Assembly (NCBI GenBank): GCA_028554795.2
Contig: CM068827.1
Span: forward strand, 77,621,677-77,685,676
Origin: Sinohyriopsis cumingii
Taxonomy: Eukaryota; Mollusca; Bivalvia; Unionida; Unionidae
DNA length: 64,000 nucleotides
Direction: 5' to 3'
Part shown: positions 1 to 64,000 of the stretch, in pieces
Numbering within the stretch: position 1 is the stretch's first letter
Layout of the letters: each line of letters opens with the position of its first letter
The notes under the pieces: model-generated
Told to the model about the DNA's origin: nothing
Seen by the model: the letters and a program-made list of their open reading frames with translations, nothing else
Databases searched by the model: none
Position numbers and translations under genes: made by a program

Positions 1-1126
1 TATAGGTTTGACTTGCAAATCACCGAACAGCCATTCTCTTGCCCGATATCAAAGCAAAGAGAAGACGAATTTGTGTGAGATTTGCCCATTTGATGTAATA
101 AAGGAGTGTATGTTGAATAATTGATGGAATGGTTTATACGAACCACCTATTATGTGGCATCCACAAACCAATTCTTTGTGTCTTCAGTAACCTGCGTTTT
201 CCAGACAAGTACGATTGTCGTCTGTCGTTACTTTCAGTGTCTCCAACTAAAAAGTGTTTGGGCAAGGTATCGTTGACGATTTCAAAATCCAAATGATGGG
301 GATGGTGAAGACAACCATTCTCGAGTTGTCTGTTGGCATTTCCAGCCAAATAGTCAGGAACTGGCATCGAAACAGGAATTGTTACATTCTTCGAGAGAAA
401 ATCAGGATTTTGAAAACTGTATACTATGTTCATTTCAGCGCAAATAGTAAACTGTCTCCTTTTTTTAAAATTTCTTTCTTTTATAAGGATTTGCAACAAA
501 ATGAAGGGAACACCATTTGCACGAAGAACGTCGCAGTTTCTGCATAGAATGAACGGTTTAGCCCATCGTTATTTGTCACGGAATCAGTCGATTGTATTGT
601 AAATTCTTGCTCAATATTGTGCATGTATTGGTACACCCGATCCCTACATTGTTTTATCCTTGAAGGCTTTAACAATGTAGGGATCGGGAGATTGCTACGC
701 AAATTCAGTATTACTCTATTGACTTCAGTTTACTAAGCGGAAAGATTTACACATTATCTTTGTCTTCACTTGTCCAATGTTTTGTTGAACTTATTATCAT
801 GCGTACATTCTTACTTATTGTATTTTACTGACTTGTGCAGTACGTTTAAGGTTAGGTTCTTTCCTCCACACGTGATCTTGGCTTTGAAAGTAAATCAAGA
901 GTTTGTTATTTTAGTGATATACACAAACAAGTTTTCTTTGTAAAGAGCTCTCCTGCGTGGTCATGACTTCTACGCCACTTAATATGGGGTATTATGATAT
1001 CATAAATAATTATTATGTTATTATTGTCATATACTCATCCTTCGTTTATTCATTCATGTTATGTTAGACCAAGTATATGGATTTTTTTTTTAATGATGAT
1101 AGAACTCCATCATGAAGATGAGCATC
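1..1126. other. Host flank left of element 1
   Basis: No supportable gene. The open frames here are short, overlap on both strands and resemble nothing I recognise. The sequence is AT-rich host DNA up to the GCATC target duplication at 1122-1126. The one structured feature is the perfect inverted repeat at 636-688. Confidence 0.6.
636..688. repeat. 18-bp perfect inverted repeat (hairpin)
   Basis: The 18 bases at 636-653 (CCCGATCCCTACATTGTT) are the exact reverse complement of 671-688, separated by a 17-nt loop. No gene is attached to it. It could be a short MITE remnant or an RNA hairpin; the sequence does not decide. Confidence 0.7.
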
Positions 1127-1409
1127 AGCAGCAGAGAAAGTGAATCCCACAAAGTATTTCGCTTAACAGAGCCTTCTATCGAGAAAATTTTAGATAGAAA
1201 GATTATTTTTCACAAAATAAACCCTTCTAGTCAGAAAAACTTGACAAAATAGGCTTTCTCTGCTGACTAGAAGAGTTATCTCATGAAAATATCTACCTAT
1301 ACAACTATTTCTGTTAGCACAGGGGTATCTCGCGAAAACACTCGGTGGCGTCGTCACTTTCTCTGCTGCTCTGTGAAAGTCCCTGGCAGAGTTTACCTGT
1401 AGTCGCCGT
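1127..1409 (+). repeat. Left terminal inverted repeat of element 1
   Basis: Matches 17616-17898 in inverted orientation with few differences. It contains its own nested inverted repeat: the terminal 16 bases (1127-1142, AGCAGCAGAGAAAGTG) recur inverted at 1355-1370. Between them lies a second inverted pair around TTCTAGTCAG...CTGACTAGAA. The end can therefore fold into a multi-stem structure. Confidence 0.9.
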
Positions 1410-1414
1410 GCTGT

Positions 1415-2080
1415 CTAGTTAAAAACTGTATCTAACCCAACTCGATACCGTGTTCGAGGATCATGTAAATTTATCGTTACAAATCCGTGTGGTTTTGCCT
1501 GAGCACGACTAAAGAAATTTCTGAATTTATTTATGTCCATGTCGCCGCTGCACCAAGTCTGATGTATATTTCGTAACGTGTGTGTGTCAACGCCGTTGAA
1601 CAGCGCAAGAATGTAACAGTTATCTCTGATCACTTTCGGAATTTGTGTATATCGTTGAGTTACATAAATCACATCCACATTTTTATGTCTGCCGCGTGAG
1701 AATATCCTGGCAGGGTTTGTCTGTTTGTCCAACATCACATCGTCGTACACGACTAAATTATTGATGCTCCCATCAATATCATCGATACCCGGCGACTCAT
1801 CGATGTCAGTAATAAATTCAATAATATCATCACCGTCGTTTATCGACGCTGCATTCTCGTTAAAATCTTTTAACACGTTGTAGCATCGCTGATCGTCCAC
1901 AGATGGTGCTACCAAATACAACTTATCCCACTTCATCCACTTCATTATTAAATTAAGTAACAACTGCGTCTTACCCGACCCAGATGGGCCTATAATAATC
2001 ATTCGGACAGAATTTGGTAGCACTGAGTTATGTTTGATTGGCTCTCGTCGTTTTGTAGCAGAAAAGTCAGTGATCTCCAT
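1415..2080 (-). CDS. A32/FtsK-HerA-type genome packaging ATPase
   Basis: Predicted DNA-packaging motor of 221 aa, the same length as the homologue in element 4 (60386-61051). Walker A GPSGSGKT is at residues 31-38, a Walker B-like stretch (LVVYDD) is near residue 115, and an RGRHKN...VIYVTQRY segment typical of the family follows. The frame is open further upstream, but the start at 2080 (MEITDF) is chosen because the element 4 protein begins at the same place (MDIIDF). It lies just inside the left TIR and is divergent from the PLA2-like gene. The frame looks intact, unlike its neighbours. Confidence 0.9.
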   Translation of the reverse strand: MEITDFSATKRREPIKHNSVLPNSVRMIIIGPSGSGKTQLLLNLIMKWMKWDKLYLVAPSVDDQRCYNVLKDFNENAASINDGDDIIEFITDIDESPGIDDIDGSINNLVVYDDVMLDKQTNPARIFSRGRHKNVDVIYVTQRYTQIPKVIRDNCYILALFNGVDTHTLRNIHQTWCSGDMDINKFRNFFSRAQAKPHGFVTINLHDPRTRYRVGLDTVFN

Positions 2081-2100
2081 TAGATATATCATAAAATAAT

Positions 2101-2599
2101 ATGGATTTATATTGTGTGAAATGTAGAACACGTACCCCAACTGCAGATATAACAACCACTACAACAAAAAATAATCGATCTGCGCTCACAGGCAAGTGTG
2201 AACGATGCTGCACAAAAAAGTTCAAATTTATTATATAAAAAAGGAGGTGATATCGCAGCCAAGTTAACAGCGCTGCCAGGAACTCCGCGGGCTAAATACC
2301 CAGGAGAAAAACATCTTCCAGGATATAATTACTGTGGTCCTGGAACCCGACTTGATATCAGACTTAATGACCAGAATCAGCCCAATCCAGGTGAGTATCC
2401 AATAAACGCTATTGATAAGGCGTGTCATGCTCATGATGTAGCTTACCGAAGTAAGGATTTGCAACAGCGCCATTTCGCGGATGTGAAACTAATTCACGCG
2501 TCAAATGCCATCACTGATAAATCTTTCAAAGAAAAGTTAGCATCCTGGTTAATAAAATCTGCAATGAAAGGTAAATTAGCTCTAGGTGCTGGTATATAA
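2101..2599 (+). pseudogene. Zinc-ribbon plus phospholipase A2-like protein, frameshifted
   Basis: The PLA2 core is clear: a YCGPGT calcium-loop motif is followed by DKACHAHD, which carries the His-Asp pair. Parvovirus VP1 uses such a domain to leave endosomes, so a virion membrane-penetration role is inferred. The N-terminal CxxC...CxxC part begins at ATG 2101 but runs into a stop at 2236-2238. The PLA2 part is in another frame, open from 2198. The element 4 copy (61064-61561) is a single frame, so a one-base indel near the A-run at about 2237-2243 has broken this gene. Its stop shares one base with the integrase start (TAATG). Confidence 0.85.
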
Positions 2600-3577
2600 T
2601 GGAGTCGATTTATTATTCCCCAAGCGGATATTGGAGAGGTAGCGCAGCAATTAGTAAACTCGCTGAAGCAGCAAAAGTTACGAGAGTTACTGCTAAAAAT
2701 TGGTTATCCCTCAAGCAATATGACAAATTTATCTGCCGCGTCCTAAACAAATTCACTTTGCGCATTTCAATGTTAGTGTGCCAAATGAAGTTCATCAGGC
2801 TGATACATTATTTCTGCCACACGATACTATTAAAATCCGGAGACGTCAAAACACATACAAGTACGCGTTAACTGTAGTTGATGTTGCAAGTAGATACAAA
2901 GATGCTGAGCCTTTAACAACTAAAACAGCATCTGAGGTTGCTTCTGCGTTTGAACGAATTTATCAACGAGGTGGTGGACCACAGAGTGGTCTGCGATGGC
3001 CAAATTTATTACAAGTTGATCCTGGCAAAGAATTTCAGGGTGCAGTATCATCGTTGATGAAGCAACATAACTTTACCATCAGACGAGGGCATACTGAAAT
3101 TCACCGTGATCAGGCAATTGTTGAGCGATTCAATCGAACACTTGCTGAGCGGTTATTTGGATATCAATACGCGAAGGAATTCATTCAGGATACGAGATCG
3201 CGCGAATGGGTTGCAAGATTACCAAGCGTTATAGCTGCGCTAAATAATGAAATTACTCAAACAACCAACATGAAACCTGCCATCGCGATCACAAAAAACA
3301 TATACCCGCACAACGACGTGATTCTTCAGCGCAGCCAATATTAGGTGATGTCACTGTGAGATATTTATATGAACCAGGTGAACTTGAAGGTGGTAAACGA
3401 AGAGCGACTGATGCTATTTGGAGTGTTACCACACACAAGATATCCACCGTGACAAGATCGTCAGGCAGACCAGCAATTTACAGGTTGGATTCATCTGCTC
3501 CTCAACGTGGATTCACACGTGAGCAATTACAAGTAATTCCCGAGGACACACAATTACCACCCCGATCACTTAACTAG
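2599..3577 (+). pseudogene. Retroviral-type (DDE, rve) integrase, broken
   Basis: Homologue of the intact 322-aa integrase in element 4 (61561-62529). It would catalyse insertion of the element into host DNA. The HQAD, QVDPGKEF and IVERFNR motifs holding the catalytic D-D-E are all readable, but in different frames. A one-base loss near 2715-2720 separates the N-terminus from the core, and a second frameshift near 3290-3340 separates the core from the C-terminal part (3356-3577). The end overlaps the convergent polymerase-helicase gene by 8 bp. Confidence 0.88.
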
Positions 3578-6500
3578 CACTAGCGCCAAGGGTGGCAGCA
3601 CCCCGACGTCGATTACACTCAAGACAGGTCAACATGATATTATCGCGTGTATGACCGCGACTGTTATCTTTTCTATCTACGGTGAATTGTCTTGGAATAT
3701 TACTCGAATACTGCCATAGCATTATACAATTACAGCTCGCACAGTGATTATTCTGCTATTGTTTCAGCGCAACAACGAAGTCATCGTCGAGGTCGAAATC
3801 GCGATTATTTTTTTTTGTCGCTTTGTTTGTAACGGGCGAGTTTTTTTCTTATTATGTCACTGTTGCTTTCATTATTAATTTTATCAGCTATTGAATCTTC
3901 CAAGACAATTCTTCGCAGTTGAGATATTCTTCTGACTCTGGACACAGCCAAGTAGACCAAGTTTGACCATTCGATTCGATCATCAACAATCCAGACAGTT
4001 GTATCACTGATAGTTAGTCCTTGAGATGAATGAATTGTCATTGCGTATCCCAGCGTCCACGGGGATTTATTCATTTTTAGTGCATCTTTGACAGCATTAA
4101 TATCAACTAACACAATATCATTCAATACTAAATTCCGTTTCTCTGTTTTCCCAGGAATATCAACATCTATATTCTGTAACCGCGTATCAGCTGGTCTATA
4201 ACATAACGGCACTGGCAGCATTAGAAACTTTTCTTGTTGTAACTGAAATAGCTGCTGTTGAAGTGTGTCTCTATCTTTCTACTTGCCACTATCAAATCGT
4301 TTGGTTTCCACGCGCTCCAAAAGTCGCTCATTGAAGTTTCAGGAATCATCTCGCGCATAATTTCACACTGAATTTTATTCGGTTGTAATCGGATTAATGT
4401 TTTAAATTCCTTCAACGTTGCATCAAGTGCTCTATGATCATCAGACACTTCTTCATAATAATCAACAAAATCTTTTAACCATGAATGTGGAGATACGCCG
4501 ACAAACCGAGGTGGCTGACCGTGATCGCCGCACATTATCACTGCAGTATTCGCTGTTAGCAGCCAATCAAGAAACGTTTTTAACGTTTAAAACGGTACCG
4601 TACATATCTCATCCCAAATTATTTTCTCGGGAATATATTTTGTTCCCATTCGATCTGACGTCCACACACCGCCGCTGTATTTGAAAAAGCTGTGATAAGT
4701 ACAAGAATTGACTCCTCGTTGTTTCATCTCCCTGGCAAGCCTGTGTCTAGGTGTTAGCACAATCATATCTGACGATTTTCCAAATAATTCAATCGCTCGA
4801 GTTGTCTTACCAGACCCACCCGATCCGTTCAAATAAACGGTTTTGTGTCTGGTGATTGGATCATGCACAGATGGTGCGTTCGACATTTCTGATAATTCTG
4901 ATTTCCAATAATTATCCTTAATTGTAACATCAGCGGATTCACAGTATTCATGTAACATCTCCGCTTTTATTCTCCACGAACTCCATGATTCATCGTTGCT
5001 TGTGAAACGAGCCAGTGATTCTAAATATCTTTTATTGATATAAAATGAATCCGTTGCAACTCTAACTGCGGTGTCAGGAAATCGATTTATCATTGATAGC
5101 AAATTTATAGAAACATAAGCCAGCATCGAAGATCTTAGATGTGTGTATTGAGGCGATTCTCCGTCGATATAACTTACAATTGTGCCCAACTTTTTCCCGT
5201 CGGACAAGAGCGCGTCCTCCCGATTACAAAATATATTTCTCGCAACGGCATCAGCAATTATAAAATCCAATTCAGCATCATCGATAATCAGTCGCGAGTG
5301 ATGTAGTTTGTAATCATATGCAGCACCTTGAGTAAATTTACCGATTATTCTTCGTCCGAGATCTTTTGCTATTTTTTCACTATTGCTAAGTTTGATCTTG
5401 AGAACTTTAGGAGCCTCACCGACATCCATGGGAGTATTTGGACTCTCTCGTGCATACTCACTAATAACGTCATCGAGACTGATACGCTCCGGTGTTGGTA
5501 ACCAAACTGAGGTCTGCGGTCGATATGATATGATTGCTTCACTGACAGTCAACGATACCAGTATTCGGCTGTCAAGCATATATCGCAATAACACTATTGG
5601 TACCCAGCGCTTTTCACTGAAGTGTCTGCCAAACCAAACATAACAGCACGGATGAAGTCTTGCAGCGAATTCAAACGAAGTCACACGAGCAAATCCTGTC
5701 AGGTCAAAGTCGGGTAGAGGACCGTTTATAGCAACTCGTGTCATCGAGTTCGTGGGGTGTCCAAATCGCTTAAAGTATTCGCGACACTCGCCCATCCCGA
5801 GAAAGCTTCCCGGATAACACGCGATCATATCCACGGAAATCATATCCTGGTAGTCATACCGGTATTCCACAGCCCGCCATGCCCATACTCGACACAACTT
5901 AATTGTATATCCGAGAGAAACTGACTTCGGGTTGGTCTCCATGAATTTCTTTCTCTTGCGGTGTGAGCGGCAACACTCGGAATTGTAAAACAATTAACCA
6001 GTAACTGCTCAGTGTTTTCTGAATATTTCTCTGCGAGTTTGTTCATTTGTTGTTGCAACGACTCCGTCCGATATAATTCACCATTGGGTTTTACAAATTG
6101 ATCATACTCGGAATCTTCGGAGCTTTTAAACAACCACATCGACACAGGGTCGGTTTTGCTTATCTGCTTGATAGCATCAAATATATTTCCCGAATAATAT
6201 TTCACAACACGATCCCGCGGAAATATCGTAACTGCGTTAGTCCAAGCATGAGCGTTATGATCAATGATATTAATTGGAGCCCCGTATCGATTATATTTCG
6301 ATTTGTATAATACTTCCTTTGTTATCGTTGTTACGGTTATGGGCAATCTTAATGCGCTTTCTAGCTTGGCAACATCGTTTTTTGACGCTCCTGTGTGTTT
6401 GACCCGCTCAGCCCACGCTGCTATCTTGGACTGTCTTAACGCAGTCAAACCGTTTCCGCGCATCGCATTTTTAAAATGTTCCATTACTCGCTCGGCTACA

Positions 6501-7066
6501 CAATTCAGCGCCAACGACGTAGTCGTCAACGACGTAGTCGTTCTCATCGGGGTGAGTTTATCAATTTTTGTTTTTTTTATTGGATAGATTCCATAAATGA
6601 CTGCTGTCACAGGATACGCTCGAGCGTAATATGGTTTATCAATCCCGGTCAGCATTCCTGGTTTGGAGTCTTTACTTAACAAAATGGTCTTTCCGCTAGC
6701 AAGAACAGGGTCGAGTTTGTCACGGATAATCCATGTATCAGAATCTGCTTGCACAATAAATTTTATTCTGAAAAAATATTTCCGACCACCTCGATGTTCA
6801 TCAGCGGTGAGATAATGAATAATTGTTTTTGCTCGTGCATCATTCATTGTAGCATCGATGACTTTGTCAACGACATTGACAGAATCGTCGCGAATAATTT
6901 TAAATGACGACCACACGTGAGATGCGCCGTCGTCGCGGAATTCTTTTTTGGCATTCCTAATAATATTAAATAGATCAGTCAGGGATTTTCGTCGTAAGTC
7001 CCGGGTTAGTCTGTCAAGATCGAATCTCCCGGCGCGAACTGCAGATAACCTCGAAAACTCCTCCAT
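3570..7066 (-). pseudogene. DNA polymerase B - SF1 helicase - HNH fusion, multiply broken
   Basis: Reading from 7066 down: an N-terminal region of about 350 residues with no exonuclease motif that I can see. Then polymerase motif A (VDMIACYPGSF) and motif C (RVATDSFYI). These are fused in frame to an SF1 helicase with Walker A GSGGSGKT, a Walker B-like IIWDEIC, and YAMTIHSSQG typical of UvrD/Pif1-type motif V-VI regions. A C-terminal Cys-rich HNH-like module (CASCNC...TVDRK...GH...N...C..CN) ends at 3570. Lesions: frameshift near 5985, stop plus shift near 4585, shift near 4275, shift in the A-run near 3805 and a stop within the HNH part. The element 4 copy is open across helicase and HNH, so the fusion is real. 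Confidence 0.88.
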
Positions 7067-7088
7067 ATTATATTTAAGACAATGAATA

Positions 7089-7304
7089 ATGAATAATTGC
7101 AAGTGGTTAAAAGTTGGATCTGTAACAGTCTGTAATAAGTCCTGCAGGAAGGAATTCTGCGGTGAACACCTACAAAGTATCAAACGAGGAAGCACAGGAC
7201 CTATACCATGCCTGCGATGTGGTATTGGGGTCAGAAGTAAAACACAGTTATGTGCAAGTTGCGGAGGAAAGCGATACCGTGAATTCAAACGATATTACAA
7301 TTAA
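7089..7304 (+). CDS. Small Cys/His-rich zinc-binding protein
   Basis: 71 aa with three clusters of putative ligands: CKW...C...C....C..H at the N-terminus, CLRC in the middle and CASC near residue 55. It is clearly homologous to the 114-aa protein at 60001-60345 of element 4 (shared NNC.WL, GGxRYR, YY). The element 4 version has a longer tail. Here similar sequence (ESDYLNKF) follows in another frame up to 7371, so this copy is probably truncated by a frameshift after residue 71. Function unknown; nucleic-acid binding is a guess from the zinc motifs. It is divergent from the polymerase gene. Confidence 0.7.
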   Translation: MNNCKWLKVGSVTVCNKSCRKEFCGEHLQSIKRGSTGPIPCLRCGIGVRSKTQLCASCGGKRYREFKRYYN

Positions 7305-7396
7305 AAAAAATAATGGAGATGCGCTGAAATCCGAAAGCGATTATTTAAATAAGTTTTCAGACAAATTATAAATTAGACAAATATATTATTATATAA

Positions 7397-7885
7397 ATGA
7401 GCCAAGAATTTGTCCCACATCCTGTCATTAAAAATTACGAAGCATCTCGCGAGGGAATAGTCAGAAATAGCAGGTTGAAAAAACCAGTTGGTGTTGTTGG
7501 TAATGCTGGTTATCTCAGATTTACTGCTGGAAAGAAACCTTATTATAATCATAGGTTCGCGTTCGAGTGTTTCTTTGGAATAATCAAAGACCGTCTTGTA
7601 ATTGATCACGTTGATGGACAGAAACTTAATAATAATTTATCCAATTTAAAAGCTGTGACGCAAAGCCAAAATTGTAGAGCTGGTAATACTGGCTGTAACA
7701 ATAAAAAAGCCAAGAAAGTTGTATCTATAAACTTAGATACGAATGAAGAAATAATATTCCCATCTATGAACTCAGCTGCCAAGTATTTTGATATTCACAG
7801 ATTCTCAATACACTCCGTCGCGAAAAACGTAACCAAATCCGCGCTGTTAAAAAATAATCAGAAGATTGTTTTTCATTATCACTAA
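7397..7885 (+). CDS. HNH homing-type endonuclease with NUMOD-like tail
   Basis: 162 aa, intact. The central IDHVDGQKLNNNLSNLK segment (about residues 70-90) is a textbook phage/giant-virus HNH core (DH...N...NL). The C-terminal part (VVSINLDTNEEIIFPSMNSA) looks like a NUMOD1 DNA-binding repeat and the N-terminus like NUMOD4. Such proteins are selfish, free-standing endonucleases in phages and large DNA viruses. No counterpart is seen in the part of element 4 that is visible, so this may be an insertion into element 1. Confidence 0.85.
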   Translation: MSQEFVPHPVIKNYEASREGIVRNSRLKKPVGVVGNAGYLRFTAGKKPYYNHRFAFECFFGIIKDRLVIDHVDGQKLNNNLSNLKAVTQSQNCRAGNTGCNNKKAKKVVSINLDTNEEIIFPSMNSAAKYFDIHRFSIHSVAKNVTKSALLKNNQKIVFHYH

Positions 7886-8523
7886 AATCCTAGGATTTTT
7901 CAAACGGAGATAACTCCGTTAGGCATATCTCATGCAATTAGTTCCCTCCCTTTGTGCAATGTCATTACAAGTAAATTTTTCGAGCGCGGCTTAGCGGTAT
8001 ATTCTTTACAGGTAACACAACGAGCAGACGGTTTTCTGTGTATAAGGAAGTAAATATCTTCCCTTTATTCCTTAACAAAAGTCAAGAATGATTTTATCGT
8101 AGATAAAGGCGTAATTGCCTATTTATCTTTAGTTTGCGGATAAAATCTATATTTTATTACACTTGTTCGGGGCTATGGTTCATCTGTATTTTCCACGCGA
8201 TCATATTTAAGAAAAAACATTTTAAACAAGTCACGCCCATCGCGTGAGCTATTTTTGAGCTTCCAAGTATCAGTCGGTTTATATACGATACGGTCCTATT
8301 AGAAGACGGAGTCTTCGAAGTTCAACAGCAATCAATACCATCTCGTCATATCCGCTCATGGCTGATGCTTTTTGCGTCCATCCAGGGGCTGATTTTCGGG
8401 ATGGTATTGTCCCGCTGTTGAGTGTAGAAAAATGTCTCCGTTAGGATAAGTCGTCTTACTATCTGTCTGTGCCATCCTTAGTTACTACATGTTGTGCTGT
8501 CCTTAGTTACTACTATATGTATA

Positions 8524-8757
8524 CAATACTACTGTGTAAGCTTGCTAAAATGCAGTGGCAATTTAGAAGCTTTACAGATGTAAATACTATATGTCTACAA
8601 TACTACTGTGTAAGCTTGCTAAAATGCGGTGGCAATTTAGAAGTTTTAAAGATGTAAATACTACTGTCCTAGGATAAGTTATATAGTGTAAAATACTACT
8701 AAAATCTTGCTAAAATGCGGTGGCAATTTAGGAGCTTTACAGACGTAAATACTATAT
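8524..8757. repeat. Three degenerate tandem copies, unit about 70 bp
   Basis: The unit contains AAGCTTGCTAAAATGCRGTG and then GGCAATTTAGAAGCTTTACA and is seen three times (about 8524-8594, 8595-8660, 8690-8757). The short open frame across it (8469-8657) is a by-product of the repeat. Confidence 0.75.
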
Positions 8758-8784
8758 GATGTGTGTTGTCCCTATATGAACCTT

Positions 8785-8950
8785 GCTAGCATATCATCAG
8801 GTAAGCTAGGGGTTCACAAATGGGGAATGTCTCGCAAACACACCCTCTGGGCTCTCTAGACTGTTATTTGACAGGTTAGGGGCTCACATGGGGGTCGTGT
8901 TTCCGCTCCTGAGTTTGGTAGCCTATCATCTGATAAGCTAGAAGCTCAAG
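8785..8950. repeat. Degenerate repeat family around AAGCTAG..GCTCA
   Basis: Three related segments, near 8790 (CATATCATCAGGTAAGCTAG), 8865 (TTATTTGACAGGTTAGG) and 8925 (CCTATCATCTGATAAGCTAG), each followed by GGTTCA/GGCTCA/AGCTCA. No coding potential. Confidence 0.5.
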
Positions 8951-8963
8951 GATATTTATATAT

Positions 8964-9403
8964 ATGAATTACGAAAATATCAATAATGTGATTGATGCTA
9001 TTAAAAAATTAGAAGAATAAGGATTTAATATATCACTAAATCCTGAAACAATTCTGTCTGATTTTGAATCATTATATGAAGCTAAACGCACAGGGCGTTA
9101 TATTCTTCCTGCTCAATATCGATTCACAAAAAAATTCAAAATAATTTGTATAAATCGCTGGCCACAGTAGAAGAAGCACAAGTAAATGAATTTGTTTCAC
9201 TATCTCATGCAATTGAAAAGATTAGGTTGGCATTGGCAGCCGAGTATGAAATGAAAAAGATAATAAATGCTAGGGTTAGAAAATTAAAAAATTGTATGTC
9301 CGCTGACAAAGTCAGCGATGAAATCAAGGACAAAGTCAAGGATGATGAAATCAAGGACGATTTCATCAACGATGAAAACAAGGAAGTAAGTACCTCACCT
9401 TGA
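8964..9403 (+). pseudogene. Decayed ORF, helical protein of unknown function
   Basis: An ATG at 8964 follows a TATA-like stretch but meets a TAA after 18 codons (about 9018). The same frame then stays open to about 9169, and the coding appearance moves to another frame ending at 9403. The downstream part is a Lys/Glu/Asp-rich helix that ends in a repetitive KDEIKD-like tail encoded by the repeats beginning near 9310. I do not recognise it. Confidence 0.5.
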
Positions 9404-9640
9404 CAAAGTCAAGGATGAAATCAGGGACGAAGTCAAGGATTTTACTTGGAAGTCACCTTGATGAAATCAAGTACTTGGAAATGAAATCGAAAGTAAAAAA
9501 AATATATTACTTTTTTTTTACTTCCCCTTGACAAAGTCAAGGATTTTATCAAGATGACAACAAAGTCCCGGGACAACAAGGTCTCCTGGACAACAAAATC
9601 AAGATGACGAAATCAAGGTGATTAGTTGACGAAATCAAGG
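9310..9640. repeat. Short degenerate repeats, ACAAAGTCAAGGATGAAATC-type
   Basis: Many copies of a roughly 12-24 bp unit mixing AAAGTCAAGG and GAAATCAAGG, partly coding (end of the 8964 ORF) and partly non-coding. Looks like slippage expansion. Confidence 0.7.
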
Positions 9641-9884
9641 TGATTAGTTGGTCGGGTTCAATGCAGGAGTGTGCATAATTGAGAATTTGATCTCTGTCAC
9701 ATACTATTGCGGTAATATGCTCGCGTCTGAGATTATCTAACTGTTGCTGTGTTAGTAAGAAATCTTCGTCTCCGTATTCATCAATAAGCAATTTAACGTT
9801 AATTTCTTCTTGTGCAAATGCAGCCTTGACTGCTTGCTTGAGTGCTTGTTTGTCATACACGAAAACATCTGTGTGGTGATACAT
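9549..9884 (-). CDS. Small protein, paralogue of the 9909 gene
   Basis: 111 aa. The first 75 residues align with the neighbouring protein at 9909-10130: MYH...F..DK..L..A at the start, then E.I....YG..DF.LT..QL..L...H, then CD..QIL.Y. This is a tandem gene duplication. The last 35 residues read into repeat-derived sequence and may be an extension by mutation. Function unknown; no motif recognised. Confidence 0.6.
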   Translation of the reverse strand: MYHHTDVFVYDKQALKQAVKAAFAQEEINVKLLIDEYGDEDFLLTQQQLDNLRREHITAIVCDRDQILNYAHSCIEPDQLITLISSTNHLDFVILILLSRRPCCPGTLLSS

Positions 9885-9908
9885 ATTTAAGATTTATATA
9901 AATCTAAT

Positions 9909-10130
9909 CTACGATCTAAATACGCGTATATACTCGAGGATTTGATGTATATCGCAATGCGCGATCACAACATGATCTTTTATCAATACTTGCAGTTGTG
10001 CATCAGTCAGTATAAAATCGTCATGACCGTATATATCAACAATTATTTTTTCCGGGGTAACTTTTCCGGTTTTGATAGCGCTATCAAGAAGTTCTTTATC
10101 ATGTATGAAACATTTCACGCGGTGATACAT
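9909..10130 (-). CDS. Small protein, paralogue of the 9549 gene
   Basis: 73 aa, begins MYHRVKCFIHDKELL. It shares the YG.DDF.LT..QL core and CD..QIL.Y end with its neighbour, at a protein identity low enough to suggest an old duplication kept in frame. Function unknown. Confidence 0.6.
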   Translation of the reverse strand: MYHRVKCFIHDKELLDSAIKTGKVTPEKIIVDIYGHDDFILTDAQLQVLIKDHVVIAHCDIHQILEYIRVFRS

Positions 10131-10217
10131 TATATGATACTTGTTTGATTAATTGTGGAAATCCTAAAAATCTTCGATTTTCAAGTCGAAGACTTCCGCG
10201 ATTTTCAATATATTTTT

Positions 10218-10427
10218 TTATTGTTTAAAATAATTTATTGAAATATTTTTTATGTTGAGGGTGACATTACTGCTGTCGTCGTTAGTGACATCACTGCTAT
10301 CGTTGTCGTCGTCAGTGACATCACTGCTATCGTTGTCGTCGTCAGTGACATCACTGCTATCGTCGTCAGTGAAATCACTGCTATCGTCGTCAGTGACATC
10401 ATCATCACATTTTTTCTTCAGGGACAT
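10218..10427 (-). CDS. Acidic Asp/Ser repeat protein
   Basis: 69 aa: MSLKKK, then about seven D-S-S-D-V-T-D-D-D type repeats, then a hydrophilic end. Very acidic, low complexity. It is the in-frame copy of a duplicated unit. Function unknown; acidic repeats can act as DNA mimics or activation domains, but that is speculation. Confidence 0.5.
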   Translation of the reverse strand: MSLKKKCDDDVTDDDSSDFTDDDSSDVTDDDNDSSDVTDDDNDSSDVTNDDSSNVTLNIKNISINYFKQ

Positions 10428-10519
10428 TATTATAATATAATATTATTAATTGAAAAATCGTTTTACGATTGAAAGTCGAAGACTTCCGCGATTTTTACTA
10501 GTAAAGTGAAATGCACAAG

Positions 10520-10744
10520 TCATGTTATATTTTTTAATAATTTATTGAAATATTTTTTATGTGACGGTGACATTACTGCTATCATCATCGTTATCAGTGA
10601 CATCACTGCTATCATCATCGTCGTCAGTGACATCACTGCTATCATCATCGTCGTCAGTGACATCACTGCTGTCATATCATCGTTGTCAGTGACATCACTG
10701 CTATCATCAATGAAATCATCATCATATTTTTTCTTCAGGGACAT
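10520..10744 (-). pseudogene. Frameshifted copy of the acidic repeat gene
   Basis: Begins MSLKKKYDDD like its neighbour, keeps SSDVTD for one repeat, then slips into a frame that reads the same repeats as V-M-S-L-T-T-M-M-I-A. A frameshift inside the array explains this; the DNA repeats are those of the 10218 gene. Confidence 0.6.
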
Positions 10745-10826
10745 TATTATAATATAATATTATTAATTGAAAGTCCCGAAAATCGAAGATTTTTAGGACT
10801 TGGAAATCGTTTTACGATGAAAGTCC

Positions 10827-12107
10827 TTAGGACTTTACCAGGAGACTAATATGTAGTGTTTCATTTCGCAACTCAAGAGGATTCCCAGACTGGCCTGTCA
10901 GCGTGAAATTTATTCTGGTCAGCCATGGATTATGACATCGTAGATAGACCTGATTGATCGGCTCTTGCACAATCTGAAATCCAGGTGGTTCTTTCGGAGT
11001 AAATGAATAAAGAATAAATCCTTGCTGGGCTTGACTTGATAATGTTGTGTCTGTGCTGTAACTGCCATCGATGACATCACACACAAGATTGACCGCGACC
11101 ACTGAAGTTATATTTACGATGCCCGGGGATACATGCCTGCCTTCCCCTTCGGTGTTATTGTTATGTCTGAGGATAGTTGGCTCCGGTAGTGTTTTTCTGT
11201 GTTGTGCAAGTATGTCATCGAAGGACTCATTGATGAGATCAGTGACGGATTTTCTTAACTCGGGCACGTTGTATCCGGGAAGTTTAAAATTCGGCACAGT
11301 GGCTTCTGTGAGTGAATATGCAGTCAGAAAATCCTGCTTATCGGTCTGGCCGCTGGTATCAGTGTAATCAATTGTTGCCTGAATTACTCGCTTGTTAATA
11401 TATTCCATGTCTGCGGCAGTCTGATTTAATATTTCAATCCGCGTAATAATTTCGCTGCGTGAACTTGTTATATCAGCAAGGTGTTCTTGGACGAGCCGCC
11501 GTAGCTGCGTTAGGTGTGTTTTATGTTCTTTATTAATCGATTCAAAAATTGCAATAATATGGCTTAGTTCAATGAAAAAATCGCCAACTGCTCGGGAACC
11601 CCACTCAATATTGTCCTTGTCAATGAAGTTAAAATGACCACTCAACGTTCCACTTTTCATGTCACCAAGATACTGTTCGCGCCATGGATCAAAATTGTGA
11701 CATGACTTTTTGTCAGTGACATAATCAGACTTTTTAGGTGTTGGTGGTATTGGTTGTGCCGGCGGAGCGACTTCAGGCCATCCTAACACTGTTCGGATTG
11801 AACTATTATATATATCCACGGCGTAGTCTGGGGTGTTTATTTCGATCGCGGATGACAGAGTTGGCTCATGAACAGTTATTGCTATTTTGGATTCCTTTGT
11901 TGTAATATTTTTTATTCGACGTTGTAATTCCTCATTGATTTCTTCGATTTGATAAGACCCGGTTGGTAACCCAATGACATTCCAGTCTGGCGTGCCATCG
12001 GGTTTATTTTTATATGCAAACACAAACGAATTATTTGCTGGCAATCCACCAAACGATTTTGATCTGATATTGGGCCAACTGTGATATACTCGTAATTGTG
12101 CTAACAC
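10827..12107 (-). CDS. Penton-like minor capsid protein
   Basis: 426 aa. The N-terminal LRVYHSWPNI, the GLPTGSYQIEEINEEL motif and the C-terminal beta-rich end (RINFTLTGQSGNPLELRNET) resemble the family often found beside Polinton capsid genes that I take for the vertex (penton) protein. The middle is helical (about residues 180-300). No ATG is seen at the expected start: the frame opens with GTG directly after a stop, so the start codon may be lost. Call by pattern and position in the virion gene block. Confidence 0.6.
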   Translation of the reverse strand: MLAQLRVYHSWPNIRSKSFGGLPANNSFVFAYKNKPDGTPDWNVIGLPTGSYQIEEINEELQRRIKNITTKESKIAITVHEPTLSSAIEINTPDYAVDIYNSSIRTVLGWPEVAPPAQPIPPTPKKSDYVTDKKSCHNFDPWREQYLGDMKSGTLSGHFNFIDKDNIEWGSRAVGDFFIELSHIIAIFESINKEHKTHLTQLRRLVQEHLADITSSRSEIITRIEILNQTAADMEYINKRVIQATIDYTDTSGQTDKQDFLTAYSLTEATVPNFKLPGYNVPELRKSVTDLINESFDDILAQHRKTLPEPTILRHNNNTEGEGRHVSPGIVNITSVVAVNLVCDVIDGSYSTDTTLSSQAQQGFILYSFTPKEPPGFQIVQEPINQVYLRCHNPWLTRINFTLTGQSGNPLELRNETLHISLLVKS

Positions 12108-12156
12108 GATCTAGCTTACTGGAATCGCAGTTGGAAAATTAATACTGAATTGTGGC

Positions 12157-12729
12157 TTAGTTGATGTTACTGTTAACAAAGATGTTCGCGCCGGGCTTGT
12201 ATTTGCGACTATCTGCTGAAGTAATTCCGTCATTATTTATCTGCTGTCGTTTCAAATCGAAGTTCTTTGTGTAATCGTTGTACGCGGCTGCCATTTGCGC
12301 GAATTCGGAATCTGATATTGTTGTATCGTCAAGGCTGGATGATATCAACGACGACAATTTCGAGTAGGTGCTTGTGGCCGCGCTGTTTAACTTTTCATAT
12401 TCGTGCAATTTTGTTAGCGCACACGAGGATATTTTTTTCGCAATGATATTAGCAACTCCTGCAATCGTCGCTGATGTTGAAATTGTGATTGTAATCGCGA
12501 TTGCAGTTGTCACTGGTGTCAGCGCTGATAATAGCACCCCAGTAGATGCAACTACCGCGGATACCGAATACACTATTGTGTCTAACATAGTTACTCGCCG
12601 TTTGTATTTTTTTATCTTTGTTGTGCATTTGTCAATAGTATCTTTTAACTCTGAATGCCATTCGCGTACTTGATCGTATCTATATTGCTGCGCATCTAAT
12701 GTTGTCGTTGATGCTGACTTTAATGCCAT
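12157..12729 (-). CDS. Virion-block membrane protein
   Basis: 190 aa. A helical N-terminus (residues 1-45) ends in a basic KKIKKYKRR-like patch. Two hydrophobic segments (about 50-72 and 75-98, VSAVVASTGVLLSAL and AIAITITISTSATIAGV) and a second helical half follow. The arrangement suggests a two-pass membrane protein with cytosolic ends. It sits between penton-like and fibre-like genes, all on the minus strand with short gaps. Function unknown. Confidence 0.7.
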   Translation of the reverse strand: MALKSASTTTLDAQQYRYDQVREWHSELKDTIDKCTTKIKKYKRRVTMLDTIVYSVSAVVASTGVLLSALTPVTTAIAITITISTSATIAGVANIIAKKISSCALTKLHEYEKLNSAATSTYSKLSSLISSSLDDTTISDSEFAQMAAAYNDYTKNFDLKRQQINNDGITSADSRKYKPGANIFVNSNIN

Positions 12730-12738
12730 TTTATTATT

Positions 12739-13086
12739 TTACGCGGTAACCAATTGAGGCGTTTCAGCTACAAATTCCAAACACCACCAGTAAGATGTTG
12801 CGGTTAATTTCTTGTCGGCGGCTTCCAGTATAAATGTTTCTTCGGTTTCCTTGTTTAATATGATAGTCACAACCCCCGAATACTTATCGGTGGAATGTCT
12901 CCAGGGATATGTTGTGAAGATTTCAAATTTAGCGGCACTGAACACAGACAGTCTATACACGCCAGTGGCTGTTGCTGTATATTTGATAGTATTGTTTTGT
13001 TTGGACCATGTTGCGAATCCCGATGATACCGTGTATACTATGTTGGTGATATGCCCGGGAGTAACTCCAGTGGGGACTTTAATCAA
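12739..13086 (-). CDS. Beta-rich C-terminal part of a fibre-like protein; 5' end unclear
   Basis: 115 aa from the first alternative start, but the same frame stays open upstream to about 13305 and reads as helical protein (T-D-K-F-F-G-T-P-P, D-I-K-T-N-I-D-T-I). The gene is therefore longer than this. No in-frame ATG is present; an ATG at 13282 is in another frame and stops after four codons, so a one-base indel near 13270 probably removed the start. The C-terminal half is beta-rich (YTATATGVYRLSV), like a head domain. PTGVTPGHI resembles ATPGNIPVF in the next gene, hinting at one fibre module split in two. Confidence 0.55.
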   Translation of the reverse strand: MIKVPTGVTPGHITNIVYTVSSGFATWSKQNNTIKYTATATGVYRLSVFSAAKFEIFTTYPWRHSTDKYSGVVTIILNKETEETFILEAADKKLTATSYWWCLEFVAETPQLVTA

Positions 13087-13300
13087 ACTGGTTTTGTTAA
13101 CGATCTCAGGAATCCCCGCTACGATGTTTTGCTGTGTTTGTTTGATCGTGTCAATGTTGGTCTTGATATCAGAAAGTTTTATGTCGATGACGGGAGGAGT
13201 TCCAAAGAACTTATCCGTGGCATCATCGGTTGTTTTTGAAAGTTTCTTCGAAGTCTTGTAAACGCGTTTACATGAACACCATACTCGGCCCGCAACGTGG

Positions 13301-13765
13301 TTAGTTTACCGTCAACGACGCTAGCGCTTTTGTCAACATATTGTTGTTTGCGGCATCTTCCGGGGATGTTGGATCTCTTAAAACCACTATTTTGTTGCCG
13401 TTCATGCTGAGTTCACGTGTCATTGTATCACCGGTCTTCGCTACACGTTCCCCTGCAGCTTTCTGTGTGTCATCTCGAAGCGCCCCAATTGATATCAGCG
13501 AATCTCTGATTTTTCCGCTGTCAGTGAACACAGGGATATTACCCGGAGTGGCTCCAATAACCCTACGAATTATTTCATGCCATTTGATATCACTGGTTTT
13601 TAGTTTTCCGTGCCGGTCCTGAAAAATAACAACCTCATCTGGGTCTATCCCGGTCAGACTTAAAAGATTATCGATTTCATCTTTGGTCGCATATTTTGAT
13701 AAATCCACATCGGCGCGTTTTTTTGTCTTTGTTTCGAGAAGAGATCTTCCGTAAATATCAACCAT
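13301..13765 (-). CDS. Fibre-like attachment protein with phage tail-fibre motif
   Basis: 154 aa. The C-terminal section VAKTGDTMTRELSMNG, continuing with NKI...L.DPTSPEDAAN, matches the GDTMTG-L-MNGNKI-DP-PQDAA motif of bacteriophage side-tail fibres. The N-terminus is helical (DLSKYATKDEIDNLL). I infer a trimeric attachment fibre or spike by analogy. Gene order penton-like, membrane protein, fibre pair, protease suits a late structural role. Confidence 0.65.
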   Translation of the reverse strand: MVDIYGRSLLETKTKKRADVDLSKYATKDEIDNLLSLTGIDPDEVVIFQDRHGKLKTSDIKWHEIIRRVIGATPGNIPVFTDSGKIRDSLISIGALRDDTQKAAGERVAKTGDTMTRELSMNGNKIVVLRDPTSPEDAANNNMLTKALASLTVN

Positions 13766-13788
13766 TATTTGATAGGAAACTGTTTAAA

Positions 13789-14658
13789 TCAACCCATGGT
13801 ATACTCGTGCACGATTTTGTGAGGTGAAATCTTTGATTTCGAGATCGCATCAAGAACATTTAATACTTCACGGCCACATATCGGAGGATCGGTCAGTGTT
13901 TGTGTTGGTAACGTTGAATACCAAACTTTCCCTGTCAGGGGGATGTTTTTTGTATATCGAAGAAATTCAACTGGTGGTGCTAACCCATACGAATCAAAAT
14001 AGATAATTCCACGTGGATCGATCGCGTAAGAAACCCAGTGAGTTCCTGGACCATCGCTGTTATCAAGATTAATAATTCCGGTTTCTGGATTACGTGGTTG
14101 TTGTGGTAATTGATCTCGCATAAAGACGCCTCTGAAATTTTTTATATTTAATTGTTTAACAGCATCGAGCAAATCAAAATTTGACATCGGTGTGAAAACA
14201 CTTAGAACCGTTTTGGGTACCATGATAGTGGAGTTCCTGGGAGTCTTAGCCCTGATCAGCGAGCGGATCTCCCCTTTTTTGTATCCTTTTCCTGTGGCTT
14301 TCTTTAGTGCCATTCCAGCAGCGGTTCCAACAGCTTCTAACGCAGCGGCTTTAGCGACTGCAGGGGCAGCAATAGCAGCTATCAACGCTGGTATTGCTGC
14401 GAGAAGTGGAAATATACCACCGGTTTTAACCATATCTTTGACCGCGGCTGGAGAGAAATCAAGTCGAACTCCAGTCGCTGCTTGTTTTGCTTTATTAAAA
14501 TGTTTTAGTTGGGTTTTAGTCAACGATAACTTGTTTGGACCGCCAGTAATCTGATCATTTTTTAGTGTTATCGTTGTCCCACATGTGCTCGCGTTTTTCG
14601 ATTGTAATTTCTTAGCCTGACCAGGAGTCAGAGTGACATTAACGTGACTGTATGACAT
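13789..14658 (-). CDS. Fusion: core/membrane-active domain plus adenain-type cysteine protease
   Basis: 289 aa. Residues 1-150 have a repeated LT..Q.KKL / LTKTQLKHF pattern, then an Ala-rich hydrophobic stretch (about 85-115, LLAAIPALIAAIAAPAVAKA) and a basic GKGYKKGE patch, as in small virion core proteins of this element class. Residues about 155-289 form the maturation protease: GTHWV (H207), YFDSYG (D222) and PPICGRE (C261). Element 2 carries the protease as a separate 186-aa gene. Here the C-terminus after the Cys is short, and the second Cys of the usual CGxxC is absent. Confidence 0.85.
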   Translation of the reverse strand: MSYSHVNVTLTPGQAKKLQSKNASTCGTTITLKNDQITGGPNKLSLTKTQLKHFNKAKQAATGVRLDFSPAAVKDMVKTGGIFPLLAAIPALIAAIAAPAVAKAAALEAVGTAAGMALKKATGKGYKKGEIRSLIRAKTPRNSTIMVPKTVLSVFTPMSNFDLLDAVKQLNIKNFRGVFMRDQLPQQPRNPETGIINLDNSDGPGTHWVSYAIDPRGIIYFDSYGLAPPVEFLRYTKNIPLTGKVWYSTLPTQTLTDPPICGREVLNVLDAISKSKISPHKIVHEYTMG

Positions 14659-14708
14659 TTCTTATAACTTTGCGATTGATCTAATTGTCTACATATTTTC
14701 GGAAAATA

Positions 14709-16103
14709 TTACATGTTTTCCACTGGTGCATCAACGAATCTCATTCGGCCGCCAGCACCTTCAAGTAACATTGCTTTATCGGAATGTATGACCGCGATTG
14801 CTCTGTAATTAGCTATAGCTCCTACGTCTCTATTCACGGTAGCCCGAAAGTGTATATCAACGACAGACTGTCTGGTTAAATCAAGATGCTCTAACGAGAA
14901 GTAATAGATTGGATAATGAGATATAAAATCCAATTGTGATATTTGCAAACCAGTATCGATATTCAGATCACGCGCTAGATATTTTGTCAATCGTTGATAT
15001 GCACGTGCAACATGATTATTACCAAAATGCAACAGTATGTTCTCAGACGGTTCTTGATGTCCGTTTATTCTCTGAGAAACGTCAGTAATACCAAGTTGAT
15101 CAAATATCATATGCGAGTGTGTTTGTGAGTTTACTCGTGCAGTATTTTGAAGAGCAATAAAAATATGTCGCGGCGCGGAAACCCCCTGCTGTGATGCTAT
15201 ATGCCATGTAAATAAACCATTGATGGTACTTTGAATACTATCTGTGGTTGTTGTAAGCCACGATAACAACAATTTACCACCTTGATCCACAAAAGAAAGC
15301 AGTCGTTGTTCTTCAGTAATTGCCGGAGTCATTACCGGCATCCACAGTGATAGTTTTGTTATTAATACTTTACCAGCATCACCAGCACCACCACCAGCTT
15401 CTCGCCATAAAGCATCATTATCGTCATTTTTTCTAATAAGCACGACTGTATGTTTTGCTCCGAAAATTACCTTTCTGACGTCTCGGCAAAATCCAAAGAT
15501 ATGCGACAGCGGAATCGCACAAGAAAATTTTCTACTATCTCCGCTCAACATTAATTTACGCGTATGAAAACCTAAATTAAAATTTGCATTAGCACCATGA
15601 ACCACCGGCCACACATCAGCGTCAGCGTTATTGGCAAAGTTTCTTGGTCGTCTAATATTGTACTGATCACTGTTAGGATGATTAGAAGTGTCCTTGGCAA
15701 ACATCATTGATGGACCAGCTGATCTTGTATAATCATCAGAATATCTCGCTAGACCAATTATTGTTGTAGCAACATCAACATCATTCTGAATCGATTCGAT
15801 ATTTTTTCCATCAATCATATATATGGCGCTACCAAACAAGGCCATAATTCCGTTATTGACAAAACCGATTTTAAACGCATCCCCGTAGTCTGTGTTATCT
15901 AATTTTTTAATTTCACCTTCTACTTCAATATACGCTTCAGCGGGTAGGAAATATCTACTTGTATCTTGAACCTGCAATTCAATTCGTCCTCGTTTATTTG
16001 GCTCTCGTGCGTCATAAGAATAATACTGATAATCACGCACTGATTCATTTTTAAGGACCGGTTCGTCTATGTCGAATGCTGGGTCGGATTCCCGTTTAAA
16101 CAT
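14709..16103 (-). CDS. Major capsid protein (double jelly-roll, hexon-like)
   Basis: 464 aa, intact. The N-terminal FKRESDPAFDID, then IELQVQDTSRYFLPAEAYIEVEG, are typical of the double-jelly-roll capsid proteins of Polintons and adintoviruses; the body is beta-rich throughout with no membrane segment. The start at 16103 is preferred over 16139 because the longer form would overlap the upstream gene, whose stop is at 16117. Forms the capsid shell. Confidence 0.85.
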   Translation of the reverse strand: MFKRESDPAFDIDEPVLKNESVRDYQYYSYDAREPNKRGRIELQVQDTSRYFLPAEAYIEVEGEIKKLDNTDYGDAFKIGFVNNGIMALFGSAIYMIDGKNIESIQNDVDVATTIIGLARYSDDYTRSAGPSMMFAKDTSNHPNSDQYNIRRPRNFANNADADVWPVVHGANANFNLGFHTRKLMLSGDSRKFSCAIPLSHIFGFCRDVRKVIFGAKHTVVLIRKNDDNDALWREAGGGAGDAGKVLITKLSLWMPVMTPAITEEQRLLSFVDQGGKLLLSWLTTTTDSIQSTINGLFTWHIASQQGVSAPRHIFIALQNTARVNSQTHSHMIFDQLGITDVSQRINGHQEPSENILLHFGNNHVARAYQRLTKYLARDLNIDTGLQISQLDFISHYPIYYFSLEHLDLTRQSVVDIHFRATVNRDVGAIANYRAIAVIHSDKAMLLEGAGGRMRFVDAPVENM

Positions 16104-16116
16104 TTTATTATAAAAG

Positions 16117-16578
16117 TTATCGTCTAAAACGAAGACCACTTCCCGCCACCAAACTTGTGTTTATTTGTTCAGGATTTATCCCTTGATTTATCAAGGCTGT
16201 TAGTTTTTGATTTGCGGCTTCATTTATTACTTTACTAACATTTGCAGGCATATCTGCGGTGGCTGGTAATTTTACCGGCGAACCTCTTTGAGGTGGACCC
16301 CCTTGGGTTCTGCGTATTAATCGTGCTAGTCTGTCCTTGATTGCCAGGAATGCTTTACTGGCAGCGCTACCAACAGCGCCAGTAGCTTTATCTTTAATAA
16401 CATCAATGGCTTTCATTGATAATTGTTTTGCGATCGGTATTGCTTTAGGTGCCATCCTCGCGAATAAACCCCGAACAACATCGCCGAGTCCGTTTCCGTA
16501 AGTCATCCTGTATACGGGTACTCGTGAATTTACAACCCTGACCATAACTGGTCTACGATAAGAATTGTGTACGATCAT
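16117..16578 (-). CDS. Small basic virion core protein (pVI/pX-like)
   Basis: 153 aa. Contains MTYGNGLGDVVRGLFARMAP, the same GxGLGD..+..F...AP.. motif as the core protein of element 2 (27065-27451). A helical region and a basic RLARLIRR patch follow. Known Polinton relatives carry such a protein next to the capsid gene; the link to adenovirus pVI or pX is by pattern only. Lies 13 bp upstream of the capsid start. Confidence 0.7.
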   Translation of the reverse strand: MIVHNSYRRPVMVRVVNSRVPVYRMTYGNGLGDVVRGLFARMAPKAIPIAKQLSMKAIDVIKDKATGAVGSAASKAFLAIKDRLARLIRRTQGGPPQRGSPVKLPATADMPANVSKVINEAANQKLTALINQGINPEQINTSLVAGSGLRFRR

Positions 16579-16603
16579 TTTATTTAATTAGTTATTTATT
16601 TAA

Positions 16604-17578
16604 CTAGTCGCTGTCAACAAGTTCATCAATAAGTTCTCGGTAGATGTGAGCATCCATGATGCCGCCGCGAAATAATCGCTGACAGATATCAGCTGCTTCA
16701 TTAATTATTTCTGGTGAGTTATTTCCGGCACGTCTTCCTCCGATGAGAACTTCTAACCGCGATACGTCATTGATAATATTATCAGGGCAGGGAATAAATT
16801 CACCTCCCAAACCACTGCCAGTTGCACTGGGAAATAGTAAATTGAGAACATCATCATCTTTTTCATCTGGACGCTCCTCCAATGGCGGTGAATAAGGAGG
16901 TGGAAGTCCTCGTCGTCTACTTTTGTGAAGTTTTTTCATTGTGCTTACAAGGGTTGGGTATTTTGAATCTTTATATTTAACCGTTTTCTTGTCGTAGTAT
17001 ACACGATACGCCCATTTAACAAAATTGGTATCAGTCGTGGACTTATATTTCTCGTTTAAAAATTTATCTTTGCTATATAAACCCTCTAATATCAATTCAG
17101 GTAATTTTTCTTCTGGTGTGTTCTTAAGGAGTTTAATAAAACCCGGATCAAATTTTGCAGTCAGTTCAACAATTTCCTTTGCTGCTTTGGGTGCATCAGC
17201 TTCGGCGACTTCAGTGCCTTCTTCAGCGGTGGGTGGAGGTTGAGCTGCAACTATATCAGTTGGAAGTTTTTGTAAAATCTTTTTTGTTTGTTTGGTTCTT
17301 TTTGCAATCTTTTCAGTTTGCTCAGCGGTTTGTTTTAACACTGGAAGAATACCCTTTTCATCTCCCAATAAAGCTCTTTCTGTGATCTCTGCAGCTTTTT
17401 CAGTAGCTGTTGTAACGGGTTTAAATAATTCTTCTGCACCTGTTGCAAATTCAACTTGTGCTTGCTGCCGCGCTTGTAATTTTTGTCTTACACTATCTCG
17501 TACAGGAAGAAATTTTTTTATTGCTTCTAGTCGCTCTCGAGCTAGTCTTGCGGAATGTGCTTCTCCGATGTTGGCCAT
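16604..17578 (-). CDS. Coiled-coil virion-block protein with PPPY motif
   Basis: 324 aa. N-terminal half strongly helical (residues 1-110), then a Pro/Glu/Ala linker, a compact region (about 135-215), a basic KKLHKSRRR stretch directly followed by GLPPPYSPP, an acidic segment and a helical end. PPxY motifs bind WW domains of Nedd4-type ubiquitin ligases; adenovirus pVI and retroviral Gag use them. It is the first gene of the minus-strand structural block, starting just inside the right TIR. Function otherwise unknown. Confidence 0.7.
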   Translation of the reverse strand: MANIGEAHSARLARERLEAIKKFLPVRDSVRQKLQARQQAQVEFATGAEELFKPVTTATEKAAEITERALLGDEKGILPVLKQTAEQTEKIAKRTKQTKKILQKLPTDIVAAQPPPTAEEGTEVAEADAPKAAKEIVELTAKFDPGFIKLLKNTPEEKLPELILEGLYSKDKFLNEKYKSTTDTNFVKWAYRVYYDKKTVKYKDSKYPTLVSTMKKLHKSRRRGLPPPYSPPLEERPDEKDDDVLNLLFPSATGSGLGGEFIPCPDNIINDVSRLEVLIGGRRAGNNSPEIINEAADICQRLFRGGIMDAHIYRELIDELVDSD

Positions 17579-17615
17579 TATTGTTAACTTAAATTTTTAA
17601 TTTACAGCAGCAGAA

Positions 17616-17898
17616 ACGGCGACGACAAGCAAACTCTGCCAGGGACTTTCACAGAGCAGCAGAGAAAGTGACGACGCCACCGAGTGTTTTCGCGAGATAC
17701 CCCTGTGCTAACAGAAATAGTTGTATAGGTAGATATTTTCATGAGATAACACTTCTAGTCAGCAGAGAAAGCCTATTTTGTCATGTTTTTCTGACTAGAA
17801 GGGTTTATTCTGTGAAAAATAATCTTTCTATCTAAAATGTTCTCGATAGAAGGCTCTGTTAAGCGAAATACTTTGTGGGATTCACTTTCTCTGCTGCT
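17616..17898 (-). repeat. Right terminal inverted repeat of element 1
   Basis: Inverted match of 1127-1409, ending ...CTTTCTCTGCTGCT and followed by the GCATC duplication at 17899-17903. Confidence 0.9.
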
Positions 17899-18435
17899 GC
17901 ATCGGAAACTGGCTGAATGTTTGAACAGGTCAAGCGGGAGACCAGAGCCACCTTGGTGATGTAGCAGAGTTTACCACTACCCCCTGATAAGCAAAACTTA
18001 ATTATGGTGCCCTTTCCAGTTACAAAAAGTCGTTTGATCGAAACTTTAGGTCACCATTGGGACTGCACCACTACCCTTTCCACCCCCACTCCCAACTACT
18101 GAAGTTACGGGGGTTTCCATTACTGCATTTTGCTGATAAATATAAAATATTATTGTATTTGTATGAGTAAGATTTAACAATTTAATATTGCATATCGCAG
18201 TCTTGAGTGGATCGAGTTTGCTTCAAGAGCGATGGTCTCATCATTAAACCCTGATTTCATCTTCTTTCACGTATCGGTTCCGAAATATACATACTGCACA
18301 CACACAATTGTATTCCATGAGTGATACTTTGAGTCGTAATAATTTATTTTCTGTTATCTGAACCACGCCGATATTTCTCAATCCAGCTCATTGCAATAGA
18401 GTGCATATAAATCATATAAACTTTGGTGTACTATC

Positions 18436-18439
<4 letters not shown>

Positions 18440-18483
<44 letters not shown>
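18440..18483. repeat. (CA)n microsatellite
   Basis: About 22 uninterrupted CA units, followed by a short CATA-rich tail. Confidence 0.95.
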
Positions 18484-18488
<5 letters not shown>

Positions 18489-18868
18489 GACATACATACA
18501 TACATATATACATACACACCGTGTAAAATCAAATAGTCTATTCTAATATCAGACTCATTAGTAGGTATTAGCAATTGAACATCTCCCGGATAGAGACATT
18601 ACAATGTGACATTACTTCATAGCCTAACAAACACTGAAACAGGATGCTGGATAAAATAATTATAATGATCAATGATGCTTATTAACTAACAATTTCTGAT
18701 GGTTTTTCCCCCCTTCTTTCTCTAACATAAAATATACATAAATCTGCAGTGTTTGATTTTAAAATGTATATTTGGTTTGCTTCGTACATAGTTTCTAACC
18801 TTGTTTATATTTGCACTTGGTTTTGGCAATGATAGCTGATAACCACCCCAAAACGTGTGTGTGTGTGT

Positions 18869-18871
<3 letters not shown>

Positions 18872-18944
<73 letters not shown>
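18872..18944. repeat. (TA)n microsatellite
   Basis: About 36 uninterrupted TA units, preceded by (GT)n and followed by a GT-rich stretch. Confidence 0.95.
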
Positions 18945-18946
<2 letters not shown>

Positions 18947-19775
18947 GGTGTGGGTGGGGGTGTGTGTGTAGAGTTTAACGTCAGTAAAGTTTCCAAAATT
19001 TTAATGGTACATTGCGAAATACTTTGGGAAAAGAAATCAATTCGAGTAAACACAAATATGTAATCCGTCAAAATAAACGGCTACATTTTTATAAAGGTAA
19101 AAATATAAAGGTTACAAATGGTTCAAACACTCAGAAAGTTATTTGTCTCTTTCCTTCAACTAGGCTTTTTTCCCACAATGCTTTTCAGTGAAAGCTGTTG
19201 TATATCCTCCTTATGTCTTTCCTCTGCTTGCCAGCTATTGTCATTGTTTGCAACTTTAAGTGTGCTATACTTGTTTTTCTCGTACAGTGGGGGGTTTTAT
19301 GCAGATATTGCATGCTGCTTAATGCAGTCTATTCAGTTAAAGGATATCATAAAAAAAATCATACAAATTAGCTATTCGTACCCTTTATAGAATCAAGGCA
19401 TTGAATCTGGAGTGAATAAATCACCATGGTTACCTGGTTTACTATTTTAAATCATACGCAAATCCTAATCAACAATTTGTTTTCTTTTTAATACAGTATT
19501 GTACATAGAAATTACGACAATGGGGAATAGCGGCTTTAGTTTTAATAATGTAGATCAATGACATCCAATAATGAGGGGATTCGGTTTGAGAAATTATATA
19601 ATCCAAAATATCCGCAGTTTCCTAGAGGTGACGATTTTTCCTACATAACTGGATTTGTGGTTTTGTGTCTTTAACACCATTTTCAGCACATGATAGGCTG
19701 GCTATACAGTACATCTTGTGGAGGAAGAATCCGGGAAGCTGACAGATGAGATATCAATGATTGATGATTGTTAAA

Positions 19776-19779
<4 letters not shown>

Positions 19780-19849
<70 letters not shown>
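19780..19849. repeat. (TA)n microsatellite
   Basis: About 35 TA units. Confidence 0.95.
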
Positions 19850-19855
<6 letters not shown>

Positions 19856-19872
19856 AATACAAGCCCTGCAAT

Positions 19873-20143
19873 CAGGGGCGTAGTAACCATTAAGCAGACT
19901 AAGCACGTGCTTAGGGCACCAGGGCCAAAGGGGGCACCACAAAGTTTAGAAAAGTGTGAAAAGAAAAAAAAACGAATAAAGATTTGTAAAATAAAATTGA
20001 TAAAACTAGTGCAAATTGATCATAATGTTCTGTTTCTTGATCATGGTGCACGCTAGGATTATCTTCCCAAGTGTACGTGGAAAGGAGGGGGGCACCAAGA
20101 TTTGTCAGTGCTTAGGGCACCAGTGAGCCTTAATCCGTCCCTG
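19873..20143. mobile_element. hAT-type non-autonomous MITE, 271 bp
   Basis: Starts CAGGGGCGTAGTAACC and ends GGATTAAG/CAGGGACG in inverted sense, i.e. imperfect TIRs with the CAGGG ends typical of hAT elements. A perfect 8-bp target duplication CCTGCAAT flanks it (19865-19872 and 20144-20151), the hAT hallmark. No coding capacity. Confidence 0.85.
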
Positions 20144-21529
20144 CCTGCAATTAAGGAAGGTCTAACAAGTTTGTAAAAAAGATTACAAGGCAGTCCTAAA
20201 AGAAAATGTGACAAATATGCATTATTCATATTCTGCACAAGAAATTTACAGCAAAGTCAATTTGTGAGCACAATGCACTCACTATGAAGTCGAACATAAA
20301 AAAAAAACAAAGCACGTCAACATAAAAATACGCAGCATTTGCATGGAAGTATTTACATAGAGTAGCATGATACATATGTGTTCAAGAATTTGCTGATCTG
20401 AATGTCCTATTAGAAAGGGACAATGCTAATTCAGTATTCGTAAGAAAGTAACTAGATCAGTTAGGTCTAAATTCTTTGTGCTTTAATTCAGTGACACGGT
20501 AAATTGGTCAATGTTTAATTAGAAGGCGTGGATATAGTGACGATAATTCCGTCAGCACATAGCGCTGCCTCTTTGTGCTATAATATTTACACCAACGCAG
20601 TCTTAATAGAACATGCAATGTATATTTTCTTATGTTACGTGTTTAGGCTCAAATAAACAGTAACATAAGAAAGAGTGAAAACAATAAGCTTTGAAAAATA
20701 CAATAATTTATTTCCCTGGAAAATTCTGTAAAAATGAAAAAATATGAACTAACGGTTTCAAGAATCAAATCCAAAAATGATCCAAGAATAAATTTTTTGA
20801 AGTCCTAATAGCAAAAAGTTCTGACGATTTCAAGTTTGAGTCCCGACGAAGAATCCAAGATGGAAGACGATGAAGTATGCTGTAATCTGTAATGTTGAAG
20901 TCTATAGTTCCTTGTAGAAACAAGAAATATTACTCCGGTTTTGGAAATCTGAATACATTTTTATAAAAGCTGTCCTTGTTCAACAATTTCATACGAGCAT
21001 ACGTCTTTTCCAGGAAAAAAAGAATTAATCCTTTTTTTTGAATCCAAGTAGTTTAAAATAACTAGAAACAGCACAACCTACAACTTACAGTGTAAGAGCC
21101 CAACTACTACTGTGAATATCTCTTCAAAACAAAGGTTATATCGTATTCTAACACGCAAAAAGGGGGTCACGTGATCATATTCCAAAACCTCGTCGAAATT
21201 ATGTACTGGTTAAAGATCACGTACACCCAGTGTGGCCCTGACGAAAACCAATCATTTTACTCTAAGAAATAAAATAGTTTTTTTACATCTTAAACTGTAG
21301 TCCCATCATGACCTCGACAACAACCAATCATTATAAAATAAAAAAGAACTTATTTACGTGGTTGCTACTAATTTTGAATCAAGGTCAGGATCTAGATCAA
21401 CACCTGGTGTTTACTAAAACAGTCAAGGTAAAACTATTTTCTGGAAAAAGTATCATCTCAAGTGAATAAATTAACATTACAATAGCATGTAATGAAAAAT
21501 ACTTTTAAAAAAAAGACAAACAAACAAAC

Positions 21530-21534
<5 letters not shown>

Positions 21535-21622
<88 letters not shown>
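21535..21622. repeat. (TA)n microsatellite containing the element 2 insertion site
   Basis: About 44 TA units ending exactly where the element 2 TIR begins. TATATA at 21617-21622 and at 41491-41496 forms the target duplication. Confidence 0.93.
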
Positions 21623-21624
<2 letters not shown>

Positions 21625-22078
21625 TAGTGAATGGGGCCACCCTAGGGTCTATGGGAATTAGCATTAAAACACCCCTGGGCCACTCTAGGGTCTATGTAAA
21701 TTTAACATGGACAAAACCTCTAGGCCACTCTAGGGTCTATGGGAATTAACATGGACAAAAGTCTTGGGCTGGTCTAGGGTCTATGTAAATTTAACATTAA
21801 TCACTCTGGGCCACTCTAGGGTCTATGGGAATTAACATGGACAAAAATCTTGGGCTGGTCTAGGGTCTATGTAAATTTAACATTAATCACCCTGGGCCTG
21901 TCTAGGGACTAGGGGAAATGGAACAGGGTCGGGACCCTATTTTAATACGGTCCCGACCTGATGGGTCTCTATTTGTTTTTAAAAAAAGAAAAAAATAATT
22001 AAAAAAAATGGGGTAGGCAATTGAAAGTCTATCTCTTTTCGAGAGATTGGAGTGGCCCTGAAAAGGGCCTTTGGGTTT
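21623..22078 (+). repeat. Left TIR of element 2 with tandem array
   Basis: The outer 300 bp are seven direct repeats of about 43 bp built on CTAGGGTCTATG...AATTTAACAT. Then comes a strong hairpin, GGTCGGGACC (21927-21936) with GGTCCCGACC (21949-21958) around an AT-rich 12-nt loop. The inner end carries a histone-type stem-loop. Inverted match at 41032-41490. Confidence 0.92.
22054..22069 (-). terminator. Histone-type 3' stem-loop, copy A
   Basis: On the minus strand: AAAGGCCCTTTTCAGGGCC then ACTCC, i.e. a 6-bp stem, UUUC loop, preceded by AAA. It lies 25 nt after the stop of the 22094-22672 gene. A second hairpin with a purine-rich AAAAGAGA block follows at about 22029-22047, in the position of a histone downstream element. 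Confidence 0.75.
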
Positions 22079-22093
22079 CTTCTTCTTCTTCTT

Positions 22094-22672
22094 CTAACTC
22101 CTTAACTTCTTTATCCATCCCCTTATTTTTTCCATCATTCCTTTCTTCTTCTTTTCTGTTTCCGGTATCCAGGCCGGGTGACCCATGGCTCGGAACTTCT
22201 GTTGGATTTTCATCCAGTTAGCGTTTAGTTTCTCTAGTTCTTCCGTTTTCTTTCTATTTGCTTCTTCTTTTCTATCTTTTGCCCACCTGTCCTTTATTTT
22301 CTCCACTTCTTCATCTATCACCTTTCTCATCTTTTCTTCCCCTTTTTTCAATTGTTCAACACTCCTTTTGACAAAGGGCCACTCTGACCTATGTTCTATC
22401 TCTTCCAAGAACCTTCTTACTTCCTTTACCTTCTCCATGGCCTCTTTTATTGTCCCCACTCTGACATAAGGGGGATTTATCAGCCCTCTCAATCTCTTTA
22501 CTTCTTCTTCAATTAATCCCTCTATCATCTCCCTGGCTAATTTTAGTCCGTTCACGTAGTGCAGACTTGTTCTTAACTTCCAATCTCTTTCAATCCTTTC
22601 AACTCCATATGCACCATCCACCATCCAAAAATAAACATGCCTTAAATCATTAGACAGTTGGGACACTTCCAT
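22094..22672 (-). CDS. Accessory helical protein, left-end cassette 1
   Basis: 192 aa, largely helical with charged heptad-like stretches (about residues 50-160, e.g. EKVKEVRRFLEEIEHR) and a basic C-terminus. A decayed homologue is at the left end of element 3 (43240-43759). Expression signals are visible: the shared upstream motif ends 58 nt before the ATG, and a histone-type stem-loop lies 25 nt after the stop. No known domain recognised. Confidence 0.75.
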   Translation of the reverse strand: MEVSQLSNDLRHVYFWMVDGAYGVERIERDWKLRTSLHYVNGLKLAREMIEGLIEEEVKRLRGLINPPYVRVGTIKEAMEKVKEVRRFLEEIEHRSEWPFVKRSVEQLKKGEEKMRKVIDEEVEKIKDRWAKDRKEEANRKKTEELEKLNANWMKIQQKFRAMGHPAWIPETEKKKKGMMEKIRGWIKKLRS

Positions 22673-23102
22673 CTTCCTTTTTTATTCCTTAGAATGGTGC
22701 GAACGACGAACTTTCTGGGTTCTTATAGTTAAAGCGCGGACGTGATGGAAAACATCCCCCTAAAACAAAATTAATATTAACTAGATCATAACCAAACAAC
22801 GCGCGGACTTGAAGGAAAACATCCCCTACTTTTCTCATTTCATATGATCTACTATCCACATACCTGAAGCAACAATAAACAAACCCAAAATCTACTATCC
22901 ACACACGCAAAGCATTAAAATGAAACCCCAAATTTACTATCCACACAAACATACGTGATCACTTACAAAGCCCAATAATCTACTATCCATACAAACGTAC
23001 GTCAACTCTTACAAACACATACACTCACACCACATGAGAGTCAGTGTTTATATTCACACTACTCTACATACACACATTGGCAAATGGATTACTTTTTCTT
23101 TT
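22673..23102. repeat. Intergenic spacer 1, duplicated at 23457-23875
   Basis: Contains the shared promoter motif (22731-22759), a second partial motif (about 22798-22827, GCGCGGACTTGAAGGAAAAC), short CTATCCACA repeats, and a block ending TCTACATACACACATTGGCA (about 23060-23082). The same order recurs in spacer 2, so the gene cassettes arose by duplication. No gene here. Confidence 0.75.
22731..22759 (-). promoter_or_regulatory. Shared upstream motif, cassette 1
   Basis: On the minus strand reads GGGGATGTTTTCC, then ATCACGTCCGCGCTTT. Its inner end is 58 nt from the ATG at 22672. The near-identical motif precedes the other two left-end genes at 59 and 57 nt. No TATA box is seen, so this may be the core promoter. 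Confidence 0.65.
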
Positions 23103-23456
23103 CTAGAGATTGGGGTAGCCCTGAAAAGGGCTGTTTGTTTTTGAACTCCAGTGACACCTGGTTAATGATGGCACCTTCCAGGTCTGGCACCACACACACA
23201 TCTTCTTCCCCAGTCTCCTTTTACTTTTTTTTCTTGGGAGTGCAGAGGCGGGATACGTGGCTTCAGAATCCCAATTTTCTGTCTCTGGGATTCTGAAATT
23301 TCCTCTCTCCTTTTCCTCCTCTTCTATTTTTCTTCTTTCCTCCTCTTTCATCCTTCCCTCTTCTACTATGGCCTCCGCGGCCAGTTCATTTATTATGCGC
23401 CTGGCATATTCCAGATGCATCTGGAGTTCAAGAAGTTTGCTTATTCTGGTATTCAT
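23103..23456 (-). CDS. Accessory helical protein, cassette 2; 3' end uncertain
   Basis: 117 aa as read. Residues 1-60 are helical and very charged (ELAAEAIVEEGRMKEEERRK). The frame runs through the histone-type stem-loop to a stop at 23103. Because the stem-loop should be untranslated and an A8 run lies near 23225-23232, a frameshift there is likely and the true C-terminus differs. Upstream motif 59 nt before the ATG. Function unknown. Confidence 0.5.
   Translation of the reverse strand: MNTRISKLLELQMHLEYARRIINELAAEAIVEEGRMKEEERRKIEEEEKERGNFRIPETENWDSEATYPASALPRKKSKRRLGKKMCVWCQTWKVPSLTRCHWSSKTNSPFQGYPNL
23117..23132 (-). terminator. Histone-type 3' stem-loop, copy B
   Basis: Minus strand: AGCCCT-TTTC-AGGGCT followed by ACCCCA, then AGAAAAGAAAAAG as the purine-rich downstream block. 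The first base pair is A-U instead of G-C. Confidence 0.7.
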
Positions 23457-23875
23457 TGTCTTGTTAATGAATGAACAGGGTAGCTAGACTGCCAAGCGAG
23501 TTTCAATTTTTACTAAAAGCGCGGACGTGATGGAAAACATCCCCTAAAACAAAATTGATCTTACCTAGATCATAACCAAACAACGCGCGGACCTAAAAGA
23601 AACACTCACTCACTTTTTTATACTACCCATCACTATTCTAAAAAATTTTATTAAATAAATAATATACTATCCACATAAGCAAAGCAATCAAATCAAACCC
23701 CAAATCTGCTCTCCACGCACGTCAAACAGCAAAAAAAAAACAAAACATGATCATTATCTACTATCCATACAAACACATACACTCACACCACAAAAGAGTC
23801 AGTGTTTATATTCACACTACTCTACATACACACATTGGCAAATCCATTGTTATTTCTTTTCTAGAGATTTGGGGT
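23457..23875. repeat. Intergenic spacer 2, duplicate of spacer 1
   Basis: Same order of blocks as 22673-23102: the motif, CCCTAAAACAAAATTGATCT, CTAGATCATAACCAAACAAC, a second partial GCGCGG motif (about 23584-23600) and the ACTCTACATACACACATTGG block. No gene. Confidence 0.75.
23516..23544 (-). promoter_or_regulatory. Shared upstream motif, cassette 2
   Basis: Identical to the cassette 1 motif over its 29 bases; inner end 59 nt from the ATG at 23456. Confidence 0.65.
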
Positions 23876-23891
23876 AGCCCTGAAAAGGGCT
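23876..23891 (-). terminator. Histone-type 3' stem-loop, copy C
   Basis: Minus strand: AGCCCT-TTTC-AGGGCT then ACCCCAAATC and AGAAAAGAAA. Lies 30 nt after the stop of the cassette 3 gene. Confidence 0.72.
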
Positions 23892-23921
23892 GTTTTTGTT
23901 TTTCTTTGCTATGGCAATCTT

Positions 23922-24287
23922 TTAGTTTCTAAGAATGCGACGTCCTCTGACGATACACTTTCTGACGACAGGTCTGCTTCTTCGGAAAGAGAAGAAGAAC
24001 TCTTTGGTGTCGATACGACAATCGACAAAGCCTCTGTCAGGTTCAGGTTGCTGCTGCTGCTGCTGCTGTTGCTGCTCTCTCTGCTGTTTCTGAAGTCTGT
24101 ACTTCTCTGTCCATTCTTCTTTCTCCCTGTTCACTTCTTCTCTGAAGAGCTCTTCTATCAGGTCTTCAGTGACTTTTAAGATTCTCACATTCTCTATCTC
24201 TTCTGGCTTCGGTATCAGACTGTGTCTGACCCTATGCAAATTCACGTAGGCTTCGTTTAGCTTAGCTAGTTCGGAGCACATCTTCAT
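23922..24287 (-). CDS. Accessory helical protein, cassette 3
   Basis: 121 aa from ATG 24287. Helical N-terminus (MCSELAKLNEAYVNLHRVR), then LTEEL-like and REEVNREKEEW segments resembling cassette 1, a poly-Gln tract (about residues 73-88) and a basic end. The ATG at 24287 is chosen over the alternative start at 24305 because it puts the upstream motif at 57 nt, the same spacing as the other two cassettes. Function unknown. Confidence 0.65.
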   Translation of the reverse strand: MKMCSELAKLNEAYVNLHRVRHSLIPKPEEIENVRILKVTEDLIEELFREEVNREKEEWTEKYRLQKQQREQQQQQQQQQPEPDRGFVDCRIDTKEFFFSFRRSRPVVRKCIVRGRRILRN

Positions 24288-24344
24288 AGGAGGATGAGTC
24301 GGCAATGGATGTTTAGACTGGAAACTGCCCCGGTTTTTAAAGTC

Positions 24345-24372
24345 AAAGCGCGGACGTGAAGGAAAACATCCC
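24345..24372 (-). promoter_or_regulatory. Shared upstream motif, cassette 3
   Basis: Minus strand reads GGGATGTTTTCC, then TTCACGTCCGCGCTTT; one base differs from the other two copies. Spacing to the ATG is 57 nt. Confidence 0.65.
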
Positions 24373-24500
24373 TACACGGTTTTAGAGTCGGAACGTTCAA
24401 TGAGTGTCATGAGAGGGATAGTAAGAAGTCAAAGAGGATGAATCCAAATTCTTATAGCCAAACAAAAAGACAAAGGCATTTTTTTTCAAAACAACATTTT

Positions 24501-24506
24501 TTTATT
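24501..24506 (-). terminator. AATAAA polyadenylation signal for the protease gene
   Basis: Minus-strand AATAAA downstream of the stop at 24615. This contrasts with the adjacent cassette genes, which end in stem-loops. Confidence 0.55.
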
Positions 24507-24614
24507 CAAAATCACTTAACACTAACAAACAACTCTAACATTTTTAACAATAATCCAACAATATAACATCAAACATTTTTTTTCAAATGACAAACATTTT
24601 TTTCAACTAACACA

Positions 24615-25175
24615 TTATTTTGAACAAGGCTGACAACGTTGTGAATGAAATTGTGATTTCCACTGTTGAAAGTCATTAGGCCATTGATGGACACTACGTT
24701 TCCTAGCTTGAGACAAAAGATAAGCATAATGGTCACAAAACCATCGATCTACTTTCACATCGTTTCTACAAGAAGAACCAGGATCAAAATGAGTCACTAA
24801 ATGTTCTAAGGAATAGCCCAGGCTGCGATGATGCAGAAAATACACACAATATTGTCCACACACCAAGGAATCTGTGCCTTGTAATTTCACATTATTGAAT
24901 CGAGTGGTCTGAGCATTTCTTCTCATAAAGTCAATGATATCGTCTTCCAAAGTAGGCAATCCATACGAATCGAAATATTCCACACATCCTTCTTGAGGAA
25001 AGTAGACGGCTACCCAGTGGGTTCCTGGGAGATGACTGTCGTCCGTGTTGATCACATAAGCTTGATGGTCTTGAGGTTTACGATGAGGGAGTTCATCTTT
25101 AGCACAGACGACAGGATTCCAAGAAGCCGTGTACGAGCTGTGGTTCAAAAGGTAATAAAGTTCCCAGGTATCCAT
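24615..25175 (-). CDS. Adenain-type cysteine protease (virion maturation)
   Basis: 186 aa, intact. LPGTHWVAVYF gives H53, CVEYFDSYG gives D69, and DSLVCGQYCVYFL gives C106, the adenovirus-protease triad pattern with the usual CGxxC. The frame extends to 25199 but only by a non-ATG start; 25175 is the first ATG (MDTWELYYLL). Follows the 25196 gene by 20 bp in the late block. Missing from element 3. Confidence 0.92.
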   Translation of the reverse strand: MDTWELYYLLNHSSYTASWNPVVCAKDELPHRKPQDHQAYVINTDDSHLPGTHWVAVYFPQEGCVEYFDSYGLPTLEDDIIDFMRRNAQTTRFNNVKLQGTDSLVCGQYCVYFLHHRSLGYSLEHLVTHFDPGSSCRNDVKVDRWFCDHYAYLLSQARKRSVHQWPNDFQQWKSQFHSQRCQPCSK

Positions 25176-25195
25176 TGATTTGTGTGTTTTTTTCT

Positions 25196-25699
25196 TCACA
25201 GGTAATGATAAGTGATCAATTTGATCCTGACTTTTTGCTTGAAAATGTCTGACAAGTAAAAGGCGTTTAGCTCCGACTTCTTACTCTGGTCCAAGAGAGA
25301 TTCGATGCGACGGCACTCCAGAGACGTTAATGGAGGAGAAGAATGTTTATCCAGGCCTTTATACCACTCGTTCAACACGAATTCTATTTCGATGTGATCC
25401 CAAGCTTTGTCCAGATATTCGTCCAATTTTTCTTCTTCACTTAACATCAGACATTTGTCGTGTTGAATTTGACTGAGATGATCGTTGTGACATCCATAAC
25501 ACTCTTCCTTGATCAATTCTTTCATTATATCTGCCAGGAATGTAGCAAAACAGGAGACTAAATGGGCTTCTTGTTCTGGCCATCTCGACTTCATCATGAT
25601 AACTTCTTCGTCTTTGTCTTCAGATTCTTCTTCCCCGGTCTCCTCACATTCCATCTCCAAAGTTTCTCCACTAGGTAAAGAGGGATAACAGTCTCCCAT
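25196..25699 (-). CDS. Late-block protein of unknown function, acidic N-terminus
   Basis: 167 aa. Acidic start (EETGEEESEDKDEE), then a helical region with Cys/His residues (CYGCHNDH) and a C-terminus resembling a globular domain. The start overlaps the 3' end of the capsid gene by 106 bp in another frame; a start at an internal ATG would remove most of the overlap. Position between capsid and protease is conserved in Polintons as I know them, but I do not recognise a domain. Confidence 0.6.
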   Translation of the reverse strand: MGDCYPSLPSGETLEMECEETGEEESEDKDEEVIMMKSRWPEQEAHLVSCFATFLADIMKELIKEECYGCHNDHLSQIQHDKCLMLSEEEKLDEYLDKAWDHIEIEFVLNEWYKGLDKHSSPPLTSLECRRIESLLDQSKKSELNAFYLSDIFKQKVRIKLITYHYL

Positions 25700-26979
25700 G
25701 GCTTCAAATAGTCTAGAATGACTTCTCTCAAACTGTTGATTTCTATGGTATTGTCAAATTCTGCATACAGGAGGACTTTCACTGTGTGATCTGGAGGTGG
25801 ATTTGCAAACTGAAGTTCCACACGAATCTGACCGGATTTTATAGGGTTGAAATGTCCCTCGTCGCTACCTTGGTCTGGAGTGAAATCAAAACCCCACAAA
25901 GCATAGCCTCCTGCATAATCGTCGTACGAAATACCGTGACTGGTGTTGGTTCCTAACTGTCCGGTGGCTTCGTACAGGGACAAGTACGATCTCAAATAAT
26001 TCTTCGCGACACCAAAGTTAGGCTCAAAGGGTCGGGTACACAAGGTCTTGCCGTCGCGACTGACTTCAATCTTGGACACATTGTAATGCTGAAACTCAAA
26101 AGGATTTTGATCGTGGGTTCCGTCGAAGGCTGAATTCCTGACGATACCAACAATCAAACGCTTGGGTAACTGTCCTTGGAACAGATGATCTTCGATCATA
26201 GATCGCTGTCCAGCGGGAATGGTGAACGTTTTTACTTCTACGCGTCGTATCGGATACTTGGCGGTCGTTCTGCTCAACGTGTGACTGACGTCGTTTCCCA
26301 CTTTAGGCAACACTTCCACACGACGCACGTAAAGTCGGGCTTCTTGAATGATAGTTTTGTATTCATTGGCATGGGCCATCAAATGGAAAGCGACACTGCT
26401 ACGATTCAGTCTCAGACGGATATCCCCCCCCCCGTTGAGCAAATACTTTTCTTGTAACCACATGTCCAGATGCAAACGATCCATCAGTTCTAAACTTCGC
26501 CCTTGCAGAATTTTCTTACGACGGTCGTTAAACCCCACATTGTGAGGATTGTCATCTTCTGTTAGGACTGTGTCGTTAAACGTGGCTACACCTGCCGTGT
26601 CAGGTTTCCATACCACGCAAGCATCCAGATGAGTATTCTTGGCTTCTTTTCCGTACGTCAAGAGATTTTCCAGGTAGGCACGATATGGGTAAGTATCCAT
26701 GCTGCTGCTGACCAGTTTGTTATTCAAGTACAAGTCCACTTCGCTGAACAAGGAATACATGAAATTGTTGACTGGAGCTACTCTAGCATCGCCTACTGGA
26801 TTGGTGTTGTCCGTTTTGATCACTTTCACTTTCAAGTACAGGTAACTGCTATTCAGATCGATGTAATCTTCGGGCTGTCCTTTGATATCAAACTCGATGG
26901 GAGCGGAATCCGTCAAAGAGGAGACGGGGTGAAATTCCACCCACTGGGAATCTTGCATGGTCATCATGTTGGGGGGCAT
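25594..26979 (-). CDS. Major capsid protein (double jelly-roll), N-terminus cut by a stop
   Basis: 461 aa. QWVEFHPVSSLTDSAPIEF, EDYIDLNSSYLYLKVKV and LQFANPPPDHTVKVLLYAEF are highly typical of Polinton capsid proteins. The same frame continues upstream with SELDLFA, normally part of this protein, but a TAG at 27019-27021 separates it from the two ATGs at 27028-27033. The native N-terminus (about 18 residues plus the start) is therefore lost, and translation would have to begin at 26979. The C-terminus overlaps the next gene. Confidence 0.92.
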   Translation of the reverse strand: MPPNMMTMQDSQWVEFHPVSSLTDSAPIEFDIKGQPEDYIDLNSSYLYLKVKVIKTDNTNPVGDARVAPVNNFMYSLFSEVDLYLNNKLVSSSMDTYPYRAYLENLLTYGKEAKNTHLDACVVWKPDTAGVATFNDTVLTEDDNPHNVGFNDRRKKILQGRSLELMDRLHLDMWLQEKYLLNGGGDIRLRLNRSSVAFHLMAHANEYKTIIQEARLYVRRVEVLPKVGNDVSHTLSRTTAKYPIRRVEVKTFTIPAGQRSMIEDHLFQGQLPKRLIVGIVRNSAFDGTHDQNPFEFQHYNVSKIEVSRDGKTLCTRPFEPNFGVAKNYLRSYLSLYEATGQLGTNTSHGISYDDYAGGYALWGFDFTPDQGSDEGHFNPIKSGQIRVELQFANPPPDHTVKVLLYAEFDNTIEINSLREVILDYLKPWETVIPLYLVEKLWRWNVRRPGKKNLKTKTKKLS

Positions 26980-27064
26980 GGCAAACAGATCCAGTTCCGA
27001 CTTGGAACAGGCGCAAGACTATCGGTGCATCATTTTTTTCTGTTTTTTCAATAATCGAAAACGT

Positions 27065-27451
27065 CTAAGTCTCGAACGGTTCTTCTTTTCTTTGCCTTTC
27101 TAGCTTTAGATGTGTGAAGTCTGGTGAAAGGGTGTTTTCTTCGTCGTCTCTTTCTGCCTCGGTAGCGTGCAGGGCATTTATAGGTGTTTCTCGTCGGCCC
27201 AAAAGGTCTTTGCCCGTTTGCAACAAGACATTTTTGCCTGCCCTCATGAAGGCTTCTTTGGGGTTTTGATTGTCGATGATGACATTTTGGAGAAATTCTT
27301 TGCCTTGCGTCAGTGCCGCATCTTTCAAGGCGTGCAATCCGCGTGTCACCATCGGTTTCAACACCGGAGCCACCAAACGAAAGGCCGATTTTAACATATC
27401 TCCTAAACCGTGTCCTCGCTGTCGAGCAACCCCTCGGTACACTGGATACAT
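27065..27451 (-). CDS. Small virion core protein (pVI/pX-like)
   Basis: 128 aa. RQRGHGLGDMLKSAFRLVAP matches the GxGLGD motif of the element 1 core protein at 16117-16578; the next 60 residues are helical and the tail is charged. Lies between capsid and penton genes. Absent from element 3. Confidence 0.72.
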   Translation of the reverse strand: MYPVYRGVARQRGHGLGDMLKSAFRLVAPVLKPMVTRGLHALKDAALTQGKEFLQNVIIDNQNPKEAFMRAGKNVLLQTGKDLLGRRETPINALHATEAERDDEENTLSPDFTHLKLERQRKEEPFET

Positions 27452-27454
27452 GAC

Positions 27455-28386
27455 TTACGAGTCGTGAGAGAACCGTTTTCCAAAATGGAGTTTCACCGTG
27501 ACTTTTCCTTTGGTGAATGAAATATTTTGTCCCAGATCTCCTTTTATAGCAATGCTGACCGTGTCCAAATACGACTTACTGACAGGTAAATAGTGAGGAT
27601 GTACAAATTCGCGGTGAACGTGGTAAGTGTTTCCACCTTCCTCGTCAGCGGTCGTGGCAGAATCCACTTTGAAAGGAATGACACGCAGTAACGGCACAGA
27701 GGTGTGTCCCACCACGTTGTACTCCACCACATCGGAGTACACAAACATCAAATTCAGTCCTTGGTTCAGTTTTACCGGGGCACGAAATAACTTGCTAAAA
27801 GACTCGTTGTCGTAAATGATTGGTAATTCCTTTTTCTTGATCATGGTCATTCTCATGTCCATGTCTCCGCCCAACATGTCAAACAATTCAGGACAAAATA
27901 AAATGGACACGATTTTACTCCCGTCATATTTCATCAAGAAGCGACGAGCTGCTTTGTGGTATTCCATGGTGACACTTTTATTGACACTTTCCAAAGCTTT
28001 CATAAACACGACATTAAACCTGGAAGCTATGGTGCTGACCAAATGTTGACCACTAAAATAATAGCCTGGAGGAATGAACAAGTGATATGTGGTGTACTTT
28101 TGATTTTTTGTGCCAGGGGTTTTCTTGTCATATTTGCCATAGGTATCCAAGTACTGTTGCAATGGTTCGTCATGAACTTCCACATCAAAAAAATTTGATT
28201 GGGAAGGACATTGAGGACTTGGGTCGGGTGAATGATTTCTACTAAAGCCACTTCCCAATGGGCTTCGTCATCTAATTGGATGGCCTGAGGTAATTTGGCC
28301 GTGTAACAGCACAACGTGTTGTTGGGAAACACCTGCATGGAACTGTCACTGGGTAAGGTTAAGTAAAATTGGTTGTTATTGTTCAT
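27455..28386 (-). pseudogene. Penton-like minor capsid protein, frameshifted
   Basis: N-terminal part (28027-28386 frame): FYLTLPSDSSMQVFPNNT and WEVALVEIIHPTQ, the usual start of Polinton penton proteins. C-terminal part (27455-28258 frame): PPGYYFSGQHLV, VYSDVVEYNVVGHTSVPLLR and YLPVSKSYLDTVSIAIKGD. The two frames meet at a T-run near 28190-28197 (A7 on the plus strand), so a one-base indel broke the gene. The element 3 copy breaks differently, at a stop near 44402, and lacks the last residues. Confidence 0.85.
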
Positions 28387-28796
28387 AATTCCAGAGTTCT
28401 GTGGCTGTCCGAGGGGTAACTGGACGTCAGAGGAGTCTCTCCGCCCAAAATGGGGTTGTTATTATTGTTGGAGCGGTGACTGACACTGGCACTGGACACA
28501 AGGTTCCCGTTGTTCCCGTTAGAAGAGAATTTCAGGGAAGGATTGGGAAGCAGGTAACCGATGCAACTGCTCAATAAAATGGTCCACAATTGTTTGTCTC
28601 CTTGTTGTAAACTCAAATTGGCGATGGCTGCCCCGATGACACAATACACCACGAAGATTTGGCAGAAAAAGACGATTTGCGGTTTAGGCACACGTTCTCC
28701 ACACCACACCCACAAAGGTTGTTTTTGTAAATCTTGCAGAGAAGAACTGGGTGATGGAGTGGTAGCAGTAGTTGCTGCGTCTGTGTGAAAGGGCAT
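28383..28796 (-). CDS. Two-pass membrane protein conserved in Polintons
   Basis: 137 aa. Hydrophobic segments QIVFFCQIFVVYCVIGAAI (about residues 43-65) and LWTILLSSCIGYLLPNPS (about 73-92), the latter with the GYLLPNP motif I recognise from other Polintons; a low-complexity Asn/Ser tail follows. Start at ATG 28796. Element 3 has an intact 141-aa copy with a longer Asn run, so the protein is maintained in both. Role unknown, probably in the virion or its envelope. Confidence 0.75.
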   Translation of the reverse strand: MPFHTDAATTATTPSPSSSLQDLQKQPLWVWCGERVPKPQIVFFCQIFVVYCVIGAAIANLSLQQGDKQLWTILLSSCIGYLLPNPSLKFSSNGNNGNLVSSASVSHRSNNNNNPILGGETPLTSSYPSDSHRTLEL

Positions 28797-28828
28797 GATG
28801 GTCACTTCTTTTTATAGTCGATGACTTG

Positions 28829-29910
28829 CTAAGTGTTGATCCAAGAATCAAAACTGGGTGGATATCCTTTCCAACGTACTTTGACTTCTTTGACACGTCT
28901 TTTACCCACTTTACGGGTTCTGCGTTCGAGAATGCTTTCGATGTCGTACACGTCGTCTTCTTTTTTGGTGACACGTTGTAACTCGGGCAAATAAAACGTT
29001 CCTTTGAGCACTTCTCCGTTCATGTTTTCCAATTTATAGACGGCAGGATGACGACCATGCACTCGTCCAGTGACACGAAACAATTCGGTCGTCCAGTTAG
29101 GTAAGTAACCTTTGTCGAAATTGCATTTGGTTTTGCCAATGCGCACCCAATCTCCTACGGCCAACACTCCACTTTTCTTGGGGGCAGCCCTCGTCGGGGA
29201 CGTGCCAAACAGGCGCTCAAACACCAACACTTCGTTGTCGGGAGTCACGTCTTGCGGGGCACGTCCAATGTTTCGATGGTAAGATTGGTTGTAAGCTTGC
29301 ACCAGGTGCGGTAAGATGTCAATGTACTTCAGAGTGTGGTGATGCGTAAAATATTTCCACATGCGTTCTTTCAAAGTGCGTTGAAAACGTTCCACGATGC
29401 TGGCTTTGGTTTCTGGATTCTCGGTGGTAAAAAAATGAATGTCACGTTTCTTTAATTCTTTTTGGAAAGCTTGGTTCAGAAATTCGGTACCTTTGTCCGT
29501 TTGCCATCGAAGAGGGTGACGACCGCTTTGTTTCAACACCTGTTGCAGGGCTCGCACTAACTCGCTGCTCGATTTGGAAGTAAAGGGCACGACCCAGGCA
29601 AATTTGGAAAAGACGTCGATGACACAAAACAGATATTTGTAGCCACGATTGTAGCTGGCCAAATGAGAGACATCGTCTAAATCGGCTTGCCATTGATATC
29701 GATGCCTTCCACTCGGGTGCGACTTCTGGCAAACTTGCGTCGAATGGGTTTGTGTAAAGTGTAGGTAGCTTGTTCTTGTAACCATCGTTGCACTTGAGGT
29801 AAACGGAGACTTTTCAGTCGAGTTTTGGCAGCACGATACAATTTTTGAACTCCTGCGTAACCTGCAGGATGGGAGGGATCGTAGTAAATGCTGGCTAACA
29901 CTTTTTCCAT
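28829..29910 (-). pseudogene. Chromodomain integrase, one frameshift
   Basis: N-terminus from ATG 29910 (ASIYYDPSHPAGYAGVQ) in one frame. From about 29700 onward the catalytic core lies in another frame: QWQADL (first D), RWQTDKGTEF (second D), ASIVERFQRTL (E). A C-terminal chromodomain follows (YDIESILERR, VRWKGYPPSFDSWI), expected to target histone-marked chromatin. A single missing base after the GID codons explains the shift; element 3 has the same lesion at the same site. A premature stop also trims about 9 residues from the end (the ancestral stop is near 28802). Confidence 0.9.
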
Positions 29911-29925
29911 TTGTTGGTTTGTGTG

Positions 29926-30555
29926 TTAATAAGGCACCCACTCTTGGAAGATGCTACTCTTTTTCTCTTGGGTTACTTTCTTGGATTGCAATGCTTTGCG
30001 TGTGCGACCGGCAATAGGTGTCGAGGAGGAGGATGACGGAACAGGGGATATCGGTTCTTGTTTCACTTCTGTCTTCACTTCTGTCTTCACTTTCTTTTTC
30101 TCTTGTGATGAAGAAGTGGTGGTCATCATCTTTTTAATCCATCCAATTCTGGAGGTAGGTGGCGTTGTTATCTTGCGTACTTTTTCTGGTGGAGTTTGAA
30201 ACCCTTCTTCTTCTTCTCCTTTTTCTGTCTTGGTCACTGGTAGTGGTGGTGGTGGTACTGGTGATGTTGCTGGACTTTTCATCAAGGTCTTAAAATCTTT
30301 CAGAGTGGGAAGAGCTGTTTCGTCTGAGGCTTTCTGGTGTTAGAGTTGCAGTCGTTGCAAGAGTTGACCGTACGTTTGCGATTTTTCTGTTTCGGACAAA
30401 TCTTGGCGATCCATCAAGGACTGCAATTCGTGTTGTAACTGGGACATCTCGCTCAAATGGGGATTGGGAGGTAAATGCGGGGTGCGTTGTTCTTGCCAAC
30501 GATGGTATTCCATCCATCGTTTGTAAGGCACTAAAGCTAGTTTTCGTCCTTCCAT
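29926..30555 (-). pseudogene. Polinton accessory protein (LVPYKRW start), nonsense mutation
   Basis: Begins MEGRKLALVPYKRW, a start I associate with a widespread Polinton protein of unknown role, followed by a helical segment (LSEMSQLQHELQSLMDRQD) and a Pro/Ser/Lys-rich tail. A TAA near 30342 interrupts the frame where element 3 has TTT; the C-terminal half continues to 29926. The element 3 copy has this codon intact but carries a 14-nt deletion further upstream. Confidence 0.7.
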
Positions 30556-30604
30556 GGGGTTGTCAAGGGTCGATTCTGAGATCTTGGGACTTCAGAGGGC
30601 ATTT

Positions 30605-31427
30605 TTATCTTGCTCCCACCAGTCCTCCCAACATGGTTCCCAAGACTCCTTTCAACAATGGGCCTAACAAGAGGGGTAAAATGGCTCCACGTTGGACCAA
30701 CATCTTCTTCTTTTGACGATGGGGAATTTTCTTTTGAACCATTTGACGAAGAACGTGACGATGTTTGCCTAAGCATTGTTTCTGGTGTTTGGACGAAGGG
30801 ATCGTGCCTTTACTAAATCGAGCCAGTTCTTGCTTGGACAAATCCAGTAAACTTTGTAACATGCCCGATCTTTCTTGGACTTCGATTTTGGGGGAAGGTA
30901 CTTTGTGAGCAGCGGCCACTGCCACTAAATTGGAGGGTCCTGCCACTGGGGAAGTTCTTGGGGTCATCAACGGAGAAGTTCTTGGTGTGATCAACGTCTC
31001 CAAGTACTTTTCTGTTCTTCGTGTCATCAACGGAGAAGTGGATGAACTTGAGGCTGCCGGAGACGCAGTCACCGCCGTGGCAGGTCGTGGTTTGCGAGTG
31101 TAAGGTTGCGTCCTGGCCGAGGTGCCTCTCTTGCGACTAGTTTTTTGTGGACTTTTCTTTTTCTGGTGACTTTTCCTCTGTTTCTTTCTCTGGGGTTTTT
31201 TTCTTTTTCCGGGGTGGTGTCTGGTAAGAGGAGGGTCCCGCCACTGGAGAAGTTCTTGGAGACACGGGTCTCCTTGGGGACCTGGTCTTTTTCTTCTTCT
31301 TGGAGCTTCGTTTGACTTTTTTCTTGGGGAGAACTTTGGAGGTATTAGGATCCCATCCTAAGAAAGAGAGCGAGTGATGAGCCCTCCTAGAGTACCGCTC
31401 TCTCCAGGTTTCAAAATGATTTGTTTT
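30605..31427 (-). pseudogene. Two neighbouring core-protein genes fused by deletion
   Basis: Element 3 shows the ancestral state: gene A (47441-48145, Ser/Pro/Lys-rich) and gene B (46983-47383, basic, ending LPLLLGPLLKGVLGTMLGG). In element 2 about 340 bp covering the end of A and start of B are gone. A 155-aa chimeric frame (30605-31072) therefore runs from A (RSGMLQSLLDLSKQELAR) straight into B (GTIPSSKHQKQCLGKHRHVL). The upstream part of A has frameshifts, and its expected start is TTG at about 31425, as in element 3. Confidence 0.72.
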
Positions 31428-31432
31428 TTGGT

Positions 31433-31684
31433 TTAAGTGTCGATGCGGGGATCGGCTAGTTGGGTTAAAGCGACTTTGTTTCGATCAAAAAAGCGTTTGG
31501 TTTGATGAGGAATCTGAATGATCCCTTGCAGTAATTGACGTGCTGTCACCGTGAACCATCGTAAGACTTCTCTGAGACTAGCTTCTAAGACGCGAGCCCG
31601 TATTTGTGGATTTTTTTCCTCGACTGATGGCATAAAAGGCACGAATCAATTTGACGGGAAAATGCGACTGAAGGGACGTCATGT
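31433..31684 (-). pseudogene. Small conserved helical protein, frameshifted
   Basis: Homologue of the intact 82-aa protein at 48165-48413 (LEASLKEVLRWFTVTVRQLL, ALTQLADPRIDT). Here a length change in the T-run near 31611-31617 splits the N-terminus (MTSLQSHFPVKLIRAFYAISR) from the rest. Function unknown. Confidence 0.65.
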
Positions 31685-31746
31685 TCAAACTGTGTGAGAC
31701 AGACGATAAGTGTCTGAGGTTTTTATAGATTTTTTTTGGAGTGAAA

Positions 31747-32478
31747 TTAAGTCGAGGACGGAGACGTGTACAGGACAGGCCCTCCGTCTTGACACCAGTG
31801 GTGAAACAAGTGGGTACGAAATCGCAAATCATCGGGGGTCGTAGGTTTCAAATCGACGAGTAAATAGGCGTGTGGAGTTTGAGTGGCATCGTCGTACGCC
31901 TGAGTCAGCCAAGGCGTCCCTTACTGTTTGGCTAAGACTTGCACTTGAGATTTATCTCAAGGGCTTTTAAACAAGACCACGTAATGTGCATTGAGACTGA
32001 TGGTGCGATGGGCTTTACTTTGTTGAAACAAATTTTGGGTGATGTAAACTACACTGGGATTACGATGATGCCCTTTGCGCGTGAACTACAGTTTAATTTC
32101 TTCTTCTTCTTCTCCTAACATGTCGTCAAAAATGACCAGATGGGTTTGACGGGAGTCAGAGACGATTCCGTCGTCTTCTTTAGGAATGCCTTCCACAAAC
32201 ACGATGGAATCGCCTTGACTTTCTCGCAAGAGGCTGTACGCCGATTGTCACTTTTTGTAACACCACACGATGTCTTGAGGTGGCCGATCGATCGAATGAT
32301 GTTTATGTTCGATCAAACGTTTAACGAATACGGTTTTGCCTGAACCGCTAGGTCCAGCATTGAGCATGTTAAAGGGATGGCGAAGATACAAAGCCTCCCA
32401 ACTGGCACGAACTAAGTGTTCGTCGATGACTTTGACAGTAGAGGAAGAAGAGGGAGCAGAGACAGCAGAAGTAGCCAT
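31747..32478 (-). pseudogene. A32-like packaging ATPase, broken
   Basis: MATSAVSAPSSSS start, then FNMLNAGPSGSGKT (Walker A) and VWCYKK, where a TGG has become TGA (near 32248-32250). Further in-frame stops follow near 32090 and near 31920, where LAKQ is directly followed by TAA. The C-terminal DLKPTTPDDLRF-like stretch is still readable. Upstream, TATATAAA on the minus strand (32523-32533) is a likely TATA box. Confidence 0.85.
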
Positions 32479-32522
32479 AGTGTTAGGAATGTCACCTGTG
32501 ACACGAAATCAAACAAGACAAG

Positions 32523-32533
32523 AGTTTATATAC
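32523..32533 (-). promoter_or_regulatory. TATA box of the ATPase gene
   Basis: Minus-strand GTATATAAACT about 45-50 nt before the ATG at 32478. The copy in element 3 lies at a matching place before 49201. Confidence 0.6.
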
Positions 32534-32548
32534 TTTTTTCAGGACACG

Positions 32549-32554
32549 TTTATT
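32549..32554 (-). terminator. AATAAA signal after the overlapping gene chain
   Basis: Minus-strand AATAAA 8 nt beyond the stop of the 32562-32864 gene; the probable polyadenylation signal for the 33765-32562 chain. Confidence 0.6.
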
Positions 32555-32561
32555 GAATGTT

Positions 32562-32864
32562 TTAGACATGAACACGAAAGACAAAAATAGATAAAAGCCA
32601 AAGGCTTAAGTACAACGATAAAAGGCACATGATAACCATCAACGTGGAATAAACACAAGTGTCTGTACAACATATTTTGGGTAATGTTCTGACCAGTTCT
32701 CTAGGGGGTAAGGTCACACAAGTGTCCTCCCGAAAGGGTCTTTCAGGCATGTCCACGACAGTCCTGTCCTGGGTGACGGGTTCTTCTGGCACTGTCACTA
32801 ACACAGGTTGAAAAGTGATTTTTTTCTTTGGACGTTGAAAGGAAGGATCACAACTCTCGTGCAT
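32562..32864 (-). CDS. C-tail-anchored membrane protein
   Basis: 100 aa from ATG 32864 (MHESCDPSFQRPKKK). A soluble Pro/Val/Glu part, a CC..TC motif and one C-terminal hydrophobic segment of about 25 residues (LMVIMCLLSLYLSLWLLSIF). Overlaps the previous gene's 3' end by 17 nt in another frame. In element 3 a stop truncates the homologue (49452-49592). Confidence 0.6.
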   Translation of the reverse strand: MHESCDPSFQRPKKKITFQPVLVTVPEEPVTQDRTVVDMPERPFREDTCVTLPPRELVRTLPKICCTDTCVYSTLMVIMCLLSLYLSLWLLSIFVFRVHV

Positions 32865-33093
32865 ACTGAGCCACTTCTTGGGTCCAAGCCTCAAAATCCC
32901 ATTTTTTCCAGGTACGGACATCTGTCCAGTGGGGGTGTAAGTCACAAGCTACACACACATCGTCATACACGTCTTGGGTAGCTAAAAGTTGACGAATCTT
33001 TTTTTCCCGTAGAGGTCGAGAAGTATCCAGATGAAAACGTAAGGCTTTGAGCAAAAGGAGTCTCTCGTGAACATTTAAAGGCACCACTTTCAT
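32848..33093 (-). CDS. Small protein Y of the overlapping chain
   Basis: 81 aa, MKVVPLNVHERLLLLKALRF, then DDVCVACDLHPHW and DFEAWTQEVAQYAREL. The ATG at 33093 overlaps the stop of the upstream gene as ATGA, suggesting translation by termination-reinitiation. The element 3 copy has a frameshift. Not recognised. Confidence 0.6.
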   Translation of the reverse strand: MKVVPLNVHERLLLLKALRFHLDTSRPLREKKIRQLLATQDVYDDVCVACDLHPHWTDVRTWKKWDFEAWTQEVAQYAREL

Positions 33094-33314
33094 GTTGAAT
33101 GGAGTGGTAAATACTGTTCGTAAAGAGTCCACAAGGAATCGGCTGGTAAACGAAATCCCAGAAAACAAGTCACTAAGACACACACTATGCGTCGTCCCAA
33201 ATTGAATGGATACAGTTCTTTTAATAATTGATGGTAATGATCTACGGTTTGAATATGGTCAATGAGTTCCTTCCACGGAATCTGTTCAATCACATGTGAT
33301 AAAAGTCGTGGCAT
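33090..33314 (-). CDS. Small protein X of the overlapping chain
   Basis: 74 aa, MPRLLSHVIEQIPWKEL, with one hydrophobic stretch (VVCVLVTCFLGF-like, about residues 42-55). An intact homologue lies in element 3 (49817-50041), differing mainly by substitutions, so the frame is probably real. The start lies inside the end of the F-box-like gene (29-nt overlap); the stop overlaps the next start. Confidence 0.62.
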   Translation of the reverse strand: MPRLLSHVIEQIPWKELIDHIQTVDHYHQLLKELYPFNLGRRIVCVLVTCFLGFRLPADSLWTLYEQYLPLHST

Positions 33315-33765
33315 GGATTCCTGTTTTTATACTCTCTTTGTTTCGGAAGCAATACACGTACTTTCTAGCCAGAGATCTTCGTTCTCCAGTGCGGAATCTA
33401 AATCTTGCAAACTGTAACCTAAACTTCAGAGTTTGTTTAGAAGTTTCCTCTTCCTCTAAGTAGATTCCACGTAAAATATGTTGGTAATCCTTTAACTTGT
33501 CTTCCTCAATGCGTTGCACTAGGTGAATCTCGAAGTAACCAAAGTGATCAACACGTGGATTGAAGTATTGAACAAGGTCTGACCGCTGAAACAATTTCTG
33601 ACGAATCAGTCCTCTTATACCATTCAGGTACCAGTGGTTAAAGATCTGGTGACGTAACGGATGCAACTGTTCTTTACGTTTGACTTGTATTTTGCCCAGC
33701 TCTCGGTAAATGCGTTCTCTCAACTCCACAGGCAAAGCACGAATGTTCTCTTGTAAAGCATCCAT
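33286..33765 (-). CDS. F-box-like accessory protein
   Basis: 159 aa. ENIRALPVELRERIYREL (about residues 6-24) resembles the LP.EL...I...L core of an F-box, which recruits SKP1 and the SCF ubiquitin ligase. The rest (about 70-150) would be the substrate-binding part. It belongs to a family of at least five copies in the window (33286, 33787, 50013, 50517, 50991). The F-box reading is inference from a short motif. Confidence 0.55.
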   Translation of the reverse strand: MDALQENIRALPVELRERIYRELGKIQVKRKEQLHPLRHQIFNHWYLNGIRGLIRQKLFQRSDLVQYFNPRVDHFGYFEIHLVQRIEEDKLKDYQHILRGIYLEEEETSKQTLKFRLQFARFRFRTGERRSLARKYVYCFRNKESIKTGIHATTFITCD

Positions 33766-33786
33766 GAATGGGTCAGTCCGTACAAT

Positions 33787-34179
33787 TCACAATCTTCTCC
33801 TAGAGCAAAAGTAATCCACAAAGTGAGTAATTTCTGACCACTGCCATTCAGGGTAACGTCCAAGAATCTCACTGAACTCTTTTGATGTAAACGGTCTTGA
33901 GTAATATAATAGGACTAATGCACACTTGACCCAAAGAAATCTAACACACTGGTTGACTTTTTTCACTTTCCTCTTATGAATTTCTCGACACAAAAGTTCT
34001 ACAGTTACCCATTGAGATTTCACTCTGGCAAGTCCCTGCCAAACTTCCTTGTAAATCTTCGCTTGCAGTTCTTTAGGTAATGATTCAATATCATTTTTAA
34101 GATGAAGTTTAAATACTGGTCTCGGTGATGTCCAACATTTGACTCCTAACCAATCTGGTTTCTTCTTCGTCAACGACAT
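33787..34179 (-). CDS. F-box-like protein with LxCxE motif
   Basis: 130 aa. IESLPKELQAKIYKEVW (residues 31-47) is F-box-like; VELLCREIHKRK contains L62-L63-C64-R65-E66, an LxCxE retinoblastoma-binding motif. The homologue in element 3 (50991-51383) keeps both motifs. An F-box joined to an LxCxE would fit targeting pRb-type proteins to ubiquitination, but this is inferred from short motifs. Confidence 0.6.
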   Translation of the reverse strand: MSLTKKKPDWLGVKCWTSPRPVFKLHLKNDIESLPKELQAKIYKEVWQGLARVKSQWVTVELLCREIHKRKVKKVNQCVRFLWVKCALVLLYYSRPFTSKEFSEILGRYPEWQWSEITHFVDYFCSRRRL

Positions 34180-34190
34180 GGTAAGTTACT

Positions 34191-34672
34191 TCAATGTCTC
34201 GGTCCCACTAAGGGTAAGTAATGACAATTCGGTGACCATCGAGCATGTTCTACGTAGGCCGAATCTTGCGGTTCCCAGTGGTGAAGTGACACACCGCAAC
34301 TGAAGCACTTGACTTTATCCCCTTCGCCCAAGTAGAACAATCTGGCTCTGGCTAATTCTTCGGGGGTTGGTTATCCCAGATACTTAGGCCATTTTCCTTT
34401 GAACGATTGAAGACGATTTTCAAAGTCGCAGTATTCCGACAAACGCACAGGAAACGAATATTCGTCTTTCACAGGTTCGTTTCGATGAGGGTTGGGTGAC
34501 ATGGACAGGAGTTTGCTCAGGGCTGGATGACATCCGTAGGGGGGTAGACGTGAAGATAAACATCTACCTTTAAAATGAAACCCAGTAAAGTGTCCAAGAG
34601 AACGAGCGGCATCGCTTTCGTTTTGAAGTGTACCTGTCTGAACTTGTTTTGTGTTTCTCTAAAAGTATTCGT
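34191..34672 (-). pseudogene. BIR-domain (IAP-like) protein, broken
   Basis: Counterpart of the element 3 gene at 51395-52030. The start codon is ACG instead of ATG (near 34672), about 130 bp of the N-terminal region are missing, and a TAA interrupts the BIR domain near 34370 (YLG-stop). The zinc-ligand part KVKCFSCG is intact, with the first Cys that element 3 has lost. Confidence 0.75.
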
Positions 34673-34760
34673 CTTTTTCGCTTGGTCTTGGTAGTCACAA
34701 TGAACTATCGATCTTGACCATAGCCCCTTTTTATACTGGTCGCAATGCAGTGTCAAGCTT

Positions 34761-35108
34761 TTACATCGTTCCTTTTTTATGTTTAGTTTTGGAAGGTACC
34801 GTTTCTAAGGTACCGTCATCATTGTACCGTAATGTCATGGGTGGAAAGACCATAGAAAGGTAAGGGCAGTGCGGAGACCATCGAGTATATTCCAGAATAG
34901 CTGAATCTTTATAGATACGTAGATCCATTCGTAACTTCAGTCCGCAAGCGAAACACTGTACTTCGTATCCCAATCCTGGCTCAGGTCCCAAGTAGACAAA
35001 TCCTGTTCTAGCTAAAACATGCGAAGTAGGTAATCCTTTCCTATCCGTAGGCCATGCTTGAAACGTGTCCAATCGACGGGCACAATCACAATAGTCAGGC
35101 AAGAACAT
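34761..35108 (-). CDS. BIR-domain (IAP-like) protein, short
   Basis: 115 aa, one BIR domain: RLDTFQAWP (12-20), LARTGFVYLGP (32-42), VQCFACGLKL (C52, C55), EYTRWSPHCPYL (C81). The His that normally binds zinc (EHARW) is Tyr74 here, so zinc binding may be impaired. BIR proteins block caspases in baculoviruses and insects; an anti-apoptotic role is inferred. Start at ATG 35108, downstream of the polymerase gene. Confidence 0.8.
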   Translation of the reverse strand: MFLPDYCDCARRLDTFQAWPTDRKGLPTSHVLARTGFVYLGPEPGLGYEVQCFACGLKLRMDLRIYKDSAILEYTRWSPHCPYLSMVFPPMTLRYNDDGTLETVPSKTKHKKGTM

Positions 35109-35195
35109 GGTAGAATATCAACTTGGAGTTCTCATCGGGTTTCTCACTCGATTCTTGCTGTGGCGAAGTCATCCTTCTGGTGGTTGGCTATCTTC

Positions 35196-38100
35196 TTACA
35201 ACCAATGTTTTATACCAACATGTCCATACGGCAAAGTAAAGTGGTTGGGCAGTCTCACTCGCTTCTGGTACACGATTTGATAGACTTTTTCCAAGGGTCG
35301 ACTGATACGATAATTCAGAGTCAATCCTTTCACTTTACACGTCGTGTGCACTTCTCCTTGTTTGTCCCGGTATTCGTAACCGTAATTTTTAGGACCACCA
35401 CTGGCGAAACTTAGAATCTTGTCGTCGGGGTGCTCGTCTGTCCAGGCTCCTAAACGGTCTCTTTCGATGTCAGGGTGCTGTTGACTCGGGTGATGGATGT
35501 AAATGCAACTGTCCGTGTCAAAGTACAGGACACGTTCCCCTAACAGTTCTAAAGCTTCGTACAATTTTAAGCGAGCATGAGCTGTCACGTAAGCCGCAAT
35601 GATGACACTTCCAAAGGAGTCGTCTTGTACAAAGTCCAGATCTTCTTCGTAATCCACTAAGATCAAATCCTCGCGAACGACGTCCACGTGTTTCATGAAT
35701 TTGGTTTTGTCGTGAATCATGTGGAAGTAGACGGAAGGTTCTGTCAAATATTCCGTCTTATGTAAACACGGGCGTTGTGCCATTTTACCCCACAAGCAAT
35801 TCAACATCACTTTGGCAAACGATCGCCTGCCTTCGTTTTTCTCGATGTGATCTAAAGGGATGCCTTCTTGTTCATAGTATTTCTCTTTGAATATCTTTTG
35901 GTCTTCGGGAGTGTGACACCAGGACGGATAGCTGCTGGCTTCTTGCTTCAGTTTCAAAAAGACATCCACGTAGTCTGCGAAAATGCCTTTCTGCGTGGGG
36001 TCACCCTTGTGGTATTGTTGTGTCTTGGGAAAGTGGCAAATTTCGTACACTTCTAACAGTTGGTATCCCATGTCCAGAGCTTTGAACAATTCTACGCTGA
36101 CCCACGTCCCCGTCAAGGCTCGTTCTTCTTGGGTGTGCTGACAAGGTTGGTCTTGGTTACACGTTTCGGCACAAGTACGTCACAAAGGGAACATCAGTTT
36201 GCCTCGGCAATGGTGAGGTAACACGGGATGGTACAAGTCCGTGGGAGACAAGACTTTGCACTTGATCAGACCTTCGTGTTGTCGAATGTTTTTCAGGTCG
36301 ATGTGTTCCGTGAACAATTGTGGGTTCCCTGCAGGAAAACGACAATATTTGCACACGTAGGGATACAGCGAACACACGTCCAATTATTTCATTTCTTCTC
36401 CTTTCTCCTCGTCGACTTGGTACAGCAAACAGGTGGCACTGGTCTTTCCTCCGTACAAACTATCCCTCGGGTTCAGCGGGTCCATGAACTGGTAACTTTC
36501 CACGAGGCGTTTAAACTCGGGATCGGTTCTCAAACGGTGATCGTACTCGTGTTCCCACATTTCCACCACTTGGTATCCTTCCTGTTCTAACTTTAGGCGT
36601 CACTGACAAGTGTCCTGGTACAAGTCTTCCATGGTTCGTTGTAAAAACTAATTTTTAGTGCCGCGATCAGGGTAACAGACATGGCATCCGTGAAATAAGC
36701 AACCGTTAAACTCGTACACGATCTTGGGGTTTTCTAAGTCCCAGCCATCGACCGAATGCGTTCCGATGGTCTTTTCGCCTCCTCCGTTGCGGGCATGCTG
36801 AATCCATTTGTCTTCCTTGTCGCACAAGTAATATAACCAGCGTAGAGCTTTGACCGAGTATTGACGTTTGACATAGTTGGTCGTTTGAAGACTGACAGCT
36901 ACGGTGTTTTCAGGCATGAATCGTTGCCGGTACACTAAGGAACACGCTTTGGCAATGGTGCAAGCTTCTTTCAAAGGACCGACCCCTCCGTGTTCCAAGA
37001 ACAGTTCTCTAATTTTCCACAGCAGCGCCGTAAAATGTCCACGTCGGAACGAAATACTTTAGCATTTCTTCCTGAAAGTCGAAAGGGTCCCAGGCGTGAG
37101 CCTGGTACCAAGCGTAGAAAGCTTCTCGTTGTTCGGTACGCATGTTGTCAGGGTCGTAATAGTGAGCCGCAGGCAAATGGGGTAGAACGGCGTGTTGGTT
37201 GGCTTCCGTATTGAAAAAGTGAGGAAAGTACCCTTTAGTCATTTCTGTTATTCCAAACGTTTTAGGCATTCGACTCAAAGGCATGGCCAAGTAAGTCATC
37301 GAATCTTTAAACTGCACTTGTCCCACTTGCATGAAAATGATTTTGGCTCCGTTCAAAGTGACTTTAGGACGTTCGGTGCCTTGTTCCGTATACTACCTCA
37401 AAAGAAACTGTCCATCTTATCCGGAGAAATTGTGAGCCATCACTGTGGCATGGCGATGACAATCTCCGTAACGTTTGATGTCCTCTTGGCTCCACGTCTT
37501 GTCGATGGGGTCTAAGACCCATCGGGCGAAATCGGCTAGCGTGTTCAAACCTCGAAAGATTTTTTCACGTCCTCCAGGAATCTTACTGCAGTGATGGCAA
37601 TAACTCAAGATAGGTTCTTGAATGCACTTTTCGCACGCTCGATGAGCCACGCAGAAATTAGGAATGTGAATACCGGTCTCTTGCATGCATTCGAAATCGA
37701 GAAAGATGAAATTGCCTTTCTTCTTGTGTCCATCCTCTTTCTCTGGTTGGAATTGGTATTTTTGCACGTAGCATTGATGTTCCAAGTCCACGATGTGGTG
37801 ACAAATGTGACATTTTTTCTTTCCTGAACATACGTGTGCCTTGGCACTATTGGTACGTATGCCTTGTCCACACGTAGGGCACAATCTCAGGAGTTGACAA
37901 GCACATTTCTTCTGTGAACCTTGCGTCTTCAAATGTTTTTGGCAACAGGCAGGGCTGACAAACGTGCGCTGACAAGTTGAACAATGCACTGGTTCTTGCC
38001 CTTTGCTCAGACAGGGTGGAGAGGCCAAACATCCTGAGCATTTCGAGCCACAATGCTTGTGTTGTTCTCGATTGTTACAGCCATAGTCACATTTCTCACA

Positions 38101-39114
38101 GTAATATCTGTATCCCAGGAATCCAGTGATGGTGGTAATGGTATCGAAATGTTCATCGTGATGATAGACATGAATGTATTTTCCATCCTTAAAGTCTTTC
38201 CCTCGAAACAACAGAGGCCCACGCATTTCTTGAGGGTGCACTTTCAAGGTGTAGCGTGGAGCTAAAATATCTTGCAATGTTTGCATCTCAGGAATGCCAC
38301 AGGGTGTGTCTGTGGACAGGCCGGCTTGTTGTAACAGGAGTTCTGCTTCACTTCGTTGTTTGGCTCGGTCCGATTGTCGAATGTTCTCCCAGTCTCTTTT
38401 CCATTCTACCGTGTCGTTTTTGTTGGCATAGGTTCGTCCCACCACAATAGCCCTGGCTAAATACATCTGGTCTTGAGGGTTGTGAATTCGGACGAGACTT
38501 GTTTTGGTGCTGCGATGCTCGTCCACCAATAACATCTTTTTGCGTCCAGTCCCTTGAGGAGGAGAGACGTGGGTCATGTCCAGTGTGGCTTTTCCATCGG
38601 TGATGTCAAACTGGTCATTGGATTGTTGTACGTGTTGAATTTTATCCATGACTTTGGAAGCAGTCAATTCTACAGGGGTGCTAAACTCGATCCAAACAGG
38701 GGATTTCAAACCGTCATGTTGTATGGAAAGTCTCAAGCGATCGTCTTCTTTGGGTTGACATTGTCGTTTGAGTGTGGTAAGCAAAGAATCCCACACCCGG
38801 TTGATGAACCCTTCTGCTTTTTCCAACGGTACTTCAGCCTTGAAATCTTTAAAGTTCACTGTGTATTTGTAAGCCGTGGTTCTAAATTTTCTAGAGGAGC
38901 GCTTTTCCGTCTCTTGAACGGAATAGTACTTTTCAGGGTTGACTAAGGGTGGTGAACTTGGTTTAGAGGGTTTGGATTCTGGTTCACTCATGTCCTCTTC
39001 AAAATCACTGGCATTAATTTGTGACAACACTTCAGCCCTGGTACGAGGCGATAGATCACGTTTCTGCCTCTTACTTTCTTCTTCTTTCTTCTCAAATGAA
39101 TTGGATCGTTTCAT
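35196..39114 (-). pseudogene. DNA polymerase B (Polinton type), multiply broken
   Basis: From ATG 39114: a Cys/His-rich region with several CxxC pairs, exonuclease motif I (FLDFECMQE), exo II (VMAHNFSG), an EFNGCLFHGC endonuclease-like segment, polymerase motif A (DVCSLYPYV), motif B (NCLWGKMAQ) and motif C (RVLYFDTDSC). Lesions: TAC to TAA at 37414-37416 right after AHNFSG, frameshifts near 37020-37060 and between 36180 and 36650, and stops near 36600 and 36385. A 126-nt segment near the 3' end seen in element 3 is deleted. A TATA box (39162-39168) precedes it. Confidence 0.92.
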
Positions 39115-39248
39115 CTTGATAGCAAAATGTCAAATGACTAAAGTTAAAACACCATGGACTAATTTATAGTCATGGCAGACCAGCGTATATAAAAGGGTGT
39201 GTGTCTTGTCCTTTCACTATTCATTTCACTCTCAAACCGAGCACAACA
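39115..39248. promoter_or_regulatory. Divergent promoter: polymerase / zinc-knuckle gene
   Basis: Minus-strand TATAAAT at 39162-39168 serves the polymerase; plus-strand TATATAAAA at 39186-39194 serves the CCHC gene, whose ATG at 39249 is 55 nt downstream. The same layout is kept in element 3. Confidence 0.65.
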
Positions 39249-39695
39249 ATGGAAGAGACTACACAAATCGAACATTTCATCAGAGCTTTGCGAGGGGTCA
39301 TTAGAAAATTCTCTTCAGACCAGCCGACGGACTACTCTCCTTCCTTGCGAGATAAAAGTCAAGATACTTGCTATATCTGTCAGAAGAAAGGGCATTGGTC
39401 TTCAGATTGTCCAGACCGTCATAAAAGTAGAAAAGGGGCTAGAAAAGACAAAAATCAACATACCTGTTATTATTGTCAAGAAAAAGGACATTGGTCTCCA
39501 GATTGCCCCAAAAAGAAACAAGAGGAGTCAGAAGAAAAGAGTGATTCTTGTTCAGAAGAGAGGGATTCTTCAGAGGAAGAAAGCAGCCAGGTAAAGAAAA
39601 AGAAACAGGAGAAGAAAAGAAGAAGGGAAGAAAGTGAGGAGGAAGAGGAGGAAAAGAATGTGACGGTGAAGAAATTTAAAAAACAGAGAGACTAA
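39249..39695 (+). CDS. CCHC zinc-knuckle protein
   Basis: 148 aa. Two knuckles, CYICQKKGHWSSDC (C41, C44, H49, C54) and CYYCQEKGHWSPDC (C73, C76, H81, C86), followed by an acidic Ser/Glu tract and basic KKKKQEKKRRRE and KKFKKQ segments. Resembles retroviral nucleocapsid or cellular CNBP knuckles and should bind single-stranded nucleic acid. ATG 39249 is chosen from the TATA spacing; the frame is open further upstream only by a non-ATG start. AATAAA at 39784-39789 is its polyadenylation signal. Confidence 0.85.
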   Translation: MEETTQIEHFIRALRGVIRKFSSDQPTDYSPSLRDKSQDTCYICQKKGHWSSDCPDRHKSRKGARKDKNQHTCYYCQEKGHWSPDCPKKKQEESEEKSDSCSEERDSSEEESSQVKKKKQEKKRRREESEEEEEEKNVTVKKFKKQRD

Positions 39696-39783
39696 ATAAT
39701 GAGACAGAAGAAGTGTACGAACTTTTTAAAGTGTTCTGTTGAGAATTGTGAATTGTGAATTGGATTGTAAATATTTATAAAAG

Positions 39784-39789
39784 AATAAA
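39784..39789 (+). terminator. AATAAA signal of the zinc-knuckle gene
   Basis: AATAAA about 90 nt after the stop at 39695; the same sequence (AAGAATAAATTAG) is kept in element 3 near 56727. Confidence 0.65.
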
Positions 39790-39956
39790 TTAGGTATAAA
39801 AAGGTAAGTGTCTTTGAGTTTTGATTTTAAAATAAGAACGTACACTCACACACTCATACACATACTATAGGGTAAAATGGGTTGATTTGTTTTTATTTTT
39901 TTAGTTTGAATGGACGTTGGCAATTGAAAGTCTATCTCTTTTCGAGAGACGTGGGT

Positions 39957-39972
39957 GGCCCTGAAAAGGGCC
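39957..39972 (-). terminator. Histone-type 3' stem-loop, copy D (best match)
   Basis: Minus strand: AAAGGCCCTTTTCAGGGCC followed by ACCCA, matching the metazoan histone consensus including the ACCCA 3' flank. A CTCTCGAAAAGAGATAGAC purine-rich block follows. Lies 22 nt after the stop at 39995. Confidence 0.82.
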
Positions 39973-39994
39973 TTTATTTGGTGTAGGGGTGAGT

Positions 39995-40567
39995 TTAAGC
40001 AATCAACTTTAACTGCCTTAAGCCTTTGCCATGGCCAAGGCCTACTTCTGGACCGCGTACTGTTGATGATGATGATGATTTGGTTGAAATCACTAAGGGT
40101 GGCACGGTAGGCTTAGTCACAGAGTTGGAGTGTTTAGCTCGGGAAGGTCGTATTCTCTTCGGTCGTAATAAAGAAGTTTGATACATTTGTTTCAGACTTC
40201 TTAACTCCGCTAAAATGTCTAACAATACCGTGACCGTTTGATTTTCACACCCTTGTTTCTTTGCTGCTGCTGCTTCTTCTTCTTCTTGTTTTGTTCTTAC
40301 CTCTTCTTCTTGCTGTTGTTGCTGTAGGAGAAAAGCTTGTTCCGCTTCCTTTTGTCGTTGTATAAATTTCTCCAATTCTTCTTTCTGTCTCTGTCTAAAA
40401 TTCTCCACGTGCGGTAATGAAGGAGACGAAGGTTCCGGAACAAATTCTTGCGAGGTAAGAAAATCCACAAAATCCCAATTTACCTGTTCTGAAAGTAAGT
40501 CCGGGTTCCCTTGGGTGGTCTCCACTGCTGGTGCACCCAAATTGATCGTTTTCTGAGTTTCAGTCAT
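39995..40567 (-). CDS. Coiled-coil accessory protein, right-end minus gene
   Basis: 190 aa from ATG 40567 (MTETQKTI). An N-terminal hydrophobic/acidic WDFVDFLTSQEF motif, a Glu/Gln-rich coiled coil (about 60-115), a short hydrophobic helix (VTVLLDILAELRSLKQMY) and a basic, Ser-rich tail. The TATA box at 40613-40621 would place transcription start about 20 nt before this ATG, which argues against the longer frame starting at 40627. Intact in element 3 (56923-57498). Function unknown; could be a regulator. Confidence 0.72.
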   Translation of the reverse strand: MTETQKTINLGAPAVETTQGNPDLLSEQVNWDFVDFLTSQEFVPEPSSPSLPHVENFRQRQKEELEKFIQRQKEAEQAFLLQQQQQEEEVRTKQEEEEAAAAKKQGCENQTVTVLLDILAELRSLKQMYQTSLLRPKRIRPSRAKHSNSVTKPTVPPLVISTKSSSSSTVRGPEVGLGHGKGLRQLKLIA

Positions 40568-40786
40568 GTTGAATAACTGTTGCATGAATTGACTGCGCAC
40601 AGGCGCTAGCGAATCTATATAGACCACGTGACGTCACAGACTGCTCTCTTCGGATTGGATGCGGGCTGACTGAATTATGTAACGCGTGTTTGGATTGGTC
40701 AATGAACTCAATCCGTTTCAATCCTTCCTCTACCTATAAATAAGCGCAGTTCACTGCATTGATTCACCTGTTCTCGGCGCCTCAAG
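40568..40786. promoter_or_regulatory. Bidirectional promoter with CRE, E-box and CCAAT boxes
   Basis: Contains TATATAG (minus, 40613-40621), CACGTG (40625-40630) overlapping the palindromic CRE TGACGTCA (40629-40636), inverted CCAAT boxes (ATTGG at 40654-40658 and 40694-40698), and TATAAATA (plus, 40735-40742). It drives two divergent genes that both end in histone-type stem-loops. The CRE, CCAAT and TATA boxes are preserved in element 3; the E-box is CATGTG there. Confidence 0.75.
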
Positions 40787-41017
40787 ATGTGGACCGACGT
40801 TGAATCTTCCACCCTTGTATCTTCGATGAAGTTCAGGACGGACATACCGAGATATGTCCGATCCAAATTTACAGTTATCCATAGGACCGACACCAGCCTA
40901 TGGATACGTAGGATTTACGTGGAGAGGCAAGGATGCCTCAAAAAAGTGTTAGTGTATGGACCTACCATTAAACGAAGCCTAAGACGAAGAAGATGTTGCA
41001 GATGCCCTTTATGTTAA
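40787..41017 (+). CDS. Small Arg-rich protein, right-end plus gene
   Basis: 76 aa, intact: MWTDVESSTLVSSMKF, a beta-looking middle (FTVIHRTDTSLWIRRIYVER) and a basic end RSLRRRRCCRCPLC. ATG 40787 is 45 nt after the TATA box. Element 3 has a full-length homologue (57719-57949) with many substitutions and no indel, indicating a real coding frame. A histone-type stem-loop starts 24 nt after the stop. Function unknown. Confidence 0.72.
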   Translation: MWTDVESSTLVSSMKFRTDIPRYVRSKFTVIHRTDTSLWIRRIYVERQGCLKKVLVYGPTIKRSLRRRRCCRCPLC

Positions 41018-41031
41018 GGGCATATTAACAT

Positions 41032-41490
41032 AAACCCAAAGGCCCTTTTCAGGGCCACTCCAATCTCTCGAAAAGAGATAGACTTTCAATTGCCTACCCC
41101 ATTTGTTTTTTAATTATTTTTTTTATTTCTTAAAAACAAATAGAGACCCATCAGGTCGGGACCGTATTAAAATAGGGTCCCGACCCTGTTCCATTTCCCC
41201 TAGTCCCTAGACAGGCCCAGGGTGATTAATGTTAAATTTACATAGACCCTAGACCAGCCCTAGAGTTTTGTCCATGTTAATTCCCATAGACCCTAGAGTG
41301 GCCCAGAGTGATTAATGTTAACTTTACATAGACCCTAGACCAGCCCAAGATTTTTGTCCATGTTAATTCCCATAGACCCTAGAGTGGCCCAGAGGTTTTG
41401 TCCATGTTAAATTTACATAGACCCTAGAGTGGCCCAGGGGTGTTTTTTATTCGAATTCCCATAGACCCTAGGGTGGCCCCATTCACTACT
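41032..41490 (-). repeat. Right TIR of element 2
   Basis: Inverted match of 21623-22078 with a few small indels, ending CCCCATTCACTACT and followed by TATATA. Confidence 0.92.
41041..41056 (+). terminator. Histone-type 3' stem-loop, copy E
   Basis: Plus strand: CAAAGGCCCTTTTCAGGGCC then ACTCC, in the orientation of the plus-strand gene ending at 41017. A second hairpin (ATCTCT-CGAAA-AGAGAT) and purine-rich AAAAGAGATAGA follow. Confidence 0.75.
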
Positions 41491-41496
41491 TATATA

Positions 41497-42767
41497 TAAC
41501 AAATATACATAACAATTTAAGGACATGTATGGCTGCATTGTTTAATGGTTAGCTTAGTTTACTATATGCAAACACTCATGAAAGCAGTTAAGATGCCAAC
41601 GAATATGCACGTGGATGCTAGTGATGCAGGAGGTACCGGTTCCAAATAAATGTAACATTTCCACATCTCTGTTAAAGAGAACTATTTTGTAGTGTTTTCT
41701 TGTTACTTGATTTCTTAAAGTATGTATTAATTTCAAAGTATATGTGCCACCACTAAGAAAAAGTAAAATTTGATGAGAACTGGTTGCACCTCATGTTGCA
41801 CAGGTTAATTTACTGACAATGCAGATACAATTTTCGTTTAACTTCTTCTGCCTTTGAATAACATGATTGTTAATATAATCTTTAATTAATAACAGTTTAA
41901 TTTAAAGAAACGCCATTTTAATTGTGTAATCCACTGCATTGTTTTTAGTGAATGAAGATTCCATGAAAGCATCATATTTTCACATGAATGAAGTACGAAA
42001 AGTTGCATTGTCCTTTTTTCCCCACCATGTACAAGTATTGGAAACAATATCACGATGATCACAGGGACCTTGTACCAAATTGTTCAAAGTTCAGCATAGT
42101 CCTGTCGTACAAGCTGTCAAAATAGGTAACATACGTGCAGCAGATGAAAAACAGCAAGATGAGCTAGGTACTGTATGTGCACTATAATAGCTAACAGCTG
42201 GTCAGTAATCCTAGCGGGTAGACAGAGGAAAAGATTGAGTTGCACCGTATTTCGATCACAAAGCATCGTTTTAGTTACTCCGTGTACATCTTTAGAATAT
42301 TTTTAAAAAAAATTTGCAGTCTTTATAATGATATTGGCATGACACCATTCTTTACATGTGCATAATGCAAAGCAAATGCAAACTATTAAGTAAATTATGC
42401 ATCTTAAAGAACATTTTCCATATCACATTAACATTAGACGATAGAAGCCTGATATCTCCCAAATCCAACCCTACTGAACAGACGAAAATTCGTATTTTCT
42501 ACCTCATTCAAACGGCATTAACTCCTGACCATTGCTTCCCCTTAACAGCTAGATGTCGCTAATTTTTAAGATGAGCTATGTGTAAACGATGATGCTGTCA
42601 TTGCGGGATGGCTTGGAGACTTTCTAAATGTGGTTGGGTTATTCTCGGAGAAACATAAGGTACCTAAAATTGTGCTGCCTCCTTCAAATACGTTCCCCAA
42701 TCACACTTTTTTGTGGGGAGGGGGGCACCAGGCAGATTCCCCCCCCCCCCCCCAATCACACGAACGT
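41497..42767. other. Host DNA between elements 2 and 3
   Basis: No gene supported. AT-rich with short open frames of no recognisable content, and a poly-C run at about 42740-42753 just before element 3. Confidence 0.65.
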
Positions 42768-42773
42768 CAGGAT

Positions 42774-43230
42774 AGTAGTTATGTGGGACGGTTTAGCCTC
42801 AAGTGGGATTAGCATTTCAAACCACCCTGGGACCGTTTAGCCTCAATGGAAATTTAACATTACGGAAACCCCTGGGACTGTTTAGCCTCAAGGGAATTTA
42901 ACATAGGAAAAAAAATTTTCGGACTGTTTAGCCTCAAGGGAATTTAACATGGGAAAAAAATAATCTTGGGACTGTTTAGCCTCAAGGGAATTTGACATGG
43001 AAAAATCTTGGGACTGTTTAGCCTCATGGGGAAATGGAACAGGGTAGGGACCCTATTTTAATAGGGTCCCGACCTGATGGGTCTATGGAAATGGAACAGG
43101 GAAAAATTGAAACAGGGAGGGTCTCTATTTTTTTTTTAAAAATAAAAAAATATTAAAAAAATGGGGTAGGCAATGAAAGTCAAGGTCTTTTCGAGACCTA
43201 TGAGTGGCCCTGAAAAGGGCCTTTGGGTTT
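42774..43230 (+). repeat. Left TIR of element 3 with tandem array
   Basis: Six repeats of about 43 bp built on GGGACTGTTTAGCCTCAAGG with AATTTAACAT, then GGGACCCTATT...AATAGGGTCCC and the stem-loop. The core of the repeat differs from element 2, while the AATTTAACAT part and the layout are shared. Confidence 0.9.
43206..43221 (-). terminator. Histone-type 3' stem-loop, copy F
   Basis: Minus strand: CAAAGGCCCTTTTCAGGGCC then ACTCA, followed by hairpin AGGTCT-CGAAA-AGACCT. Lies 18 nt after the stop at 43240. Confidence 0.73.
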
Positions 43231-43239
43231 CTTCTTCTT

Positions 43240-43772
43240 CTAACTCCTCCACTTCTTCCACCAAGTTCTCACATTTTCCATTATTCCTTTCTTCTTCCTC
43301 TTTTCAGTTTCTTTTATCCAGTCAGGATGACCCATCGCTCTGAATTTCTGTTGGATCTTCATCCAGTTGTTATTCAATCTTTCAAACTCTAATTTCTTCT
43401 TCTTATTCACTTCTTCCTGTCTCTCTTTGCTCCATTTTTCTTTTATCTTCATCACTTCTACTTTCATTACCTCTCTAATTAGTTCTTCTGCTTTTATCAA
43501 CTGGTTAAAACCCCACTTTACGTACCACCAGTCAGTCCAATAAAAGCTATTTTCTAGGAAGCTCCTGACTTCTATGACATGATCCAAGGCTACCTACTCT
43601 CACGTAAGGTGGGTCAATGAATCCTCTGATTCTTTCTACTTCTTCCTCAATCATTCCCCCTATTAGATCTTTTGCTACTCCAAGACTCTTCACACTGTTC
43701 AGGCTACCTTCAAATATTCCTTCCTTATTCAATCTTTCTACTACATAAGTCCCATCCATGATCCAAAAATAG
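43240..43772 (-). pseudogene. Decayed cassette 1 homologue
   Basis: Two frames (43240-43587 and 43547-43759) correspond to the 192-aa protein of element 2 (WMKIQQKFRAMGHPDWI; EEEVERIRGFIDPPYVRVG). A frameshift near 43570 splits it, and the first residues are lost at the large deletion junction near 43772. Confidence 0.8.
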
Positions 43773-44633
43773 CTTTGGTGAATGGAATATTTTGTCCCAG
43801 ATCTCCTTTGATAGCAATGTTGACACTGTCCAAATAAGACTTGCTAACGGGCAAAGAGTGAGGATGTACAAATTCGCGGTGAACGTGATAAGTGTTTCCA
43901 CCTTCCTGGTCACTGGTCGTGGTAGAATCCACTTTGAAAGGAATGACACGCAGTAACGGTACGGAGGTGTGTCCCACCACGTTGTACTCCACCACATCGG
44001 AGTACACAAACATCGAATTCAGTCCTTGGTTCAGTTCTACAGGGATTCGAAAAAACTTGTAAAATTCCGTATTGCTGTTGATCTTCGGTTTAAAATTTGG
44101 AGCCATGTTTGTGTCTCCACCTAAAATATCAAACAAGTCACGATTAAAACCGATGGACAACGTTTGAGTATCCTGAAATTTCATCAGTAAGCGACGAGCC
44201 ACTTTATGGTACTCCAGGGTGACACTTTTTTGATTCTGTTCAGGGCTTTGCCAAAGGCTGACTCGAACCTGTAAGCAATGGTATCCACCAAATGTTGGTG
44301 ACTAAAATAAAACCCTGACGGAATTTTCAACCTGTAGATACTTAAAGGTGAATTGTTGGATGGTCTTACGTCGCCTGAAAACCCGATTTCATTCATGGCT
44401 TGTTACAATTGTTCGTTCATGATTTCGACCTCAAAAGTGTTTTGCTTTTCAGTGATGTTTTGGATTTGTGTAGGGTGAATCATTTCCACTAAAGCCACTT
44501 CCCAAAGGGCTTCGTGATCTAATTGGATGGCCTGAGGTAATTTGGCCGTGTAACAGCACAACGTGTTGTTGGGAAACACCTGCATGGAACTGTCACTGGG
44601 TAAGGTTAAGTAAAATTGGTTTTGGTGACTCAT
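43773..44633 (-). pseudogene. Penton-like gene, truncated and broken
   Basis: From ATG 44633 (FYLTLPSDSSMQVFPNNT), with a stop near 44402 after EIMNEQL and a frameshift near 44190-44230. It ends at the deletion junction, so the last residues present in element 2 (VTVKLHFGKRF) are missing. The remaining core (VYSDVVEYNVVGHTSVPLLR) is conserved. Confidence 0.85.
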
Positions 44634-44837
44634 AATTCCAGAGTTATGTGACTGTCCGAGGGGTTACTGGACGTCAGATCTAATTGGATGGCCTGAGGTA
44701 ATTTGGCCGTGTAACAGCACAACGTGTTGTTGGGAAACACCTGCATGGAACTGTCACTGGGTAAGGTTAAGTAAAATTGGTTTTGGTGACTCATAATTCC
44801 AGAGTTATGTGACTGTCCGAGGGGTTACTGGACGTCA
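44518..44837. repeat. 161-bp tandem duplication in element 3
   Basis: The segment beginning AATTGGATGGCCTGAGG at 44521 is repeated from 44682 almost exactly, duplicating the penton N-terminus and the 3' end of the membrane-protein gene. The unit is absent as a duplicate from element 2. Confidence 0.9.
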
Positions 44838-45216
44838 GAGGCGTGCCTCCGCCCAAAATGGGGTTGTTGTTGTTGTTGTTGTTGTTGTTGGAGTGGTGAC
44901 TGACACTGGCACGGGACACAAGGTTCCCGTTGTTCCAGTTGGAAGAGAATTTCAGGGAAGGATTGGGAAGTAGGTAACCGATGCAACTGCTCAATAAAAT
45001 GGTCAACAATTGTTTGTCTCCTTGTTGCAAACTCAAATTGGCAATGGCTGCCCTGATGACACAATACACCATGAAGATTTGGCAGAAAAAGACGATTTGC
45101 GTTTTAGGCACACGTTCTCCACACCACACCCACAAGGGTTGTTTTTGTAAATCTTGCAGAGAAGAAGTGGGTGAAGGAATGGTAGCCGTAGTAGCTGCGT
45201 CTGTGTGAAAGGGCAT
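44791..45216 (-). CDS. Two-pass membrane protein conserved in Polintons
   Basis: 141 aa, intact; same two hydrophobic segments as in element 2 (IVFFCQIFMVYCVIRAAI; LLTILLSSCIGYLLPNPS). The first now contains an Arg. An Asn run encoded by (GTT)n repeats is expanded. Confidence 0.72.
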   Translation of the reverse strand: MPFHTDAATTATIPSPTSSLQDLQKQPLWVWCGERVPKTQIVFFCQIFMVYCVIRAAIANLSLQQGDKQLLTILLSSCIGYLLPNPSLKFSSNWNNGNLVSRASVSHHSNNNNNNNNNPILGGGTPLTSSNPSDSHITLEL

Positions 45217-45221
45217 GATGG

Positions 45222-46311
45222 TCACTTCTTTTTATAGTCGATGACTTGCGAAGCGTCGATCCAAGAATCAAAACTGGGTGGATATCCTTTCCAACGTACT
45301 TTGACTTCTTTGCCACGTCGTTTGCCCACCTTATGCTTTCCATGTCGTACACGTCGTCTTCTTTTTTGGTGACACGTTGTAACTCGGGTAAGTAAAACGT
45401 TCCTTTGAGCACTTCTCCGTTCATGTCTTCCAATTTATAGACGGCAGGATGACGGCCATGCACTCGTCCAGTGACACGAAACAATTCGGTAGTCCAGTTA
45501 GGTAAATAACCTTTGTCGAAAGTGCGTTTGGTTTTGCCAATCCGTACCCAATCTCCTACGGCCAACACTCCGCTTTTCTTGGGGATAGCCCCCGTCGGGG
45601 ACGTACCAAACAGGCGATCAGAAACCAGCACTTCGTTCTCGGGAGTCACCTCTTGCGGGGCACGTCCAATGCTTCGATGGTAAGATTGGTTGTACGCTTA
45701 CACCAGGTGCGGTAAGATGTCGATGTACTTCAGAGTGTGCTGATGCGTAAAATGTTTCCACATGCGTTCTTTCAAAGTGCGTTGGAAACGTTCCACGATG
45801 CTGGCTTTGGTTTCAGGATTCTCGGTGGTAAAAAAATGAATGTCACGTTTCTTTAATTCTTTTTGGAAAGCTTGGTTCAGAAATTCGGTACCTTTGTCCG
45901 TTTGCCATCGAAGAGGGTGACGACCGCTTTGTTTCAACACCCGTTGCAGGGCTCGCACTAACTCACTGCTCGATTTGGAAGTCAAGGGTACGACCCCGGT
46001 GAATTTGGAAAAGACATCGATGACACAAAACAAATATTTGTAGCCGCGATTGTAGCTGGCCAAATGAGAGACATCGGCTAAATCGGCTTGCCATTGATAT
46101 CGATGCCTTCCACTCGGGTGCGACTTCTGGAAAACTTGCGTCGAATGGGTTTGTGTAAAGTGTAGGTAGCTTGTTCTTGTAACCATCGTTGCACTTGAGG
46201 TAAACGGAGACTTTTCAGTCGAGTTTTGGCAGCACGATACAATGTTTGAACTCCTGCGTAACCTGCTGGATGGGAGGGATCGTAGTAAATGCTGGCTAAC
46301 ACTTTTTCCAT
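45222..46311 (-). pseudogene. Chromodomain integrase, broken
   Basis: Same frameshift after GID (near 46100) as in element 2. Also a TAA near 45700 between the catalytic core and the C-terminal part, and a 19-bp deletion near 45330 that destroys the chromodomain frame. The D-D-E motifs (QWQADL, QTDKGTEF, ASIVERF) remain readable. The ancestral stop is visible at 45222-45224. Confidence 0.88.
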
Positions 46312-46357
46312 TTTTTGTTTGTTTGTTTGTTAATAAGACACCCACTCTTGGAGAATG

Positions 46358-46934
46358 CTACTCTTTTTTCTCTTGGGGTATTTTCTTGGATTGCAATGCT
46401 TTGCGTGTGCGACCGGCAATAGGTGTCGAGGAGGAGGATGTCGGAACAGGGGATATCGGTTCTTGTTTCACTTCTGTCTTCACCTTCTTTTTCTCTTGTG
46501 ATGAAGAAGGGGTGGTCATTATCTTTTTAATCCATCCAATTCTGGAGGTAGGTGGCGTTGTTAACTTGCGTACTTTTTCTGGTGGAGTTTGAAACCCTTC
46601 TTCTTCTTCTTCTTCTTTTTCTGTATTGGTCACTGGTAGTGGTGGCGGTAGTGGTGATGGTGCTGGACTTTTTATCAAGGTCTTAAAATCTTTCAGAGTG
46701 GGAAGAGCTGTTTCGTCTGAGGCTTTCTGGTGAAAGAGTTGCAGTCGTTGCAAGAGTTGACCATACTTTTGCGATTTTTCTGTTTCGGACAAATCTTGGC
46801 GATCCATCAAGGTTTGCAATTCGTGTTGTAACTGGGACATTTCGCTCAAATGGGGATTGGGAGGTAAATGCGGGGTGCGTTGTTCTTGCCATCCATCGTT
46901 TGTAAGGCACTAAAGCTAGTTTTCGTCCTTCCAT
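46358..46934 (-). pseudogene. LVPYKRW accessory protein, 14-bp deletion
   Basis: N-terminus MEGRKLALVPYKRW in one frame (46683-46934); the rest (MSEMSQLQHELQTLMDRQD to the Lys-rich end) in another, open as 163 aa. Compared with element 2, 14 bp are missing near 46890. The codon that is a stop in element 2 is intact here. Confidence 0.75.
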
Positions 46935-46982
46935 GGGATGTCAGGGGTCGATTCTGAGATCTTGGGTCTCCAGAGGGCCTTT

Positions 46983-47383
46983 TTATCTTGCTTCCACCAG
47001 TCCTCCCAACATGGTTCCCAAGACTCCTTTTAACAATGGGCCTAACAAGAGGGGTAAAATTCCTTCACGTTGGACCAACATCTTTTTTTGACGAATGGGA
47101 ATTTTCTTTTGAACCATTTGGCAAAGAACGTGACGATGTTTGCCTAAGCATTGTTTCTGGTGTTTGGACAAAGGGATCGTGCCTTTCAAGACGTTCAAAC
47201 AACATTCGCACACGGTATCGATGACCTCTTTGGAGGCTGTTTGAATGAGTTTTTTCGTAGGGGTGGAGAAGCTTTGGACAGGACAGATAACATGTCCCCA
47301 TGTTTGACTAAACGTGGTGGCAGTCCTTTCCTTTTCTTTCCTTGGGGTTGTTTAGAAGAGGGATGTTTTCTGGAGGGTGACAT
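46983..47383 (-). pseudogene. Core-like basic protein (gene B), one frameshift
   Basis: MSPSRKHPSSKQPQGKK, LPPRLVKHGDMLSVLSKA, then in another frame CECCLNVLKGTIPLSKHQKQ, HRHVLCQMVQKK and a hydrophobic end LPLLLGPLLKGVLGTMLGG. This order matches a protein common in Polintons that I cannot name. A missing A in the run near 47255 explains the shift. Confidence 0.75.
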
Positions 47384-47440
47384 CTTTGAGTCTTCAGGAG
47401 CACCAAAAACACTGATACCCCTACTTGGTCACAGAATTTT

Positions 47441-48145
47441 TTATACTGGAACGCGTCGCCACTGATTGTCTTTACGTCGTATTAACTTCAGGACAGGCAT
47501 GACACGTCGTGCAGGGGTACGCAAAGGACTCAATCGAGCCAGTTCTTGCTTGGACAAATCCAGTAAACTTTGTAACATGCCCGATCTTTCTTGAACTTTG
47601 ATTTTGGGAGAAGGTACTTTGTAAGCAGCGGCCACTGCCACTAAATTGGAGGGTCCTGCCACTGAAGAACTCCTTGGGGTCATTAAAGGAGAAGTTCTTG
47701 GTGTGATCAACGTCTCCAAGTACTTTTCAGTTCTTGGTGTCATCAACGGAGAAGTGAATGAACCTGAGGCTATCGGAGACGCGGTCACCGCCGTTGCAGG
47801 TCGTGGTTTGCGAGTGTAAGGTTGCGTCCTGGCCGAAGTGCCTCTCTTGCGACTAGATTTTTGTGGGCTTTTCTTTTTCTGGGGACTTTTTCTCTGCTTC
47901 TTTTTCTGGGGACTTTTCTTTTTCCGGGGTGGTGACTGGTAAGAGGAGGGTCCTGCCACTGGAGAAGTTCTTGGAGACACGGGTCTCCTTGGGGACCTGG
48001 TCTTGACACCGTGGCTCTTTTTCTTCTTCTTGGAGCTTCGTTTGGCTTCTTTTTTCTTGGGGAGAACTTTGGGAGCATTAGGATCCCATCTTAAGAGAGA
48101 GCGAATGATGACTCCTCCTAGAGTGTCGCTCCCTCCAGGTTTCAA
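47441..48145 (-). CDS. Ser/Pro/Lys-rich core-like protein (gene A), TTG at start
   Basis: 234 aa: KPGGSDTLGGVIIRSLLRW, a long basic region with KKKSPQKKK and TPRTSPLM repeats, RSGMLQSLLDLSKQELAR, and a C-terminus PARRVMPVLKLIRRKDNQW. The expected initiator is TTG in both element 2 and element 3, with no ATG nearby. Either the start was lost in a common ancestor or a non-AUG start is used. Probably DNA-binding by charge. Confidence 0.65.
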   Translation of the reverse strand: MKPGGSDTLGGVIIRSLLRWDPNAPKVLPKKKEAKRSSKKKKKSHGVKTRSPRRPVSPRTSPVAGPSSYQSPPRKKKSPQKKKQRKSPQKKKSPQKSSRKRGTSARTQPYTRKPRPATAVTASPIASGSFTSPLMTPRTEKYLETLITPRTSPLMTPRSSSVAGPSNLVAVAAAYKVPSPKIKVQERSGMLQSLLDLSKQELARLSPLRTPARRVMPVLKLIRRKDNQWRRVPV

Positions 48146-48164
48146 AATGATTTTGTTTTTTGGT

Positions 48165-48413
48165 TTAAGTGTCGATGCGAGGATCGGCCAGTTGGGTCAA
48201 AGCGACTTTGTTTAGATCAAAGAAGCGTTTGGTTTGATGAGGAATCTGAATGATCCCTTGTAGTAATTGACGTACTGTCACCGTGAACCATCGTAAGACT
48301 TCTTTGAGACTAGCTTCTAAGACACGAGCTCGTGTTTGTGGATTTTTTTCTCGACTGATGCCATACAAGGCACGAATCAATTTGGCGTGAAGATGCGACT
48401 GAAGGGACGTCAT
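48165..48413 (-). CDS. Small conserved helical protein
   Basis: 82 aa, intact: MTSLQSHLHAKLIRALYGIS, then LEASLKEVLRWFTVTVRQLL and a conserved C-terminus ALTQLADPRIDT. Start at ATG 48413. The element 2 copy is frameshifted. Function unknown. Confidence 0.65.
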   Translation of the reverse strand: MTSLQSHLHAKLIRALYGISREKNPQTRARVLEASLKEVLRWFTVTVRQLLQGIIQIPHQTKRFFDLNKVALTQLADPRIDT

Positions 48414-48476
48414 GTTCAAACTGTGTGAGACAGACGAAAAGTGTCTGAGGATTTTATAGATTTTTTTGGAGTGAAA

Positions 48477-49201
48477 TTAAGTCGAGGATGGAGAAGTGTA
48501 CAAGACATGCCCTCCGTCTTGACACCAGTGGTGAAACAATTGGGTACGAAATCGCAAATCATCGGGGGTCGTAGGTTTCAAATCGACGAGTAAATAAGCG
48601 TGTGGAGTTTGAGTGGCATCGTCGTACGCCTGAGTCAGCCAAGGCGTTCCTAACTGGCTAAGACTTGCACTTGCGACTTATCCCGAGGGCTTTTAAACAA
48701 GACCACGTAATGCGCATTGAGACTGATGGTGCAATGAGCTTTACTTTGTTGAAACCAATTTTGGGTGATGTAAACGACACTGGCATTACGATGATGCCCT
48801 TTCCGCGTGAACCACAGTTTAATTTCTTCTTCGTCTTCTCCTAACATGTCGTCGAAAATGACCAAATGGGTTAGACGGGAGTCAGAGACGATTCCGTCGT
48901 CTTCTTTAGGAATGCCTTCCACAAACACGATGGAATCGCCTTGACTTTCTCGCAAGAGGCTGTACGCCGATTGCCACTCTTTGTAACACCACACGATGCC
49001 TTGAGGTGGTTGATCGATCAAATGATGTTTATGTTCGATCAAACGTTTGAAGAATTCGGTTTTGCCTGAACCGCTAGGTCCAGCAATGAGCATGTTAAAG
49101 GGATGGGGAAGATACAAAGCCTCCCAACTGGTACGATCTAAGTGTTCGTCGATGACTTTGACAGTGTTGGATGAGGGAGCAGAGACAGCAGAGGTAGCCA
49201 T
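48477..49201 (-). pseudogene. A32-like packaging ATPase, C-terminal frameshift
   Basis: From ATG 49201: FNMLIAGPSGSGKT (Walker A), THLVIFDDML (Walker B), SVVYITQNWFQQ and VVLFKSPRDKSQVQVLA are in one frame. A stop near 48650 cuts the protein just before the last 60 residues (YLLVDLKPTTPDDLRF), which follow in another frame to 48477. Better preserved than the element 2 copy. Confidence 0.87.
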
Positions 49202-49451
49202 AGTGTTAAGAATGTCACTTGTGACACGAAAACAAACAAGACAAGAGTTTATATACTTTTTTTTCAGAACACGTTTATTGAATGTTTTAAACATGAACAC
49301 AAAATAAAAAAATACATAAAAGCCAAAGGCTTAAGTACAACGATAAAAGGCACATGAAAACCATCAACGTGGAATGGAAACAAGTGTCTGTACAACATGT
49401 TTTGGGTAATGTTCTGACCAGTTCTATAGGGGGTAAAGTCACAGAAATGTC

Positions 49452-49592
49452 CTACTGAAAGGGTCTTTCAGGCATGTCCACGACAGTCCTGTCCTGGGTG
49501 ACGGGTTCTTCTTCTGGTACCGTCACCAACACTGGTTGAACAGTAACTTTTTTCTTTGGACGTTGAAAGGAAGGATCACAACTCTCGAGCAT
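49452..49592 (-). pseudogene. C-tail-anchored protein, truncated
   Basis: MLESCDPSFQRPKKKVTVQP as in element 2, but a stop at 49452 removes the region that encodes the membrane anchor downstream. Confidence 0.6.
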
Positions 49593-49709
49593 ACTGGGCC
49601 ACTTCTTGGGTCCAAGTCTCAAAATTCCATTTGTTCCAGGCACGGACATCTGTCCAATGTGGGTGTAAGTCACAAGCTACACACACATCGTCATACACGT
49701 CTTGGGTAG

Positions 49710-49820
49710 CTAAAAGTTGACGACTTTTTTTTCCCGTAGAGGTCGAGAAGTATCCAGATGAATACGTAAGGCTTTTAGCAAAATGAGTCTCTCGTGAACA
49801 TTTAAAGGCACCACTTTCAT
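49710..49820 (-). pseudogene. Protein Y homologue, frameshifted
   Basis: MKVVPLNVHERLILLKALRI from ATG 49820, then a frameshift at the T-run near 49725 leads to an early stop. The ATGA overlap with the upstream gene is kept. Confidence 0.6.
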
Positions 49821-50041
49821 GTTGAATGGAGTGGTAAATAGTGTTCGTAAAGAGTCCACAAGGAATCGGCTGGTAAATGAAATCCCAGAAAACAAGTCAC
49901 TAAGACACACACCACTTGTCGACCCAAATTGAACGGAAACAGTTCTTGTACTAAGTGTTGGTAATCTTCTACGGTTTGAATATTTTCATTGAGTTCCTTC
50001 CACGAAATCTGTTCAATCACATGTGATAAAAACCTTGGCAT
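49817..50041 (-). CDS. Protein X homologue
   Basis: 74 aa, same length as in element 2 (33090-33314), with about 12 substitutions and no indel. The start lies within the F-box-like gene end, as in element 2. Confidence 0.62.
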   Translation of the reverse strand: MPRFLSHVIEQISWKELNENIQTVEDYQHLVQELFPFNLGRQVVCVLVTCFLGFHLPADSLWTLYEHYLPLHST

Positions 50042-50504
50042 GACAGCCTGTTTTTATATTCTCTTTTTTTCGGATGCAATACACGTACTTTCTACCCAGA
50101 GATCTTCGTTCTCCAGTAGGAAATTTAAATGCTCCAAACTGTAACCTAAACTTCAGAGTTCGTTTAGAAGTTTCCTCTTCCGCTAAGTAGATTCCACGTA
50201 AAATATGTTGGTAATCCTTTAACTTGTCTTCCTCAATGCGTTGCACTAGGTAAATCTCGAAGTAACCAAAATTATGAACATGTCGATCATTGGTGACCTT
50301 GAAGTTTTGAACAATGTCTGACCACTGAAACAATTTCTGACGAATCAGTTCTCTTATGCCATTCAGGTACCAGTGGTTTAAACACCGGTGACGTAACGGA
50401 TGCAATTGTTCTTTACGTTTCACTTGCATTTTGACCAGTTCTCGGTAAATGCGTTCTCTCAATTCCACAGGCAAACCACGAATGTTCTCTTGTAAAGTAT
50501 CCAT
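50013..50504 (-). CDS. F-box-like accessory protein
   Basis: 163 aa, ENIRGLPVELRERIYREL near the N-terminus; homologue of 33286-33765 with a 4-residue insertion near residue 70. Confidence 0.55.
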   Translation of the reverse strand: MDTLQENIRGLPVELRERIYRELVKMQVKRKEQLHPLRHRCLNHWYLNGIRELIRQKLFQWSDIVQNFKVTNDRHVHNFGYFEIYLVQRIEEDKLKDYQHILRGIYLAEEETSKRTLKFRLQFGAFKFPTGERRSLGRKYVYCIRKKENIKTGCHAKVFITCD

Positions 50505-50516
50505 GAATAGGTCATA

Positions 50517-50969
50517 CTAAATTCTCTTTCTGACACAAGAAATGTACCGTTTGCACAGACATGGTTTTAATTCATTGTCGAATCTAAATCGTTTAATCAC
50601 TAATTTACACATTACAGTTCGTTCAGAAGTTTCCTCTTTCACTAAGTTGACATTGTGTAAAAGATGTTGGTAATTCGTTAACTCTTCCTCTGGAATTCGA
50701 TGCAGTAAGTTTACAATGTAGGAAATACAATCATCAATAGCAAACCAATCCTTTTTAAAACCAGGGGGTCGTTGATCAATGTCTTTCCAATGGAACACTT
50801 TCAACTGAATCAGTCCTTGTATAGCATTCAGGTACCAGTGGTTCAAACACCGGTGACGTAACGGATGCAACTGTTCTTTACGTTTCACTTGTATTTTGAC
50901 CAGTTCTCGGTAAATGCGTTCTCTCAACTCCACAGGCAAAGCACGAATGTTCTCTAGCAAAGTATCCAT
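50517..50969 (-). CDS. F-box-like accessory protein, extra copy
   Basis: 150 aa. The N-terminal 56 residues are nearly identical to the neighbouring copy (ENIRALPVELRERIYREL); the C-terminal part is more diverged. No counterpart in element 2: a duplication in element 3 or a loss in element 2. The different C-terminus suggests a changed target if the F-box reading is right. Confidence 0.55.
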   Translation of the reverse strand: MDTLLENIRALPVELRERIYRELVKIQVKRKEQLHPLRHRCLNHWYLNAIQGLIQLKVFHWKDIDQRPPGFKKDWFAIDDCISYIVNLLHRIPEEELTNYQHLLHNVNLVKEETSERTVMCKLVIKRFRFDNELKPCLCKRYISCVRKRI

Positions 50970-50990
50970 GAATAGGTCAGTCCGTACAAT

Positions 50991-51383
50991 TCACAATCTT
51001 CTCCTTGAGCAAAAGTAATCCACATAGTGAGTAATTTCTGACCACTGCCATTCAGGGTAACGTCCAAGAATCTCATTGAATTCTTTTGATGTAAACGGTC
51101 TAGAGTGATATGATAGGATGAATGCACACTTGACCCAGAGAAATCTAACACACTGGTTGACTTTTTTCACTTTCCTCTTGTGAATTTCTCGGCACAAAAG
51201 TTCTACAGTTACCCATTGAGATTTCTCTCTGGCAAGTCCCTGCCAAACTTCCTTGTAAATCTTCTCTTGCAGTTCTTTAGGTAATGATTCAATATCGTTT
51301 TTGAAATGGAGTTTAAATACTGGTCTCGGTGATGTCCAACATTTGATTCCTAACCAATCTGGTTTCTTCTTCTTCAACGACAT
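50991..51383 (-). CDS. F-box-like protein with LxCxE motif
   Basis: 130 aa, same length as 33787-34179. Keeps IESLPKELQEKIYKEVW and VELLCREIHKRK (LxCxE). Few differences from element 2 and no frame damage, unlike most genes of this element. Confidence 0.6.
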   Translation of the reverse strand: MSLKKKKPDWLGIKCWTSPRPVFKLHFKNDIESLPKELQEKIYKEVWQGLAREKSQWVTVELLCREIHKRKVKKVNQCVRFLWVKCAFILSYHSRPFTSKEFNEILGRYPEWQWSEITHYVDYFCSRRRL

Positions 51384-51394
51384 GGTAAGTTACT

Positions 51395-52030
51395 TCAATG
51401 TCTCTGTCCCACTAAGGGTAAGTAATGACAATTCGGTGACCAACGAGCATGTTCTAGGTAGGCCGAATCTTGTGGTTCCCAGTGGTGAAGTGACACACCG
51501 CAACTGAAGTACTTGACTTTATCCCCTTCGCCCAAGTAGAAAAATCCAGCTCTGGCTAATTCTTCGGGGGTCTGTCCTCCCAGATACTTAGGCCATTTTC
51601 CTTTGAACGATTGAAGACGATTTTCAAAGTCGCAGTATTCCGACAAACGTACAGGGAACGAATATTCGTCTTTCACAGGTTCGTTTCGATGAGGGTTGGG
51701 TGTCATAGACAGGAGTTTGCTCAGAGCTGGATGACATCCGTAGGGAGGTAGACGTGAAGGTGGACATTCACCTTTAAAACGAAACCCAGTAAAGTGTCCA
51801 AGAGGACGAGCGGCATCGCTTTCGCATCCCTCAGGTTTGACACGCACAGCATCACTTTCCATGATAGGGGTAGTGAGAACAAAGTTCCCATGATGCTTTA
51901 CGGCATCGCTAAGGTCACAGCGTACAGCATCGTTTCCATCGCAAGGCTCACAATCGCATTCCACTTCAGTAGCCCCAAACTTGAATTGTGCCTTTCTTAA
52001 CTTGTTTTGTGTTTCTCTGAAAGTATTCAT
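51395..52030 (-). CDS. BIR-domain (IAP-like) protein
   Basis: 211 aa. The N-terminal half carries DAVR-type repeats (GNDAVRC, SDAVK, ESDAVR, ESDAAR). The C-terminal BIR domain (about 128-205) reads RLQSFKGKWP, LARAGFFYLGEGDKV, FSCG, LEHARWSPNCHYL. The first zinc Cys is Tyr here (KYFSCG) although it is Cys in the broken element 2 copy, so function may be reduced. The frame is intact from ATG 52030. Confidence 0.8.
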   Translation of the reverse strand: MNTFRETQNKLRKAQFKFGATEVECDCEPCDGNDAVRCDLSDAVKHHGNFVLTTPIMESDAVRVKPEGCESDAARPLGHFTGFRFKGECPPSRLPPYGCHPALSKLLSMTPNPHRNEPVKDEYSFPVRLSEYCDFENRLQSFKGKWPKYLGGQTPEELARAGFFYLGEGDKVKYFSCGVSLHHWEPQDSAYLEHARWSPNCHYLPLVGQRH

Positions 52031-52062
52031 CTTGTTCGCTTGATCTTGGTAGTCACAATGAA

Positions 52063-55000
52063 CTATCTATCTTGCCTAGGGTTCCTTTTTATATACAGAC
52101 CAATACCGACGTGTCCATACGGTAAGATGAAATGATTGGGAAGTCGCACTCGCTTCTGGTACACGATTTGATAGACTTTTTCCAAGGGTCGACTGACGAT
52201 GTGGTGAGTGGGTAAACGTACAATCTTGTTGGGTTGATAGGTGGTCACTTTAAAGTGGTCATCTTCTCTAGACTGCAAGGCTTCTTTCAATTCGTCAAAG
52301 TTCACCACTCGACTGGTACGATAATTCGGAGTCAATCCTTTCACTTTACACTTCGTGTGCACTTCTCCTTGTTTGTCCCGGTATTCGTAGCCGTAATTTT
52401 TTGGACCGCCACTGACGAAACTTAGAATCTTGTCGTCGGGGTGCTCGTCTGTCCAGGCTCCTAAACGGTCTCCTTCGAAATCAGGGTGCTGTTGACTCGG
52501 GTGATGGATGTAAATGCAACTGTTCGTGTCAAAGTACAGGACGCGTTCCCCTAACAGTTCTAAAGCTTCGTACAATTTTAAGTGAGCACGAGCTGTCACG
52601 TAAGCCGCAATGATGACATTTCCAAAGGGGTCGTCTTGTACAAAGTCCAAATCTTCTTCGTAAATCACTAAGATCAAATCCTCGCGAATGACGTCCACGT
52701 GTTTCATAAATTTGGTTTTGTCGTGAATCATCTGGAAGTAGCGGGAGGGTTCTGTCAAATATTCCGTCTTGGGTAAACACGGTCGTTATGCCATTTTACC
52801 CCACAAGAAATTTAATATCACTTTGGCAAACGATCGCCTGCCTTCGTTTTTCTCGATGTAATCTAAAGTGATGCCTTCTTGTTCCCGGTATTTCTCTTTG
52901 AATGTCTTTTGGTCTTCGGGAGTGTGACACCAGGACGGATAGCTGCTGGCTTCTTGCTTCAGTTTCAAAAAGGCATCCACGTAGTCTGCGAAAATGCCTT
53001 TCTGCGTGGGGTCACCTTGGTTGTATTGTTGTGTCTTGGGAAAGTGACAAATTTCGTACACTTCTAACAGTTGGTATCCCATGTCCAGAGCTTTGAACAA
53101 TTCTACGCTGACCCACGTCCCCGTCAAGGCTCGTTATTCTTGGGGGTGCTGGAAAGGTTGGCCTTGGGTGCACGTTTTGGCACAAGTACGGCACAAAGGA
53201 AACATCAGTTTGTCTTGGCAATGGTGAGGTAAGACGGGATGGTACAAGTCCGTGGGAGGCAAAACTTTGCACTTGATCAAGCCTTCGTATTGTCGAATGT
53301 TTTTCAGGTCGATGTGTTCCGTGAACAATTGTGGGTGCCCTGCAGGAAAGCGACAATATTTGCACACGTAGGGATACAGCGAACACACGTCCAAGTATTT
53401 CATTTCTTCATCCTTTCTCTTCGTCGGCTTGGCACAGCAAACAGGTGGCATTAGTCCTTCCTCCGTACAAACTATCCCTCGGGTTTAGGGGGTCCATGAA
53501 CTAGTAACTTTCCACGATGCGTTTAAACTCGGGATCGGTTTTCAAACGGTGATCTTACTCATGTTCCCACATTTCCACCACTTGGTATCCTTCCTGTTCT
53601 AACTTTAGGCGTCACTGACAAGTGACCTGGTACAAGTCTTCCATGGTTCGTTGTAAAAACTATTTTTTAGTGCCACGATCAGGATGACAGACGGGACATC
53701 CGTGAAATAAGCAACCGTTAAACTCGTACACGATCTTGGGGTTTTCTAAGTTCCAGTCATCGACCGAATGCGTTCCGATGGTCTTTTCGCCCTCTCCGTT
53801 GCGGGAATGCTGAATCCATTTGTCTTTCTTGTCGCACAAGTAATGTAACCAGCTTAGGGCTTTGACCGAGTATTGACGTTTGACAAAGTTCGTCGTTTGA
53901 GGACTAATGACAGCCAGGGTGTTTTCAGGCATGAATCGTTGGCGGTACACTAAGGAACACGCTTTGGCAATGGTGCAAGCTTCTTTCCAAGGATCGACCC
54001 CTCCGTGTTCCAAGAACAGTTCTCTAAATTTTCCACAGCATCGCCGTAAAATGTCCACGTCGGAACGACAATACTTTAGCATTTCTTCCTGGAAGTCGAA
54101 AGGGTCGGAGGCGTGAGCCTGGTACCAAGCGTAGAAAGCTTCTCGTTGTTTGGTAAGCATGTTGTCAGGGTCGTAATAGTGAGCCTCAGGGAAATGGGAT
54201 AGAACGGCGTGTTATTGAAAAAGTGTGGAAAGTACCCTTTAGCCATTTCTGTTATTCCAAACGTTTTAGGCATTCGACTCAAAGGCATGGCCAAGTAACT
54301 CATCGAATCTTTAAACTGCACTTGTCCCACTTGCATGAAAATGATTTTGGCTCCGTTCAAAGTGACTTTAGGACGTTCGGTGCCATGTTCCGTATAGTAC
54401 CTCAAAAGAAACTGTCCATCGTATCCGGAGAAATTGTGAGCCATCACTGTGGCATGACGATGACAATCTTCGTAACGTTCGATGTCCTCTTTGCTCCATG
54501 TCTTGTCGATGGGGTCTAAGACCCATTTGGTAAAATCGGCTCACGCCCTCCAGGAATCTTGCTGCGGTGAGGGCAATGACTCAAGATAGGTTCTTGAATG
54601 CACTTCTCGCACGCTCGATGAGCCACGCAGAAATTAGGAATGTGAATGCCGGTCTCTTGCATGCATTCAAAATCGAAAAAGATGAAATTGCCTTTCTTCT
54701 TGTGACCGTCCTCTTTCTCTGGTTGGGGTTGGTATTTTTGCACGTAGCATTGATGTTCCAAGTCCACGATGTAGTGACAAATGTGACATTTTTTCTTTCC
54801 TCGACATACGTGTGCCTTGACATTATTGGTACATAGACCTTGTCCACACGTAGGGCACAATCTCAGCAGCTGACAAGCACATTTCTGCTGTGAACCTTGC
54901 GTCTTCAGATGTTGTTGGTAACAGGCAGGGCTTGCAAACGTGCGCAGACAAGCTGAACAATGCACTCGTTCTTGCCCTTCGTTCAGACATGGCTGAAAGG

Positions 55001-56080
55001 CCAAACATCCTGGGCATTTCGATCCGCAATGTTTGTGTTGCTCTCGATTGTTATAGCCATAGTCACATTTCTCACAGTAATAACCGTATCCCAGGAATGC
55101 GGTGATACTGGTAATGGTATCGAAATGTTCATCGTGATGATAGAGGTGAATGTATTTTCCGTCCTTAAAGTCTTTCCCTCGAAACAACAGAGACCCGCGC
55201 ACTTCTTGAGGGTGCACTTTCAAGGTGTAGCATGGAGCTAGGACATCTTGCAATTTTTGCATTTCAGGAATGCCACAGGGTTTGTCTTTGGGCAATCCGG
55301 CTTGTTGCAACAGGAGTTCTGCTTCGTTTCGTTGTTTGGCTCGGTCCAATTGTCGAATAGTTTTCCAGGCTCTTTTCCATTCTGCCGTGTCGTTTTTGTC
55401 GACATAGGTTCGTCCCACCACGATAGCCCTGGCTAAACACATCTGGTCTTGAGAATTGTGAATTTGGACAAGACTCTTTTTGGTGCTGCGAAGGTTGTTG
55501 ACCAATAACACCTTATTGCGTTGTCCGGTCCCTTGAGGAGGAGAGACGTGGGTCATGTCCAGTGTGGCTTTTCCATCGGTGATGTCAAACTGGTCATTAG
55601 ATTGTTGCACGTGTTGAATCTTGTCCATGACTTTGGAAGCGGTCTATTCTGCAGGGCTGCTAAACTCGATCCAAACAGGGGATTTCAAGCCGTCGTGTTG
55701 TCTGGAAAGTCTCAAGCGATCGTCTTCTTTGGGTTGACATTGTCGTTTGAGTGTGGTAAGCAAAGAATCCCACATCTCGGTGATGAACCCTTCTGCTTTC
55801 TCTAACGGTACTTCGGACTTGAAATCTTTAAACTTCACTGTGTATTTGTAAGCCGTGGTTATAAATTTTCTAGAGGGACGCTTTTCGGTCTCTTGAATGG
55901 AATAGTACTTTTCAGGGTTGACTAGGGTAGTGAACTTCGTTTAGAGGGTTTGGATTCTGGTTCACTCATGTCCTCTTCAAAATCACTGGCATGAATGTGT
56001 GCCACGACTTCAGCCCTAGTACGAGGCGATAGATCACGTTTCTGCCTCTTACTTTCTTCTTCTTCTTGAATGAATTGGAT
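52063..56080 (-). pseudogene. DNA polymerase B, multiply broken
   Basis: Same motifs as element 2: FFDFECMQE (exo I), MMAHNFSGYDGQF (exo II, the Tyr intact), DVCSLYPYV (motif A), YFDTNSC (motif C with Asp to Asn, a catalytic change), ending in LPYGHVG. The start codon region is deleted (near 56075). Frames change near 55640, 54520, 54080, 53655 and 53130-53460, and 52780 carries a shift. It keeps the 126-nt segment lost from element 2. Confidence 0.9.
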
Positions 56081-56197
56081 CAAATGACTAAAGTTTAAAC
56101 ACCATGGGTTACTTTATAGTCATGGCAGACCAGCGTATATAAAGGGTATGTGTCTTGTCCTTTCACTATTCATTTCACTCTCAAACCGAGCACAACG

Positions 56198-56627
56198 ATG
56201 GAAGAGACTACACAGACCGAACGTTTCATAAGAGCTTTGCGAGGGGTCATCCAAAATTCTCTTCAGACCAGCCGAGGGACTACTCACCCTCCTTTCGAGA
56301 TAAAAGTCAAGATACTTACTATATCTGTCAGAAGAAAGGGCATTGGTCTTCAGAGTGTCCAGACCGTCAAAAAAGAAAAAAGGGGATAGAAGAGACAAAA
56401 GTCAAGATACCTGTTATTATTGTCAAGAAAAAGGACATTGGTCTCCAGATTGCCCTAAGAAACAAGAGGAGTCAGAAGAAGAGAGGGATTCTGAAGAGGA
56501 AGAAGAGGAGGAAGAAGAAGAAGAAGAGGCAGAAAGCAGACAGGTGAAGAAAAAGAAACAGGAGAAAAAAAGAAAAAGGGAAGAAAGTGGGGATGAAGAG
56601 GAGGAAAAGACTGTGACTGTGAAGTAA
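56198..56627 (+). pseudogene. CCHC zinc-knuckle protein, frameshifted
   Basis: MEETTQTERFIRALRGVI from ATG 56198, then the knuckles fall in other frames (YYICQKKGHWSSEC; CYYCQEKGHWSPDC). The first knuckle has Cys to Tyr. At least two frameshifts (near 56250 and 56390). Confidence 0.8.
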
Positions 56628-56888
56628 TTTAGAAAACAGAGAGAGTGAACAATGAGGCAGAAGAAGTTTATGAACTTTTTAATGTTGTTATGTTGTGTAT
56701 TGTGAATTGGATTGTAAATATTTATAAAAGAATAAATTAGATATAAAGGTAAGTGTCTTTGGGTTTTGATTGTAAAATAAGAACCTACACTCACGCACAC
56801 TCATACACAGACACTTACTATTGGGTAAAATGTTTGTTTTTTTAGTTATTGGCAATTGAAAGTCTATCTCTTTTCGAGAGACATGGGT

Positions 56889-56904
56889 GGCCCTGAAAAT
56901 GGCC
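56889..56904 (-). terminator. Histone-type 3' stem-loop, copy G (one mismatch)
   Basis: Minus strand: AAAGGCCATTTTCAGGGCC then ACCCA. One stem base differs, breaking a pair; the rest, including ACCCA and the purine block, is intact. Lies 18 nt after the stop at 56923. Confidence 0.7.
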
Positions 56905-56922
56905 TTTGGGGTAGGGTTGAGT

Positions 56923-57498
56923 TTAAGCAATCAACTTTAACTGCTTTAAGCCTTTGCCACGGCCAAGGTCTACTTCTGTACTGCGTACTGTTGATGATGA
57001 TGATGATTTGGTTGAAATCACTAAGGGTGGTACGGTAGGCTTAGTCACAGAGTTGGAGTGTTTAGCTCGGGAAGGTCGTATTCTCTTCGGTCCTAATAAA
57101 GAAGTTTGATACATTTGTTTCAGACTTCTTAACTCCGCTAAAATGTCTAACAGTACCGTGACCGTTTGATTTTGACACCCTTGTTTCTTTGCTGCTGCTT
57201 CTTCTTGTTCTTGTTTTGTTCTTACCTCTTCTTCTTGCTGCTGTTGCTGTAGGAGAAAAGCTTGTTCTGCTTCCTTTTGCTGTTGTATAAATTTCTCCAA
57301 TTCTTCTTTCTGTCTCTGTCTAAAATTCTCCACGTGCGGTAATGAAGGAGAAGGTGACGAAGGTTCCGGAACAAATTCTTGCGAGGTAAGAAAATCCACA
57401 AAATCCCAATTCACCTCTTCTGAAAGTAAGTACGGGTTCCCTTGGGGAGTCTCCACGGCTGGTGCACCCCAATTTATCGTTTTCTGAGTTTCCGTCAT
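56923..57498 (-). CDS. Coiled-coil accessory protein, right-end minus gene
   Basis: 191 aa from ATG 57498 (MTETQKTINWG), intact. Same layout as 39995-40567, with small in-frame length changes in the Gln/Glu repeat and the Ser/Pro region. Length changes in multiples of three suggest purifying selection. Confidence 0.72.
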   Translation of the reverse strand: MTETQKTINWGAPAVETPQGNPYLLSEEVNWDFVDFLTSQEFVPEPSSPSPSLPHVENFRQRQKEELEKFIQQQKEAEQAFLLQQQQQEEEVRTKQEQEEAAAKKQGCQNQTVTVLLDILAELRSLKQMYQTSLLGPKRIRPSRAKHSNSVTKPTVPPLVISTKSSSSSTVRSTEVDLGRGKGLKQLKLIA

Positions 57499-57718
57499 GT
57501 TGAAAAACTGTCGCATGGATTGACTGCGCACAGGCGCTAGCGAATCTATATAGAACATGTGACGTCACAGACTGCTCTCTTCGGATTGGACGTGGGCTGA
57601 CTGAATTTTGTAACGCGTGTTTGGATTGGTCAATGAACTCAATCCGTTTCAATCCTTCCTCTACCTATAAATAAGCGCAGTTCACTTCATTCCTTCACCT
57701 GTTCTCGGCACGCCCAAC
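57499..57718. promoter_or_regulatory. Bidirectional promoter, copy in element 3
   Basis: CTATATAGA, TGACGTCA (57560-57567), two inverted CCAAT boxes and TATAAATA (57666-57673), in the same order and spacing as element 2. Confidence 0.72.
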
Positions 57719-57949
57719 ATGTGGACCGACGTGCAATCTTCAACACTTGTGTCTTCTATGATGTTCTGGTCGGACATACCTATGTATGTCCGATCCGACT
57801 GGACAGTTATCCACAGGACAGACACCAGCCTGTGGATGCGAAGAATATATGTGGAGCGTCAAGGATGCCTCAAAAGAGTACTCATTTACGGTCCTGCAGT
57901 CAGGCGCAGCTTAAGAAGAAGAAGATATCACAGATGCCCTTTATGTTAA
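57719..57949 (+). CDS. Small Arg-rich protein, right-end plus gene
   Basis: 76 aa, same length as 40787-41017, substitutions spread along it, no indel; ends RSLRRRRYHRCPLC. Confidence 0.72.
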   Translation: MWTDVQSSTLVSSMMFWSDIPMYVRSDWTVIHRTDTSLWMRRIYVERQGCLKRVLIYGPAVRRSLRRRRYHRCPLC

Positions 57950-57969
57950 TATACCCTTAATATTAACAT

Positions 57970-58340
57970 AAACCCAAAGGCCCTTTTCAGGGCCACTCAT
58001 AGGTCTCGAAAAGACCTTGACTTTCATTGCCTACCCCATTTTTTATTTTTTATTTTTTTTTCTTTTATTTTTTTTAAAAAATAGAGACCCTCCCTGCTTC
58101 AATTTTCCCGTTCCATTTCCATAGACCCATCAGGTCGGGACCGTATTAAAATAGGGTCCCGACCCTGCTCCATTTCCCCTTGAGGCTAAACAGTCCCAAG
58201 ATTTTTCCATGTTAAATTCCCTTGAGGCTAAACAGTCCCAGGGGTTTCCGTAATGTTAAATTTCCCATTGAGGCTAAACGGTCCCAGGGTGGTTTGTAAT
58301 GCTAATTCCCCTTGAGGCTAAACCGTCCCACACAACTACT
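57970..58340 (-). repeat. Right TIR of element 3
   Basis: Inverted match of 42774-43230 but about 85 bp shorter: four repeat units instead of six. Ends ACACAACTACT, followed by CAGGAT. Confidence 0.9.
57979..57994 (+). terminator. Histone-type 3' stem-loop, copy H
   Basis: Plus strand: CAAAGGCCCTTTTCAGGGCC then ACTCA, 30 nt after the stop at 57949, followed by hairpin AGGTCT-CGAAA-AGACCT. Confidence 0.75.
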
Positions 58341-58346
58341 CAGGAT

Positions 58347-59836
<1,490 letters not shown>

Positions 59837-59980
59837 AGCAGCAGAGGAGGGGAACAGACCACTTAAGGGAAGGGTCACCCTTGTTATACAAAAAAAAATA
59901 GTGACCCTTCATAGAGGTCAAATACCATGTCTACAATTGTTTGTCCCCAACATAATTGTAGACGAGCCTCCTCTGCTGCT
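59837..59980 (+). repeat. Left terminal region (probable TIR) of element 4
   Basis: AGCAGCAGAGGAGG at 59837-59850 recurs inverted at 59967-59980. Inside are two further stems: AAGGGTCAC...GTGACCCTT and TCTACAATT...AATTGTAGA. The nested design is the same as in element 1 although the sequence differs. Confidence 0.75.
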
Positions 59981-60000
59981 ATCCATGTTGTAAAGAAATT

Positions 60001-60345
60001 TTAAGTTTGATGAATATTACTTGAATCATGGGAATCTTCATCTGTTTCATCTTTATTTGTTCTATGTTTCAAGTAATATTCAAGTTCTGATGGTGGTTTT
60101 TCTATTTTTGGATTTATGTTTTTTCTTTTTCTGTAATATATCATCAAACTTCTGTATCGATCTCCACCGCAATTTTTGCAAATCTGATATAATCCTCTAA
60201 CGCCGTTGTTACATCCAACACATCTTCGTGGACCGGCATGAGGGTTTTTCTTTACAAGATAATTATGTTTTTTGCAATATTCTCCACGACATTTTTTATC
60301 ACATTTGTTAGTGGTTCCTTGACGCAGCCACGCACAATTGTTCAT
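60001..60345 (-). CDS. Cys/His-rich zinc-binding protein
   Basis: 114 aa. CAWL...C...C....C..H, CVGC and CKNCGGDRYR clusters, then a basic RKRKN stretch and an acidic tail (DETDEDSHDSS). Homologous to 7089-7304 of element 1, but in element 4 it lies at the terminal end beside the ATPase rather than next to the polymerase N-terminus. Function unknown. Confidence 0.75.
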   Translation of the reverse strand: MNNCAWLRQGTTNKCDKKCRGEYCKKHNYLVKKNPHAGPRRCVGCNNGVRGLYQICKNCGGDRYRSLMIYYRKRKNINPKIEKPPSELEYYLKHRTNKDETDEDSHDSSNIHQT

Positions 60346-60385
60346 TATATTAATGATATCAGTTTAATTTTATCATCACCCCCCG

Positions 60386-61051
60386 TTATCCAAATATTTT
60401 ATCAAGTCCAATACGATATCTTGTTCTAGGATCGTGCAAATTTATTGTTATAAACCCGTGCGGAGTAGTTTGCGCTCGTGAAAAGAAGTTTCTGAATTTA
60501 ATTATATCCATGTCACCGCTGCACCAGGTTTGATGAATATTTCGCAACGTGTGTGTGTCTACGCCATTAAACACAACTGAAATGTTACAGTTATCTCTGA
60601 TCACTTTTGGTATTTGTGTGTATCGTTGAGTAACATAAATAACATCGGTATTTTTATGTCTACCACGGGAAAAAATCCTAGCTGGATTTGACTGTTTATC
60701 TAGCATCACATCATCATACACAACTAAATTATTATTAAATCCGTTTAAAACATCAACGGACGGTGCTTCATCAATATCTGTTATAAACTCTATAACATCA
60801 TTATTTTCGTCCAGTAATCGCGCGTTTTCGTTAAAATCTTTAAGTACTTCATAACATCGTTGATCATCAGCGGATGGTGCTACCAAATACAACTTATCCC
60901 ATTTCAACCATCTCATTATCAGATTAAGTAATAATTGCGTCTTACCCGATCCAGATGGTCCCATGATAATCATTCTGATGGAATTCGGTAGTGCAGGATG
61001 GTGTTTAACTGGCTCTCGCTGCCGAGTTGCTGAGAAATCAATTATATCCAT
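60386..61051 (-). CDS. A32/FtsK-HerA-type packaging ATPase
   Basis: 221 aa, intact; RMIIMGPSGSGKT (Walker A at 31-38), NNLVVYDDVMLD (Walker B) and VIYVTQRYTQIPKVIRD. Most residues match the element 1 protein. Divergent from the PLA2-like gene with 12 bp between the two start codons. Confidence 0.92.
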   Translation of the reverse strand: MDIIDFSATRQREPVKHHPALPNSIRMIIMGPSGSGKTQLLLNLIMRWLKWDKLYLVAPSADDQRCYEVLKDFNENARLLDENNDVIEFITDIDEAPSVDVLNGFNNNLVVYDDVMLDKQSNPARIFSRGRHKNTDVIYVTQRYTQIPKVIRDNCNISVVFNGVDTHTLRNIHQTWCSGDMDIIKFRNFFSRAQTTPHGFITINLHDPRTRYRIGLDKIFG

Positions 61052-61063
61052 ATATATTATAAC

Positions 61064-61561
61064 ATGAATTTATATTGTTTACGCTGTAAAGTTAAAACTC
61101 CAACCACTGATTTACCTACGGTTATAACAAAAAATAAAAAAATAGCGTATGGTGGAAAATGTTCTGTATGCGGTAGAAAGAAATTTTCGTTTTTACCTAA
61201 TAGGCGCGGTGGTGATATTGCTAATTTGATGTCAAAGTTTCCAGGTGCTCCATGGGCTAAATACAGCGGAGAAAAACATCTACCAGGATATAATTATTGC
61301 GGTCCTGGTACTCGACTCGATATCAGGCTTGATAATCAGGATCAACCGGGCGAGGAAACAGTAAACGCCATTGATCGAGCTTGTCATGTTCATGATGTAG
61401 CTTATAAGAGTAAAAATCTACAAGATAGGCATATTGCAGATGTGAAATTAATTCATGCATTAAATTCCATAAAAAATAAAAATATCAGAGAATCATTAGC
61501 TAATTGGTTAGTAAGATCCGCGATGAAAAGTAAATTAGCGCTAGGGGCTGGTAATATATAA
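61064..61561 (+). CDS. Zinc-ribbon plus phospholipase A2-like protein
   Basis: 165 aa, intact. N-terminal CLRC...CSVC ribbon (residues 5-38), then the PLA2 core: YNYCGPGTRLDIRL (calcium loop) and DRACHVHDVAY (His-Asp pair). Similar PLA2 domains act in parvovirus entry; the role here is inferred. The stop TAA shares its last base with the integrase ATG (TAATG), as in element 1, which may couple translation. Confidence 0.88.
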   Translation: MNLYCLRCKVKTPTTDLPTVITKNKKIAYGGKCSVCGRKKFSFLPNRRGGDIANLMSKFPGAPWAKYSGEKHLPGYNYCGPGTRLDIRLDNQDQPGEETVNAIDRACHVHDVAYKSKNLQDRHIADVKLIHALNSIKNKNIRESLANWLVRSAMKSKLALGAGNI

Positions 61562-62529
61562 TGGAATCGATTTATTATTCACCAATTGGATACTGGAAGG
61601 GTAAATCAGCAATTAGTAAACTCGCTGATGCAGCAGCGGTTAAACATTCTGCCGCTAGCGCGTGGTTGTCCAGGCAGGCAATATGGCAAATTTATCTACC
61701 ACGTCCTAAACGAATTCAGTACGCGTATTTCGATGTCAGTGTTCCTAATGAAGTTCATCAAGCTGATATTTTATTTTTACCATATGATACTGTACGTAGA
61801 AAAACGTACAAATACGCGCTAACTGTCATTGACGTTGCAAGTAGATATAAAGAAGCAGAACCGTTAACGACTAAAACAGCCGCTGAAGTAGCCGACGCAT
61901 TTAAACGAATTTATCAACGAGGTGGTGGACCACAAAGTGGTCTGCGATGGCCACAGCTGCTACAGGTTGATCCTGGCAAGGAATTTCTTGGTCCAGTATC
62001 ATCGTTGATGAAACAACATAATACCAAAATACGACGAGGGCATACTGCAATTCATCGTGATCAGGCAATTGTTGAGCGATTTAATCGAACACTCGCTGAG
62101 CGGTTATTTGGATATCAATACGCAAAGGAATTGATTCAGGATAAAAGATCTCGTGAATGGGTGGCAAGATTACCAAGCGTGATAGCTGCATTAAATAATG
62201 AGATTACACGAACAACCAACATGAAACCCATTAATGCAATTACCAAAACAAATATACCAACACAACGAAAAGATATTGAAAAACAAAAAATATTGGGTGA
62301 TGTTACAGTTAGATATTTATATGAGCCCGGCGAACTTGAAGGCGGTAAAGCGAGAGCGACTGATCCTATTTGGAGTGTTACCACGCATAAGATATCCACC
62401 GTGACAAGATCGCCAGGTAGACCCGCAATCTACAGACTAGATTCGGCTGCTCCTCAACGCGGATTTGTGCGTGAACAATTACAAGTGATCCCTACGGATA
62501 CACAATTACCACCAAAATCACTTAACTAG
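61561..62529 (+). CDS. Retroviral-type DDE integrase
   Basis: 322 aa, intact. Catalytic residues fit D69 (VHQADILFL), D137 (LQVDPGKEF) and E172 (AIVERFNRTL). The N-terminal 50 residues look like a helix-turn-helix (AISKLADAAAV...AASAWLSRQ), and the C-terminal beta-rich part (VRYLYEPGELEGG, WSVTTHKIS) resembles an SH3-like integrase tail. No chromodomain is seen, unlike family B. Its end overlaps the convergent polymerase-helicase gene by 8 bp. Confidence 0.92.
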   Translation: MESIYYSPIGYWKGKSAISKLADAAAVKHSAASAWLSRQAIWQIYLPRPKRIQYAYFDVSVPNEVHQADILFLPYDTVRRKTYKYALTVIDVASRYKEAEPLTTKTAAEVADAFKRIYQRGGGPQSGLRWPQLLQVDPGKEFLGPVSSLMKQHNTKIRRGHTAIHRDQAIVERFNRTLAERLFGYQYAKELIQDKRSREWVARLPSVIAALNNEITRTTNMKPINAITKTNIPTQRKDIEKQKILGDVTVRYLYEPGELEGGKARATDPIWSVTTHKISTVTRSPGRPAIYRLDSAAPQRGFVREQLQVIPTDTQLPPKSLN

Positions 62530-64000
62530 CACTGGCGCCTCTGGGTCGATTACATTCAAGACAGGTCAACATGATATTTTCTCGTGTATGACCAAGATTG
62601 TTATTTTTTCTATCTACGGTAAATTGTCTTGGATCATTTTTCAGATACCGCCATAACATTATACAATTACAACTTGCACAATGATTATTCTGTTGTTGTT
62701 TTAGCGCATTAATAAAATCAACATCAAGATCAAAATTGCGTTTATTTTTTTTATCACACTGTTTATAACCAGATAATTTTTTTCTTATTATATCACCGTC
62801 AACATCATCATTGATCACTGACGAGTCCATGACGATTCGTCTCAATTGAGATATTTTTCTAACTCGAGATACTGCGAGATAAACCAAGTTCGACCATTCG
62901 ATGTGATCATCAACGATCCAAACAACTGTGTCAGTAATAGTTAATCCCTGAGATGAATGAATCGTCATCGCGTATCCGAGCGTCCACGGGGATTTATCAG
63001 CACGTAGAGCATCTTCAACAACATCAACGTCGACGGCAACAATATCATTCAATACAAGATTCTGTTTCCTCTTTGACTCTCCTGGTATATCAACGTCGAT
63101 ATTTTGCCGTCGCGTATCTGCTGGTCGATAACATAACGGAACTGACAACGTTGGAAACTTTTCTCGTTGTAACTGAAAGAATTCCCGTTGAAGTTTATCA
63201 CGAACTATCTTTCTGCTTGCAACTATCAAATCGTTTGGTCGCCACGTTTGCATAAAGTCTTTCATGTGTGTTTCTGACATTATCTCGCGCATTATTTCAC
63301 ACTGTATTTTATTCGGTTGCAGTCTGATTAATTTTTTAAATTCCTTCAATGCTGCATCAAGTGCTCTATGATCATCAGTTATTTCTTCGTAGTGGTCGAC
63401 AAAGTTCTTTAGCCAATCATGTGGAGATGGTCCAGCTACAGGTGGTGGTTGACCGTGATCGCCGCACATTATCACAGCAGTATTTCTTGTTAACAACCAA
63501 TCAAGAAATGTTTTTACTGTTTCTTGCGGTACAGTGCATATTTCATCCCATATTATAATCCTTGGAATGTATTTCTCACCCATCCTTAAAGATGTCCATG
63601 TATCACCCTTCCATCGAAAAAAGCTGTGATAAGTACAGGAATTAACACCGCGTTGTTTCATCTCTCGCGCGAGTCTATGTGTGGGTGTTAGCACGATCAT
63701 ATCCGAGTTCTGAAATAGTTCGATAGCTCGAGTGGTTTTACCACTGCCGCCAGGTCCGTTTAGATAAACCGTTTTGTGTCTAGTTATTGGATCGTATATC
63801 GATGGTAACAACGAAGTTGTCAACGTTTGATATTTTTTACAGTAAATATCTTTAACCGCAACATCAGCGGATTCGGAATAATCGAGCATATATTCATTTT
63901 TTATTCTCCACGAACCCCACGATGCATAAGTGTCTATGTTTAATCCTTCTAACAGCGTTGAATGTTTTTTGCTTATATAAAACGAATCGGTAGCAACTCT
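62522..64000 (-). CDS. DNA polymerase B - SF1 helicase - HNH fusion (3' part, runs off window)
   Basis: Open without a stop from the window edge to 62522. It begins inside polymerase motif C (RVATDSFYISKK) and continues into the SF1 helicase: LNGPGGSGKTTRAIEL (motif I), TYHSFF, IIWDEICTVPQ (motif II), MCGDHGQPP (motif III), LGYAMTIHSSQGLTI and VYLAVSRVR (motifs V-VI). It ends with HCASCNCIML, FTVDRKNNNLGHTRENIM and CLECNRPRG, an HNH-like treble clef. This is the best evidence that polymerase, helicase and HNH form one polypeptide in family A. Confidence 0.9.
   Translation of the reverse strand, partial: RVATDSFYISKKHSTLLEGLNIDTYASWGSWRIKNEYMLDYSESADVAVKDIYCKKYQTLTTSLLPSIYDPITRHKTVYLNGPGGSGKTTRAIELFQNSDMIVLTPTHRLAREMKQRGVNSCTYHSFFRWKGDTWTSLRMGEKYIPRIIIWDEICTVPQETVKTFLDWLLTRNTAVIMCGDHGQPPPVAGPSPHDWLKNFVDHYEEITDDHRALDAALKEFKKLIRLQPNKIQCEIMREIMSETHMKDFMQTWRPNDLIVASRKIVRDKLQREFFQLQREKFPTLSVPLCYRPADTRRQNIDVDIPGESKRKQNLVLNDIVAVDVDVVEDALRADKSPWTLGYAMTIHSSQGLTITDTVVWIVDDHIEWSNLVYLAVSRVRKISQLRRIVMDSSVINDDVDGDIIRKKLSGYKQCDKKNKRNFDLDVDFINALKQQQNNHCASCNCIMLWRYLKNDPRQFTVDRKNNNLGHTRENIMLTCLECNRPRGASAS

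What the first reader, a model, noticed from the sequence alone, without database searches (positions are those of the whole stretch)
39957..41056. Polinton genes ending in histone-type mRNA 3' stem-loops
Eight hairpins of the form GGCCCU-UUUC-AGGGCC (copies at 22054, 23117, 23876, 39957, 41041, 43206, 56889 and 57979) lie at the ends of the accessory genes at both ends of elements 2 and 3. Stem length (6 bp), loop (UUUC), 5' AAA and 3' ACCCA-like flank match the metazoan replication-dependent histone stem-loop bound by SLBP. Each is followed by an AAAAGAGA or AGAAAAGA block, where U7 snRNA would pair. Six are on the minus strand after minus genes and two on the plus strand after plus genes, so orientation follows transcription. 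The start of each hairpin is 18-30 nt from the stop in the seven clear cases. Core genes (protease, X/Y/Z chain, zinc-knuckle) have AATAAA instead. I know of no description of this in Polintons.
Basis: partly seen in the sequence, partly recalled or inferred. Interest (0 to 1): 0.88.

Follow-up and report, generated by a model that had tools for sequence, protein, structure and literature searches.

The report
Polinton genes disguised as histone genes
Virus-like mobile elements in an animal genome give several of their non-histone genes the same RNA-ending signal, and some of them the same promoter sequence, as the animal's own histone genes, which suggests that they use the cell's DNA-replication programme to express these genes.

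Summary
All 8 hairpins are at the stated places. Rfam Histone3 matches all 8, 5 above its cut-off. A model built only from the host's five histone 3' ends finds all 8 at 39-52 bits; the next best place in the window scores 15.8. The same module follows accessory genes of dispersed Polinton copies: 73 of 73 gene ends not used for selection, and 20 of 20 gene-B copies sampled by protein rank. Stem, loop, flanks, the AAAAGA block 14-15 nt after the stem and a further pyrimidine-TG block all match the host histone genes. New here: three genes (A, D, E) carry a promoter element matching 24, 24 and 23 of 24 bases of the host H2B promoter; D also shares 21 of 21 bases with the H4 promoter. Best explanation: host SLBP/U7 machinery ends these mRNAs without poly(A), tying these genes to S phase. 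No RNA data were available, and U7 and SLBP were not found with these tools. A known signal in a new setting; ten paper searches found no description.

The parts
22034..22069 (-). histone-type 3' module of gene A, element 2: stem-loop 22054-22069, AAAAGA 22034-22039; at the inner end of the left terminal inverted repeat
   Evidence: (51.9 bits)
22094..22672 (-). accessory gene A (192 aa, no Pfam family above cut-off)
22733..22756 (-). promoter element of gene A, 24/24 identical to host H2B promoter
22800..22823 (-). second copy of the promoter element upstream of gene A (3 mismatches)
23097..23132 (-). histone-type 3' module of gene D: stem-loop 23117-23132 with A-U closing pair, AAAAGA 23097-23102
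   Evidence: 50.2 bits
23103..23456 (-). accessory gene D; in this copy the open frame runs past the hairpin
23518..23541 (-). promoter element of gene D, 24/24 identical to host H2B promoter
23582..23602 (-). second promoter element of gene D, 21/21 identical to host H4 promoter
23855..23891 (-). histone-type 3' module of gene E: stem-loop 23876-23891 with A-U closing pair, AAAAGA 23855-23860
   Evidence: 47.9 bits
23922..24287 (-). accessory gene E (121 aa)
24347..24370 (-). promoter element of gene E (1 mismatch to host H2B promoter)
39937..39972 (-). histone-type 3' module of gene B, element 2: stem-loop 39957-39972, AAAAGA 39937-39942
   Evidence: 36.0 bits; 47.9 bits
39995..40567 (-). 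accessory gene B, element 2 (190 aa from the second ATG)
40568..40786 (+). divergent promoter region between B and C: CCAAT boxes, TGACGTCA, TATAAATA; only weak likeness to host H2A promoter (21 of 2000 shuffles reach the score)
40787..41017 (+). accessory gene C (76 aa, arginine-rich C terminus, no Pfam family)
41041..41076 (+). histone-type 3' module of gene C, element 2: stem-loop 41041-41056, AAAAGA 41071-41076; at the inner end of the right terminal inverted repeat
   Evidence: 51.9 bits
43186..43221 (-). histone-type 3' module of the interrupted gene A copy of element 3: stem-loop 43206-43221, AAAAGA 43186-43191
   Evidence: 48.8 bits
56869..56904 (-). histone-type 3' module of gene B, element 3: stem-loop 56889-56904 with one stem mismatch, AAAAGA 56869-56874
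   Evidence: 27.0 bits; 39.1 bits
56923..57558 (-). accessory gene B, element 3
57719..57949 (+). accessory gene C, element 3 (76 aa, no Pfam family)
57979..58014 (+). histone-type 3' module of gene C, element 3: stem-loop 57979-57994, AAAAGA 58009-58014
   Evidence: 48.8 bits

Best explanation
These are working histone-type expression signals used by a Polinton family for its non-histone accessory genes. Each gene's RNA carries the SLBP-binding stem-loop and, 14-15 nt after it, the U7-pairing histone downstream element; the host's histone pre-mRNA machinery would cut about 5 nt after the stem and leave an mRNA without poly(A). Genes A, D and E also carry a proximal promoter element that matches that of host histone genes. 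The expected result is expression in S phase and mRNA turnover when host DNA synthesis stops. Shown here: the sequence signals, their match to this host's own histone genes, their place, orientation and conservation. Inferred: SLBP/U7 processing, the missing poly(A) tail, S-phase coupling, and that the proteins serve an early or replication-linked phase of the element.
For: Host-histone-trained model R1 (5 sequences) finds 8 of 8 window sites at 39.1-51.9 bits, next best 15.8 bits, E 0.81. In 60 genome loci (60 of the 75 Histone3 hits scored were fetched) it finds 138 sites: the 60 selected ones and 78 others. 130 of the 146 sites (138 plus the window's 8) directly follow a homologue of genes A-E; the other 16 were not assigned. 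Gene 3' ends not used for selection: B 25/25, C 14/14, D 19/19, E 14/14, A 1/1 carry it. 20 of 20 gene-B copies taken by protein rank carry it. Spacing stem to AAAAGA is 14 nt in 138 of 146, 15 in 7 and 11 in 1; host histones have 14, 14, 14, 15, 15 (H4 by eye). In gene C, the cleanest case, identity is 0.99 in the stem-loop and 0.96 in the GAAAAGA block against 0.74 in the coding end and 0.54 at +43 to +80. Host unit L069 against the window by blastn: all 22 rows with E < 0.01 fall on these 3' modules or on the promoter elements of A, D and E; a reversed query gives nothing below 0.18. Promoter element at gene starts, none of them chosen by promoter: A 8/8, D 17/17, 59-71 nt upstream.
Against: No RNA evidence. 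U7 was not found: Rfam U7 0 hits with silent controls, two patterns gave fewer matches (55, 37) than their reversed controls (72, 47), and the 38 places fetched held no Rfam U7 match at its cut-off. SLBP (PF15247) was not found, though a 70-residue domain split by introns can be missed. Genes B and C lack the promoter element (0 of 39 and 0 of 40 starts), and 24 of the 59 motif places in the 60 loci were not assigned to an A, D or E start. Covariation is essentially one pair, G-C in A, B, C and A-U in D, E; the number of pairs with double changes does not exceed shuffles. In B and E the coding end is as conserved as the stem-loop. AATAAA occurs within 200 nt after the stem in 15 of 146 copies. 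Genes A-E have no assigned function.
Confidence: 0.82

Rival explanations
1. Decayed or passive remnants: a histone 3' flank was captured once by an ancestor and is carried along, with no present role.
For: Elements 2 and 3 and the terminal-repeat copies are close duplicates; the window copies of D and of element-3 gene A look damaged; in B and E the coding end is as conserved as the stem-loop, so there the contrast is weak.
Against: The module is kept at five unlike gene ends, 73/73 unselected ends, and in gene C it is more conserved than the adjacent coding end (0.99 against 0.74). Both stem classes keep pairing.
Confidence: 0.06
2. Mixed 3' ends: the stem-loop is present but mature mRNAs are polyadenylated downstream; the hairpin then serves SLBP-dependent translation or localisation only.
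For: PMC1924863 (passages read) describes worm histone genes with hairpin and polyadenylation signal close together; the passages seen do not settle which end is used. In the window AATAAA lies 16 and 97 nt after the stop of B (element 2), and ATTAAA 147, 148 and 239 nt after A, C and the element-3 B.
Against: The U7-type block is kept at fixed spacing, as in the host's own histones. AATAAA follows the stem within 200 nt in only 15 of 146 copies, AATAAA or ATTAAA in 32; of the five host histone genes only H4 has AATAAA there.
Confidence: 0.08
3. A DNA-level or element-encoded function: a palindrome used as protein-binding site, in replication of the terminal repeats, or as a virus-specific transcript-end hairpin such as those reported for giant viruses (recalled).
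For: Two of the modules in each of elements 2 and 3 sit at the inner ends of the terminal repeats.
Against: D, E and B modules are not in the repeats; orientation follows the gene; the unpaired flanks, loop and downstream block match the host histone genes.
Confidence: 0.03
4. Chance or assembly artefact.
For: None found.
Against: Shuffles give 0.16 matches; copies lie on many contigs.
Confidence: 0.01

Closest known systems
Metazoan replication-dependent histone mRNA 3' end (Rfam RF00032 Histone3 plus histone downstream element)
   Same: 6-bp stem, 4-nt loop (UUUC in 141 of 146), AAA or AAC before (141 of 146), ACCCA after (111 of 146), U7-type AAAAGA block 14-15 nt on (145 of 146), stem 15-43 nt after the stop in 107 of the 114 copies for which a stop was found
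   Different: The genes do not encode histones and lie in mobile virus-like elements; [quoted passage not shown]
Host tandem histone repeat (L069: H3, H4, H2B, H2A, H1)
   Same: Same stem variant in 4 of 5, same downstream block and spacing, a pyrimidine-TG-pyrimidine block 12-15 nt further on, same promoter element (H2B, H1, inverted in H2A; H4 shares another with D)
   Different: The only DNA matches to the window below E 0.01 are start and end signals; histone proteins match nothing in the window or the 60 loci
Polinton/Maverick elements and adintovirus-like 'meldviruses'
   Same: Terminal inverted repeats, rve integrase with chromodomain, weak PolB and adenovirus-type protease matches
   Different: PMC11071296 and PMC11071308 (searched by term, passages seen) have 0 occurrences of 'stem-loop'; the former mentions histone-like proteins in adomaviruses and tailtomaviruses, a different thing
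Giant-virus hairpin transcript ends (recalled, not looked up)
   Same: Hairpin at the gene end
   Different: No SLBP-type sequence, flanks or U7 block (recalled)

Membership tests
Replication-dependent histone 3' end module | Covariance model match (RF00032) | tested here: met
   8 of 8 at E up to 0.002, 5 of 8 over the gathering score
Replication-dependent histone 3' end module | Match to this host's own histone ends | tested here: met
   R1 8 of 8, 39.1-51.9 bits
Replication-dependent histone 3' end module | Downstream element at fixed distance | tested here: met
   14-15 nt in 145 of 146, host 14-15 (H4 by eye)
Replication-dependent histone 3' end module | U7 snRNA complementary to the downstream element | tested here: inconclusive
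   U7 not found
Replication-dependent histone 3' end module | SLBP in the host | tested here: inconclusive
   PF15247 no significant hit, controls silent
Replication-dependent histone 3' end module | Mature mRNA without poly(A), cut 4-5 nt after the stem | not testable with these tools
   No RNA data
Replication-dependent histone gene | Encodes a histone | tested here: not met
   No histone family among Pfam matches for A-E; host histones by tblastn match nothing in the window or the 60 loci
Replication-dependent histone gene | Histone-type promoter | tested here: met
   A, D, E only; B and C not met
Polinton/Maverick | Terminal inverted repeats and rve integrase | tested here: met
   repeats in elements 2 and 3; integrase in element 2
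Polinton/Maverick | Protein-primed PolB, protease, double jelly-roll capsid | tested here: inconclusive
   PolB 25.6 bits (cut-off 25.8), protease 16.3 (cut-off 21.3) in element 2; a double jelly-roll match only in element 1; not every frame was scanned

The most novel reading that the evidence does not exclude
A class of animal mobile DNA virus relatives has rebuilt its accessory gene units as histone-gene mimics: a host histone promoter element (A, D, E), a short uninterrupted frame, and the host's SLBP/U7 3' end (A-E). They would be the first known non-histone animal mRNAs made and destroyed by the histone programme, so that the element senses and uses S phase. The shared downstream pyrimidine-TG block, also in all five host histone genes, may be a further, undescribed contact, perhaps with the U7 5' end.
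Probability: 0.72. Interest if true: 0.93.

Novelty: new variant of a known kind. Interest (0 to 1): 0.88.

Why it matters
Histone mRNAs are described as the only animal protein-coding mRNAs that end in a stem-loop rather than poly(A) (PMC6303110, abstract seen). A mobile element that uses the same start and end signals would break that rule. It would give a natural test of which sequence parts suffice for histone-type processing, and would offer a mechanism by which a DNA virus relative ties its genes to host DNA synthesis without encoding a cell-cycle sensor. It also warns genome annotators: of the 60 Histone3 hits fetched here, 59 lie by these element genes and none of the 60 loci matches a histone protein.

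Tried and rejected
Rejected: chance, terminal-repeat palindrome only (B, D and E sites are outside the repeats), passive remnant. U7: Rfam, patterns, 38 places fetched, folded and scanned with Rfam; the other matches were not fetched. The two best-looking (L070, L071) turned out to lie antisense to decayed element hairpins (Rfam match for L071; L070 by eye); L122 and L118 reach only 22.0 and 21.0 bits against a cut-off of 34. SLBP; the best weak match (L114) does not read like SLBP by eye. IMG/VR: first stem pattern 0 contigs, a second with any of three loop letters 1 contig, inside a 784-residue frame that looks like a phage tail gene, 21.3 bits, taken as chance; gene B and integrase no relatives. 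Gene B has 19 relatives in metagenome contigs, gene A none; C, D and E were not searched. Structure of gene B: one long helix, mean pLDDT 65, pTM 0.23, not used further. A, D and E as paralogues: not supported by pairwise BLASTP. A second small hairpin around the downstream block pairs over 5-7 bases in most A, B and C copies but only 3 in most D and E copies; the same script's host-histone lines were off by one base, so no host count is claimed. B/C promoter against host H2A: 21 of 2000 shuffles reach the score, weak. Host species: not identified (COX1 search did not complete). Papers: ten searches; no title or abstract listed describes histone-type ends in Polintons. The HINFP/MIZF likeness of ACGTCCGC is recalled; two papers asked for by DOI were not held.
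Full report
OBSERVATION. Rfam's Histone3 model lists all eight, five over its gathering score, and these five are the only gathering-level Rfam matches in the window. Seven begin 18-30 nt after a stop codon; the eighth, at 23117, lies inside the 3' end of an open frame that overruns it. Of the 20 D copies, 11 have a stop found near the stem: 10 stop 25-36 nt before it, and the eleventh, with the overrun, has the value of the window's own copy.

SETTING. The window is a stretch of a 2.9 Gb genome in 1138 contigs. Repeats mark elements with inverted ends at 1126-1409/17616-17899, 21666-22006/41106-41446 and 42967-43104/58103-58240. Element 2 has an rve integrase with chromodomain over cut-off, and PolB and adenovirus-protease matches under their cut-offs. 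Element 1, with a double jelly-roll match, and the sequence at the right edge have no hairpin. Five genes end in the module: A (22054, 43206), D (23117), E (23876), B (39957, 56889) and C (41041, 57979). None has a Pfam family at its cut-off.

COMPARISON WITH THE HOST'S OWN HISTONE GENES. Histone genes lie in a tandem repeat with a unit of about 8.3 kb (from the coordinates). One unit (L069) holds H3, H4, H2B, H2A and H1, each followed by a Histone3 match of 35.0-39.4 bits. Four of the five use GGCCCUUUUNAGGGCC, the stem variant of most Polinton hairpins, where the Rfam consensus has GGCUCU..AGAGCC. A model built from these five host ends alone (R1) finds 8 of 8 window sites at 39.1-51.9 bits; the ninth place scores 15.8, E 0.81. 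Host and element share the spacing from stem to AAAAG: host 14, 14, 14, 15, 15 (its script caught an earlier AAAA run in H4, so that value is by eye); elements 14 in 138, 15 in 7 and 11 in 1 of 146. A further block follows: host CTGCC, TTGTC, TTGTT, TTGCC and TTGTC for H3, H4, H2B, H2A and H1, 12-15 nt after AAAAGN (H4 by eye). With the narrower words TTGCC, TTGTC, TCGCC, TCGTC or TTGCT, 137 of 146 element copies have one at 12-15 nt, 2 at other distances, 7 none. Its role is unknown.

GENOME-WIDE. Of 589,472 first-look candidates 75 were scored as Histone3 hits. I fetched 60 of the 75. All 60 show the hairpin, and 59 of 60 match at least one of the window's accessory proteins; L068 matches none. 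No host histone protein matches any of the 60 loci or the window, while L069 is found. R1 finds 138 sites in the 60 loci: the 60 selected and 78 others. Of the 146 including the window, 130 follow a homologue of A-E within the set limits; 16 were not assigned, of which by eye 14 resemble A ends and 2 resemble E ends. Counting gene ends that played no part in the selection and had 200 bases of room, 73 of 73 carry the module: B 25, C 14, D 19, E 14, A 1. These loci were chosen for a strong hairpin elsewhere in the same element, so a second sample was drawn by protein rank only: 20 of the 150 scored gene-B copies (of 26,167 first-look candidates), about every seventh row down to row 135. R1 finds the module in 20 of 20, at 34.8-51.1 bits. 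In 14 of these 20 the stem-loop fits the pattern with no mismatch, in 5 with one, in 1 with two. The 150 are the copies most like the window's, so old and decayed copies are not sampled.

CONSTRAINT. Mean pairwise identity (unselected and window copies for B, C, D and E, n = 27, 16, 20 and 15; selected copies included for A, n = 27) is 0.95-0.99 in the stem-loop and 0.95-0.99 in the GAAAAGA block, against 0.52-0.92 at +43 to +80 and 0.61-0.86 at +81 to +120. The coding end (-80 to -41) is at 0.74 in C and 0.72 in A, but 0.95 in B, 0.89 in D and 0.96 in E, so in B and E it is as conserved as the stem-loop. The clean contrast is therefore gene C. The stem pairs in 97.2% of 726 cells. The outer pair is G-C in 43 of 43 C, 13 of 13 A and 34 of 39 B copies and A-U in 19 of 20 D and 15 of 15 E copies. 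This looks like one or few ancestral double changes; the covariation score exceeds 500 of 500 shuffles, but the count of pairs with double changes does not.

PROMOTERS. Unasked for, the start signals match too. The word GATGTTTTCCATCACGTCCGCGCT of the host H2B promoter occurs exactly upstream of A (22733) and D (23518), with one change upstream of E (24347), and with three at a second site upstream of A (22800). These are the only four places in 64 kb at up to 6 mismatches, against 0 in ten first-order random sequences. Host H1 carries it with 1 change and H2A, inverted, with 4. Gene D also shares 21 of 21 bases with the H4 promoter. In the 60 loci, 8 of 8 testable A starts and 17 of 17 D starts have the element, 59-71 nt upstream; no E start was testable; B and C have none (0 of 39, 0 of 40). 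Of 59 places with the element in the 60 loci, 35 were assigned to an A, D or E start and 24 were not. How common the element is elsewhere in the genome is unknown; that search did not complete. A plain blastn of the host histone unit against the window gives 22 rows with E below 0.01, and every one is a 3' module or one of these promoter elements; the reversed unit gives nothing below 0.18. The core ACGTCCGC resembles the site of the histone factor HINFP/MIZF; that is recalled and could not be checked.

MECHANISM. Known biology: U7 snRNP cuts histone pre-mRNA 4-5 nt after the stem-loop (PMC7026596, passages), and U7 pairs with the downstream element, helped by SLBP (PMC1924863, passages). By sequence, the Polinton transcripts offer the same handles in the form this host uses. 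I therefore think that A-E are ended as histone genes are, that A, D and E are also started as histone genes are, and that all are favoured in S phase. Whether the proteins push or merely exploit S phase is open: none has a family assignment, and gene B models as one long helix at low confidence.

LIMITS. No RNA data; U7 and SLBP were not located; host species not identified; AATAAA does occur within 200 nt after the stem in 15 of 146 copies; the search of other Polintons was limited to IMG/VR, which gave only a chance match. Novelty rests on ten paper searches in one open library (listed in Tried and rejected) and is therefore provisional.

Noticed in passing
window 1126-17899 and about 60000-64000: Another Polinton-like family (double jelly-roll match in element 1; integrase and helicase-type matches at the right edge; 79-84% alike in the three repeat blocks shown), without any histone-type hairpin.
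   Followed up: partly
L069 (3' flanks of all five host histone genes) and element copies: A pyrimidine-TG-pyrimidine block 12-15 nt after AAAAGA is shared by all five host histone genes and, in a narrower form, by 137 of 146 Polinton modules; it might pair with the U7 5' end.
   Followed up: partly
window 22034-22050, 43186-43202 and equivalents: The downstream block is self-complementary (UCUCU..AGAGA; GGUCU..AGACC in element 3) in most A, B and C copies, less so in D and E.
   Followed up: partly
G000:C7:89989656-89990222: One gene-B copy lies in an open frame of 1881 residues, far longer than the 191-275 of the other rows listed.
   Followed up: no
G000:C10:118969412-119022052: Eight matches to a U7-like Sm pattern, several spaced 2588 bases apart, suggest a tandem array; the two copies fetched do not score as U7.
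   Followed up: partly
window 43240-43740: The element-3 copy of gene A is interrupted, yet its 3' module is intact.
   Followed up: no
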